Source of the DNA: Tomocerus qinae
Lineage: Eukaryota > Arthropoda > Collembola > Entomobryomorpha > Tomoceridae
Assembly: GCA_020055645.1 (NCBI GenBank)
Contig: CM034546.1
Coordinates: 47,864,001 to 47,928,000, forward strand
Length of the DNA stretch: 64,000 nt
Direction of reading: 5' to 3'
The notes under the pieces were generated by a model. It searched no databases. It saw only the letters and a list, made by a program, of their open reading frames with translations, and had not been told where the DNA came from. Positions 1 through 64,000 of this stretch are shown piece by piece (position 1 is the first letter of the stretch; every line of letters begins with the position of its first letter). Made by a program: the position numbers and the translations under genes.

Positions 1-2129
1 AAATCCAACGAATATGTAGCATGCCAACGGTACGGTTGAAACTGACAACTGAAAGATGTAAAACATGAAACAAATTAATTTTTAAACACATGCAAATTTC
101 TGAATACACCTATTAGTATTCTGGTTGTCCGGTAAAATAGTTTTTTTGCAAATCTAAAGTTTGATATTACCATCAACCATGATCGCAGTCAGCAGTTATT
201 ATTTTATGGAATGAAATGAAACGCAATTTCACAATAACATTTTTAGGCAAAACAAACCGCAGTTTAAAATACGCGGTCTGCATAAATACATTTGTCTGTT
301 CCTTTATACCCCAGACGCAAAAACAGTAACATTTTATCTGTATTTGTGCGAATTCCATTCGTGGAACTTTGGAATGTTCGGATATCCTGGTTTGTCATTG
401 ATTTGTCATTGTATGTAGGTGAGTAGGTGAATGTTTCAACCGCCGAGCGACCGCCTACCGAACGATGATAGTCGGAATCGGAACAATCAGTCTGTAGGAA
501 AGGAAGTGGGAAAACGCTTGAGAGAAGAAGTGATATCTTTAGGGAAAAGAACGGAACGAAAAAGGAAGCTTTCAAATTTAGTACAACATCCAAGCATACT
601 TTTCTCCACATACGTCCATAAGTTTAAGTAAGCTAAGCCAGCGAGCAGGTAACCCACCCATAGAATATTGATTTTTCATTTTCATTACACAAACTTGACG
701 GAAGGAATTTATTTATTGTACACCTACAACCGAGAGTCGTTTGTATCCAGAGAAATGCATATGAAAATCTGAACTTAAATTGAACTAAAGTCGGAAAAGA
801 AAGGATCATTGGGAAAGATTGCATTTGAAAAGGAAAAAAAGTACTTTTTAGCTTAGTAATATTTTCCTCTGGCCTTTAGGAGTAGTCGTTTTAGGATTGG
901 AATCGAGTACAAGCCATTTTGATGATTTTAATTAGGTACATAACATTATATTATAGGATAATATAATATACTGTGTTCGGTTGTTATTTGGGCAGCATCA
1001 GTAACGCGTGAAGTATTCAGCACTAAAACTAGTCCTCTCTTTTTCCGATTTTTGGATACTTGGCGTAGGGTTCACTGCCACACCCTCTCCAAATAATTGC
1101 TTAAAAATGAAATCCCTATATATAGGTTTGTGTTTTATTATTATCTAGAGTTATGACAAAGTCTTAAATGCTCCATTACATTTCTAAGTTGTCGCTATTA
1201 AAGTGGTTTCGGTTGCAAATATAGGAAATTAATATTTTAATTTGGTTTTCTACATAAGGCGTTATCCATGCTTGCTATATTACTTCCCGTATAAACGCTA
1301 TTCGATTGGCACAGTTCTATCTGCGGGCAAAACGGACAACAGCCCTTTAAGTATAATAATTGACCAAAGTTTTATTCAATGTAAATTAGCGCATTCTAAT
1401 AATTTGAAAACAAATTTTTCTCAGATACCAGCAATATGAGATTTAAATAACATACTAAATGATTTCTGTGTCTAAATAAATCTATTTCGTTTTCAAACAG
1501 ACTTTGATCATAATATACTCTGAGACTCTGAGGTACAGTAAACATGTGATTGATAAAAACCCAATTTTAAGAAAACAAACGAAATAAAATTTTATGAAAC
1601 ACGTAAATTCAAATATGTAAATAAAAATATTAAAAATTGAATATTGTGAAAATAGTTTTTCAACACAATTCTTACTCTTTATTGTAGTTGTTTGTGTATT
1701 CAAGACGTTATTATTCACACGTTTTATCACGTTTTGTCAAATTATCCGACACGTTTTCTCCAGTTTTGCCAAATTATCCAAAGTGGTCAATTTGGAAAAA
1801 CTATTTTTTTTGCCAACTTGACTTTTGCCAAATTGGTCTATTCACCGTTCACAACACAACATCTAATTGCATGAAGAAGTGATGCAGAAGTCATATTGGA
1901 CAAATTTATACTATTCATTTGGTTTCTCCATTTGTTAATTATTACGGTTCTATGGTTTTCAATATCGTAGTAATTACTTATAATTGTAAAATTTGGAAAT
2001 TTGTGAAAATTGTGGGTTTTGTAGTATTTTCAAACATTTAAAATTACATATCACTATCACTAATGATTACTGAAATACTGATGTTTGAGTTCTGCCCAAT
2101 AAGGAAAATACACTTCCTCTGTCATTATG
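1..2129. other. gene-free stretch, 5' edge of window
   Basis: No convincing gene is visible. The open frames are short, lack recognisable domains and overlap on opposite strands. The stretch is AT-rich. It contains one copy of a dispersed repeat near 431-632 (listed separately) and an AT palindrome near 950-970. Regulatory DNA for genes outside the window cannot be excluded. Confidence 0.6.
431..632 (+). repeat. dispersed repeat family R1, copy 1
   Basis: The segment ending in GGAAGCTTTCAAATTTAGTA then CAACATCCAAGCATAC and a 'CATAAGTTTAAG' tail recurs near 9.93-10.11 kb, 13.18-13.36 kb, 19.31-19.46 kb and 36.40-36.48 kb, always on the + strand. The best-conserved part here is 561-632. I could not assign it to a transposon class: no clear terminal repeats or coding remnants are visible. 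Confidence 0.6.
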
Positions 2130-3101
2130 TGGTATATACTTAGGAATATATTGGCATAGGACACTTTTACTATTGAATTGGGTGATGGCCATTTATTTAA
2201 TAATACACATTTTCATCTTTACTACATGTTTTTGGCAAAACCGGACGGCAGAACTTGTCTTCCAGCAATTTAGGTCGTTGTCATTTTATCAAACTGCCTT
2301 TTAAATGTTCACTTAAGTACCATTAGATTCTATATATTTTATTCTGATAACTGTATGTACCAATGTAAAGCTATTATTTTGGAGGGGCAAAGGTAAAACC
2401 TCTTTAAATATAGATCATGAACAAAGTCTCATGATATCGTGCCGTTTTCGATGTAAGCGACCTCAAATAACAACTAAGAATAGTGTCCACAATATAAGAC
2501 AAAATTATGGACACCTATCCATAATTAGCACATTTTTTTCAGCATAAGAAAAATTTACACGGAGCATTCACATACAAAGTTTTAATGTACAATTCCATTC
2601 TATTTGTGAGTTTGGTTTCTATAGTCGCCAGTAGTAGTACCCCAACTTTGACAAAGACAACAGACTTTGTCGATTCTCTTACTTAATCACATCATTATTG
2701 AGTATTAAGTTCTAACCGTAATAATTACAAAAACTAAAGTACTAATAACTAATTGTCGTTCGAAGAAAGGTTTTTTTTAAATATAATTATTAAAAAGGGG
2801 AGTCACATCATCAGTTAAAATACGTTGCTATCTTGCCATTAAAGTATTAGGCCGCCAAGGCCGCAAATAATTTTTACGCTATCATTCATTATCAATTATT
2901 CACATTCAGTTGCTTGTTTGAATAAATATTTTTTGCATAAAACTCAAAGATTGATGCCATAAAATGGTTTTATTTGACTAAAAATATATTAAATAATTTA
3001 TATCATTACACACTAGCTGATAGATAAGTTTAACTGCAACATCTACTGATTATTAAAAGTTTACTTGAAACGAAAGGCTTGTTTGTAGTTTCGAAAGGAT
3101 T

Positions 3102-4370
3102 ATGCCTTCAAAATTAGTTATACTGGCGTTAACGAACAACTGTTATATTGTACACTATTTACAACTTTTCCCTCTTGAATGGGATTCAAAAGCAATGGAA
3201 GTACGCTACAGTAAATCAAAACTGAAATACTATACTAGTGTGTTGGCTCTTTGTTATTACCTCCTCGGCCATGTACTTTTATTTGGAACATTAATTTCGA
3301 ATTTCTTTCGACCAGATCCTTCAATGCGTCTTAACACAATCATATTGATGATTTTATTTGACCTAGGATTATGTCTGGGAATATCCACAAGTTTATTCAC
3401 AATAGTCTACATGGCATTTGCTATAAATGTTTCAAACAGTGTGATGCGAATGGATAAACAATTGAAAAGTAAGATTTTTGGAGCACATATACGTTTTTAT
3501 GGTTAAAAAATAAAATTGTAGCCTTATTTTTTATTTATAGATGCATTTCCAAGTAGTTGGTACGAATCCAAGAGGAAGTTTGATGTGGTTGGTCTATTTT
3601 TGAATTGGACTGTGCTTACTGGACCGGGAGTTGGAGCGATGGGGGCAGGCATGTGTGTGTTTCATCACGACAGTCCAATTAAAATTTTTTGGGACTCTGT
3701 TTTGTCTTCAGACGTAGCAAATCATATTGTCTTTAAAATATTTGCCTTTATTGTCATTTTATGGCCCGTAATATATGTAATGTATGGTTTATCAACAGCA
3801 GTTATTTTTTCCTTTTTCTATTTTGATATCACTAAATGTTGGATGACAATTATCGCAGAAAAAATTCCAATATTTATGTCGAAGAAACAAGAAAAACGTT
3901 TTTTAAGTGAAACCAAGTTAAAAAATATTAAACCTATTATTCGTAAAACTATAACTATGATTCGTATTTCAAATTTACATGTTAATGAAATACTATATTA
4001 TGTGGCGCCATTGTTTTTAAGCATAATTCTCGTAATGCATATTTTAAGTGGCTTTGTTACTATTAAGCTATTCCATAAATTTGACATTGAACAATATTTA
4101 ATTTTTCCAATGGTACTTGTTTTCTTTTCGGGGGCCGAATTTATTTTGTTTACAGTTCCTTCACAAATCTTGCATTTGTCTCGAAATTTCCAAACCCAGT
4201 GGCATCTTCATGGTGATTTTTACATGAGAAGGTGGATTATGGGTTTACGGGACGTAGGAGTTCGAGTAGGTCCATATTTTATAATTTCAGAGGGCACCCT
4301 TTTTACCTTATTTTCAATTGTAATAGATCAAACTATAAGTCTTATTTTAGGTGTTGAAATCGATCAATAA
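3102..4370 (+). CDS. gustatory-receptor-like seven-transmembrane chemoreceptor
   Basis: Two exons, 3102-3468 and 3541-4370, join across a 72-nt GT-AG intron (GTAAGA donor, TTTATAG acceptor, phase 1) to give an uninterrupted 398-residue protein. Seven hydrophobic segments are visible: about residues 45-66, 78-108, a third starting near the exon 2 GLFLNW motif, a long fourth near FKIFAFIV, a fifth near VAPLFLSI, a sixth near LIFPMVLVFF, and a last near LFTLFSIVIDQTISLILG. Length and layout fit arthropod gustatory/odorant receptors, ligand-gated cation channels of sensory neurons. The C-terminal RDVGVRVGP...LFSIV stretch sits where this family has its conserved last helix, although the classical TYxxxxxQF motif is not present. 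A broken tandem paralogue lies 4.7 kb downstream. The ligand cannot be inferred. Confidence 0.75.
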
Positions 4371-4533
4371 ACGTTTTAATATAAAGTTTTAAAAAATTGA
4401 TTGGAAAAGTAACTAGTTGTAGTTGTCTTGGCTAAGAAACATTGTGAATAATTAATTCCTTTCAATACGCCTACAATTAGCGATTTGCAATAAATACCAA
4501 AGAGGAGTATTCTTTAAATCGTTCGTTTGATGT

Positions 4534-5561
4534 GGGTAGGGTTTTCAGGGTAAATAGAAAAAGGTTTTTTGTCAATAAAAAGAAGGCTTTAAGAAAATAG
4601 TCTAATCGTCCATACCAAGAAGTAACTGGGTCAATAAAAAAAAGTACGAAAGTCAATAGATCGAGTACAAAGGGCAATACGTAGAATTATTTTTTAAAAT
4701 CAGTATTACATCATAATTATAAAGTCAAATGGAAAATTTGAATGATCTTTATAGTTGGTCAAAATTAAATCATCATTTAATTGATTTTTAGGCAATAAAA
4801 TTGCTTCATTTAAACTAATTCCCGGTTTCATCAGAGCTTTGGTTATGCCTGGAGGTCTTCCTGGGGGTTATATTATATTATATTATTGAATTTCTGCCAT
4901 GATCAAATTTAATTAGAAATATAATGTTTGATACAATTATAACCTAAGGGTTGTCTTGTGCGCCAAGTGTACTCATCTTTGGTAGTCCTCTAGATAGATA
5001 TTTGATAAATCATGGCAGAAATTCAATAATATAATATAATTTAACCTCCAGGAAGACCTCCCAGTGGCGGGGCTAACACTTTTTCGGACGTGGGCACCAA
5101 TAAAAAAACAAGTTGTTATTTTATTGGTGCCTTTTTATATTTGCTTTTTCAATAATTCTGATATAAAAACTAGTATAAAAACTTCAAATTACACGTGTAC
5201 ACGGGCCCACTTGTGCCCATTACTAGCCCCGCCACTGAAACCTCCAGGTATAACCAAAGCTCTGGTGAAACCGTGAATTAGTTCAACTAAAGCAATTTTA
5301 TTGCCTAAAAATCAATTAAATGTTGATTTAATTTTGACCAAATATAAAGAGCATTCAAAGTTCCCATTTGACTTTATAATTATGATTTAATACTGATTTT
5401 AAAAAATCATTCTAAGTATTGCCCTTTGTACTCGATCTATTGACTTTCGTACTTTTTTTATTGCCCCAGTTACTTCTTGGTATGGACGATTAGACTATTT
5501 TCTAAAAGCCTTCTTTTTATTGACAAAAAACCTTTTTCTATTGACCCAGAAACCTTTACCC
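4534..5561. mobile_element. foldback/MULE-like long-TIR element with 9-bp target duplication
   Basis: Two arms in inverted orientation, 4534-4903 and 5009-5561, flank a 105-bp loop. Removing the nested hAT MITE and its 8-bp duplication from the right arm leaves about 369 bp, against 370 bp on the left. The ends are GGGTA.../...TACCC. The 9-bp direct repeat GTTTGATGT flanks both sides (4525-4533 and 5562-5570). The paralogous duplication unit near 9140-9165 has the empty site, which proves insertion after the duplication. There is no transposase, so it is non-autonomous. Long TIRs and a 9-bp duplication fit Mutator-like or Foldback elements. Confidence 0.85.
5062..5237. mobile_element. hAT-type MITE nested in the long-TIR element
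   Basis: A 176-bp insert with perfect 14-bp terminal inverted repeats CAGTGGCGGGGCTA / TAGCCCCGCCACTG. It is flanked by an 8-bp target duplication with one mismatch (AGACCTCC at 5054-5061, AAACCTCC at 5238-5245). The CAGTGGCGG end and 8-bp duplication are typical of hAT elements. It interrupts the right arm of the surrounding long-TIR element, so it is the younger insertion. It has no coding capacity. Confidence 0.85.
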
Positions 5562-5888
5562 GTTTGATGTAATAATTTTGGGCAAATAAAATATTCAACA
5601 AAAAAACTACTTGCATCATTATTGACAGATGTACTATTATTTTTTCCACAAACTTCACAGTGCCAAGGCCTAAGATAGCAGCTTTGTCTACCATGTACAT
5701 TCAATCCTACAGAGCTTCAAAATTTGATGAGTCGGCTGGAGGAAAACTGTATGTTGGTGGTTAATAAAGGAGCGACCAATCGTAAAAGTGCAAATTGTAC
5801 TTCCGCTTACATTTTACAACATAACTCCGCCCTACTGTAGGTTAAATACGACTTGAATGTCTCTGTAGAAAGATTAACATGGACATTT

Positions 5889-6100
5889 TAACTCTATCGC
5901 CTTACACAGGGCAAAGCTTATAAAATAAAAAAACACACATCTATCAATGAATTAATTATTATTGATTATGTCAGTTATCAATAACCCAGGTACATAACTC
6001 TATCGCCTTACACAGGGCAAAGCTTATAAAATAAAAAAACACACATCTATCAATGAATTAATTATTATTGATTATGTCAGTTATCAATAACCCAGGTATT
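5889..6100 (+). repeat. 106-bp direct duplication leading into the minisatellite
   Basis: The segment starting ACTCTATCGCCTTACACAGG at 5891 is repeated at 5997, a 106-bp period. Each copy ends in one or more minisatellite units (TTATCAATAACCCAGGTA). The first copy carries one unit; the second runs straight into the large array. Confidence 0.85.
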
Positions 6101-6856
6101 ATCAATAACCCAGGTATTATCAATAACCCAGGTATTATCAATAACCCAGGTATTATCAATAACCCAGGTATTATCAATAACCCAGGTATTATCAATAACC
6201 CAGGTATTATCAATAACCCAGGTATTATCAATAACCCAGGTATTATCAATAACCCAGGTATTATCAATAACCCAGGTATTATCAATAACCCAGGTATTAT
6301 CAATAACCCAGATATTATCAATAACCCAGGTATTATCAATAACCCAGGTATTATCAATAACCCAGGTATTATCAATAACCCAGGTATTATCAATAACCCA
6401 GGTATTATCAATAACCCAGGTATTATCAATAACCCAGGTATTATCAATAACCCAGGTATTATCAATAACCCATGCAGGTATTATCAGTAACCCCGGTTAC
6501 CAATAACCTCGGTTATCAATAACCCAGGTATTATCAATAACCCAGGTATTATCAATAACCCAGGTATTATCAATAACCCAGGTATTATCAATCACCTCAT
6601 TTATAAATAACCCCGTTTATCAATAACCCCGGTTATCAATAACCCCGGTTATCAATAACCCCGGTTATCAATAACCCCGGTTATCAATAACACCGGTTAT
6701 CAATAACCCCGGTTATCAATTACCCCGGTTATCAATTACCCCGGTTATCAATTACCCCGGTTATCAATTACCCCGGTTATCAATTACCCCGGTTATCAAT
6801 TACCCCGGTTATCAATTACCCCGGTTATCAATTACCCCGGTTATCAATAACCCTGG
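6081..6856 (+). repeat. 18-bp to 16-bp minisatellite array
   Basis: From 6081 to about 6470 the unit is 18 bp (GGTATTATCAATAACCCA), nearly perfect over more than 20 copies. After a short degenerate zone the period changes to 16 bp (CCCCGGTTATCAATAA, then CCCCGGTTATCAATTA) up to 6856. The 18-bp unit is open in both directions and would encode hexapeptide repeats, but I regard this as a by-product of a period divisible by three. Confidence 0.95.
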
Positions 6857-7009
6857 CATTAAAATTCCAACTTTCAAAAATTCATAAAACGATTTCTATG
6901 AAACCGAGCGTTATAAAAATGATCATTTGAGTTTCTGACTATGTGGTGCACATGCAATAAAAATTTGAAAAATAATCTAAGGGTAATTAGATGTACTTGT
7001 GCAGCTAAT

Positions 7010-9320
7010 ATTATAGTGATACTTAAATATATATTGGCAGGACGCTTTTATTATCGAATTGTGGGATTGCCATTTGTTTTTTAATAATACACATTTTCAT
7101 CTTGACTGCATACTTTTTGCAATACCAGGTACCAAACTATACTTGGTTTAAGTAATTCAGGTCTCTATCCTATCATTAAATTGCCTTATAAATGAACACC
7201 ACATATGGCCTAATTCCACATTCCACCTATTAATACATACAAAGGTTCTATATATTAAATTTTATAGCAAAATTATGGGTACCAAGTATCTACCCGTAAT
7301 TACTGTCACCTTTTCCAGCAAAAGAAAAAATTGTATGAAGCATTGACGAGCAATAAGTGTCAAATGTACAATCTATTTGTGAGTTGGGATTCTAGTCGCC
7401 AGTAGTACCACAACTTTGACAACGACAACCGACTTGGCTATATTGTCTTACTTATTGATTGCACCATTATTGGGTATGTTGTAACGTAGTTTTAACCGTA
7501 TTACAAAAACCTATTGCTAACAGTACTGATAACGATGTTGTTGTACAGAGCTATTTTTTAAAGTCAGAACGCTGATATCACTAAAATGGTTTAATTTGAT
7601 CAAAAATATACTAAATAATTTTTGACAGTTCATTAGCAATTTAGGATATCGTCACACACTAGCTGATAGATTTGATATGCGTTCTGTAATAACTGCAACA
7701 TCTACTCATTATTCAAAGTTTACTTGAAACGAAAGGTTTGTTTGTAGTTTCGAAAGGATTATGCCTTCAAAATTAGTTCTACTGGCGTTAATAAACAATT
7801 GTAATATTGTATACTATTTACGACTTTTCCCTCTTAGATGGGATTCTAAAGCAATGGAAGTACGCTACAGCAAATCAAAACTAAAATATTATACTATGGT
7901 GTTGGTTTTTTGTTGTTACCTCCTCGGCCATGTACTTTTATTTGGAACATTAATTTCGAATTTATTTCGACCAGATCCTTCAATGAGACTAAGAAGAATC
8001 ATATTGCTAGTTTGGATTATGTATGGGAATATCCACAAGTTCATTCATAATATTCTATCTGGAATTTGTTATAAATTTTTCAAACAGTGTGATGCGAATG
8101 GATAAACAATTGAAAAGTAAGATTTTTGAAGCATTACATTTGAAATTATTTTCATGTTCAAAAAATAGCCTTATTTTTTGTTCATAGATGTATTTCCATG
8201 TAGTTAGTACGAATCCAGGAGGAAGTTAGACGTGGTTGGTATATTTCTGAATTGGACGGTGATTACTGGACCTGGAGTTGCGGCGATAGCAGCAGGGATG
8301 TTTATGTTTCATCACGATAGTCCAATTAAAATTATTTTGGACTCTATTTTGCCTTCAGGCATAGCAAATCATATTGTTTTTAAAATCATTGCCTTTATTA
8401 TCACATTCTGGCTGATTACATCTATTATATATTCTTTATCAACCGCAGTTATTTTTTGCTTTTTTTATTTTGATATCACTAAATGCTGGTTAACACTTAT
8501 CGTGCATCGCATCCCATTGTTTATGTCAAAAATACAAGAAAAAAGTTTTTTAAATGAAACCAAGTTAAAAAATATTAAACCTATTATCCGTAAAATTATA
8601 ACTATGATTCGTATTTCAAATTTACACTTTAATGAAATACTATATTATGAGGTACCATTGCTTTTGAGCATAGTTCTCTTAATGCATATTTTAAGCGGTT
8701 TTGTTACTATTAAGCTGTTCCATAAATTTGATATTGAACAATATATTATTTTCCCTATGATACTTCTTTTCTTTTCGGGGGCAGAATTTATTTTATTTAC
8801 AGTTCCTGCAAAAATCTTGCATTTGTCTCGACATTTCCAAACCCAGTGGCATCTCCATGGGGATTTTTACATGAGAAGATGGATTATGGGTTTACGGGAT
8901 GTAGGGTTTCGAATAGGTCCATTTTTTATTGTTTCAAAGGGCACTCTTTTTACCTTATTTTCAATTGTAATAGATCAAACTATAAGTCTTATTTTAGGTG
9001 TTGAAATCGATCCATAAACTTTTTAAATACAAAGTTTTAAAAAATTGATTGGAAAAGTTACTAGTTGTGTTAGTTATCCTTTCTAAGAAACTGTGTGAAT
9101 AATTTATTCCTTTCAATACGCCTACAAAAGTGGAGTATTTCTTAAATCGTTCCTTGAATGTAATAATTTCGGGTAATAAAATATTTAATAAAACACTACC
9201 TGTCACCTGTGTCATTATCGTCACCCGAACTATTATTTTTTCCATGCATCCATCCATCCAATTTCACAGGGACAAGCTATAGCTATAAAATAAAAAAAAG
9301 CTATCAATTATATAATTGTG
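7010..9320 (+). repeat. segmental duplication, right unit (with broken receptor gene)
   Basis: Paralogous to 2130-6070, sharing flanks, gene structure and the 3' segment that carries the empty site of the long-TIR element (near 9140-9165). It is separated from the left unit by the minisatellite. Boundaries are approximate. Confidence 0.7.
7761..9017 (+). pseudogene. gustatory-receptor-like pseudogene (tandem paralogue)
   Basis: This copy matches the intact receptor at 3102-4370 along its whole length, including the intron (8117-8187, same phase and flanking bases). It has two lesions. First, about 11 bp are missing near 8007-8014 relative to the intact copy, which shifts the frame in the second transmembrane segment. 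Second, the exon 2 codon TGG of the intact copy is TAG at 8205-8207. Downstream of the stop, 261 codons remain open and similar to the paralogue, so decay is recent. A translated product would be about 114 residues. Reading it as two separate genes is unlikely given the collinearity. Confidence 0.85.
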
Positions 9321-11918
9321 TATACTCGTTTTAAAACGTTCATTTTATAAATTTTCATTTATCTACACTTTTCAACTTTCCATATTATGCTGGGGTATAA
9401 CGAAGGATACGCCTATTTTAGTAGTCTCCCTTTAGTAATTTTTGAAACAACTACATACAACCATTTTTATTGTCAAAGACTGTCACAATTTATATAGCTT
9501 AAAAATACAAATCCCAAAACTATCCGTATGCAAAATAATATTGACTAATTTTATCAAAGACATATGAATAGATGTAAATCATGAAAAAACTGTTCGGTTT
9601 ATATGTAGATAGGTTATTCTGCTTTCTGATAATTATATTCTATCATTTAAAAGGTGTTATAAGACCTTTCTAACAGTGCAAAGTTCAACGCGCGTCCAAC
9701 GTTGACATTTGACCGAGTGATTGACCTTTCAAGTTGAAACTTCGAATTCGGGGATACGGGTGAAATAAATAATTAAAATATATTTAGGCCTAATTTTATG
9801 TATCAAAGAGTTTATTTATGGCCAATTTCTTCAAACTTTTAACATGGCAATTTATATCGTCAACAGTCTCAATGTGCAACTCCAATATTTTCTAGTTCCA
9901 CAGTACCCCAAAATAACTAAAGAAAGATACTGTACTGGACAATTTAACAGCTGGAACAGAGTCTGGAATGTAGCTGTTGCTGGAACGGAAATAAGAATTT
10001 ATCGGAAGAAAAGAGACTGGATTCTCGAAATATGAAAAAGAAGGAAGCTACGAGAGTAGTACAAGATCCTGTAACGATTTCCGAAGATTCGTCCTGAGCA
10101 CGAGTCATCCAGTGCTCGACTCTCGAAGAGGAACTTGAGACTAATGCAAATAGTGCAAGGTGCATGTGCGTGGTGGGGTGGAGAACATACTTTTCAAGAA
10201 ATTTCCTGTTTTTGGTGACTGAAGAGTAGATCTGGAATACTCAACGGGTTTTGGTTACTGTTTATGATGATCCATTGATTGATTGATAGTGTCATTAAGT
10301 TTTGTTGACGACATCAGTTTTACGGGTATTAGATTAAAGCTATTCTTTCCAAGAGTAAGAATGTGATTTCCTAGTTGAAGTAAGGCAGTGGTTGTACAAA
10401 TACCTATGGATGTTATTATAATAATTATGCTAGTAATTAGCCACGTAGATATATTTCTTAGTGACTAAGACTAAGATACGATTTGTATCAACATTATACA
10501 GTGGTGTTAATTGTTACCTGTTATTGCTGTAATTGTTGTAAGTACAAACCTGCATTAGCATGGATCATATGGAAAATTGTTTCCTTAAAATATTTTTCAA
10601 TTTGGAATTTTTAATGTTTCAAAGGGATTTGTACCTAAGCTATTTTCCATACACATTGTATAGAATAGCATTTGAACAATAAAGCTTATAATATGATTAA
10701 TGCAAATACTCATAATTATAAATATGCATATAATATCAGTTAGGGTACTTAAATTTTTCGTATGTAGATACACTAATTTAGATTAGACTTCAAAGTATGA
10801 ATTATCCGGGAGTATTGTACCATGCTGTAACTGAATAATTTCAATTTCAGATAGAAGTTGTATAGCACTGGAAGAAGTTATTTATAGCTGTTTGTTTTAT
10901 CTTCAGACGATGCAAGTATAACAGGAAGCACTAATTAGGCAATTATAACATAATGCTTCACCCTAAAAACATGAACCAATTCAAAGTCAATTTTGCGGTT
11001 AATTCTATTATTAAATGTGGTTCATTTCCTTCTTTAATTTATATTATAATAATCTAATGCCAAGTTTGCCCAGCCACTACCACAGAGAAAATTCATCCGA
11101 GTTTAAGTTATTAGTATTTTTGTATCTAAAGTGTTTGATTATGCAAATGGTTTTAGTTATACATTATTTGAATTCGTGGGTTGGAAAATCAGTTGTCATG
11201 CTCCAAACATAGTGAACTGGAACTGAATTGCAAATGAGCTTCATTTCTCTAATGTATATAATAAGTCTAATAATCATAAAAAAGAAATTCGTCTTAGACC
11301 AACTATTCAGTATTCAAATGGTGTAACTTATAACTTGTAATGGGACCGTTGTGGTAGCTACACTATAAGATGAAAGACTTTTATACTGAAAGAGTTTCTA
11401 GTTTCATTGGTACCTATAGTAGTAAACTTATCACCACCACCCCCAAGAAAAATTCTTTTTATCGACAGTCATAGTCAAGCATAATAGTACATGGCTACAC
11501 TTACAATATTATAGTTATACTTACACTAGTAATTATTTTCTATCCATAATATTATAACCTCTAAGCAATTTTTTTGCTGCTCGATTAGGTTTACTGTACT
11601 ATATGTTTTCAGGCACAATAAAAAATAAAATATACCTACAGCTACACGATGTACATGTGTGCATGTAATATGAATATGAAGTCGCTTAAAACAATTAAGT
11701 CTAGTATTATCATTTTTACATTGGTTGGTGACAAACGGTCAATTAAACAAACTCTATATATTTCAATCTAGCTGGATACTAACAGGTACACTGTTATAAT
11801 ATATTAGACAAAAAAGCTAATCATTAAGCCCCACAAGTAACTCAAATAAAATATCCATGAGCAAATTATTTACATTAGTGTTACAGCAATAATATTACTA
11901 CTTTGTTTTGATTTTTAG
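9321..11918. other. intergenic stretch
   Basis: No gene with recognisable domains is seen. It holds one R1 repeat copy near 9930-10115 and otherwise AT-rich sequence. Part of it may be 5' UTR or intron of the small secreted-protein gene that starts at 11924, because a splice-acceptor-like ATTTTTAG ends at 11918. Confidence 0.5.
9930..10115 (+). repeat. dispersed repeat family R1, copy 2 (diverged)
   Basis: Shares the GGAACGGAAATAAG-like lead and the GAAGGAAGCTACGAGAGTAG / TACAAGATCCTG block with the R1 copies near 0.5, 13.2, 19.4 and 36.4 kb, in the same orientation. Similarity is patchy. Confidence 0.4.
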
Positions 11919-11923
11919 CAAAA

Positions 11924-12232
11924 ATGGAGAAATGTTTTCGAACATTTGCTATTGTAACGGTTGTAACTATATTCGTACACGGCCACCCACTTCAAATGGA
12001 GGCATCTGACTCCCAAGAAGTTAAAAATACGTTACAACCTCACTACAACAACAAGGCCCACCTGAACGCCTTAAAATATAACCGAATCGTCCGAATTCCT
12101 AATTGGGGTAAAATAGGAACAGTTAAAGGTCTAAATGGGTACCAAAGAAGATGCTATATAAACCTCGAAGGTCAAGTCGTCGGTAACAATTGTAAGAACT
12201 TCGCAGCGAGATTTTTGGCCAGGTGGAAATAA
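11924..12232 (+). CDS. small secreted basic protein, family not recognised
   Basis: A 102-residue open frame starting with a good signal peptide: Met-Glu-Lys-Cys, then a hydrophobic stretch to about residue 20 (TFAIVTVVTIFVHG). The mature part is rich in Lys, Arg and Asn, with only two cysteines (RRCYINLEG and NNCKNF) and a C-terminal RFLARWK. A splice acceptor (ATTTTTAG, ending 11918) lies five bases before the ATG, suggesting an upstream 5' UTR exon. An AATAAA occurs at 12582. I do not recognise the family. A secreted peptide, possibly defence- or signalling-related, is inference from size and charge only; a chance open frame is possible. Confidence 0.5.
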   Translation: MEKCFRTFAIVTVVTIFVHGHPLQMEASDSQEVKNTLQPHYNNKAHLNALKYNRIVRIPNWGKIGTVKGLNGYQRRCYINLEGQVVGNNCKNFAARFLARWK

Positions 12233-12574
12233 TGCTTTTCAAGATGAGAGGAAACTTGATACTTGTGGCCTAGAGTTCTGTGTACAGGAAAAAGATCAAA
12301 AACTAAATATAATCGCTTTGCACTTGTGTTTTAAAAAATATACCTACGCATACTATTTATTTACACTTTGTAATAATAGACCAATTTTTAGTGAACATGA
12401 TTGCCCAATTATCATTATTAAACTTGTTATCGGAAGTTTGGCACTTGATAAACTCTTTGGAAGACTTCAAAACACTTCACCTAAATCTGCATCTACACCT
12501 TTTATATTAAAAATGATTATAATATATATAGTAGTAAGTACATGATTATTATATTTACTTATGTATAACAGTTA

Positions 12575-13095
12575 CGTATGCAATAAAGTAAAAGTAAATT
12601 ACATTTACTTAAATATCTAAGTATTCAAATCCGTAATTAATTGCAATTATTCTATGAAATATATTATGTAATAAGTACATGCATGTTTCAATCCTTTCTA
12701 AAATGTCAAACTATGTTTTGCATGTAACTATGTATAATATTTATTGTCAAACTACGTATAATATTTTATATCATGCTTGAATCAGTATTAAAAACATAAA
12801 ACTTAACCACTATGCCCCAAGATTGGAACTTCAAGTTTCTTTTAAAAAATGCTTATGCGCTTAAGATTCACTAATAGTTTTTTAACAAGGTTTCATAACT
12901 CTTCACCTATTGTGTTATAATGACTTATTGTAGTACGTAAGTACGTATTACACTATACATCAATTTAATAGTTGTGAGTTATATGCAATAAAGTAAAAGT
13001 AAATTACATGAACATACATTCTATTTAAATCCGTACAAACTGAAATTATTCCATGAAATGTACAGATCGCATGCAATAAATAAATACCTACATGT
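12575..13095 (+). repeat. imperfect ~405-bp tandem duplication
   Basis: 12575-12680 and 12982-13095 share CAATAAAGTAAAAGTAAATT followed by ACAT..., 'AAATCCGTA', and 'AAATTATTC(T/C)ATGAAAT'. Both lie downstream of the small secreted-protein gene and include its candidate polyadenylation signal, so they may represent duplicated 3' sequence. Confidence 0.6.
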
Positions 13096-13179
13096 AGTAT
13101 GATGTACCAATATGCTAAAAATTAACACAAGTCAATTGAGTCTGAGTTATGAGCCATTCCAGAAAGGATGACACTACTG

Positions 13180-13360
13180 ACAGCATAATATTATGGAAGC
13201 TTTGAGTTTGATTGTAGTACAACGTCCTGGCTCTATATTCCGAATGTGAGTCCATAAGTTTAAGGAGACAAACTTCAACTTGGAAGAGAGGCTTGTGAAA
13301 TGATGAGTGAGGGAGTTATTTAGTCATAGTCAAGGTCATTCATGACTCATGAGGCTTTGA
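13180..13360 (+). repeat. dispersed repeat family R1, copy 3
   Basis: Nearly identical over about 100 bp to the copy near 19.31-19.46 kb: TCCTGGCTCTATATTCCGAA, then GAGTCCATAAGTTTAAGGAG and ACAAACTTCAACTTGGAAGA. It ends with a shared TAGTCAAGGTCATTCATGA segment. Confidence 0.8.
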
Positions 13361-14078
13361 ATTGTAGTACGCATCGAAGTAAACATGGAAAATTACACTT
13401 TATTTTATAGCATATATAGACTATTTACATGGGCGTCAAGTGATGCTTCTACGTGCATAAATCTTAAGATACTGAAAATAATATATCATAGCAATTAATA
13501 TATATGGTACATTAAAATATAATCAGTAATAATATTGGCAACCACTGCATATTATGTTTTTTTAACAGTTGAAAAGTTGAAATTATACTGTATTACCTTC
13601 GGAAAGGTATGTGGCTTGTGCGATATAAAGAAATATATGTAGGTACTTAAGTTCTAAGTTACAAAATAATAGTTAGCAGCCCAGAAATAACATGGCCTGC
13701 ATCCTGCATCATTGTATTTTACGCCATTTATAGTCATTTTGAAATTAATTATTATTAATATAATCCTAATTAACTGCTAATAATATTCGTAAGTCATACA
13801 TTTGGTTTTAATGAACATCAAAACTTCATGGTATTTATACAAAAAATGGTAACAGAGATATATGAATATATCTTTATATTCTATTTCAACTATATACCGT
13901 TCACTCTTTAATATCGAAACAAATTTTCATGAAGTGAAAAGTGAAAAGAAAAATTAAGTTTTTGCTATGTTAATAATCTTTCTAAATTATTTTTATACTT
14001 GATATTAAACTAACCTTCTTTTTTCTTTCTTCTTCTTTCTTTTTTTGAATTCAGACCTACCATTTTTCAAATTCAGAT

Positions 14079-15972
14079 CTAACTTGATGGACTTTCATTT
14101 TTTGTACTAGATGAACTTTGTTTAGAGTGATAGTGGCGCTGATGATAAATCAGATTTGAAACCTGAATGTAGGATTTTGAACAAAGAGAACATGGATAAG
14201 GCCGTTCCCCCGTGTGACGCTTTCGATGTGTTAACATAACAATTTTCTGTCGAAATCCTTTGCCACAAAAGTCACATTCGAAAGGTAGTTCCCCTGTGTG
14301 TCTTCTTCTGTGCACGGCCATTGAACTTTTATTAGAGAACACTTCTTGGCATATATCACATTTGGCAGATCTGTCTTTTTTTGTAAAGGATGAATTTAAA
14401 GGACGTCTTTTTTGTTTATCGCTGGAGTTTGTTGATATTCTTGATGCTTCTTGTGAGTTTATTTTTCGTTCATTTGCATTATTCTCCGAAACAGTTGATA
14501 CTATATCAGGGTTTAATGAAACAGAATTCTTTGGCAGTGAAGCTTTTACTGCAATACTAATAATAATAAAATAAAACACAAGTTATACATAAAATGTTAG
14601 CTTCCTAGGACTGTTAATTGGTTTATATTACAGGTAACATTTCAATTACCGAAATGGGGCACTTTTGTTTCGTTTGGCATTCCTGGCACTCTTTCTCAGG
14701 CCAATTCCAGTAACACTTGTGGTAGAAATATTGTTACTTGAGCAAGTCTGATCAGCATCATTAACGTTAATTTTCTTTCCCTCGCTATTAAAAGTCAATC
14801 CTGTGCATTAAAGCAATTTTTTACGTTATTATTATACTTCATAGTAGGACGTAATTGAGCTTAAGACTACACATTTGAAAGATTTTTCAAAATACATGCA
14901 TTTTACACGTAAAATTTTGAATTTTTAAAAGTTTTGATTATTTCAGCGACAGATTGTACAGATTAATGTAAGCGATGACAAAGGTTTGAAAAATTACCTT
15001 AAAATTGTATAGAGTGTAGTTTATGTACAGGGTTTTAGGCTAATATTATTACTACAAGCAATTATGAAATTGGGCCTTTCTTACTAAATTGAAAAATATT
15101 AAGATATTTATACAAATTTATGATGATAAAGACAGCTGTTGTTGTAATTTAGCGTTTATATCTGAAGTTTGTATAACATAATAACATCGGATAGTGCAAA
15201 TTTAAAAACAAATACTACTTATTGTCGGCAATAAATACGCCTTATTTTACTTAGACATAATAATGAATATATAAAATATTAATAATCCTTACTTTGCTTT
15301 ACTTAATTCTAATTCTTACTTTCTTACATAGTTCTTACTTTGAAGTTTTACAGTTGCAATTCGTTTTTGGGTTGAAGAAATACTCTCATTAGTATTTTCC
15401 AGTGGCAAACTGCTGGGGCTTTTTTCTCCATTATGCTGAAAATCAACATTGTCGTCAGAGTATTCTTGTAGGCCATCTTCAGTTTTCACAATGTCCAAAT
15501 CAATTACACTTTCATCTTCTGAATTCAATCGTACAATTAGCATAGGACTAATTAATTCTTCCCTGTCAATATTGTCACCAACATATTCCCCATTCTTTTC
15601 CGTCAAATGGATATTCACATTGGACATAGACGACGATCTTGAATTTGGTAATAATTCATTAACATCTGCAATTTTTCCTCTACGATGAAGAATTTCTACG
15701 GAGAATGCAAAAGCTAAATCAGATATGCTTGCTTGAATATATTCCATTTGATTTGAAAAATCAGCTAATTGCATTGCTGAATCATAACATCTCAAGCAGA
15801 ACAACAGATGGTCATTTTCCGATTGACTTCGTTCCGTAATTGCCGAATGTAAATATTTGCAGCACAATTCGAATAGCTTTGAAGAGCATCCCGATGGATT
15901 TGAATTAGGTTGAACAAATTCTTTGAAACATAACTGGCATTGTGTAGTGGAATTTAAAGGTTCCGAATCCAT
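14079..15972 (-). CDS. ZAD-like C2H2 zinc-finger protein A
   Basis: Three exons on the minus strand: 15972-15339, 14800-14650 and 14556-14079. Introns are phase 1 (donor GTAAGA) and phase 2 (donor GTAATT, acceptor TTATTAG), giving 420 residues. The N-terminus has a zinc-finger-associated-domain-like module with CxxC pairs at residues 12/15 and 59/62, the latter in LLFCLRCYDSAMQLADF. A Ser- and acidic-rich linker follows. Three C2H2 fingers lie at about 328-348, 356-376 and 384-405, with TGExP-type linkers. ZAD proteins are arthropod DNA-binding transcription factors whose ZAD mediates dimerisation; target genes cannot be read from the sequence. Two paralogues lie downstream in the window on the same strand with the same intron phases. 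The start is the first ATG, close before the ZAD. Confidence 0.85.
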
Positions 15973-16724
15973 TATGAATCGTCACTAAATCAATACTCGT
16001 GCTGATACCTACAAATAAAATAACTTTTGAATTGCTTTTTAAAATATCGTCAAAAATTTCAAGGTCGTTCAAATTCAAAATCACTATTAAATTATCATTA
16101 CAGTAGTGAAATGAAAAGTTTAGATTTAATAAAATTGAAAATGCTTAGAAATTCGACCGTTACCTTACTTGTCTTGCTTCATTCAATTTTTCATTACATG
16201 GAAATCTCTGCATTATAAAATATACCTTCACTATTACTACTATTTTGTGCCCATGCACAATAAAATATGACATACAGTCGATACAGTAATATAAATACAA
16301 GGTAAAATACAAAATGAATGGGAGTTTCTCACATTAACAATTAAGGACCGGCCTCGAATTTAAGAAATTAATGGAATAAATGATTATCGTCTCTTGAATG
16401 GTCGTGTTTTCTAATGTATAAATTATTCCCCGTTTTTCAAACTAAAAGAGAAAAAGCTTTATCAGTAAAAATGTACTAAATGTTGATTGTTATTTTAAAA
16501 ACGGAAGAAAATAAAAATCGTTACTATGTAATTACTGGACGCCGGACGCTAAGGTATAAAACAAAACATAATTTCTATTCTAGTGTTTCCAAAATATTCT
16601 GAAAACTGAATTACCTGCAAGTGTGAGACCTGAATCTGAGTTGTAAGGAGCTGACCTGTTGTTCTGGTTATGATTTTTATGAGTGTAGTCGTTTTTATTT
16701 AGAAATTTATTTATCAAAATGACA
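15973..16724. other. intergenic region upstream of zinc-finger gene A
   Basis: AT-rich, with no supported gene. It should contain the promoter and 5' UTR of the minus-strand gene ending its coding start at 15972; I cannot point to a specific core promoter element. Confidence 0.45.
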
Positions 16725-18004
16725 TCTCTATATAATAAACACAGAAGGAAAAAAACTTACCAATCTATCTATGTAACTATGTATGTCTGGTAGGACAGCC
16801 TAGGGAACCTGCATATATTGCGTAACGCAAAACCCACTCCCCATGTGTAACGCAAATGCTGGCTCCAACACTTTTGAGTACCTCCTCCTCCCATCAACTG
16901 CACACGTAATATATGCATGTACCTTAGAAGCAAAAAAGCAAAATGCGCAAGACCAATTCCTCTAAACAACCGAAATGAGTCGTTTCATATTATTATAACA
17001 TCAAAACAATAATTGAAATTAACATAAGAAGGTTGAATGGTGGTGAATCGTGATTGGATGGAAATGATTAGCGAAAGGGGACATTTCGTAATGTGGCTTA
17101 TTAAATAGCATTTGAAAACGTCTAATACAAATTGGTTATGCTATTTCAACAAATCTGATACATATTCACGTTTCATTTCATTTTTTTAAAATAAATAAAT
17201 ACACTAAATAACATCCATTTCTAAAGAAAATGGATACAAATTTTGACAGGGACCTAAATTTTTTAACTTTAATATGTAGCTGCTAAATTGTTTTTAAAAA
17301 TCAAATTGAATTCTCTAAAATTTAATTGCAGCCGCGACCAATTTAGTTGAGTTCGCCAAACTCGAATAGTTTTACTATTCGAATTTTTACATTTTCGAGA
17401 AGTAGAACTCACGAAAGTGAAAACTACATACAATTTAAACCCTCAATAGTTGAACTTGTTTTCTCATGTTATATGTCTTCGCAATATTTTTAGTAGAGCT
17501 GGGTTTACTTTTTTACTACCCTCTTGACTCTTGATTCTTTTGGCAGTTGGCTCACCTTTTTGTAGAATTAAATAATAGTGCTGGGTAACTAACTTTTCTT
17601 AAAAAATATTTATTCATAAGTTGTACTCATAGAATTTGTGTTTTTCCAAAATCCCAGGGGGAATCTTATTTTTCTGATTTAAAAGGGAGCTTTTAGGTGA
17701 CTTTTTGGAATTTTGTTTCAAAAATGGAGTCTTTCATTTTTCCCTGCATTGGAAGCTACGATGTACAGTTAATATTTTGGTTTAGGAAATTCCTTTTTAT
17801 CAGGAAGTTGGGGCTGCAGCTGATTTATCCACCACTATAGAGGTTAAAGTATTTTAATTTAAATATACTTTGTATTTACAAAGTTAACAAAATAACCTAT
17901 TGGTATGTTTTCGAAATTGTTTTTATTACTGTGAAGAAGGGTATAGCTTGCTAGCTGCTGAATTTCTCTTGAGTGCTAGATTTGCCCTTTAGCTGGGTTC
18001 ACTA
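16725..18004 (+). mobile_element. non-autonomous Helitron-like element 1
   Basis: Starts TCTCTATATAATAAAC right after an A and ends ...AGCTGGGTTCACTA before T, fitting Helitron insertion between A and T. Its body (CTAGGGAACCTGCA, ACGCAAAACC, CTCCTCCCATCAACTGCACA, and later GAATTTCTCTTGAGTGCTAG) is shared with elements at 18401-18909 and 47918-48754. The 3' end here reads CACTAT rather than CACTAG. A short CCC/GGG stem precedes the end. There is no Rep/helicase coding, so it is non-autonomous. At 1.28 kb it is the longest of the three copies. Confidence 0.65.
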
Positions 18005-18400
18005 TAATGTAATAAAGGTGGTAGTGGTGGTAATTAAATTTTCAGACTGAATTCATCGTCTACCAAAAATTTTAAAATAGTGCATTATATACCTAACATC
18101 GATTTATAGAAAGGCAGATTAAAGTAATAGTAACCGAAGAGAACTCATCAATTTTCAATGGTGGATTTAGCATTATACACAGCTTTTTATTAAAACTATA
18201 GTTCATATTTTTGAAATAGAGCCTTGCAAATTCTAAGAGGTTTGATGAAATAGAATGCAGAAATAATAAAGTAAATAATAAAATTGTAAAACGGCCCTAC
18301 ATTGTTTTTATCAAAATTAACAGGTCGTCAAGGACTTAAGACATCTTTGAAAAATTACATTTCAAAATTTAATACAGGCAAAAGGATATTTCTAAAGCTA

Positions 18401-18909
18401 TTCTATTATATAATCGTAGACTTAAAAAAATTACCAACCTATATATTATATATATTATATCTATGTAAGTATTTCTGGCAGGAGAGCGTAGGAAACCTGT
18501 ATACATTACGTAACGTAAAACCCCCTCCCCCGCCCCATGTGAAACGCAAACGTGCTGACTTCAACACTATTGAGTACCTCCTCCTCCCATCAACTGCACA
18601 CGTATTATATGCAAGTTCCTTAAAAGCAAAATAGCAAAATGCGCAAGCCCATTTCCTCTAAACCACAAAACTGAGTTGTTTATCATTATTTATCATCAAA
18701 ACAATAATATAAATTGACATAAGATGGTTTGACGTTTTACTGCGCCTTCCCAGTTTACACAAGTTTTTTCTAGAATGATATAATAGTACTGGTTAACAGT
18801 AACCTAAGGGAAATACAAATAATTTAAAAAAAAGGTTTTTATTACTGTGATGTGTGGCCTGCTGAAATTCTCTTGAGTGCTAGGTTCGCCCCTCACCTGG
18901 GTTCACTAG
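18401..18909 (+). mobile_element. non-autonomous Helitron-like element 2
   Basis: A shorter relative of the elements at 16725 and 47918. It starts TTCTATTATATAATCGTAGA after an A (the first bases are diverged from TC) and ends CTGGGTTCACTAG before T. It retains the 5' third and the 3' ~100 bp and lacks much of the middle. Confidence 0.65.
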
Positions 18910-19309
18910 TCAGAATATAAAAGCGATAGATAACGAATTTAGAAACGTCTTACTTGGAAATAATTTTTCAAAAAGTGAAACGGAGTTGGAGTTCCATCGT
19001 TATTGTTGTCCTATTTCCTTATACATGTTTTGTTACTTTTGCTTAACTGTTTGCCAAGTTGTCTAAAATCATCTGTTGTTTAAATTACGCGCTTATTTGT
19101 CTGCTTACACCCCAAAAACATTTTGCTATTTGGTGGCAATAATAATAACAATAATTTGTTACTCCTTTCCTTTCAGTCCTTTCATCTCCTTTTCATGCAG
19201 CTTGCTTGCTGTGCGTGTTGAGTAGAAGGGGCCGCATTCATATTCATAACATGCATCACTATATTATAATATTTATATCTATCACTGCCAGACAGTATAA
19301 GTTGACAGA

Positions 19310-19460
19310 AAGTTAGGAGGAAGCTTTTCGTATAGTACAAAATCCTGGCTCTATATTCCGAAGATGAGTCCATAAGTTTAAGGAGACAAACTTCAACTTG
19401 AAAGAGAGGCTTGTGAAATGATGATGATGACAGTTAGTCAAGGTCATTCATGAATTATAC
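19310..19460 (+). repeat. dispersed repeat family R1, copy 4
   Basis: Matches 13180-13360 closely, including GGAAGCTTTTCGTATAGTAC, TCCTGGCTCTATATTCCGAA and GTCAAGGTCATTCATGA. Confidence 0.8.
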
Positions 19461-19770
19461 GCATTATGAGAATGAGAAGGTCCGTATATAATTTTTTCTC
19501 AACTCCCTACTCAATATTCATCTAATTCACCTCACAATGGAAAATATTTTCTTGTGGATTCATCTACAATTATTAACAGATTTATAGTAGTTCATAGTTT
19601 AATTCGTAATAACCATATGATTACTTGACTTCTATCATCAAAATACAAAATAGAAACTCTTTACTACAATTGTTTATCTGCTTTCAAGTATAATTTATTT
19701 ATTTTAAAATCAAAGTGTTAAAAACACAGAATATATAATACTTATAACTTCAATATCTTCTGAAAAACAT

Positions 19771-21701
19771 TTAATTTGCATTTTCTACATTGAAACTGCT
19801 TTCTCGCTCATGACTGTTAACACGCCGTGCAAGTTCTTGTGCAGTGTGGTTGGTTTTAAGATGATTTGAAAGATGATGGTACTGAATGAAGGATTTTGAG
19901 CATATTGAACATTGGTAAGGTCGTTCGCCAGTGTGTATCTTTCGATGTCTTTTCATATTACCTTTATCAGTAAATCCTTTCATACATATGTCACAATTAT
20001 ATGGTAGTTTCCCGGTGTGGCTTATTTTATGTACGGTTAATGCATAATGATGTCCAAACTTTTTATTGCAAACATTACACGTGAATTTCGGTCCTCGTTT
20101 CATTAATTTGTTGTTCAATGAGGTATTTAAACGCTTGTATCGTTTGTACGTAACAGCATTTAATAATTGGCGAGATTTTGCTTGAGATGATTCTTTTGAG
20201 CTGTCAAGGTTTTCGTTTTCTTGTCTTGTTTGTCCTTCAGTTTCAGTACTTGTCGATGCCATTAAATTCTCAGGCTCAGAAGAGTAGGAATTCCAGTGTT
20301 CAAGAACGTCTGATTGTTTTCTGCATATCAATAAATTATATAAATAATTTCTACAATACACAATCATTTTCATCTTGCAGTCAATTATATTTATATTTCA
20401 AGTCTGCCCTAAACATAGCATGTACCATAACTTATACAACAAAAATTGTCAGTGTACATGTTCTTGCGATGCATGTATAAGCAAATAATGAACTGGTATT
20501 TATTTACTTAAAAAAACTTTATTTAAAAAATAAATTCACGTACCGTTTTTTACTTTGTTGGTTATGATTGATAATTCTGTAAGTGCTGATTGTTTTCATT
20601 TTTTCTAACGTCATACTAGTTCCAACTCCATTTATAGCGCAGTCACCACCCCGAAATTGGTTCTCCTTGATGGGAATTTTTTTTCCATTGCCCTTTAACG
20701 CCAACCCTGACAAATTTCATTTAAAAGTTAGGTCTAACTTAATTTTTTAAGACAGTCAGGCTGAAGCAAAATAAATTTGATAATTTTATACTCAATTTGA
20801 ATACCATGTAACTATAAGTTGGTACATTTCAAATACAAACAGAAAATAGAACCAAACAAGCAGAAAAGTTAAAAAGTGGCTACATAAAACATACTATCTT
20901 TAAACAGAGGCACATATTGATTTAAATTTTTAGAATATATTTTGCTAATTCTTTGGTGAATATACAACAAAGTTGAAAGCACTTACTTTCAAGTTTTACA
21001 ACAGGCATTTGGTTACAATTTTCAAATTGACCAATGGGAAAATTTCCATTTAATATATTTTTATTATTTTCAGTTGGCAGGTAGGTAATATTACTGCTTT
21101 CGGTATCCTGCTGAAGGTCAACATTTTCATCAATCCATTCGTCGATTTGGATATTTTCCTGCTTCATTTCAATCAAATTCACTGATTCACCACCGGTATC
21201 TTCTTCATTACAATTCTGTTCAGTGATTACCCACGGATCGATTGATTCACTGGTGTCAACAATTTTGTAACAATCTGAATTGTTAGAATTGGTCGAAAAG
21301 GTAGATGTACATCCAGATTTAACATTTGATATTAACTCACTGGTATTTGAAATTCCTCTACGATGGAGCACTTCCAAAGAGAATAAAATTGCTAAATCAG
21401 AGATGCGTGATTGAATAAATTCCATTTGATCGAGAAATTCTCCTAGCTCCATTGCCGACTTGAAACAAGTTGAGCAGAATAAAATGTTATCGCCATTTAG
21501 TCGATTTGTGTCTTGACCTTGAGTTATTGAAGAATGCAAATATTTGCAACAAAATTCGAGGAGTTTTGGTGAATATTCAGGAGGAAGTTCTATTGGTAGG
21601 TTAAATGCTCTGAAGCACAGTTGGCAATTCACCGTGGAATTACAAAAGCCGGGGGAATGTGAATCTTCATTTGTATCCATCGTTGGTTGATCGCTGATCA
21701 A
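19771..21701 (-). CDS. ZAD-like C2H2 zinc-finger protein B
   Basis: Three minus-strand exons, 21701-20987, 20706-20544 and 20320-19771, with introns in phase 1 (GTAAGT donor) and phase 2 (GTACGT donor, ATGCAG acceptor), encode 475 residues. The ZAD-like module has CxxC at residues 26/29 and 76/79, with the conserved LEFCCKYLHS and FLDQMEFIQSRISDL segments shared with proteins A and C. Exon 2 shares a GLxLxxxGKKI-like start with protein A. Three C2H2 fingers sit at about 374-394, 402-422 and 430-451, with TGKLP and TGERP linkers. The likely role is a sequence-specific DNA-binding regulator. Met8 (MDTNEDS) is an alternative start and resembles the start of protein A. Confidence 0.85.
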
Positions 21702-22046
21702 AGTAAAATTAGCTATAAGAAAAAACAGATGTTATATACTGATATGGTGTCTGAATATAATGGTCTGATATTTCTTAATTTAACTTAACTTGACTTTAAA
21801 AAGTGTAAAAATTGTCGATTCCCACAATTCCAGGATGACACAGACAGATATTAGAGTCATTTCAATACCTATTTATGTTAATCTGGTGACTGATTACCAA
21901 TTGTGGGAAACCTCTATTTCATATTCATATTTATGATTTTGGATTTAGGTTGACATACTACATACATTTTCCAACTACATACTAGAAAACTAACAACCGA
22001 AAAACAAACTCGCATTTAATTTTATTTTAAACATAAAGTTATATTT
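21702..22046. other. upstream region of zinc-finger gene B
   Basis: About 345 AT-rich bases between the coding start of gene B and the foldback element. No gene or clear motif is seen; it presumably includes promoter and 5' UTR. Confidence 0.4.
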
Positions 22047-22055
22047 CTTAAAAAC

Positions 22056-24232
22056 GGGTAAATCCAGCTAGCCGAATCCGAAGGTCCAGCTAGCCGAAGC
22101 CGAAGGTCCAGCTAGCCGAAGCCGAAGGTTGACACCCGAAGCCGAAGGTCCAGGTAGCCGAAGCCGAAGGTCCAGCTAGCCGAATCCGAAGGTCCAGGTA
22201 GCCGAAGCCGAAGGTACCAGCTAGCCGAAGCCGAAGAATGTACCAGGTAGCCGAAGTTCCGAAGGTCCAGCTAGCCGAAATCAGAAGGTCCAGCTAGCCG
22301 AAGCCGAAGTACCAGCTAGCCGACTCGAAGGTCCCGCTACCCGAAGCCGAAGGGATAAGTGAATCTACCCGAAGCCGAAGGTCCCGCTACCCGAAGCCGA
22401 AGGGATAAGTGAATCTACCCGAACCGAAGGTCCCGCTAGCCGAAGCCGAAGGTCCAGCTACCCGAAGCCGAAGGTCCAGCTACCCGAAGCCGAAGGTCCA
22501 GCTACCCGAAGCCGAAGGTCCAGCTACCCGAAGCCGAAGGACCAGCTACCCGAAGCCGAAGGTCCAGCTACCCGAAGCCGAAGGTCCAGCTACCCGAAGC
22601 CGAAGGTCCAGCTACCCGAAGCCGAAGGTCCAGCTACCCGAAGCCGAAGGACCAGCTACCCGAAGCCGAAGGTCCAGCTACCCGAAGCCGAAGGTCCAGC
22701 TACCCGAAGCCGAAGGACCAGCTACCCGAAGCCGAAGGTCCAGCTACCCGAAGCCGAAGGTCCAGCTACCCGAAGCCGAAGGTCCAGCTAGCCGAAGTAC
22801 CAGCTAACCGAACCCGAAGGTCCAGGTAGCCGAAGCCGAAGGTCCAGCTAGCCGAAGCCGAAGGTACCAGCTAGCCGAAATCAGAAGGTCAAGCTAGCCG
22901 AAATGAGAAGGTCAAGCTAACCGAAATCAGAAGGTCAAGCTAGCCGAAATCAGAAGGTCAAGCTAGCTGAAATCAAAAGGTGAGCTAGTCAATCTGTTTG
23001 TATCTTTGTCCATTCCTTTTTAGAATATGTTGAATCACTTTAGAGCATATCGAATCTTGGTAAAAATGCAACCCTGGATAATAATAGATTTAAAATAAAG
23101 TTTTTTGGAAATTTTTAAATCACTATTCTTACTAAACGCAGAGTATCCCACAAAAACTTTAAACTATAAAGTTGTAGGCAATAATCTCAGATAACTGAAA
23201 CTTGTGGCCCAATCTGCATTTATTTTAAGAAAACTGATTTTTAAAATTTCCACCTTTTAAAAATTTGAAATTCAATAATCTGGAACAGTCAATAATTACG
23301 TTGTACAATTTCCAATATAGTTTCGGGGATTTAATGACTGCAAAAATGGTAACTTTAAACCCCAATTAAAGGGTGTTATCTAATTTTCAAATATAAATTA
23401 TGTACAGATTATTTAAATTGAATTTGAAATTATGTTTCTGCAGTTTATTTTATGACTATTGAAAGGGCGAATCAAATGAAGCCTAGTCGCCGTACTGAGC
23501 CGAGCTAAAAATGAATACATAGTAATTTGGTACGTAATAGATTAAGTACTTGATGCAGTTTAGCTTTATGTATCTTTTGGGTAGCTGGTAATTCGGCTAC
23601 CTGGACCTTCGGCTTCGGGTAGTTGGACCTTCGGCTTTGGGTAGCGGGACCTTCGGCTTCGGGTAGCTGGACCTTCGGCTTCGGGTAGCGGGACCTTCGG
23701 CTTCGGGTAGCTGGACCTTCGGCTTCGGGTAGCTGAACCTTCGGCTTCGGGTAGCTGGACCTTCGGCTTCGGGTAGCGAGACCTTCGGCTTCGGGTAGCT
23801 GGACCTTCGACTTCGGGTAGCGGGACATTCGGCTTCGGGTAGCTGGACCTTCGGCTTCGGGTAGCTGGCCCTTTGGCTTCGGGTGTCATCCTTCGGTTTC
23901 GGGTAGCGGGACCTTCGGCTTCGGCTAGCTGGACCTTCTTATTTCGGGTAGCTGGACCTTCGAGTCGGCTAGCTGGTACTTCGGCTTCGGCTAGCTGGAC
24001 CTTCTGATTTCGGCTAGCTGGACCTTCGGAACTTCGGCTACCTGGTACATTCTTCGGCTTCGGCTAGCTGGTACCTTCGGCTTCGGCTACCTGGACCTTC
24101 GGATTCGGCTAGCTGGACCTTCGGCTTCGGCTACCTGGACCTTCGGCTTCGGGTGTCAACCTTCGGCTTCGGCTAGCTGGACCTTCGGCTTCGGCTGGCT
24201 GGACCTTCGGATTCGGCTAGCTGGATTTACCC
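22056..24232. mobile_element. Foldback-like element with arms of 22-bp tandem repeats
   Basis: Ends are GGGTAAATCC and GGATTTACCC, flanked by a perfect 9-bp duplication CTTAAAAAC (22047-22055 and 24233-24241). Both arms (about 22056-22985 and 23575-24232) consist of 22-bp units, consensus CCAGCTACCCGAAGCCGAAG GT, in inverted orientation around a ~590-bp unique spacer. Odd variant units (a TTGACACCC unit, a GAATGTACC unit, a GTTCC insertion, an AATCAG unit) occur in the same order in both arms, so the arms are true inverted copies. The left arm is longer because of extra tandem units. This is the structure of Drosophila Foldback elements. No transposase is present. Confidence 0.85.
22409..22810 (+). 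repeat. homogeneous 22-bp tandem array in the left foldback arm
   Basis: An almost perfect run of the 22-bp unit with only AGGT/AGGA variation. Three units equal 66 bp, so an artificial 22-residue periodic frame (PEAEGPATRSRR...) is open here and, mirrored, in the right arm. I do not annotate it as a gene. Confidence 0.9.
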
Positions 24233-24241
24233 CTTAAAAAC

Positions 24242-27157
24242 TACGATTTTTAATTTAAAACTTACTTGTGACTGCTGTGACTTAGGTTATTGACTATGAT
24301 TGATTTCGCAGTTCGCAATAATCCAGATCCAGATATTTCCAAAGATTGAAGCAGGGGTACTAAGTACTAAGTACTAACCATACTAACCAACTCCAGCCAG
24401 TGTACAGTTTAGTTGACGTACTTGTGGTTGTGTTTAATGGATAAATGAATGATTCTGTTTTAATTTACTCGTAATTTCATTCTAAATTAAATTTCAAACA
24501 TCAAAAAATATTTTTGATTTTGCATTCGATCAAAACAAAACATCAAGTAAAATAATACTCCGTCGAACAAACTATCAGCTATTTCATATTTAAATTTCGC
24601 GCTCTTTGAAGACTTTTTGAAATTGAGAATGAATTAGACTTGCTTGAGCTTGGGAGTGAGTGGGCTACCACAGTCGACGCACAACGCAAATAAAATTATT
24701 TATTTTTTCTCCCGGGTTGAAAAAAAAGCCATACAAAATGCAATGCATATTAATTATTAACTTCATAAAAAAGTATTTTTATGAGGATGCAGTGGAATCA
24801 TCATTTTAACCACATTTCAATAATGATTTCAGATTTTCTAATATTATAGTGGTAGAAATAAGTCTTGTTTTTTACGTTCTTGTATCCTGCTTGCTTACAT
24901 CCCTAAATATTTTTCATTCCTTTACAATACAATTACAGTGAAATGGCATTGTGTAGACTAATTCTATATGATTCCAATAAATATTGACTCTTAAAATACT
25001 TTAATCGTTGGACGCACGAATTATAACTTTATTCAATATTTAACTTTACAATACAGATTTATATTGAAAATAGTACAGATGATAAAACAAAGGACATGTA
25101 TTATTAAAATAAAATCATAAACTGAAAGCAAGATTTAACCCATGAATATAAAAGCATATAATATTGTTGTGTGCAGTAAAGACATTACGTACTATATTAT
25201 TATGAAATTGTAACCAAATGGACGGAGAACAAGTGAAAGTAGTATTAGTGTCAATACTATATGACATATACTGATATATATAGTAGTATACATACATCTT
25301 ATAATCATATTATATTGATATTGACATATATTTATAACAATTAAGTAGTCTGGTATTTACATCTTATATTTAAAACATTTAAGCGTTCAGTGAGTAGTGA
25401 GTACAGTAGACAGTAGAACAATATTACATTTTTTACAACGTGAAAAATAGGAATGACATTAAAAAAATGAGATCTTACATCATACTGTGTGGTTACTATT
25501 TTAAATAATTAGTTTCACAATTTTTCATAAAAATACAATGCCACCATTGCTAGCACTGAAAAATATTAAATTTTTTAATACAGGGAAAATAGAAGTGACT
25601 GAGTGACATTAAAAAATTAAAAATCAGATCTTAAATAATACCGATATGGCTACTATTTTAAATTATTTATAGTGTTACAACATTTTCTGATTTTTCAATA
25701 TTACTATTTTCAAAAATGTATTACATATTATTTTTATTAGTACTATTTTTATTTTTAGTATTATCTTTATTGTTTTTATTAGTATTATTTTTTTAGTAAT
25801 GTTTTTATTATTTTTATTGGTATTATTTTTATTATTAGTATTATTTTTAGTATTACTTTTATTTTTAGTATTGTTTTTATTATTTTTATTGTTATTATTT
25901 TTATTATAGTATTATTTTTGTTATTTTTATTAGTATTATTTTTACTATTAGTATCAATTTTATTTTTTTATTAGTATTATTTTTACTATTAGTATCAATT
26001 TTATTTTTTTATTAGTATTATTTTTACTATTAGTATCAATTTTATTTTTTTATTAGTATTATTATTACTATTATTACTACTATATTAAATTAGTATTATT
26101 AGTACTAGCAGTAGCAGCAGTATTATTATTATTCACCAGGCCAGAATACCAATGCTATTGCTGAATTTTCTTTGGTCATCAACATTTGTATAATTTATAA
26201 TATCGAAGAAAACTATTGTTCTAACACCTACACAGTGAATGCGTCCTTGGTTTATGTTATATGAAGTGCATAAGTGCATGCTCATTGCAACAATAAGGCA
26301 AAATACATGGTGTAGAACATACATAGACATAGATGTAGATAGACACTAGACACACACGTGCGACATAAGAACAGCTAGTTTTATATAATATGGTACTTAA
26401 TTATATTTAATAGATGGTTTAGTAGGTATTTACAAAAGGAACATTAACTTGAGGATTTGGCTTGGTTTATCCCTTATAGATAGTATAGTAGATAAGGAAA
26501 GGAGGAACAATAGGTCATTTTACAAGAACAAGTCTTATCCTCAATTCGTGAAATTCCTCCCTTATAGAATTCCTTTCCTCAAAAGTAAGATACCATTGAA
26601 TTTCCATGACGAAGCTATGCGGTTGTAAACTCATTAGTATACAGTCGTTTACTTAATTTTTAATTGTAAAATTTCGACCTAATTTCATTACCAGTCTATT
26701 AAATTAGTGAGTTAATAAATTTACCTTTTCAGTTCTATCTAAGTTAAATATTTCTGTATTTTTTTGCTTTTCTGTAAAACAGTTGAAGTTAAGTACGCAT
26801 CTATTTACACACATTTTTATCAGAAGAATAGTTGTTTAATAAAATGTAGTAACGTGTTTAAGTTCTGTCGTAATTTCTGAAATTATTCACTGTTTTGGTA
26901 AGTATTGCATTTCACTCCTTTGTATTTGAGGCAAGGCAGAGATAATTTCATTACGTTTTAAAGTCGTTAATGACTAGTTTTGTTTAAAATAATGACTACT
27001 AGATTTAATGACCTAAGTGAACCCCATTGTACTAGAACCTGGTATCTCTAACCTGAAATTTTGAAACTGAAGTGTGTAGCATTGGTAGCAAATGTGTCGT
27101 TTATAGTAAATATTTTATTTTTTAGTTGTTATTTGAGGTCAATTTGAGATACCAGAG
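24242..27157. other. gene-free AT-rich stretch
   Basis: Nothing with coding support is visible. It holds a low-complexity TTATT-rich tract at about 25690-26130 (listed separately). A short inverted repeat (AGAACCTGGTATCTC near 27034 and its complement near 27147-27163) may mark a small unclassified MITE into which the hAT element at 27166 inserted. Confidence 0.5.
25925..26070 (+). repeat. 41-bp tandem repeat within a T-rich low-complexity tract
   Basis: TAGTATTA recurs at 25931, 25972, 26013 and 26054, an exact 41-bp period, each unit containing ACTATTAGTATCAATTTTAT. It lies in a longer (TTTTTATTAGTATTATT)-like tract from about 25690 to 26130. Confidence 0.85.
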
Positions 27158-27165
27158 GTTCTTAT

Positions 27166-27762
27166 CAGTGTACAAAATTTACCACCTTTTAGCCTTTTTT
27201 ACCATCACAGTGGTAAAATTGCACTTAATGGTAAAAATGCATTTAATGGTAAAAATGGTAAATTTTAGCGATTGATAAGATAGCTGAGTACAGATACACT
27301 AGACTTCCTAAAATATAAGTTTTAAAACTTTATTTTCTATGAAATATTTCTAATTAGCCACTTAATCAATTAAATTATTTATATTTATTTGATTGTTCAC
27401 CAAAAGTTATAAAAAAATGAGAAAAGAAAGATTGTATTGGTATCGCCCATTTAAAATTGATGCTAATTTAATTGCAATTAATTTCTCAATCGGCAAGGGT
27501 AGTTAGCGCCCCCATTGGTTGAATCCTACTCTGATTGATGAACGCTTATCAATTTGTGACAACAATGATCATCTGCTAAGCTATTTCATACTTTGGCACC
27601 GAATTTTATTCAAAATTCAAACACGAAATTTAAATGAAACTATTTTTTACCATTTTTACCATTTACACCACTTACCACTACTTTTTTGGTAGTGGTATTT
27701 AACGTTAATACCATTAAAAACCACTTACCACTGGTAAGTGGTAAATGGTATTTTGTACACTG
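27166..27762. mobile_element. hAT-type MITE
   Basis: 597 bp with imperfect terminal inverted repeats starting CAGTGTACAAAAT and ending ATTTTGTACACTG, flanked by a perfect 8-bp duplication GTTCTTAT (27158-27165 and 27763-27770). The interior is full of GGTAAAATGGTAAA / TTTACCATTT motifs near both ends, typical of subterminal repeats. There is no open frame. It lies about 230 bp downstream of the zinc-finger gene C stop codon. Confidence 0.85.
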
Positions 27763-27988
27763 GTTCTTATACACGGCGCGTCAATTATAGTTACTAAATA
27801 ATATGTTTGTTTGTAATTACAGTTCTAAAATAGTAAACATAGAGCTATGAGCTAATTCATACCCGACCATGCAAGCAAAATACAATTTTACCACGGCCTG
27901 CGTAATTGTATTTTTTGCAGGCACAAGACAAAGACATTATTCTTTCAGTTGGGTGACGCATCGCGCCAATGAATTGATATTTGGATTT

Positions 27989-30742
27989 TTAATTAGATTT
28001 TATAACACTGTCATCAGAAAACTCAAGTGCAGGATGAACCTCACGGTAGTGCAATTTTACCAATTCCTGAGTCGCAAAACTTTGTCCGCACTGCCGACAA
28101 TTAAATACTATGGTCCTGTAATGCACTCGATATTGATGTATTTTTAAGCAATGTCGGTTGCCAGCATAATCACATTTGTCACATTTGTAATGTTTGTCTC
28201 CAGAATGCACCCTCAAATGCCTTTGCAAGAAATTCCTTTGCGTAAATGCCTTGCTACACGTTGGACATTTGAATCGTTTTACATTCGAATGATGCAGTCG
28301 ATAATGAAATTTCAAAGTACCATTATGGTTGAAAGATTTGAAGCAGATTGTACAAATAAAAGGTCTGTCACCTGTATGGGTTGCAATATGCCTCATCAGC
28401 TGATATTTACGCTTGTATCTTTTGTTGCAATAGTTACATTCGTGTGGATATTCTTCACGGAAAAGCGCTTTGTGCCTCTGATTACATCTATCATTGCCAT
28501 CGTCGTTAATGTCGCCACCTTCTCCAGGAATGTCATCGTTACGAAATGTAAGTGGAGGAGATGTGACCATTTCGTTGGCCTGAAATTGCTCTTTGTTGAT
28601 GAATTTTATCTGGTCTTCATTGTTTCGCGAGAAATTATTCTGAGGTTCAAATTTGAAACTCAGGCGTCTATTTCCAAACGTGTCTCCGGAAAATCTTCTA
28701 ACCGCAGCGCTTGTCGTCGGTTCATTCGATTTATGAGAATGTGGAGACGATGTCATTGCACGGCTAATATGGAAATAACACAACGTAATTAGATTTTTAA
28801 GCTTCGCATTCATAGCCCTAGGATAATGAAAAAATTAGCTACCAACATTTCCATTCATTTTGGTTAAAAAATATATCAACAGTAAGGGAAAACGTGTTCC
28901 AGGAAAAAATATATCAGTTACGACTAATCGTCCCGAAAGGAAGCACTTAGCCCCAATGACTTATAAACAGGGTGGATATAGATTATTTTTTTAAAATGGA
29001 TATCAATTTCGTGTACAAAATGAAAAGTGGATTTTAAGGCTAAGTGGTTCCTTAAAGGACGATATCACTTTCTTCAATAATTAATGAAAACTGAAATTAA
29101 TGGGAATATCTGTAGGAATTTTACGCATATAAGTATAAAATTCTAGCGAGAAAATAGAATATATTTAAAAAGAATATACTGTATAAGTATAACTCTTATT
29201 AATTTCTTAATTTCCTTTACTACAGGAATATAGCATTGAGTAAGCAATGTTAAATATTTTAAGTACCGCCGTTCCAGTATAGCATTTTTGTCGTAGAGCA
29301 TGAAGTTGGCCTCCGAAATACTTTTTGACCAGATTGGTTGGAAACCCTGGTTTTCTTCATTGGCAGCTTCTCGAAATTGGTTTACAACGGAAAAATTATT
29401 GTAAACCTCCACTTCTGTAAGTAAACAAATATTTTTGATTTATTTACACGACATTATTAAGATAAACACCAAGCTCGTGTTGTTAATTCTAAATATCAAA
29501 AATGAAAAATCTTAAAGTGAAAACATTTAAAATGTTTTCCAGGGCGTAAATACTAGACTTTAGATTCGATGGTATAAGTATAATTTCACCTTGTATCGGG
29601 TACCGATCCGATCCCAGCTAGCTAAGCTAGCTTAGGAGCTGATCGGTGGATACTCAATCTTAAAACAGGCCTCCTGTTTCTGTATTACTCGTTCGGTACT
29701 TCTAAGTTGCAAATTGCAATTGCAACTTAGCGATGCCAAAGCAATATAAACTCATGGAGACCTGTTTTTAGATTGACTGTCCATCGATCCTTCTGAGCTA
29801 GCTACGCTGGCTGGGATCGGATCGGTACCCGATAAAATTTCATCACTGAATTAGAGCTAATTTAATGCCCATAATAAGCATGGGACTTTATATCTGAATT
29901 AATTATCTATTAAATATGTTTAATGGGCACATCATGTTCTCTGTAAATGTTTAGACAGCTGATAAAATAAAATAATTTACTGAATATTTAACTTGATAAT
30001 ATGATGCAAATACAAAAAATGGGCATTTACTGTTGTTTTCTGCAGTTGAGATTTGATTTCGACGCTCCAGTCGGTCCCCTGAAATGTTTTCAATTCCAAT
30101 GCTTGAATTTTCAAGCGGAAGTGAAAACCTGGTGGTGCGTTTCTCAATATTTTGGTCGATGTCATTATTGTTTACAGTAGATTCTTGTTGGTAATTTTCG
30201 AAATTGACACCGGCGATATTATGAGAACTTTCATCCTGAGCCAAAATCCCAGCAAACAACGGAGCAACGTATTCATCTGTATTGCGAGTTCCTGAGATAG
30301 TTTCCTCTGACTTAATATCGGGTTGCACTGGAGATGATGAACGGGGAGTATTAGCACTCCATGAATCAAAATTCGGAATTATGCCACGGATGTTTGCAAT
30401 TTTCCCTCGACGATTAAGGATTTCCATGGAAAATATAAATATCAAATTATTGATACTTTTTTGGATGAATTCAATTTGTTCCCCGAAGTCAGCCAACTCC
30501 ATGGCTGACTCGTAGCATTTCATACACAGTGAAAACGTCTCGCCCTTTTTGGGTAAATTTGACTCTTGAATAATTGCGCAGTGTAAATATTTCCGACACA
30601 ATTCGACGAGTTTTGCAGTGTCCTCGTATCCTGGTGGAAGTGGATTTGGTGGAATAAATCCCACGTTGCAGAATAAGCAATTCATTTTCGAATTGTAAAT
30701 TCGAGAACGTGACGACAATGCCGATTTCATCATAGATGCCAT
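27989..30742 (-). CDS. ZAD-like C2H2 zinc-finger protein C
   Basis: Three minus-strand exons, 30742-30031, 29414-29267 and 28763-27989, with introns in phases 1 and 2 as in paralogues A and B, encode 544 residues. The ZAD-like module has CxxC at residues 22/25 and 73/76, with conserved LVELCRKYLH and FGEQIEFIQKSINNL segments. Five C2H2 fingers lie at about 396-416, 424-444, 453-473, 481-501 and 509-530, two more than in A and B. Intron 1 carries a mariner-like MITE and intron 2 a small TIR element. The first ATG in frame is 30742; an acceptor-like TTTCAG near 30835 suggests a 5' UTR intron. The likely role is a DNA-binding transcriptional regulator; the target is unknown. Confidence 0.85.
28928..29062. 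mobile_element. small TIR element in intron 2 of zinc-finger gene C
   Basis: A 135-bp segment with ~25-bp imperfect inverted ends (TCGTCCCGAAAGGAAGCACT TAGCC against its complement with about five mismatches). No clear target duplication is visible, so the class is open. Confidence 0.5.
29596..29832. mobile_element. Tc1/mariner-like MITE in intron 1 of zinc-finger gene C
   Basis: 237 bp with ~55-bp terminal inverted repeats beginning TCGGGTACCGATCCGATCCC and ending with the complement, flanked by TA on both sides (29594-29595 and 29833-29834). The TIRs contain AGCTAGCTxxGCTAGC palindromes. It has no coding sequence. The TA duplication fits Tc1/mariner. Confidence 0.75.
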
Positions 30743-32935
30743 TTGCAAATGATTTGGTTGTTTCTTATCCGATTGAGGGTAAAAGACTTTCCAAATTCTT
30801 TTGTCGCTTTCAGACTTCAGACTACCAGAATTACCTGAAATTCAAAATTAATTATTAAAACAATTGAAGTTAAAATTAGTAAGACAATGTATTACAAAAT
30901 TTATTCATATTTTTATGTTCATTACATACGAATATTGAAAACACTTTCTGGGTTTCAGGGCTGATGAAGAAGAGAGTAGTGTAGCTTTAAGGACCAAGTT
31001 TGAGGCAACATTGAAGCAATCGCTAAAATTCTTTACATAAGACTAGACAGAGTACACTAATAATGTGTAGGTGGCTGACGTCCGTCGATGCCGACTAGGT
31101 AGGTCGAATGATAACGACTGACTAGAAAGAAAGATCAAATTTCAGATCAATTATGAAAAAGAAATGTACAAGAAGACTGAAGCAGGCAGTAGCAGCGGAT
31201 TGACTGACTGTCAACTGTTTATGCAGCCGAAAAGTAACAGCCACTTGAATCACGCGGTCTCTGTCTCTGAATTATGTGTGTTCGTGTTCGTTCCTTGGTA
31301 CCCAAGAAGACTCAGACCCTCTAATTGACATTTGATACGTTTTTTGGTTATGAAATTTTTCTACGGCGCAATTTGCGACTGCTTATTATGTATGTTACAT
31401 TTTACATTTTAACGACGATCAGATCTAAATGTCATATCTTAGATCGATACATTCAGATATTCAGAGGTCAGACCGTTTCGTTTGCTATGATATAATCGTT
31501 TTTCTTTCAAATCTTGTCTAGACTAAAACTTAAGATTTAAAAAAAATGGTATTTGGCCAATTGAGATATTAAAATCTGGTTTATCTAAGTCCACCTAAAT
31601 GTCAATTATGAAGTTGGCTTTGGCTTTCTAACCCTTAAGTATGATAATTTTCATATCTAACTCATTCTAATTATATAACTATTAACTATACGCTTACAAA
31701 ACTCATGAATTACTATAATTCCGGAATTAGAGGCATCATGGATACTGACATTCTGCTACAATGTAATGTGCATTTTTGACAAGTTCAATGCTGTCCGAAA
31801 GAAATGCTGCTTGCTTTATAGATGGAAGAAAGCATCTTCGTTAAAATCTGCTTCTTGTTCTCAATTTCTATATCAGGATTGGCAAATAAATTCAGTAAAC
31901 AATGGTTTTCCACTAAAAACTATAACTAATGCAGAAAGTGAAGACATCCTGGCCCCTATTTCACAATAATTACAAGTCTACAACTACAAACTTGTAGAAT
32001 TGTAGTCTGTAAACAACAAATACTTGTCATATGCGTTTCATGAAATTTTTAGGAATTTCGTTGACAAGTCACAGATACTTGTAAATTGTAGCAACACTTG
32101 TAACTGTTCACTATGGTTACATTGCAATTGTTGATCATCTAGTATTTACCTCGGGTAATTTATCTCCTATTAACTTACTAGTCACCTAGGTGACAGTTGA
32201 CTGCTCAATACATTTTCAATCAAATGTATGCCTCAGTATGGAGTTACAATGAGGCGATGGAGGTCTAGGGCACTGTAGAATTTGTAGCTACAAGTCCTAC
32301 AATTTACACAAACTTGTGAAAACAAAAGATGGTAATGAAAACAATCTTTGAAAATTCAATCATTACAATTGTAATTACAAGTGAATTTAATTGTAAATGT
32401 GACAAATTGTAAGTTTCTTTGTGAAACAAAAATGACACATGTTTGTCGACAACTACTTGTACTTGTAGACTTGTAATCATTGTGAAATAGGGCCCTGATA
32501 TTATAACAACTCCAAACTGTATGATGCTACTGTAGTGTAGACTATGAATTTGTTTTCAAATATGTAACAAATTTTAATAGCAGCAGCATAACAAAATGAT
32601 AACTAGCAGTAAGTTTCACGCTTCAATTAATAGAGTAGTTTCCCTGGTGAATGTTGAAGAACAAATCGGGTTTTCCCGAAAAAATAACAAAACCACTAGG
32701 TTACCTCAACCATTAGATAGCCGGGAAATTTGACTAAACAAGCGGCCATCTAATCTTAGTTCAGAACTGCGTCCTGTCTCACTGTTTCTCTGCCCTGTTC
32801 TCACTTTTTCAAATTCAAAATTCGCCCGCGTTGTTTGTGTTGTAAATAATTTGTATTATAATTTGGTTTCATAGTATTTTTAATATTTCTACGCCTAAAT
32901 CTGGGACATAAATTTTTCCAAAATTATCCGTCAAA
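30743..32935. other. divergent intergenic region between zinc-finger gene C and the doublecortin gene
   Basis: The two flanking genes are transcribed away from each other, so both promoters should lie here. No gene is seen. It contains a TIR element at 31952-32493. A 5' UTR intron of gene C may end near 30835. Confidence 0.5.
31952..32493. mobile_element. MITE with GCCCTATTTCACAAT-type ends
   Basis: Terminal inverted repeats of about 30 bp: left GCCCCTATTTCACAATAATT, right GTGAAATAGGGC, continuing with ACAAGTCTACAA-type sequence. CCTG flanks both sides (31948-31951 and 32494-32497) and may be the target duplication, but the G/C-run ends make the exact border ambiguous. The interior repeats ACTTGTA/TACAAGT motifs. 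The superfamily is not assigned. Confidence 0.7.
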
Positions 32936-34717
32936 ATGTTTCTTGTTGGTACAAAGCAAATTCCATTTGAATGTGACAATATTAATCTGAAAATCTATAC
33001 AAATGGGGAACCCAACAAAACTGCCGTTTTAGTACATATTCCATTCGAAAAAAAATCAACATTAACCGAAGTTCTCGAATGTATTTCAACCAAGGTCATT
33101 GGCATTGACGGGTACCCGACGTATTTGTACACTGTCGATGGGAAAAAGGTAAACTGTGCTTCCAGTTTGAAGTCAGGAAACGAGTATGTTATTGTTGGAC
33201 AGTACGCCACAATGGGATTCAAGCCAGGATGTTATGGAAGACCCAGGACACCTTTGGTCGTTTTTGGACATAATTCTCAACACATTAGAAATTTGGATTA
33301 TCATGGCAGAAAATATGATTACTTTCAAAGGTTAAAACAGGTAAATAGTTTTAATATTTGTTTCCTTTTCCATAATAATAAACAAAATATTTGGTAACCT
33401 TTGAAATATAGTTTATTATGCAATGCAAGATTTTACAGTTCAAACGTGTAGCAAACCATACAAAGTTAGTCATAATAAATGTTGTATGCATTATGATCAA
33501 ATGTGATTCATGATTTTTAACAGCGTGATCGTATGCCAGATAAACACGATTCTGAAAACGACGACGAACAGTTTCAATGTCCGCTTGTTAGTAATTGCGT
33601 AAAATCGCGAAGTAAAAACGAATGTTCTGCAAAGAAAACAATCAGGTAAAGCCAAAAAAACTGAAAAAAATATTACACGCTTAAAATAAAAAAAAATAAT
33701 TGCCATTTACATTTAAAATGATTAACATACATACATCTTAGTATATTTAGAGGCGATGATTGCTATAATTCGAGATCACGATCTAGATGCAATAAATCCC
33801 CAACTGATCGAGTGATGAAGTCCAAAAACGGAAGGTAATGAATATTGAATGCATTAAAACATTAGTTTTGTACTCTGTACTGTTTGTTTTAAGAAAAATT
33901 ATTAATAAATGAACTTTTATTTTATTTATGTAATTACAGAATAAACAAAGGCTGCGAATTTGTTACTTCGTGTGCTAAGGAAACCGAACGGAAACCTGGA
34001 GCAATGAAGTCGCCGACGTAAGTCTATTTATTTATTCATAAATTAATGAATAATTTTTACAAAACAGTTATGTTTCGCAGATGTTGTAGAAGACAGAAGA
34101 GCCCGAATTATCAAAATTTCAAAGGACCTGATGACTTTTTGGACATAATTCTAACCGAATACGAAAATTATTTTGCGGATTCTTCGAACCCTAGCAATAT
34201 CGAAAACTTGACTCAAGAAGAACTATCAGAGCGTATTAAGATGTTTAACGGTATCTGCAAGGAAGCTGCGCAGAAAAACTTTGCTTACAATCCTACAGAC
34301 GAACATTTAGCTAACTTTGGTAGGAATGGCTGTGGCGGAAGTGGAAATTTTACACATCTGCATCCGCTTTATGGAAGCAAGAAAACCTTCCACGTTTTGC
34401 AAGACTCGGGCAACAAATTGAATGAAGATCATATGTTGTCGCTCAAAAAAACAATGATGACTCTTCCTATGGATAACCTAACAAACTCCCAGTCCTTTAC
34501 TGTAGCAACATTCGAACAAGAAAATTTAGTTGCCGTTTCATCCAAATTGAAAATGTTTAATAGTAGTGGATCCCAACCCTTTTTCATAGACAGCGATAGT
34601 GTCCGCGTGGGTACGACTTCTTTCCAACTCCATGAGTCGCAGATCAGCTCTACTCCATCTTACCCAATAACTGGCAATATAGGCATCGGTAGCGATCCAG
34701 CTAACGAAATGAAGTAG
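32936..34717 (+). CDS. doublecortin-domain protein
   Basis: Five exons, 32936-33340, 33524-33645, 33742-33834, 33940-34017 and 34081-34717, join to a 444-residue open frame. The intron after exon 1 is phase 0 and the next three are all phase 2. Residues ~20-95 form one doublecortin (DCX) fold: IYTNGE near the start, a hydrophobic SFDxLL-like STLTEVLECI, GYPTYLYTVDGKKV, and SGNEYVIVGQ. DCX domains bind microtubules. Only one DCX copy is visible; many family members have two. Exons 2-4 encode short Cys/Ser/Arg/Lys-rich blocks (for example SRSRCNKSP), and the large last exon encodes a C-terminal region I do not recognise. Exon 3 has a second possible acceptor at 33750, also in frame. A role in axonemal, sensory or neuronal microtubules is family-based inference. 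Confidence 0.8.
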
Positions 34718-37184
34718 GTCATGATGATTTGTCTATCTACCCACACATGAAGAATCAAATTTCACGTGCGTCATTCTCTGCTGAAGGATCATTATATTAT
34801 AATGGCAAAGAAATACTCGAACATTACCCACAGTCTACTACGTTATGCAATATATTTTTCTACTCTTCATTTCAGCAAGTGAAATTAGATAATTTTTACT
34901 AATGCAATATTTAATTAAATTCTACTTGTATTATACACATTGTACCTTAACATAATGAGAATCAAATTATAGTAATGTATTACATTATGATGGTCTAAAT
35001 CAATATCCAACTAGAAAAATCATATTTATTTTCCTACCTAGTCAATGTACTTTTGCTTACCCACTTGTCATTACTACTATAACTATGTGCATGGAAAACC
35101 CCGATGAATATTAACAGGACTAGGACTTCTTACCTTTTTTCAATGATTAATTTTGTAAAACTATTTTAATTACCCCCTCAGGATAGTTTAGTAATAGTAC
35201 TTGTATCTGAAACCTTATGTGTAAGTCCTTTGCATCTCATCTCGGGAAAACGGAGAGGAGCATCTCATTATAGCCAACTTTGGAGATATGTTACCTTCAT
35301 GAGAGAAAAGTCTTGGTTCTACCATGGTTCTACCTATATGGTATTTGTTACTCTTAGAAGTACATAGTACAGTACTTTAAAAACAGTTTCACCTTCATCA
35401 CCTAGGTATATTTGGTTATTTGTGTTACAAGTAGTTAATAATGGTCTTTCCAAATAGTTAAAAGTCCATTCTTCCTCATGTGTTGGAAATACACATGAAA
35501 CTTTCTTCTAGTTTTTGGGCTGAAGAAGAATTCCTCGACCCGACAACTAAAAATAAAAGCGGAAAAAGAGGAAGGATGGGAAACTAGCAATGATCATCAA
35601 ATGTATTCTGATTAAAACCCTTCAACGCTACGTCGTGGAAACTCGGAATTGCCTCTTTAGTAGGGATCTGTTTAAGTATGTAAAAGTAGTCTTATAACCA
35701 GATGAATGTTTCTTTTCTGAATTCTGGCTGCTTGTTATAATACTGCTGTAGAGTATTGTAATAGAGCTGGATCTGAAAGTTCTCGAATATGAACGAGGAG
35801 AGTCGGAGTCAAAAGTCGGAACAGTTCGTCGGTAGGAGTAGGAAAAATTCTAGAAGAAATGATTTCGGGAATAATGGAACGGTGGGACTTACGACGGTAC
35901 CGAATGCAGACCCGAACACCATAGACCCGAAAACTGAATCCTCCAGACCCGAAATCCGAATACTGCTGATCCGAAAACGAACACCCTTAAGCAGAAAGCC
36001 GAATACCTCAGACCAGAAAATATTGCTACCCGAACGTTGCACCCGAAAATGCCCAAAAATTTCGAATTTGACCACCCAAAATGGCATAACCCTTTAATTT
36101 CACCATACAAGTGATCAAAATGCCAGAAACCTCCTAATTAGCCACCCCAGTAGTAAAGTTTGTACCACTTAGATTCAAACTGGATGTTTATGTCATTTTG
36201 ACCACTTGGAGGGTCAAATTAGAGGGTTATGCCATTTTGACCACTTGGGTGGCCAATTTGGAGGTTTTTGGGCATTTACGGGTTTCCTGGGTACAGGTCT
36301 GGGGTAGTATTTGGTTCTGGTGTGTTCGGTTTTCAGATCTGCAGTATTCGGGTTCCGGGTCTGGAGTATTCGATTTTTGTGTTTGCAGTAGGCCCTATAG
36401 AATAGTACGAAAAGGAAGCTTTGAAACTTAGTACAACATCCAAGCATACTTTTCTCCACATACGTCCGTAAGTTTAAACAGCGATCTCACTCAGTCGCTC
36501 CTCCTAAAAGCATAACAAGCTAAGGAGGAGTGAGTGAGCTTGCATAAATAAACAGTGAAATTTTTCCTACGTGTTACTTCCACACCGCTCTCACTATATG
36601 GTTACAATTACCTTTCTTTTCTTTGATGAGGGAAGACAGATTCTTTACATAGTGCTTTTCTAAAATCGTGAATGAGTGATGGGAAGGAAATGTTGCCAAA
36701 GCCTATCCAATTAGAGTGCCATGCAGAGATGCCCATTCAAAGAATACCAAACTCTTTCCCGAACTTTGATTTCTTTGGCTGCAACGAATCTCATTTTTTG
36801 AAAAGATGACTAGTAAAAACTCTCTTGATGATAAAGGTATGCCTTGCATATCAGTTTTTTTATACATTTCGTAGACTAATTATGAATCTAGAGCTGGGAG
36901 GATTTATTTCTATTGCAAACAATTCAAATAAATTCCAAACGAATTGCCAGGCTCCAAAAATATATTGCCACTGTATAAATTTTTGTAAACAATCCGTGGC
37001 TTGTATTTAGCTCGCCCGATAAGCCATTTTTCATAGTTGGAAGAAACCCCTATCCAATTATGGGAATTTTGTTTGAACAACAAAAAACTCATTTCCCATG
37101 CAAAACTTATAATGTTGAATGACTACTCTAAATTAATTTTTGAGACGACAAATAATAATATGCTTTATTTTTTATATGATCTAC
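34718..37184. other. intergenic stretch with a composite repeat
   Basis: No supported gene. It includes 3' sequence of the doublecortin gene, a foldback-like composite at about 35.77-36.48 kb (listed separately) and unremarkable AT-rich DNA to 37184. Confidence 0.5.
35770..36480. repeat. R1 repeat copy interrupted by an inverted-repeat element
   Basis: The outer parts (about 35770-35885 and 36400-36480) match the R1 family copy at 431-632: GTCGGAACAGTTCGTCGGTA upstream, and GGAAGCTTTGAAACTTAGTA CAACATCCAAGCATACTT downstream. Between them lie two inverted arms: about 35905-36095 rich in GACCCGAAAACxGAATxCTxCA, and about 36200-36385 rich in the complement. Mirrored GGGTTATGCCATTTTG and TTTTTGGGCATTT are also shared between the arms. 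I read it as a degenerate foldback-like insertion into an R1 copy; exact ends and target duplication are unresolved. Confidence 0.5.
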
Positions 37185-38660
37185 TTATAAACAAAGCAAA
37201 GTGAAAAGATAGTTTACCATTGCTTCGTAGCAATCAATAAGATGTTTATGCTGTACATATCTGAGAGTTCCATATCGAATTCCAAAAGGCCGAATGGATC
37301 TAATTGTTTTGACAATATAGGGATTCTTTGATGCTGATCCTATCATACTTTGCACAAACTGTTGTGTAGCATGCATGCTGCTCCCATTAAATTAACCGTG
37401 AAAAACATAGATACAACAAAAATAGAAGACATCATGAATAGGGATTCTACAACTGCTAATTCTTGATTATAACGAATCAAGAAATATGTCAGTATTACAA
37501 CTGGAGCAGCTCTGTGAAAATGATAAAATTTGGTAGATAAATCGATTCGCAGCTATCGTTGTAGGCGCTGTTTAGAACTTGCAATTCTCCAAAGTAATTC
37601 ATTTTCTCTTTCTGCGAAATATTTTCGTTTGACCTACAAAAGTTAAAGGAGTAGCAAAAAACAACACATTAATTGACGTTGTTCAAATTGTACAACATAA
37701 ATATTGTGTGTATTACTATTATTCTAAGACATGTATGTTTAGATTTAATTTTAAAACTTACACTTTAAAATTATTTAGTGGATGGAAGGACGGAATAAAT
37801 TAAAAACCTACCTTATCAAACGTAACCACTGGGTAGTGTGAAGGATGTATAATGCATTGTAGAATAAAGCGAGACTAATGAGTTCACCTCCTAGGAGTTT
37901 AATAAAGTAATCGACAATCCATAAGACGATGTACAAAGGGATGCCAGTCTCGTAATGCGTATACAGATAATATGATGCCAATTGATTTCTGCTGAGAAAT
38001 AGAAGCTGAACAAACTGGATACACGGGACATAGCAAAGCTCCACGAAGAAGCCTAAAGAAAATAGTTTTTCATTTTCCAACGTCTCTTTATTTCCATTGA
38101 GAACTGCAACATAACATGTTATAGATTTAACATTAACTAATTTCATGTACATCATTAAAGTTTTGAAATGGTACGAAAAATGAATACTTCATTATATATT
38201 ATCCATGTACAATGAATTGTAACATATTTAAATAAGGACACTATGGATAAATTATTTTACCTTTGTACTTCTGTCGCAATTTGGAGAGCTGATTGATAAT
38301 GTACACAATTTCATGTTTGCGGTTTGCAAAATGACGTTGGGCTATGTACATAACTGTATGGAAAATAACCCAAATAAAAGACCACACTTTCTCATAAGTA
38401 TTGGAATCCGCACTCCTTAGATTTTGAGACAGGAGAAATAAATGGTACACAAAGGAGAAATATGCAAGTGCGTTGAAAATTAGGATTGGAAATGTATGCT
38501 TTGAGGCTGTCAATTGTTGTGTAGCTGTTTTCCATTTCATAGAAAGGACTTGAAAGTATTTCAAGACATTTACGTAAAGGCCAAATATCTGTGTGGAGAT
38601 ATTGCCTTCAGGTTTAACCAATGTCTGCACGTACTTCAAAAATCTTCCGTTTTGGACCAT
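37185..38660 (-). pseudogene. gustatory-receptor-like gene, probably decayed
   Basis: Exons 38660-38261 and 38103-37812 splice cleanly (phase 1, then phase 2 donor GTAGGT) and encode hydrophobic segments typical of an arthropod gustatory receptor. The 3' part should start at 37633 and end at the TAA near 37185, with a receptor-like tail: IRPFGIRYG, then a final helix near NYLFTLLCL. In the frame that reads receptor-like (KRKYFAERENELLW, then RAAPVVILTYF), there is an in-frame TAG at 37555-37553. Another frame change is needed near 37360-37370, between CMLHNSL and FVQSMIGS. The phase of exon 2 also disagrees with that frame. An unusual extra intron is the alternative, but no GT-AG pair repairs it. 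Part of the chemoreceptor family seen at 3-9 kb, but diverged. Confidence 0.65.
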
Positions 38661-41656
38661 CTTGTAAGTTTAGTAGTTCTACTTGAAGTAAATGATTTTC
38701 ACTGTTAAATAGGCGTTTAGTTATGATTAATATACCTACTTACTACTTACCTTATATATATACGTATGTAAATAGATAGGACTTAAAATGTTTTCCTAAG
38801 AAATGTGCAATAATAACTCTTTCAATTTTTAATCTTAATTAATAATTCTTACTGTGCAAAGCTCAACTCAAAGCAGTTGACTCAGGTTGAACACAATGTT
38901 TTTGAGGTAAAATAGGCTATTAAATAATATGTGAAGGCAAGCAAATCTTGATGTCATTTAATGGAATAAATTTTATAGAGACAATTTTACTGAGAAAGGA
39001 GAAAGAGTAAATACCAGGTAATGAGTAAACTGAATATAAGAAACTTAAAGCTTCATAAGTGAAAATGCTGCAGACAACATGATAAATAATTTTGTTAGCA
39101 TGTAATATTGCTAATACAATATTCTAACATTCTAAGTATATAAGAAAGGTTGAGTTCTGCGTGAGTTATAATATGTATATCATAACTATCTTTACGTCTT
39201 ACATGAAACAAATAAAAATAGAGTTTTGGATGTTGTATTTGTTTAATATTCCATTGAGTGGATTACAATCCTGTGGGAAAGTGGACTAGTCCTGAAATTT
39301 ATTCGTCTGGGTTTGACAATCTGGACTATATAACTCCACGTAGCCTCACTTGTAATGTATTATTTTTGATTCCTACCTAAGTATAATAACCTCCTTCTTA
39401 TTATACTTCCAATATATCATTTTTCATACCACTCAACACATTAATCTCTAGTACGGGTTTCATGTATATGAATTCTTTATTTCAAAACCACTATATAAAT
39501 TGTAAGATAAAGCATTCTCCTGAATTACTCACCCAGTATTAAAGTCGTGTGCAAACAAATGATATATTTATTGAATTGTGCTTTCCATATTCCTGGAATA
39601 ATTTTGGCAATGGGTTTAAATCCAGAATATTTTATGGATTATTGTCATCTTAGAATTGATCAGCTATTATCATTGACATAATTCTGTAATCTATACAACA
39701 TTATTTATCCTTCTAATACACATGGTGCTCCATTTACCAATGCTAATAAGAAACGATACTTTTAGAACTTTCTTGGTTGAAATAAAAATTATCAATGGTA
39801 TGAAATGAGCATTTTTATTGATTATGCTAAATTATTTCTCGATTTTTAATATTCTATACGGGAAGCATTGAAAAAAGCTTAGAAGATTTCAATGTGTTAG
39901 CCGTCAGCCGAAGACTTAACGTTTTTGTTCCATATAGATTATAACTATTTATTGTAACACATCAAAAATCCATAATATCAGAATTTATTATATCTATATA
40001 TTATCCATTGTTTTTGTAGTATTAAACTAGACAACTGCGATTACAGTTCAGAATTTTGAAACTTGTACTGGATGCAATGCAAACAAGTCAGGATTGACAA
40101 AATCGCCCTCCTCGTCAATGGAAGCCAAATAGTCGCCGTTTTCTCAATGTCACATTACAACCGATTCTTTTGTCACTGAAATATGTTATCTCTGGTGCAA
40201 GTCTGTCTACCTCCACCTAGCTTGGCCTTAACCGTCCACTCGGTTTTCTATATACACTTTCTTCCTTAAACTCCTCACTTGCGTTGCGTTTGAGTTGTAT
40301 AGAGCCGAAATAGTAACTGCCTAGCAAGTCTGAGCTGGATAGCCTTAGTGAACTAGATAGCAACACACCTGAGCTGCATAGCCAATTTGGGGTATTGTAG
40401 TCATAGCTATTAGTTAGTCGTAAGTGTACATTTTATGAATTAATCTATTGAAACTTTAGGTGACTTCCTTCTTTAATAAATTCATAGAGTCTTAAAGCCT
40501 CAAGCTATTGCAGTCCGAACCTTTCTCTTTCCATAAACTAAAGTTACAATTCGACTTCATAAACTTCATTTCTCAATTTCTTCTGTCATCTGTTGGGTTT
40601 GGGGAACCGTCACCTGACAATAACGAAACATGAAATAAAGTGTTGTGTTTTTACACTTGCAGTATTTGGAGATTAATAGAGGAACACAATTGTCAGTGTA
40701 TGCAAATGGAAATTGGTGATTGGAAGCTTTCGTATTTATTACAGTATCCCAACATGATTTAGCTCCGTATGAATTTTGTTTGTCATTTCACTCCATTAAT
40801 TAATTCTCTAACACTATCTAGTGTACAGGAAAATCAACTGTGTTTGGTTAAGTAGGGGAAAATGAACAAACAATTGTAAAAAATCTATCCGTCATTCATT
40901 GCTCAAGTGCTTTACCCAACATTTGCATGAACATGATTATTTACTTGGTTCACCACTTGCACTTGTCAGTTTACAAACTGAAATTTTTAAAGACAATACA
41001 TTGCAAAAAAAGTTTAAAGTATCATAATAATATAATGTTTTACCTTAGAAATATTTGACATTAAAGAAACAAAATTGTTTGTTTTATCTCTATGTGACTA
41101 TATGAGTTAGGAATTCGTGATTCGAACCTTATGATTCGTGATAGGGAACCTTTCGGATTTATTACAGTATCCCAACCTAAACTAGTTTCTCTGAGTTTTG
41201 TTTGTCGTTTCATTCCCACATTTTTTATGCTCTCCACTGTCTCCATAATTCAAATATACCTAATATAATATTTAGTTGAGAGGAAGTATAAACGTTACTA
41301 TAACAGATTGTCTATGAATGGATGATATTTAATGAAACATTTGCATGGACTGTGCATGGATAATATTAATCATGTTTATCTGGTTCATTTATTTCACTTG
41401 TCAAAATTCCTTTTTATGGAATTGTACATTCATATTGATTTTTGGAATTAATTTTGCAAACAAGTATTAATATTTACTACTGAGTGTGATCCACAATGTT
41501 ATTATATTTACGTATTTTAATTGGATATTTTGATAACATTTTCAAATTTAGATAATCATGTAATTAAAATTTGTTTAGTATAATACAATTGATAAAGGTA
41601 AAATCCAGAAATGATGAAAACAAATGACAGTATAGATTTCATTCTGTTATTTCAAT
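38661..41656. other. intergenic stretch with two copies of the 125-bp motif
   Basis: No coding region is supported. The notable content is two + strand copies of the ~125-bp motif that recurs at 51-58 kb (40714-40840 and 41135-41250), each followed by related sequence including CATTTGCATG(A/G)AC and CACTTGTCA. Otherwise AT-rich. Confidence 0.6.
40714..41250 (+). repeat. two copies of the ~125-bp GGAAGCTTTCGTATTTATTA motif
   Basis: Copies at 40714-40840 and 41135-41250, + orientation, about 420 bp apart. Shared words are GGAAGCTTTCGTATTTATTA, CAGTATCCCAAC, GTTTGTCATTTCA and, in the first copy, CAGGAAAATCAACT. They match nine further copies between 51.3 and 58.15 kb. Confidence 0.8.
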
Positions 41657-44600
41657 TCAACCATTTCGTAGCTCTCGAAACTCTTTCTCGTCGATGCCTC
41701 TTCCCTGACCCCCTTCTAGTATATAATAAGCGGCTTTTCGGTCCAAGTATCTAGTAAAAGGCTCAAAGTCTTCTAAATCCCAACTAACTCTTCCAACTAC
41801 GATCATCTTTATTTGTTTCCGTAACAACAATACTAAAGCTATTGGGTTGATTGGAACACCTGTTACCCAATCATCAAAGTTAAAGTCATCTGACAAAACA
41901 AGAATATCTGTTTGGAAGTGATTCAGAATTATTTCAACAACGTCTTTGAAAGGAAACCTTTTCAAAATGAGTTTTTCCAGTTTTCTCACTCCGCCGAATA
42001 TTTTTGTACCAAAATAAGTCATTTTTAATTGTCTAAGGCTCTGTGGTAGCAGATCTATATCCACTATTTGGCCATAAAGATTAATTTCACTCAAATGTGT
42101 TGATTTCAACAAAGGAAAGGTAGGATTAAAGTTTAATTTTAAGTATTGCAAGTAAGGTAAATCTATGATTCCATCACAAATAGTTCCCGATACTGCTAAA
42201 ATGAGTTTTTGAACTGTTTTAGGTACACATGAAATATCTATGGAAGATTCACTAAAGTGCAGTTCTTTGATGTTCATCTTAGTCATCTCCTTGAATGGCA
42301 TACCTTTTAATTTCAATTTGTCGATGTTCCAGTCGGATTGCCCCCACGCCAAAACTCTGACATTTTTTAAGTAGACATAATCCATAGTGATGCCATGACT
42401 CAAATCAATTGCTATGTTTTTCTTCTGGGACTTAATTGCAAGTCTAATAATTGTATCCAGGTCTAGAAATCCGTTTACAGTATCGTTTTCCAATTTTAAT
42501 CCATTCCCTGAAAATGATACATCAGATAATTGAACTTCCTTAGCAGAGAGTCGATTAGGAGGAGATAGGCACAATGACATGTCCATCAATTCAATTTTCT
42601 GAAATGCATCAATTAATTTAAAATTAATAAATTCATTATTCTCATTTGTGATGTAATAATTGGAGCCAATCAATCCACCACATATCTGGAATAAAATATC
42701 CAGTGATTCGCTTGTATAAATAGCCTGCATTTGGTTTCCAGTCTCCAGAATTTCCTTTGCTCTATTTTTGTTTCCAAATCTCCAATGTGCAAGTAGCAAA
42801 TGCCCTCCAATCAGTTCTTTTGGACAAAACTGAGTTGTTGCAAGCAATCTCATTTCTACGGTATATTTTCCTTCTTCGCTCGTTGAATAAGTGTAGAGGT
42901 CCTCCAAGACCACGATGGTATCTTCCAACTGCCCGTTTCTATCCAGACAACTGGCATAGTTGAATCTAGTACTTGTCGTCTTTACTTCTTCATCGATCAG
43001 TTTCGACACTTGGACAGATTCCTTCAGCATATTTTCTTGTAGCAGTGCCAACAAAATTTTTGCTATATGGTTGTCATCAGCTATTTGCTTCACCATTGTC
43101 AAAGCTTTGTTAATATTTCCCATTTGTAAGTATAAACAATACAAGAATTCTACTACTTTCTTTTCACTTGGTTCTTCATTTAGATCCAAGCATTCCCACC
43201 TTTCTTCAATTTTTATTTGTATCGTATTTTCTTTTATGTATTCAAGTACCTTCTGCAGACCCCTGGACAAATCATTTTCCGTAGCTTCATTTGTGGAAAA
43301 CAATTCTGCTAAATTTTCCAAAGTCTTGACAGAATCTTCGGTCTGTCCATTCTTCTGCAGACAAACTGCGTAGTTAAATGTAGAAGTAGTTGTCATCAAA
43401 TCTTCGTTAATCAATTTCGATACTTCGACACATTCCTTAAACATTTTTCCTTGCCCTAAATGAGAAACAATTGCAGTTATTTGGCTCACGTTTTCCATTT
43501 TATCCACCATTGTTAAAGCATCATCAATATTTCCCATCCGCAAAAAGGAATAGAATAAGAAATTCATGATTTCATTTTCTTTTGGTTCATTTACTAGGTC
43601 AGTGACTACTAATTTATGGTGGGGAATGTTAATTCTTAATTCATAAATTTTTATAAAATGAAGCATCTCTTCCAAAGTTTTTGAAAAATCATTATCTGCT
43701 GCTTTTCGTTTTGTAAAAGATTCGACATGATGTTTCAAAATTTCGACACACTCATCGGTTTGTCCATTTTTCTCCAGACAAATGGCGTAATGAAATTTTG
43801 TTTTCGTTGTTCTCAATTCTTCGTTTACCAATTTAGATATTTGGACAGATTCCATAAACATCTTTGCTTGAAGCATTTTAAATATAATTATAGCTATTGG
43901 TGTGTCGTTAGTTATTTGGTTAGTAATGGTTAATGCTTTGTCAATTTTTCCCAATTGTAAATAGACAAGGAATAAATAAATCGCAGTGTAGACTTCTATT
44001 TGCCCTTCTTTCATAACATCAAACTTGTTGTCGTCTTCGTCACTTTCTTCCCCAATGTCCTCTACTAAGTTAATTTTTATCTGTAACTCATTATCTTTAA
44101 TATATTGAAGCATCTTATCCAGAGTTCTTGAAATATCTGTCTGTGGCATTTCTCGTTTTGTGAGTATTTTTTCTAGGTTATTTAGCGTTTTTAAACATTC
44201 TTCAGTTTGTCCAAATTTTCCCATAATTAAAGCTTGTAGTATTTTCGGGACCATCGCTAGGGCTAGTTTTTGTTTTTCGTCAGCATCCACTTTCAGAAAT
44301 AGGGAAAATTTATCAAGTTCTTTTTCTACGTCATAACCAGAGAACTCTGATTGATAACCTCCTTGTATTTTGGAAACATCAAAGTTTAAATCTGGTTTCT
44401 TGATGGCTGATAAGAAATCTCTGTACTCCTCAAGTTCTTCATCGTCTATGTCATAATCAGAGGACTCTGATTGATAGTCTTCTTGGGTTTGGAAAGAATC
44501 CAAATCTAGGTATAAATCTGGATATTTGTTGGCAGACAATAAATCTCTAAGTTTCTGAAATTCTTCCTCGTTTATGCCCCTCCCCTTTCCACCCTCCAAC

Positions 44601-47600
44601 AAATAATAATTTGCTTTCCTGTCAAGAAGACTTCGCAAACTCTCAAATTTTTTTTCTCCCCAATGTATTCTTCCGACCGCAATTGTCTTTATTCCTTTCT
44701 TCACTAATTCTGTTAGCTCTGGTGGTTCAATTATATAGTTAATAACAAGATTTTTAGTTTCAAAATGACTTACATACTCTTCCACTTGTTCAAAAGAGAA
44801 ATCTTCCAAAATAAGCCTATCGAGTTTCTTTCGTCCACCAACGATCTTCGTCGCTGTAATTCTATTATGATATTTGGTGATTTTGATATTTTTAACCATT
44901 TTTGGCAATAAAATCAAATTTACTTCTTCCATCTCTTCAAAATGAACGTGAGTAATTGGGACTGAACGAAAATAAGACAATGAGAAGGAGTTGGACATAT
45001 TCTCCAATGCCAAGTACTTTAAGTTTGGCAAATTGATATTTTCTCCACAATATGCTTCTGTTCCACGTAAAGTTAATTTTTCTAGCGTTTCTGGCAGACA
45101 AGAAATATTTAACGAGGAGTAGTGAATGTATAATTCTTTGATTTTCATTTTGCTTTGTTCTACGAATGGAATAAATTCCAATGTAAGTTCCCGGATATCC
45201 CAGTTAGCTTGTTGCCAGTCTACTAGTTTAACATCTCTTAGACGACAATACTCCATAGATATTCCGCCAGTTAAATCAATTGAAATGTTATGATTCTTAC
45301 TATAATTGAGAATCAGGCGGTTGATTTTGCCAAAATCCAAGAAGTCGTTAAGAATTACTTCTGCATCTAATTGTTTTCTATTCTTAGTGAACGAGACTTC
45401 AATTAACTTCAATTTTTCTGGACAGAGTTGAAGAAATGAAGACAAGTCCAGCGAACAGTTATATAATTCGATGTTAACTGTATCTCCATATAATTCCAAT
45501 TCAATAAATGAATTACTAGCAATGAGAGAGTAATTGGAACTGATGAAACCAGAATAAACAATCTGAAATACAAACCCTAGAAATTCTGTGGAGTAAACAA
45601 TTTTGAACAGTTTTCTTTTCTTAAGAATGTCAACTAGTTTTGTTGTGTTACTCAATCTCCAGTGATCTATCAGCAAATGACCGCCAATCAAATCTTTTGA
45701 CACGACTTCAGTCAAATCGATTATTCCCATGTCCACTGCATCTTCTTCAAACCGCCCTTCCTCTCGAATTAATTCAATGTACAATTGTTCCAAGATTTCC
45801 AGGCTATCTTCTAACTGTCCGTTCTTGTCCAAGCAAATTGCAAAGTTGAACTTGGTAGTATTTGTATTTAACTCTTCGTAAATCAATTTTGACAATTGGC
45901 AACAATCTTCATACATCTTTTCTTGAAGCATTTTAGCTAAAATTTTATTTAAATGTGGACCATCGCCAATTTGGGGGACCATTGCTAAAGCTTCGTCGAT
46001 GTCCCCCATTCTTAAATAGGCGTAGAATGAGAAATTCAAAATATCAGTTTCATCTGGGTTTGTGTCAGTGTCCATAAGTACCAATTCTTCCTCCTGAATC
46101 TGTATTTGTAACTCTTTTGTTTTCATGTAATGCAGAACTTTCTCAAGAGTTCTCGACATATCATTGTTTGGTGTGTCTTTTACTGTAAACGACTCTACTA
46201 GACTCTTCAATATCTTGACACATGCATCTTTCTGCCCACTCTTCTCTAAGCAAACAGCGTGGTTGAGTTTAGTCGTCGAAGTCTGCAACTCTTGCCAAAT
46301 AGCATTTGCCAGTCTGACACACTCGTCGTATCTCCTTCCATTAAATATTTCAGTTAATTTCCTTTGGTTAATTAATTTTGCTTGCAGCTTGGGTAACTTT
46401 TTCCTCAATTTGTCATCGGCGTATTGGATGAATGGAGTTATTTTGTATTCACTGAATCCTTTGCAGCCAAGAATTTTTCTCAGCGTCTTTATTTCTGTAT
46501 CTTTTCCATTGTGACGGATAACTTGTTGCAGCAATCGATGAATACTTAAGGAATCGGCGGATTCTTTAATATCCCTCGAAATTAAAGAATACTTGATTAA
46601 TAATTCAATCGAGTTTTCGATATCTTCAAAATAAAATATTTGCTTAACAAATTCCAGGTCAATATCATCCGGGCGAATGTAACCGAAGACCATTAAAATT
46701 TTTTTGGCCAATTTCCCATCGCATTCTTTCATGATCATTTCCAAAGTGATTTTAATGTTTCTGTTAATTGTTTTCTCATAGTCATCAAAATGTGCCTCGA
46801 CAATACGTTCTACATCTTGGACAGTTGTTTTTTCGATGTAGTTCTGCAAATTTATTTTTCCGCAATTCAGTGTTGACACAGCCAGTTGAAGAGCCAATGG
46901 AAGGTTTCCTAGCATACTGCATAATTCTTTCAGGTTATGCTCGGTCGTTATTATTTCTTGATTTAAGTTTCCACTCAGAAATTCCAGACTTTCTTCTTCG
47001 TGAAAAATGTTCAGTTCAAACGTTGATAACTTCCCATAGGCACCAGAATCTTCCCAGTCCCGACTTCGTGAGGTAATCAGGCAATGAAATTTCTCTTGAC
47101 ATCGAGGTAAGACTTTTAATATGCCGTCCGTCCCTTTGTAACATTCGGCGTTATCGTAAATCCACAAGCATTTAAAATCGCTCAGGTTTTCAAAACTTCT
47201 CCTTGCGAAGTCCTCTACGTTGACATAATTGTCCCAGTTGTCAACCTTCAGTTCCATCGCCAATTTTTGAAAGCATTGGAGTAGACCTCCTTCCCCAGAG
47301 TCAATCCAAATAATTCGATCATAATTTTGTTCATATTGGTGGGCAAACCATTTGGCCGTTAAAGTTTTTCCAATTCCTCCCATCCCTGAATATTTAGCAG
47401 CATCAGCAGATTCACAAATTACGACCATTTTGTTATCATCATTAGAGAGACGGTCATGTAGATGTTCCACGAGCAATCTTGATCCTATTTTTCTCTTGTG
47501 GAGTGATTTTATCAGCGGCTTTTTGTCTGGCCACCATTTGGTTTTCACAAATTTCAGGTTTTGCGGTTTAGAAAGTTGCTTTGAACCTCCTTCGATTTTA

Positions 47601-50069
47601 TTTGCACAGTGCTCGTTACTAGTGTCATGTAGTATTTGTAGAAATGTAGTTTTATTTTCATTTGTCCACTTTCTTTGAATGACGGTCAAGAGTCTGTGAT
47701 TCTTTTCGAGGGAAGTCTTTTCAACTTTCTGTAATATTAATGAATTTCACTAAACTATGATGCCAAAAACTATAAATATCTACATGGAAAGCTTCTGAAA
47801 TCTTTAAAAAGTAGCAAATTCTAATTACCTATTAAAACCTATAAATTCGTAATTGCAAGCAATGTCTGTAATTATTAAGCATATTTATCTGCTCACCAAA
47901 AGTAATGTATGTATTAATCTCTATATATAATCGCAGACTTGATAAAGCAATAAATTTACCTGTCTATATATATATATATGTATGTACGTGTGGTAGGGAG
48001 AACCTAGGGAACCTGCATGTATTATGTAACGCAAAACCTCCTCCCCCATGTGTAAGGCAAGTGCTGACTGCAACACTATATCTCCTTCTCCCATCAACTG
48101 CACACGTAATATATGAAGGCTCCTTAAAAGCAAAAAATCAAAATGCGCAAGCCCAATTCCTCTAAACCAACGAAATGAGTCGTTTCATATTATTATTATA
48201 ACATCAAAATAATAATTACATAAGAAGGTTGAATGGTGAGTGGGGATCGAATGGAAATGATTAGCGAAAGCTAACATTTCGTAATGATCGTAATATGCGT
48301 ATTAAATATTATTTCCAAACTTCTAAACCAAATTGGTTCTGCTACATCGACAAACTTATTCAACATTTTTAGTAGAGCTGGGTTTACTTTTTACAACCCT
48401 TTCGATTCCTTTGTGCCAGTTGGGACATCGTTTTATAGAATTAAATAACAGTACTGGGAGCCTCTATTTATTCTTTAAAAATATTTGTCTTTCATTGTTC
48501 CCTGTATTTGATGCTACGATCTACAGTTATTATTTTGGTGTAGGAAATTCTTTTTATCAGGAAGTTCGGGCTGCAGCTAATTTTACCAACCACTGTAGAA
48601 AATAAAAGTGTATTAATTTAAATATACTTTGTATTTACAAAGGTAACATAATAGCCTAATGGGATGTTTTCGAAATTGTTTTTATTACTGTGAAGGGTGG
48701 CCTGCTGAATTTCTCTTGAGTGCTAGATTTGCCCATTATAGCTGGGTTCACTAGTTAATAATACTAGATATGTTTATGTAAATTACTATTCCACCCAAAT
48801 AGAGTTGCATCCAATTCTACCAATAAGCCAGTATTTTTATGATACTGATGCTACGGTGTCAGGTAGGTGTCAAGCAATTTCAAATGCTGGAGCTGAGGTC
48901 AGCAAGTACAGAAATAAAAAAGCAACGGAAAGCACGAAAAATATGGTAACCAATTAAGTCCTAGCATGACTATGTTACCATGGTCAGAATTTTAAGTTGT
49001 TCGGGTATTTCTGCTTAATGTAGAAATGATTATTTTGTAACACTTAAATATCCTTGGCACCGTACGGACAAACCTCTCGAGCTCTCATGCCTCCACCCTT
49101 TTAGGTGCTCCTCGCTTTGCCGGTCTTGTATAGCAATAGCATTTCGTTAGCCGTAAAAATTTTTAAGCTTAAGGCTGCCTCTACAACCAATTTTCTGCTA
49201 TACCACGAGGTATTAGCTGTAAATGATAAACCTGGTCGACTAGTAAGTAAGTATTGAAGTAGAATATTATCTACATGTGTTTTTTTATTTTCTAATAGGG
49301 CTGTCTATATATTACGGCGTCATAGATGTTAGTTCATTGACTCTTATCATTTCATGTATTTGAATAGCTGAATTTCCAAAATCCAAATCGCTCATCGTGT
49401 GTATGACGTAGGAAGTTAAAATTTGTCTCAAAAAACGAGCAAAGAATTTAACGGGTTGTGAAATGCTTTTTGGACATTTTAATCGTTTGCTATTTTAAAA
49501 ATTGAGCTGTACAATGTGAGACGTGTAAGTGTAAACTCCCACTCCAAACCCCAAACTTCGGTCAATTTTCCTGCTTTCAATATTGAAAATTTCAGAAAAC
49601 GAAGCCTTACATGCCCTCGATACTTAAGTTAAGAATCGAGGACTGTAAACAAAAGTCGGCTATTTTTTGAAATGAGCCCAGAAATTGGAAACCCATGCTA
49701 GCTGAGGCAGCCTTAATAAAAAGCTAAAATCTCCCAAATATACTTCAGATCTATCTCGTTGCAACATTCAACATTTCTACATGTACTATCTTCATAGCTT
49801 TTAACAATAATAGCAAAAATATTAGTTGAAATATGTGATATGTAAATGTATTTATGAAAATGATACTAGTACTATGCTGGCTATTTTGCTGATAAAACAA
49901 TATAGCTTATGACTAGAAAGATATTATTCTTATAAAATTTTTAACTTACGATCTCTTCGCTTTCGTGTTCCGATATTATGTCATTTTGAATCAAGTGTAA
50001 TAATATTTCAATAAGGTTTGTCAGATTTTTTGTTAAGTAAACGAGATTTTCTTTGATTTCGTTTGCCAT
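41657..50069 (-). CDS. CARD / NB-ARC / TPR-like / LRR-like STAND protein (NLR- and Apaf-1-like)
   Basis: Two minus-strand exons, 50069-49950 (40 codons from an ATG) and 47725-41657, joined in phase 0 over a 2.2-kb intron, give about 2062 residues. Residues ~1-85 look like a CARD: NLIEILLHLIQNDIISEHES EEI from exon 1, then NHRLLTVIQRKW and FLQILHD from exon 2. The NB-ARC follows: P-loop GMGGIGKT at 154-161, Walker B CLWIYDN at 226-232, CLITSRSR at 255-262, GNLPLAL at 313-319, and an MHD-like IHRL at 435-438. The rest is two large modules, each of TPR-like helical repeats (recurring FNYAxCLxKNGQxExxV) followed by an LRR-like block, ending YYLLEGGKGRGI (about residue 1080) and YYILEGGQGRGI (about 2043). 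By family, the CARD would recruit caspases or adaptors and NB-ARC nucleotide exchange would drive assembly. It is not canonical Apaf-1, which has WD40 repeats. About nine residues are inserted just before the P-loop. The acceptor choice (AAAG at 47726) rests on frame. Confidence 0.8.
47918..48754 (+). mobile_element. non-autonomous Helitron-like element 3
   Basis: Starts TCTCTATATATAATCGCAGA after an A and ends GCTGGGTTCACTAG before T, the best-preserved ends of the three related elements (others at 16725 and 18401). A CCCA/TGGG stem lies just before the end. It sits in the intron of the CARD/NB-ARC gene and has no helicase coding. Confidence 0.7.
49173..49712. mobile_element. MITE with GGCTGCCTC ends, flanked by TTAA
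   Basis: 540 bp with terminal inverted repeats GGCTGCCTC / GAGGCAGCC and TTAA on both sides (49169-49172 and 49713-49716), with a further shared CCAATTT(T)CTG inside the ends. It lies in the intron of the CARD/NB-ARC gene. TTAA suggests piggyBac-type targeting, but the ends are not the usual CCC; a 3-bp TTA/TAA duplication (Harbinger type) cannot be excluded. Confidence 0.65.
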
Positions 50070-51295
50070 TTTATTTCACAACAGAAACAGCTTGGTTATA
50101 ATAATAAATATATTTAAAATTGGTCACTGTATGGATTGCGCCATTTTGGCATTGTTTGAGTAAATGCCTCCACTCTTGTACACAATGTACAGTATAACAA
50201 TTTACAATAATTTATGTTGACGTCCCACTATTTAAGGTTTGGAAGTTGTGTGAATATTTTGAGATGGTAAATGTGGTCAATAAAATTTTTAGATAATACA
50301 TAGTAATTTATTGGTACATTGATGATTACGCGATCCATTTAATCAAATCCATTCAAGTTGTGAGAATTTTATTAATTTATGTGCCGTGCAATTTGAAATA
50401 TTTTTATTTTTTGTCATTGACCAATTATTTTCGGTTGCTTGAAACCGAAATTTTACAATAATAGTCCATTTCGACCGAAAGTTTTATGGAGTAGTATGTT
50501 TCAATATTAATTTTTTTCATTCTTTGTAAGACATAATATTATTCCATGTTTATAATTGTGAATTGCCGTATTTTTAATTAAATCATTTGGTTTAACGATA
50601 TTTAGAGTAGAATTGGTATTTTAATAGCAAATAAGGGCCATAAATTTTCATCGTAGACCATACAAATTATTTTGTCAATATTTTTGTTGAGTGGATGTCG
50701 AGCCGTTTTCTAAAAATCATTTCATCGACGAGACCCCAGTAATCCTATACATGGTACTATCAACCCATGTGAAACGGGCAGTGGCGAAAATGGAAACATT
50801 GATGTAACCAATAAAATTACAATATAATATATGATAGTTTTGAGCAGTATAACGACCAGGCAGTGCATAGAATATCTCATTTAGATAAATAAAGTTCACT
50901 GATAATGATAAGTTCGTCAATTCTGAAAAGCTTAAATTGTGTATACCGATATATTCTACTCTAGCCCTTTGTAAAACATGAGACTATGTCAGCTTATACA
51001 GTATGAACACACAGCTGAACAAAATGTGTCCAATTGATACAATCAAAGTGGCTTAAGTAATATACCAAAAACAAGCTTGCAAAATCGTTTCTGTGAAATT
51101 AAAAACATATCGATTATCGATAAGTACCTTGTAACTGATATCTGATTTACCAACCTAGTTCCTACGGTTATTTATTAATTATAATCACATTCCAGTTACA
51201 ACCTTACTATAACTCTTCCAATGTATTTTGAATTTATCAGAGAGAGACGAATATCGTATCGCATCACCATATTATATCGTTTTATACAGAGTGTG
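50070..51295. other. upstream region of the CARD/NB-ARC gene
   Basis: AT-rich, with no gene supported. The region just above 50069 should carry the promoter and 5' UTR of the CARD/NB-ARC gene; an AG at 50082-50084 on the + strand has no meaning for that gene. No specific motif could be assigned. Confidence 0.4.
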
Positions 51296-51934
51296 ATGGA
51301 ATTGGTGATGGGAAGCTTTCGTATTTATTACAAATATCATATATAGTTCCTTATGATATTTGGTTGTCATATTCACTCCCATATGTATTTCTCGATTGCT
51401 TTTTAGTGCACGGGAAAATGAACTTGGAATGAAGTGTGTATTTAGACGGAGGGAAAAAAATGAACATTATTAATGTAATTAGCCGGTCACAGGACTAACT
51501 AGCCCTGTTATAAATAAAGCTAGTAAGTATTCGGAGGGCAATATTGTACGATGAGAAGAAAGTATTTCAGATGCATAGCTTTTTCTAATTGAACTTTTCA
51601 TGGTTTCTCATTTAGTGGGTCGGCGTCGGAGGTAGAGATTTTACATTGATATGTGTAGGGACTTTTGTTTTAGAAAACTGTCCGTATCTCCGGACAGGGA
51701 GGAGGTACTTATCAAGTGTATTGTCTTGTATCATAATTTCAACAATATATAAATGGCCAGGATTTACACCTTAATTATTGATGAGACATAATACTACTAA
51801 GAAGTAAAGTACAAAGATGATAAACAAGATCAGGACAGACAGTCAAGCACGTCTGTTCTGGAGCACTCACTCAACCCAACTTCGGGATAACAATAGTAAT
51901 AATATTAAAGAAGGTGGTGAATGTATTACGTTAA

Positions 51935-52369
51935 CCCTAGAATGCCCGCAGTGGTCCATCCATGGATTTTGGGTCTTTTTTCTATCCTAGCTTCGAGCAG
52001 ATATGCCTTACAACCTAAAGGATTTTTGTATTTGTCAAGAATGCGTTTCTCTCGTTATGTAGAAAATTTCATTAAAATCAGTTGATATTTAAGGCAAAAT
52101 TAAATAAAAAAACTGAAAAGAGGGACCACTTTTCAACGCTTATGCCCAAGCTGGTCCATCCATGGACAGTGATGGTTTCAAAATCCCTGAGTCCATGGGT
52201 AGACCACCTCTTGTAAAATTGTTGCTGGTTGGGCATATATTACTTATGAAACCGTGATCCAGACCCTGATAGTCAAAAATTCTCAAGCAATCCACACGTG
52301 GACAAACAATCACAAAGCACAGCCATGCATGGACATTAACGTTGAATTTATGTCCTGGGAAGACTAGGG
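51935..52369. mobile_element. piggyBac-like MITE
   Basis: 435 bp beginning CCCTAGAATGCCC and ending GGGAAGACTAGGG, preceded by TTAA (51931-51934) and followed by TTGA (52370-52373), a one-base decay of TTAA. The CCCTAG end and TTAA site are hallmarks of piggyBac. Internal repeats of TGGTCCATCCATGGA occur near both ends. It is inserted in the first of the three tandem units and is absent from the other two. Confidence 0.8.
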
Positions 52370-55300
52370 TTGAAAAATTCCATGGAAATCATTATTGGAA
52401 TTTATATATACGATTTATTTATTTCGCTTGTCAAGTATAAATCGTATAAACTTCAATTCATGTACAGTCCATGAAGTTACCGCAACGTGATGCATTCACA
52501 AATGATCTCTGATAGTAATGTTGATAATGATTTATAACTTCCTTTCATCTAAATTACATTATGACTTGCATTGTTGCATTTACTATGTACTAGAGACCCT
52601 AGAGAGTAAGACAGAAATAATACGTGAGTGACATGGAAAACAAAAATCATACGGGGACTACTTTCTTTGGGATGCTGTAATGAATACTAAAGCTTCCCAT
52701 TCCCAATTTCCCATTACTAGCATACTAAAAAAACAGATAAATTTGTTTCTGTATTCGTCTCTGTAAACTTAAATTTAAAAAAAGTTATCAGTTCAGTTTG
52801 CATCTGTATTAAAGCATAAGTTAAGTTCACTGACATAAATTTGGAGCAAGGTTGCAGTTCTCTAAGTTTTTAATACTCATTACTAGGTAAAAGGAAATAG
52901 TTACCATTACCGTACATTCATTTTCCGAGGGTTGCAATTTGCAATACATACTATTTAATATTATTTACATCAAACCTTTTGCAATATTCTCAGTATTCAA
53001 TATTGGGTAAGCAGTAAATAATTTAACTTTTTAAGTATTAAAAATAACTTAATTTACATAAATTACAAAAACTATATTTACTGCATGATTAAAATCCCCT
53101 ATTTTAATCATAAATCGTGTAAATGTCAAATGAAAATATATATGGAATTGCTCAATCATCGTAATAGATTTATCGATTTCTTTAATATTGTAACTATTAT
53201 TATTAAACTAATAATGTTTTTCTTCTAATTATGAGTTGAATTTTACATCACTCACATATAAAATGAGAAACGCTGAAACGCTTCTGTAATGGATAATATC
53301 ATCAGGTTCAGTACTTTAAAATCGCAAAATCCCAACTTATGTTATCAGTTATGACAGTGGATGGAAATTTGACTAATTTGTATATTAGGTAAAGGTAAGG
53401 CTGATAAGAAAGAGAAAGAGATGTTTTACTAGTTTTCTTAATTAGAGTTGATTTTCCTGTGCAATAGAGAGCACTGGAGAAATATTACTGGAGTGAAGTG
53501 ACAAACAAATATCATACGGAACTAGTTCATGTTGGGATACGGTAATAAATACGAAAGCTTCCTTTCGTTGATTTCATCGCCCTCACATATAAAACAACCA
53601 TTTCGTTTCTGCTATGTAGTAAGTAATGTCAGGAATTTCAAGGCTTAGTTAGTCTTCGTCTCTGAAAATTGAAAAATATAAAATTATGTAACCAGTTGAC
53701 ATTCAAACATGGGAGGCAAATAATGTAACATTAATTATGATGAAAATATCTGTATTAGGTGCCGCTGCTGAATAGGAGAACACGTCTCCGTCAATGTCAT
53801 GGTATTTGATGGTAAAAGAATTGGCACTTTGATTCTTATGCAACTAAAAACCGCACCGGGCTCTTATTCATTTATACAATATGTGACTACGTTAATAATT
53901 CTATATTTTTCAATAAAATTTCTGCCAATTCATTCCCAAAAGGAGAATTTAAAAAAGAATATCAATTAGGGGGATACTGTACTATTGTAAAAATTTCATA
54001 ACTGCCATTCCAATTCCAAATTTTTGAAATGCCACTGTTAACTGATTACATAACTTGCATTTTCGGTTTTCAGAGACGAACAGAGACAAAATTTACCGTT
54101 GCATTTGCGAAAAATGTAGTGGAAAGCTTTCGAATTTGTTACAGTATCCCAAAATGAACTAGTCCCGTATGACGTGTTTGTCATTTCACCCGTTTCTCTA
54201 GTGCTCTCTATTGCCAAGGAAGTTCAAATCCCATAATTTAGTTAAAGCAGAGTAAACATTAATATTAGACATTATCATTCAGTGATCTTCGGTAAATGTA
54301 TAACGATAATACAACATTTGCAGGGCAACATTTTTATGGTTCATTTATTTTACTGGTCATTTCAAAGTCATGTTATAATTATTCGTGTTATGGGGTAATT
54401 CATACAATTCATACAATTTAAATAATTTACAAGATTTTATACATAAAAGCTATAGACACGGACATGAATCGATTTATAATGCTTGTTATATTTGAACCAA
54501 TTTCATAATTGATTCACGATGATTACACTCTAAACCGATTCACATTACATTGACTCCCAAAACGTCATATCAAGTACACAATAATATTCATAGTTCATTG
54601 AAGAAACAGTATGTAGTATGTATAACAACTTTTACGCTTTAAAAAATTTGCATATATTAATAAGAAAGATTATTTCGCATACTAAAATTCCTTTAAACAA
54701 CGTATTCAATACATTTAGATAGAAAGATTGAAGTTTCTGAATTAACAAGTGAAATTAATGAATCGAAAATAACGATGGCTATCGAAATGTTAAGTGAGGC
54801 AAAGACGGTTAAAGCAATTAGGGACTCTGAAAACGGATTTGCAAATACATTTAGTTGATTTTGGTATAAAGAACTTTAGAGAGTGACTGAATGAAATGGT
54901 AAACTAAACTCTTATGGAACTAGTTCGTGTTGGGATATTGTAATGAATATGTAAGCTTCCCATCACCAATTTCACTAAGTCTCATTAATTATTTACATTT
55001 ACAACATTACAACTAATGCTTTTGTTATCATTGTTTCCTTCCGCAATGTCAATACTTCAGACTTTAGCTAAGCTTTCTCTGAAAACTGAAAAATATGTTA
55101 ACATATTTTATGTTAATAGTTGATAGTAAAGGCCAACCAGTGAAAGTATAAACAATTCTTAAGGTAGAAGGAAGTCGGAACCCTATCTAGAATACTAAAA
55201 AACAAAATAGAAAAATTTTAAGCGTCACATTAATCAATACACATAATGATGCATGACATTTAAAAAACATTAGCATTGTTTCACGAATACAATATTAAGG

Positions 55301-55867
55301 AAACGGTAAATGCAATTGATTTTAGTGAATTAAAGATAATCAATTCATATGTCATTGTTAATTAAATTAAATTTTAATTCCGAATTTATAAAAATATATA
55401 CTGTATTTAATAACGAAAAGATGTTTTAGTTTACTTAAATTCAGTTGATTTTCCTGTGCAATAGAGAGCACTGAATGATTATTACGGGAGTGAGTGACAA
55501 GCAAATATCATACGGGACTATATGATGTTGGGATATTGAAATAGATACGAAAGCTTCCCTTCACCAATCCCACCTCACTCACGTATAAAACGGACAATTT
55601 TTTTCTGCAAATATCAAAAATTTCAAGCTTTGGTTAATATTCTTACCTAAAAAATTAAAAATAATTAAAAATTATATAATAAGTTGTAAGTGGAAGGGCA
55701 ATTGTCTATTATAAACAGGTAAAGATAAATAGGTGTAAGCTCTATTTACTATATTTGAATTTTTATTCTATGATAAACTTGAAAAATCAACAGAAATACT
55801 TATACTGATAATAATAGTGTTTATGACGTTTTAAATCTTTAGCATATATTTATTTACCTGTTTAAAT

Positions 55868-56240
55868 TAGATTCAGTTTCTTCGGAGTCGTGTTCACTTT
55901 CTTTAGATTTCTGAAATATCTGCAACTATTGAATGTTGATCGGATTTGGAATCAATTACTGCGTCAAGAATTTAATCAACGGTCAAATTGGGTAGACGAC
56001 ATTTTTAGTATCTTACTTCAGCCACTGTTCAATGTCTTGCAGATCACTATCCAAAAACCCAGAGATTTCTGGTAATCTGATGTTTTGCACCATTAAGATT
56101 TCACTTTCGGCAAATCCAGAGTCAGGCCAAAACTTTCTCCATGAATGCTGTAACGTATTTCTTTTTAAAGCTGTCCAGTTTCCTTGTTCCAGGGCAAACA
56201 AACGTTTTAGGATAGCCACAAGTTGTTCACTTTTGAAATT
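55868..56240 (-). pseudogene. fragment of the pogo-derived gene's last exon
   Basis: Collinear with 58505-58969: WTALKRNTLQHSWRKFWPDS G, SDLQDIEQWLK and the downstream acidic tail DNA are all recognisable. About 75 bp present in the real exon (around the FWTNFSAREAIN segment) are deleted, and the acidic tail has frameshifts and stops. No other transposase exon is near it. It is part of the tandem duplication, not an independent insertion. Confidence 0.8.
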
Positions 56241-58504
56241 AACGGTAAAATTCTGTCGAAAATTAGAGTTTCAAGTAGAGTAGGATTTATCTGTTGAAAT
56301 TAGTCAATTTAAACGATATTAAATAAAAATTGAAAAATTGTCTTAGTTTATTGCATTTATTGCGATAGGTAGCTTTCGTATTTATTACCGTAACAAAATT
56401 AGTTCCCGTATTTCTCTAGTGCTCTCTATTGCAGATGAAAATCAACTCCTTTAATTTAGTTGTGGGAAAGTAAACATTACGTCTATCACTCAGTGATCTT
56501 CTGTAAATGCATACAACTTCTGTTTCAACATTAGCATGGACATTATTGACTTATTTCACTTGTCATTTCAAAATCATGCTATAACTATCTGTGTTAAGAG
56601 AAAATTCATACAATGGGGGAAATGGGAACCAATTACACAGTTTTAAACGTAAAAGCTACGGACATGGACAGGTTTATAGTGCTTGTTACATTTTAAATCA
56701 ATTTCATAACTGATCGACGACTATTATACTCTATGAGAAAATAAAAAATCGTTTCATATCATTGACTTCTGAAGCGTTACAATATTTTCCCCAGGGCCAA
56801 AACTTGGAATAAATAATTCTAAGGAATAAACCTACGACTTTCGCATTAATAATATTTTATCATATACCTTTGCAAACATTTATTCAATGTAATTAGGTTG
56901 TTAATTATAAATATTTAGGAAACAGTAAATAATATAACAATTTTTATACTTTTATTAATTTGCACAAATTAATAAAAAAATATTTATTTTAAATCCTACA
57001 ATTCCTTTTAACATAAACATTATATTTAAAATTTGTAGATACAAAAATTGAAGTTTGTCAATTAACAAGTGAAATTAGTAAATCGAAAATAATTATGGCT
57101 ATCGAAATGTTAAGAGAGACAAGGATGGTTTAGTTCAGGAAATTAGGTTCCATGAAAGCTATGAATGAAATGAAATTATATGATAAATAAATGAAAGTTA
57201 TAAATACACATTTTGTATAAAGAACATTAGAAAGTGACTAAATGAAATGATAAACAAAACTCTTAGAACTAGTTCGTGCTGGGATATTGTAATAAATACG
57301 AAAGATTCCCATCACCATTTAACTCCACTTTTAACTCACATACAACTAACGATTTTGTTATTTGTTACGTAAAGTCAAAAATTCAGGGTTTAGGTCTCTG
57401 CTGCTAAATACAAACGTATGTTATAAGAAATTACATGACAGAGGACGTTTAAATAATTCTCAGGGGGTTAGAGTCTGGATTTACCCAAAATTTTAAAAAA
57501 CAGACTAGATGAGTCATGCCTGAAAAAGATAAAATATAATAATAGCACAAAAATTAATTTTGATTATTGGACCCCATTTAAAAAATTAACTCCCCCGCCC
57601 GCCCGCCCGTCTGTCGTCAGTCCTGATAATGCTGATTTGGAATTGCAGTTGTATTTTTAGTACTATGGTGAAAGGAAAAACTAAATACAATCTGTTCTAC
57701 AATATTAATTATTTTTTATGTTAAATAGTGTTTCATGGGACAAAAATATTGAGCTGCACATACCGTTTTAAAATCTAAAAAATGTTTTACGAGAATAATA
57801 TTACAGAAATGGTAAAAAATTTTGAATTTAATGCGTTAAAATTTAGTCAATTAATATATAAATATTAAAAATAATAATTTTGAGTTTGTTTGCGACTTAA
57901 ATAAAAAAAATTAAATTTGAATTGACTTGTACAATTAATAAACTGACCAAAGAAATATCAAATGTTGAATAAGGTTAAAGGCTATAGTACGGCAGAGATG
58001 TTTTAGTTTACCTAAAATGAGTTTATTGCCTTGTGCAATAGAGAGCACTGGAGAATTGTGGGAGTGGAGTGACAAGCAAATATCATACGGAACTTTATGT
58101 TGTTGGGATATTGTAAAATACGAAAGCTTCCCACCGCCAATTTTACTACACTCACATGTAAAACTGATGAGTTTGTTTCTCCAATGTAGTCATACAGTCA
58201 AGTCAGGAATTTCAAGGTTTGGTTAATATTCGTCTCTGAAAATTGAAATACAAAATTATGTTATCAAGTGACTATGGAAATTTCAAATGCAAAAGTGATA
58301 ATTAGTAATTCTGAACCATTCACGTCAATAAAGTTACTCCGTTTATATAAATGTTAAAAAACATTCATTTCCATCAGAAAACAGCCACCACTTTAGAAAT
58401 ACATATTTAAAACACGCAAATAGAATAATTGAAAATTGAAAATTGACTGATTGAGTTTGAAAGGAATCAAAATGAGAAAATAAATGATACTTACGTATTC
58501 CAAA

Positions 58505-61500
58505 TTAATCAGATTCGTTTTCTTCGGAATCGTGTTCGCTTTCTTCAGATTCTGAACTATCTTTGGAATGTTGGTCGGATTTGGAATTAATTACTGCATC
58601 AACAATTTGATCATCAGTCAAAATTTGGTAGCCTACATCTTCAGAATCTTCCTTCAGCCACTGTTCAATATCCTGTAGATCACAATCCGAAAACCCACTG
58701 AGATTTTTGGCAATCAGGATACAATTTTGTATCATTAAGGTTTCACTTTCGACGACTCCAGAGTCAGGCCAAAACTTTCTCCAAGAACGCTGCAATGTAT
58801 TTCTTTTTAAAGCTGTCCATGAAACAGCAGCAAGATTAATAGCTTCTCTTGCACTGAAATTCGTCCAAAATTGTAATAGAGTATCTGAGTTTCCATTTTC
58901 CAGGGCAAGCAAACGTTTAAGGAGAGCCTCACGATATTGACTTTTGAAATTGTCTATCACACCTTGTTGCTGGACCATACAATATAATTCTTAAATTTTT
59001 TAATTTAACTTTTTTAATTATTTCATTTTGCATATATTTTATACCATTGGTTGAATAAGCGATGCGATATTGGACGGCAGGAATTGTACTTTGAATTGTC
59101 CGTCTTCAGTCTGCAGCATCTCCTCCCACGGGTGAATAGGAGCACTATCCAATAACAGAAGGGCCTTTTCGGGTAAATTGTTATCCCGATTAAATCTCCG
59201 AACGGTTGGAACAAATTCGTGGAAAAACCATTTTGTAAAGATGTCTCCGTCCATCAAACCGTCCTTCTGACATTTGTACCAGATTGGCCAATCTTTATCA
59301 CTTTCTAGTAAGCAGCTTCGTTTTTCTGTTTTCCCAATGACGACCAAAGGCATCCGATTTGTTCCACTTGCGTTCGCACAAAATAATAGTGTTAACTTGT
59401 CTTTTTCGGAACCATTTGCATTGGGACGAGAAATAACACTTTTGGAAGGCAAAGCTTTCCAATTTAGTCCAGACTCGTCACAATTGTAGACTGTGTCTAG
59501 AGTATAACCCCCATTATTAACTGTTTGTGTAAATTCCTGGTAATAAGAACAAGAATGGTCAATAAAAAAATAATTCAAAAAAGACTTTGCAAATTGGTTT
59601 CAATTTAATCTATCTAAATAAAAATGTTTATTCCTATGTCTCAAGTATCTATCTATGCCATGGGAAATGAAGCTTTTTGTTACAATGCCCATGCGCGTAT
59701 ATACAATGCATATTTCATAAAAAAAGGTAGTCCAATATGAATGAGCATTAGCTTATTTCGAAAATTAAACATTGTTAATTTTTTGCCTAATCATTTTGAA
59801 ATTCAGCATTAGCACTGGGAGCCTAGTAGATAAATAAAATTATACCTGCATGAAATTTTCATATTCGGCTTCATTTTCCATTTGTTTCTTTCCCCACGTG
59901 CTTATTTGCTTGATTCCATGTCTTTTTTGAAACTTGAACAGCCACCCACTACTTGCCTTAAAGGAATCTCCACCTTTTATCTTTTCGTTGAAGTACAAAG
60001 CTTTTTCTCTAATTAAAGGCCCGGATATCGGTTCACCAAGACTTCGTTTTTGAGCAAACCATTGAAATACAGCCTTTTCAACGTCTCTATTTTGTGGATC
60101 TCTAAAAGCTTTACGATCTTTGCTTCGTTCAACAGGATCAGAAAAAAAACTTGCTATCTTAGCGCTGTTTTTCTTTATTAACGTTATGGCTGCAGGTGAG
60201 ACAGAGAATTCGCTACATAACAGACTTCTGTAATTCAAAAATTTATAAAATATATTAATCATATAATATATATATATATATATATATGATTAATATAAAA
60301 TATTAATCATATACATTTTCGATAACATATATAAGCCAATTACATGAAATTTGAAACAAAAAAAAATAATTATAGATTTTGAACGGAGAATACCTTTTCT
60401 CCCCCTTTTTAAGTCTTTTGGTGATTTCAAACTTGTCTTCCATAGATAAACGTTTTCGCTTTCCTTTTCGCCAACCAACATTGGGAATTTTTTCAACTGT
60501 TAAAATATTTCATGAAAATGTATTTATTCCAGAATATTAATTTTTAAATAATAACTAGACATTTAATAGCAATTTTTAATTTCCTAAAAACATTACTCAT
60601 TTTCACTACATGGAAAACGATTTATGTTTGAACTTAGAATTGACACCTTAATAAAAACCATTTAGAACATTATTTTAGTACCTTCATTATTGTGAATATC
60701 ATGATCGCCTTCGACTTCGCAATCAGATAATATAAAATCTGGATCCTCAACGTCGCCTTTTCCAACATCTATTGTAACTTAGAAGGATTATACAAACTTT
60801 TACAAATTATGATAATATTAGCATAAATTAAAAATAAGCATAATTTGTATTTTATTTTAAATAAAAACTAAGCATATAAAATCGTATTGGGCAAACACAT
60901 GTTTAGACACTAATGTTTAAATCGAATTGTTTATTATAGTGATTAGGTAGAAAATATATTCCGCTTACCAGCTTCTAGTTTTATATTTTCATGATCGGAT
61001 TCTATTATCGTTTCTGCGTTAGTGAACTTTCCATCAGTTTGATTGGGACTTGCATAGTCAGAAGTTAATTGAGAAGGTTCATTGGTTGTAATTACACTTT
61101 CTCTTGGTTCTATTTAAAAATTCATTTATCAAAGTTATAACGTAATATCTCTACGCAATACGATAGCATTTAAAATTTTGAATTTGTAACGTTCAACTTA
61201 TTTTCAACGCATATATGCCCATTTTTAGGAGAATAGTTTTGAAGTGGTGTGCTAAATTGGTGTATATGAACACAAATCAAAATTATGATGATTAAATGTT
61301 TAACAAATTGGGTTTATACTTTTTCGACGTCGTTGAACCTTTTGTCTTGGAGTACTTCCTTCATTTAAATCGACAGATTGAATTTTTGCAAATCCACTAG
61401 GACCAATTACTTCACCTTTAACCAGAACGCTAAAATTAACTTAAGTTTAAACAAAATGTCGTAAATTCAATTATAATTGCAATTTTTGAAGAAACAGCTG

Positions 61501-61630
61501 ATTTACCAAATTTTTCAGAAATGAAATCTTCCAGAAGGTATACTCGAGTTGTCAGTCTCCACAGGGCGTCTTTTAAGGAATCGACCTCAACGTCAGAGTC
61601 GAAATTGGTGTTCCTAAAGTTATTTTCCAT
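58505..61630 (-). CDS. pogo/Tigger (jerky-like) transposase-derived protein, probably domesticated
   Basis: Eight minus-strand exons, 61630-61507, 61439-61320, 61109-60969, 60768-60682, 60496-60394, 60227-59846, 59536-59045 and 58969-58505. All junction phases agree and the sum is 637 residues. Residues 1-160 are acidic and not transposase-like. An N-terminal HTH follows (KRKRLSMEDKFEITKRLKKG ... FSVSPAAITLIKKN), then a CENP-B/Tc5-type HTH (SGPLIREKALYFNEKI ... SSGWLFKFQKRHGI) and a DDE fold. Asp339 (NCDESGLNW) and Asp449 (LLLDSAPIHP) are in place. The third acidic position, in the family's QPMDQG motif, is Gln484 (QPM then QQGVIDNFK), exactly 35 residues on. The tail is Ser/Glu/Asp-rich. Multiple introns, an added N-terminus, no flanking TIRs seen and a lost catalytic Asp suggest a host DNA-binding gene. 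Exon 2 uses an acceptor at 61440, chosen on phase. Confidence 0.8.
60244..60312. repeat. TA microsatellite with hairpin flanks in an intron
   Basis: An (AT)n core near 60263-60286 is flanked by TATTAATCATATA and its complement TATATGATTAATA, followed by another ATATTAATCATATA copy. It lies in the intron between the two HTH-coding exons of the pogo-derived gene. Confidence 0.8.
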
Positions 61631-62622
61631 TGTTTTATGATATACTTAATTACATTTAAACAGACTGTCAGCTGTCAAAAATTAAAAATCAAAAATAAAT
61701 TTTTATAAAGCTGCTTAGGTAACAAGTTAATGTTGAATGTTCTTACACCAATTTTTAATATACGTCTTTTAACAAAAATTAATTAGGTCAAATTTTAACA
61801 ATGAAACTAGTTACTACAATCATTAGCTTATTTTTAAAAAATTATAAAAGTGAAAAACAGATTCTAAATATCAGTATAGGTAAAATTGGACTATGAATTC
61901 AGCGCCACAGTTCTTTGGGACGCAATGGTTAGTTTCAGGTTCAAATGCATTTTGATGAAGAGGAAACTAGGTAGCTTTTAGTGTGGTATAAAAACCTGGC
62001 ATATTACTTCGACTATACGTCCGAAAATCTCAAGTTGCAGAATTTGAGTTTAAACTCAGCTCAGATAAGAAGCAAACCAGCTATTCACATGGGATACCGT
62101 TGAATTTGTTTTTTATGTTTAAATGTTTTATGTCTATATATCAAAAAGGATTGTGTTTGTTCGTACTTACTACTATTTTTGATATTAAAACTGTTTACAA
62201 AAATATTTAAATGCATAATAATTATCAACTTTAAAATCATAGGAAAATATTTTAAGATGCTCAAGCCAAATATTTTGCAATTAAATTTATATTTATTGTT
62301 CGTTCTGTAATGTATTTTATGTGACATAAAATAAATACGAAGTTAGATTATTAAAAGATTTTACACAATGCAAAATTTTAAATTTATTTTTCTGAAATTG
62401 AAATTAATAATTTATATTTTAATTTAGTTTATCATAAGGATCGGCCATTACATAGTGAGACAGTTTTTATTATAACAAAGGAAACTGCAAAGCTGAAAAT
62501 AATAATATTGTTTACATTAATATATTTATAGTATATTTGTACAAAAAGTTCAGTACTAGAGTTACATGGCTACATATTATTATATAATGCGTGCCATTAG
62601 TCCATTGTTTTATTAATTGGAG
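61631..62622. other. intergenic region between the pogo-derived gene and the GPCR gene
   Basis: No gene is supported. It should include the promoter of the pogo-derived gene on its left and 3' sequence of the GPCR gene on its right. A + strand TATAAAA near 61987 has no convincing downstream gene. Confidence 0.5.
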
Positions 62623-63957
62623 CTAAGAGGCATCATCGGATTTCAAACCATCCAGTTCTGTACTCGTAGAAATATTCACGCTTCCATTTTTTGTCAGTCG
62701 CCACAAAGTACATCGATAAACAGTACAACAAGATTCTTTGTATATTCTAATAAATTCTTTGCGGAATCTGCTTCCAAATAAACAATAGAGTATAAAATTT
62801 ACTGATGAATTTAGAGTATTCAGAAAATTAGCCAGAGTATTTTTCCAAAATTTAGAAAATGGTATATGAAATATTTCCATAGTGTCTGTCGCCAGAGATA
62901 CTGAACTACATGCAACGAAAACTAATACGATAGAAATTAGCATAAGAGAGAATGATTTGTCTTTCCTTTGCACTGTGGTTAAGGATCCTCTTTTTATTTG
63001 CGATGTTCTTATCTGTAAAACCAAATAATATAAATCATAATTTACTGGTAAACCTTAAATCCACTTTAATGGATGTTAGTATACATAGCTCTGTCTTTTC
63101 AATACTTACAGTGTAACAAATCGAAGCATTTGTAAACGCCAAAAATAAATACGGTATCAAGTGCATTACAACTACGCCAATTATTTTACAAGTTACTCTA
63201 TAATTTATGTTGTTCCTTATGTCAGTGTAATTCATTTGGTAATATGTCTCATTGTTTTGGACTATCTTTAAAGTTTTATATTCCCACCATCGAGGCAAAT
63301 TATAAACAATGGCAAAGATAATTACTCCAGCAGTCAAATAATTAGTACTCTTGATAGACCAATATCTTCTGGCCTGAAAGGGCCAACATATCACAATATA
63401 TCTATCCGCAGCAACAGCCATCGTAAAGTATGTGTATCCCGTTTGTGCTAATAAAAAAATGAAGTTAACGCCTTTTCTGAAAATATTATAATATTCTTTG
63501 TATGCGAAAATAATTCTTAATGCACTTCATTTATTTCTTACAATAGTACATAATTATACATATTATTGCAGAACAATCTCATGCATAATTAATATAAGAC
63601 TAACTTACCGGTTGAAGTAATAGCTTTTAGAGCTGGTCCAATACAGGGATAGAATACGTGAGTATAGCCCCTTGCTATAGCTAAATCTGTGAACAATGAC
63701 TGAATACCATAACGTAAAAGTTTTCCCATAAGAAAAACAATGTCACAAAATGTTAAACCTAGTAATAATGTAATGTATGAGGATTTCATTCGCGGACTAC
63801 ACAAAATGAATACATTCAGTAAATTAGCTACGATCCCAATTGGAGCGAGTAACAAAATTAATAATCCGAAAGGGAGAAATGGCAGTGTGTATGGAAAATT
63901 TGTAGCTGTTTTATGCAAAACCGAATTAACTTCGAATTGAGTTGTGTTAGTCCACAT
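62623..63957 (-). CDS. class A peptide GPCR, FMRFamide-receptor-like
   Basis: Three minus-strand exons, 63957-63609, 63447-63110 and 63012-62623, with introns in phase 1 (GTAAGT donor) and phase 0 (GTAAGT donor), encode 358 residues. The N-terminus has an N-glycosylation site (NTT near residue 4). TM1 contains GIVANLLNVFIL and TM2 LGLTFCDIVFL with the conserved Asp. TM3 ends in ADRYIVICWPF (the DRY motif). TM7 contains NSSVNFILYCLFGSRFRKEF, the NPxxY-equivalent of this family. The CWxP motif of TM6 is not evident. The layout matches insect FMRFamide/myosuppressin-type and GPR139/142-like receptors; the ligand is not predictable from sequence. For exon 2 I chose the acceptor TTTATTAG (ending 63448), which restores AQTGYTYFTMAVAADRY; an upstream acceptor would add about 12 residues. 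Confidence 0.8.
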
Positions 63958-64000
63958 TGTTGTATCTTTATGGGGACTAAAACAAACCTAAATTCAACTG

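Follow-up and report, generated by a model that had tools for sequence, protein, structure and literature searches.

Animal CARD-NLRs of the NOD1/2 and NLRC4 type combine a CARD, a nucleotide-binding oligomerisation domain (NOD) and a C-terminal LRR, and lamprey VLRs carry hypervariable LRR strand positions upon a constant framework. Here, we analysed a 64,000-nucleotide stretch of DNA (the window) from the springtail Tomocerus qinae, which holds a gene with likeness to both. Its product has the CARD, the NOD and C-terminal LRR-like repeats of the animal CARD-NLRs but differs by an NB-ARC in place of a NACHT domain, a block of TPRs that separates NOD from LRR, and an arthropod host. With the VLRs, its family has in common hypervariable LRR-type positions and a constant framework. 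VLR genes, however, are incomplete in the germline and are assembled somatically with donor cassettes, as the available text of PMC13428168 describes, whereas the arrays of the window family are complete in the germline and rarely share blocks.

The accessible portion of a metazoan survey describes arthropod NLRs that have no N-terminal effector domain (PMC11508797), unlike the window family with its CARD; an NLRC has been reported from shrimp (PMC12370184, partial text). Plant hvNLRs vary mainly at surface positions of the LRR, where aromatic residues are exposed, according to the sections available of PMC8226289. Common to both groups are NB-ARC, LRR or LRR-like repeats and variable positions within these (here rich in Y/W), but plant hvNLRs have CC/TIR, whereas the window family has a CARD, varies between paralogues and keeps near-identical framework DNA. 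Fungal NLRs have conserved WD, ANK or TPR repeats with positive selection at few exposed positions (PMC4986451, in excerpt). They share the STAND core and hypervariable repeat positions with the window family, but vary among repeats and are reported to have no LRR motifs, whereas the window family varies at LRR positions across paralogues. Apaf-1, Dark and CED-4 share CARD and NB-ARC with the window product, which differs in having no WD40 match and in standing apart from the Apaf-1 of its own genome.

The best curated match of the NB-ARC and winged-helix core (46499..47476, minus strand) is to bacterial FxSxx-COOH NB-ARC-TPR proteins (NF040586; E 1.8e-35), although its 122.6 bits lie under the 300-bit cut-off and the match is limited to the core. 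We scanned GTDB with two peptide patterns and obtained one relative, a MAG protein. A recent bacterial transfer of the NB-ARC-TPR core is unsupported because this sole relative is 29% identical; an ancient transfer is conceivable. Beyond what an earlier note on this DNA had described, the comparisons below point to a large family, a doubled module peculiar to the window gene among the members scored, and a hypervariable LRR face.

Gene structure and domains of the window gene

The window gene lies on the minus strand and consists of two exons separated by a phase-0 intron, a structure supported by conservation among paralogues. Exon 1 (49950..50069) holds the start codon and the N-terminal half of the CARD in 40 codons, with the donor GTAAGT, and has homologous exons in 11 paralogues. 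The 2,221-bp intron (47729..49949), delimited by comparing splice sites with the paralogues, falls within the CARD. Exon 2 (41657..47728) comprises 2,023 codons and a TGA stop. An ORF scan found the minus-strand frame uninterrupted over 2,029 codons (47746-41657), and the acceptor, aligned with the paralogue acceptors, sets 47728 as the start of exon 2. The product is thus 40+2,023 = 2,063 aa. The earlier note had joined a short first exon to one large exon with nearly everything in it; this joining stands, as paralogues share the layout, and the large exon is the 2,023 codons of exon 2. The note's junction (47725) and product length (2,062 aa) were one codon off.

We found a homologous split-CARD exon upstream of 11 of the 28 paralogues searched, most of which were covered over only 1.5 kb upstream; among eight given ~3 kb more upstream DNA, exon 1 was not found in three. 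The donor GTAAG sits at the identical codon in 10 of these 11 copies, and pN is below pS in 45/45 pairs of 10 exon 1 sequences (L004 and L024 omitted). Further exon 1 copies occur at L053 (one) and L054 (two). Since paralogues of ~50% identity share the same gene structure, a chance origin is ruled out, and at the level of sequence comparison the window gene is confirmed as real.

The domain order is CARD, NB-ARC, winged helix, TPRs, an LRR-like (FNIP-type) array and a second TPR+LRR module. On the joined exons, the CARD predicted by the earlier note matches PF00619 (E 1.6e-11, 44.5 bits; Pfam cut-off 23.9), its C-terminal half lying at 47585..47728, and 10/10 members with joined exons match the same model. 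The NB-ARC NTPase (46850..47398) matches PF00931 at E 2.5e-12, and at E 4.6e-13 in a separate regional scan; PF00931 was absent from the listing when the whole 2,029 aa were scanned in one go. A pattern match located the P-loop GMGGIGKT at 47364-47386, and the NB-ARC named in the note is borne out. TPR region 1 (45677..46429) reaches 25.9 bits with TPR_19 (cut-off 25) when scanned alone, while the first 1,079 aa scanned whole give a top TPR match of 20.3 bits, below that cut-off. In LRR-like array 1 (44540..45526), positions correspond in the alignment to the hypervariable x-L-x-x sites seen in paralogues. An acidic linker, read from the translation and containing a ~40-residue tandem duplication (44237..44542), leads to TPR region 2 (42797..44245), where the TPR model scan and module alignment reveal three successive blocks ~135-150 residues apart. 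LRR-like array 2 (41663..42640), placed by array alignment and a genome profile match, is 43% identical to array 1. TPR models exceed their cut-offs in both halves with the regions scanned apart.

Neither window array has a convincing Pfam match (array 1, FTH at E 4.3; array 2, FNIP at E 1.9); the profile searches suggested by the note succeeded for CARD and NB-ARC, and for TPR in regional scans. FNIP repeats match 10/22 aligned family rows at E<=0.01 (best 1.8e-5), the window row not being among them. These matches and a ~20-residue periodicity are the basis for a putative LRR fold of the arrays. No WD40 match was listed in Pfam scans of the window product. With a death-fold (CARD) N-terminus, a P-loop NB-ARC and C-terminal repeats predicted to form a superstructure, the product has the sequence features of an NLR in the broad sense.

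A large family and a doubled module

The search for paralogues that the note had called for places the window gene in a large family. The genome holds at least 126 NB-ARC matches, Apaf-1 included (126/253 candidates scored), and at least 122 LRR-module matches (122/584 candidates scored). By hand count, 113 of the 122 LRR-module matches listed span at least 200 of 329 residues; two belong to the window gene. The exact motif GMGG[IV]GKT occurs at 116 sites vs 0 in the reversed control. Family members beyond those sampled presumably carry a CARD as well. L008 and L029 are one gene, and some copies have short or broken frames (e.g., L011, longest frame 703 aa). Elsewhere in the genome, the cuticle protein family PF00379, which is not known from other phyla than Arthropoda, has 114 matches, and the best 2OG oxygenase (L032) is closer to other oxygenases than to isopenicillin N synthase.

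The duplicated TPR/LRR-like modules of the earlier note are indeed homologous, with 40% identity over 629 aligned positions, and among the family members scored the doubled module was found solely in the window gene. The two modules are identical at 4/33 hypervariable positions vs 128/275 others (Fisher p 1.3e-4). In an unrooted tree, they group apart from 16 paralogues with support 100/99; the placement of module 2 is unsure because it is a long branch. A recent internal duplication is at odds with the 40% identity, and the data fit either an old internal duplication or two members of a single divergent lineage having fused. Judged by its sequence, the window gene represents a divergent lineage, ~50% identical to other members, with a second putative TPR+LRR sensor in series.

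Hypervariable positions of the LRR-like array

We compared paralogues within one genome, using an alignment (A1) of the window gene and 21 of 22 paralogues, with L011 omitted for its short frame; L001-L008 were left out as being Apaf-1, members of other clades or loci with short flanks. A core set of 18 is A1 minus the window gene, L024, L026 and L028. In this core set, 36/315 columns of the LRR array are hypervariable, in the pattern x-L-x-x every ~20 residues, and the autocorrelation of variability peaks at lag 20 (0.255; 99.9% quantile over 2,000 permutations, 0.205). Hypervariable residues are rich in Y (10.4% vs 2.2% in the framework) and W (6.4% vs 1.5%). Each of 12 blocks has 14-18 distinct codon haplotypes among the 18 genes. 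In contrast, codons between hypervariable sites are almost the same across genes, with a four-fold diversity of 0.07 vs 0.38 in NB-ARC; the two LRR halves measure 0.086 and 0.062. Across all 21 paralogues the values are 0.129 and 0.108 for the LRR halves and 0.41 for NB-ARC. A second set of six more paralogues, taken from eight stretches with the more divergent L072 and L073 omitted, has the same pattern (four-fold diversity 0.084).

Variation is present outside the LRR too, where amino-acid diversity of at least 0.7 was found in 13 CARD, 17 NB-ARC, 18 winged-helix and 12 TPR columns. At 1.5 bits or more, the 18 paralogues have 44/315 LRR, 15/49 CARD-half, 35/224 NB-ARC, 29/144 winged-helix and 37/249 TPR columns, so the LRR share is no higher than that of NB-ARC; the LRR is distinct at 2.5 bits (21 columns vs 2, 0, 3 and 1, respectively) and against its own framework. 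By the hvNLR criterion of at least 10 positions at 1.5 bits or more, mostly in the LRR, which was devised for near-allelic clades and is applied here to paralogues, the number of positions is reached, with an LRR majority only at the 2.5-bit threshold. dN exceeds dS in 10/12 pairs for the second LRR half and in 4/12 for the first, vs dN below dS in 12/12 pairs for NB-ARC. Extreme diversification of the predicted LRR face across a germline CARD-NLR repertoire best explains these comparisons.

Alternative readings and a proposed mode of action

We consider it probable that the window gene encodes an immune receptor of the CARD-type NLR (STAND) class that acts in the cytosol and belongs to a germline family, ~100 or more strong in this springtail, with diversified LRR contacts. 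That it is instead an apoptosome core, an Apaf-1/CED-4/Dark-like adaptor for developmental cell death, would suit the order of CARD then NB-ARC, yet is very improbable: the genome has a distinct Apaf-1 (L001, E 5.8e-35), TPR/LRR-like repeats stand in place of WD40, paralogues are many, the family profile has no PDB match at E 0.01, and the CARD is closest to CARD8 and RAIDD, with Apaf-1 at just E 0.012. The earlier note's preference for a receptor over an apoptosome core is thereby supported. Stops or short frames in some copies could signal a decaying or mobile-element-borne family with relaxed variation; given the constraint on NB-ARC and exon 1, the conserved LRR framework and the periodic variability, we give this the least credence. 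A repertoire of receptors for another non-self task (allorecognition, symbiont or transposon control) has a precedent in fungi, where hypervariable repeats on a STAND core act in non-self recognition among conspecifics, according to the excerpt of PMC4986451. We regard it as unlikely, a CARD effector in an arthropod seeming better suited to innate immunity.

Somewhat less unlikely, though still doubtful, is a mutational process of codon precision, acting in soma or germline, that diversifies contact codons on the constant framework beyond selection alone. Differing hypervariable codon pairs have 2-3 base changes in 66% of cases vs 20% in other LRR codons, and the framework is nearly invariant at four-fold sites. 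The closest pair by NB-ARC (L015/L027, 9% nt) differs at 86% of hypervariable residues, and synonymous change rises near hypervariable codons, from 0.039 at a distance of at least four codons to 0.102 in neighbouring codons and 0.124 in codons with a hypervariable one on either side. Leucine codons flanked by hypervariable codons, however, are mostly one codon (16/18 in two blocks, 15/18 in a third), which we count against the process because selection alone would give likewise. There is also no adenine-only signature: DGR-like adenine-specific mutagenesis is unsupported because all codon positions vary (0.63, 0.52 and 0.41) and all four bases are seen. VLR-like cassette shuffling was rejected as well, hypervariable blocks being nearly private to single paralogues (139/153 pairs share none and 14/153 share one of 12; no pair shares more).

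For the immune receptor that we favour, we infer the following mode of action. The LRR-like array would bind a pathogen or effector molecule via its concave face, at which 2-3 exposed residues per repeat would differ among paralogues. Ligand binding would lift the TPR/winged-helix clamp from the NB-ARC, nucleotide exchange there would lead to oligomerisation, and the clustered CARDs would recruit a CARD partner, e.g., a caspase or adaptor. The genome has 38 exon-level caspase matches; a CARD-caspase partner was not found, the exon-1 signature occurring in 0/10 caspase loci (L056-L065, of the 38 matches), a search that differently split CARDs would escape. Framework DNA of the LRR among paralogues would be kept near-identical, probably by gene conversion, and contact codons would diverge through strong diversifying selection.

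If ~100 or more CARD-NLR genes did combine codon-precise diversification with continuous homogenisation of the framework, they would form an antibody-like intracellular repertoire, unlike Dscam splicing, VLR assembly or the allelic variation of plant hvNLRs; we offer this only tentatively, as an outside chance. The near-constant framework DNA and the saturated contact codons would make selection alone vs targeted mutation testable within a single lineage.

Gene structure and domain content

The minus-strand ORF at 47746-41657 contains 2,029 open codons. Exon 1 (50069-49950, minus strand) encodes MANEIKEN...SEEI, ending at the donor GTAAGT, and exon 2 starts in phase 0 at base 47728, after the acceptor ...ATTACAG; of the junction proposed in the earlier note (49950/47725), the donor side held, while the exon-2 start moved to 47728 on the evidence of the acceptor. 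By tblastn, the exon-1 CARD half has homologues in 11 of the 28 paralogous genes searched; for most of them the search reached no farther than 1.5 kb upstream. When eight paralogues were given ~3 kb of extra upstream DNA, exon 1 was found in five, and tblastn did not find it in this extended DNA for the paralogues L010, L013, and L023. Ten of the 11 exon-1 homologues, all except L004, have the donor GTAAG after the same codon. The exon-2 acceptors align with that of the window gene, and the predicted two-exon split-CARD structure is conserved among these paralogues. Purifying selection acts on exon 1 (mean pN 0.31, pS 0.72; pN<pS in 45/45 pairs of 10 sequences). At one comparison locus (L054:1665-1856 and 1975-2217, minus strand), two tandem exon-1 CARD halves lie upstream of one large exon, which suggests alternative first exons.

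The joined N-terminus matched CARD (PF00619, E 1.6e-11) and the core matched NB-ARC (Pfam E 4.6e-13), bearing out both domains named in the earlier note. All 10 joined CARDs tested, the window gene's among them, matched PF00619; the closest solved CARDs were CARD8 (4.2e-7) and RAIDD (6.4e-6), with Apaf-1 at 0.012. Apaf-1 structures are matched by another gene, L001, which gives the top NB-ARC match in the genome (E 5.8e-35 to Apaf-1). The window gene is thus not Apaf-1, in line with the earlier suggestion of a receptor rather than an apoptosome core. The best-fitting curated model for the core was the bacterial NB-ARC-TPR family FxSxx_TPR (E 1.8e-35, far under its cut-off), a DUF7779 match fell slightly under the cut-off, and no PDB chain matched the family profile at E 0.01. 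A gammaproteobacterial MAG protein (L055, PIVX01000039.1; 1,185-aa frame) has an NB-ARC-like core, many TPR-like repeats by eye, and the motif HRLLQQVIR in common with the family. TPR models exceeded their cut-offs in both halves of the window gene, scanned separately, as expected for the TPR-like modules described earlier. FNIP repeats, which we take to be LRR-type, matched in 10 of 22 family rows but not in the window gene's own row. Each module ends in an LRR-like stretch of ~330 residues.

A large paralogous family

The search for paralogues that had been proposed returned, in 334,443,149 bases, at least 126 NB-ARC matches (126 of 253 candidates scored), one of them Apaf-1, and at least 122 LRR-module matches (122 of 584 scored), which include partial or neighbouring pieces; 113, counted by hand, span 200 or more of the 329 residues. 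The cuticle-protein family PF00379 has 114 matches, which marks the genome as that of an arthropod. DNA encoding GMGG[IV]GKT occurs at 116 exact sites (reversed control, 0), at least 62 of which, among the matches listed, lie at C1:27.99-38.79 Mb. The CARD exon was seen in the window gene and 13 paralogues. The doubled TPR+LRR module is peculiar to the window gene among those scored, because the best matches of 22 paralogues stop by residue 1,082 of its ORF, and no other of the 126 NB-ARC matches has an open frame longer than 1,460 aa. In the family member L003 (G000:C1:66035320-66039033; first ~375 residues of a 1,108-aa frame), an N-terminal region of ~350 residues replaces the CARD half; this region includes a hydrophobic stretch, lacks a Pfam match, and is possibly another effector type.

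Since caspases are present in the genome (38 exon-level matches), a CARD-caspase signalling route is possible; the exon-1 CARD signature, sought at 10 of the 38 matches, identified no partner. A CARD-encoding ORF (L052:1495-1776, minus strand; PF00619 E 1.3e-8), adjoining no NB-ARC match among the matches listed, is a candidate signalling partner.

Our literature search, with most subscription papers outside its scope, found no publication on NB-ARC in springtails or Collembola, and, among the entries listed, no title or abstract start describing such a family. The text examined for Collembola with NOD-like receptor contained unrelated uses, the listed entries for Folsomia candida with NLR appeared unrelated, and NLR, NB-ARC, CARD, TPR, and arthropod together returned only fungi and brown algae. 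For the Entomobrya proxima genome, an expanded "Leucine-rich repeat domain superfamily" is reported (PMC10432511); it possibly corresponds to the family described here.

Other features of the window and genome

Two tandem, closely related hydrophobic proteins (3069-4370 and 7728-9017) had no Pfam match (two ORFs scanned) and by eye are presumably gustatory-receptor-like. An 18-bp tandem array (~45 copies) occupies 6081-6861. Three minus-strand units at 14079-30841 each comprise a cysteine-rich ORF (three scanned, no Pfam match) and then an ORF resembling C2H2 zinc fingers; of these three, the one that was scanned matched zf-C2H2. Arrays of a 22-bp satellite lie in opposite orientations at 22063-22965 and 23592-24225; GC is 0.41 in the satellite-bearing stretch 20001-24000 and 0.29-0.36 in other window stretches. 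Transposase remains in three frames occupy 58505-60289 (minus strand; middle frame DDE_1, E 4.4e-24). Elsewhere, L032 (G000:C1:120031776-120032060) encodes a 374-aa single-frame 2OG-Fe oxygenase, perhaps horizontally acquired, that matches ethylene/succinate-forming enzyme (E 9.3e-146) and a probable iron/ascorbate oxidoreductase (E 5.2e-134) in PDB.

Hypervariable LRR positions and their possible origin

Across 12 paralogue pairs, dN was below dS in the NB-ARC of all 12 (e.g., L015/L027, 0.050 vs 0.289) and above dS in the second LRR half of 10 and the first LRR half of 4 (L015/L027 LRR halves, 0.111 vs 0.092 and 0.129 vs 0.062). Among the core 18 aligned paralogues, amino-acid diversity reached at least 0.7 in 36 of 315 LRR columns. 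Most follow the pattern x-L-x-x, one per repeat, and their autocorrelation peaks at lag 20. Columns with this level of diversity also occur in the CARD (13), NB-ARC (17), winged helix (18), and TPR (12), where synonymous sites are diverse as well. Four-fold diversity dips to 0.16-0.23 at residues 380-460, then drops more deeply from 0.24 to 0.08 near residue 740 and remains at 0.03-0.12; six further paralogues gave the same pattern (0.084). Amino-acid constraint alone does not explain this low synonymous diversity.

Hypervariable-residue distance averaged 0.84 over 153 pairs and did not correlate with distance in NB-ARC (rho 0.08, p 0.34); framework distance had no clear relation to the latter either (rho -0.15, p 0.06). 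Each of 12 hypervariable blocks carried 14-18 distinct codon haplotypes among 18 genes, and differing codons had two or three bases changed in 66% of cases, against 20% in the rest of the LRR and 27% in NB-ARC. Pairs with the same residue used different codons at frequencies of 0.143 (hypervariable), 0.055 (LRR framework), and 0.301 (NB-ARC and winged helix), with 0.102-0.124 beside hypervariable sites and 0.039 farther off. The two modules of the window gene are identical at 4 of 33 hypervariable positions, as defined from the paralogues, and at 128 of 275 others (Fisher p 1.3e-4).

A near-constant framework with private putative contact residues points to either gene conversion with rapid re-divergence or focused mutation. 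The latter, a bold alternative in which mutation would be targeted to the putative contact codons themselves, we consider unlikely. Diversifying selection with gene conversion is favoured: conversion would homogenise the LRR framework, and the putative contact codons would re-diverge very fast under diversifying selection. As the CARD is shown in part of the family only and just 4 of 12 pairs have dN>dS in the first LRR half, we stop short of a firmer statement: the family is probably best explained as a germline CARD-NLR repertoire with a diversifying putative LRR contact face.
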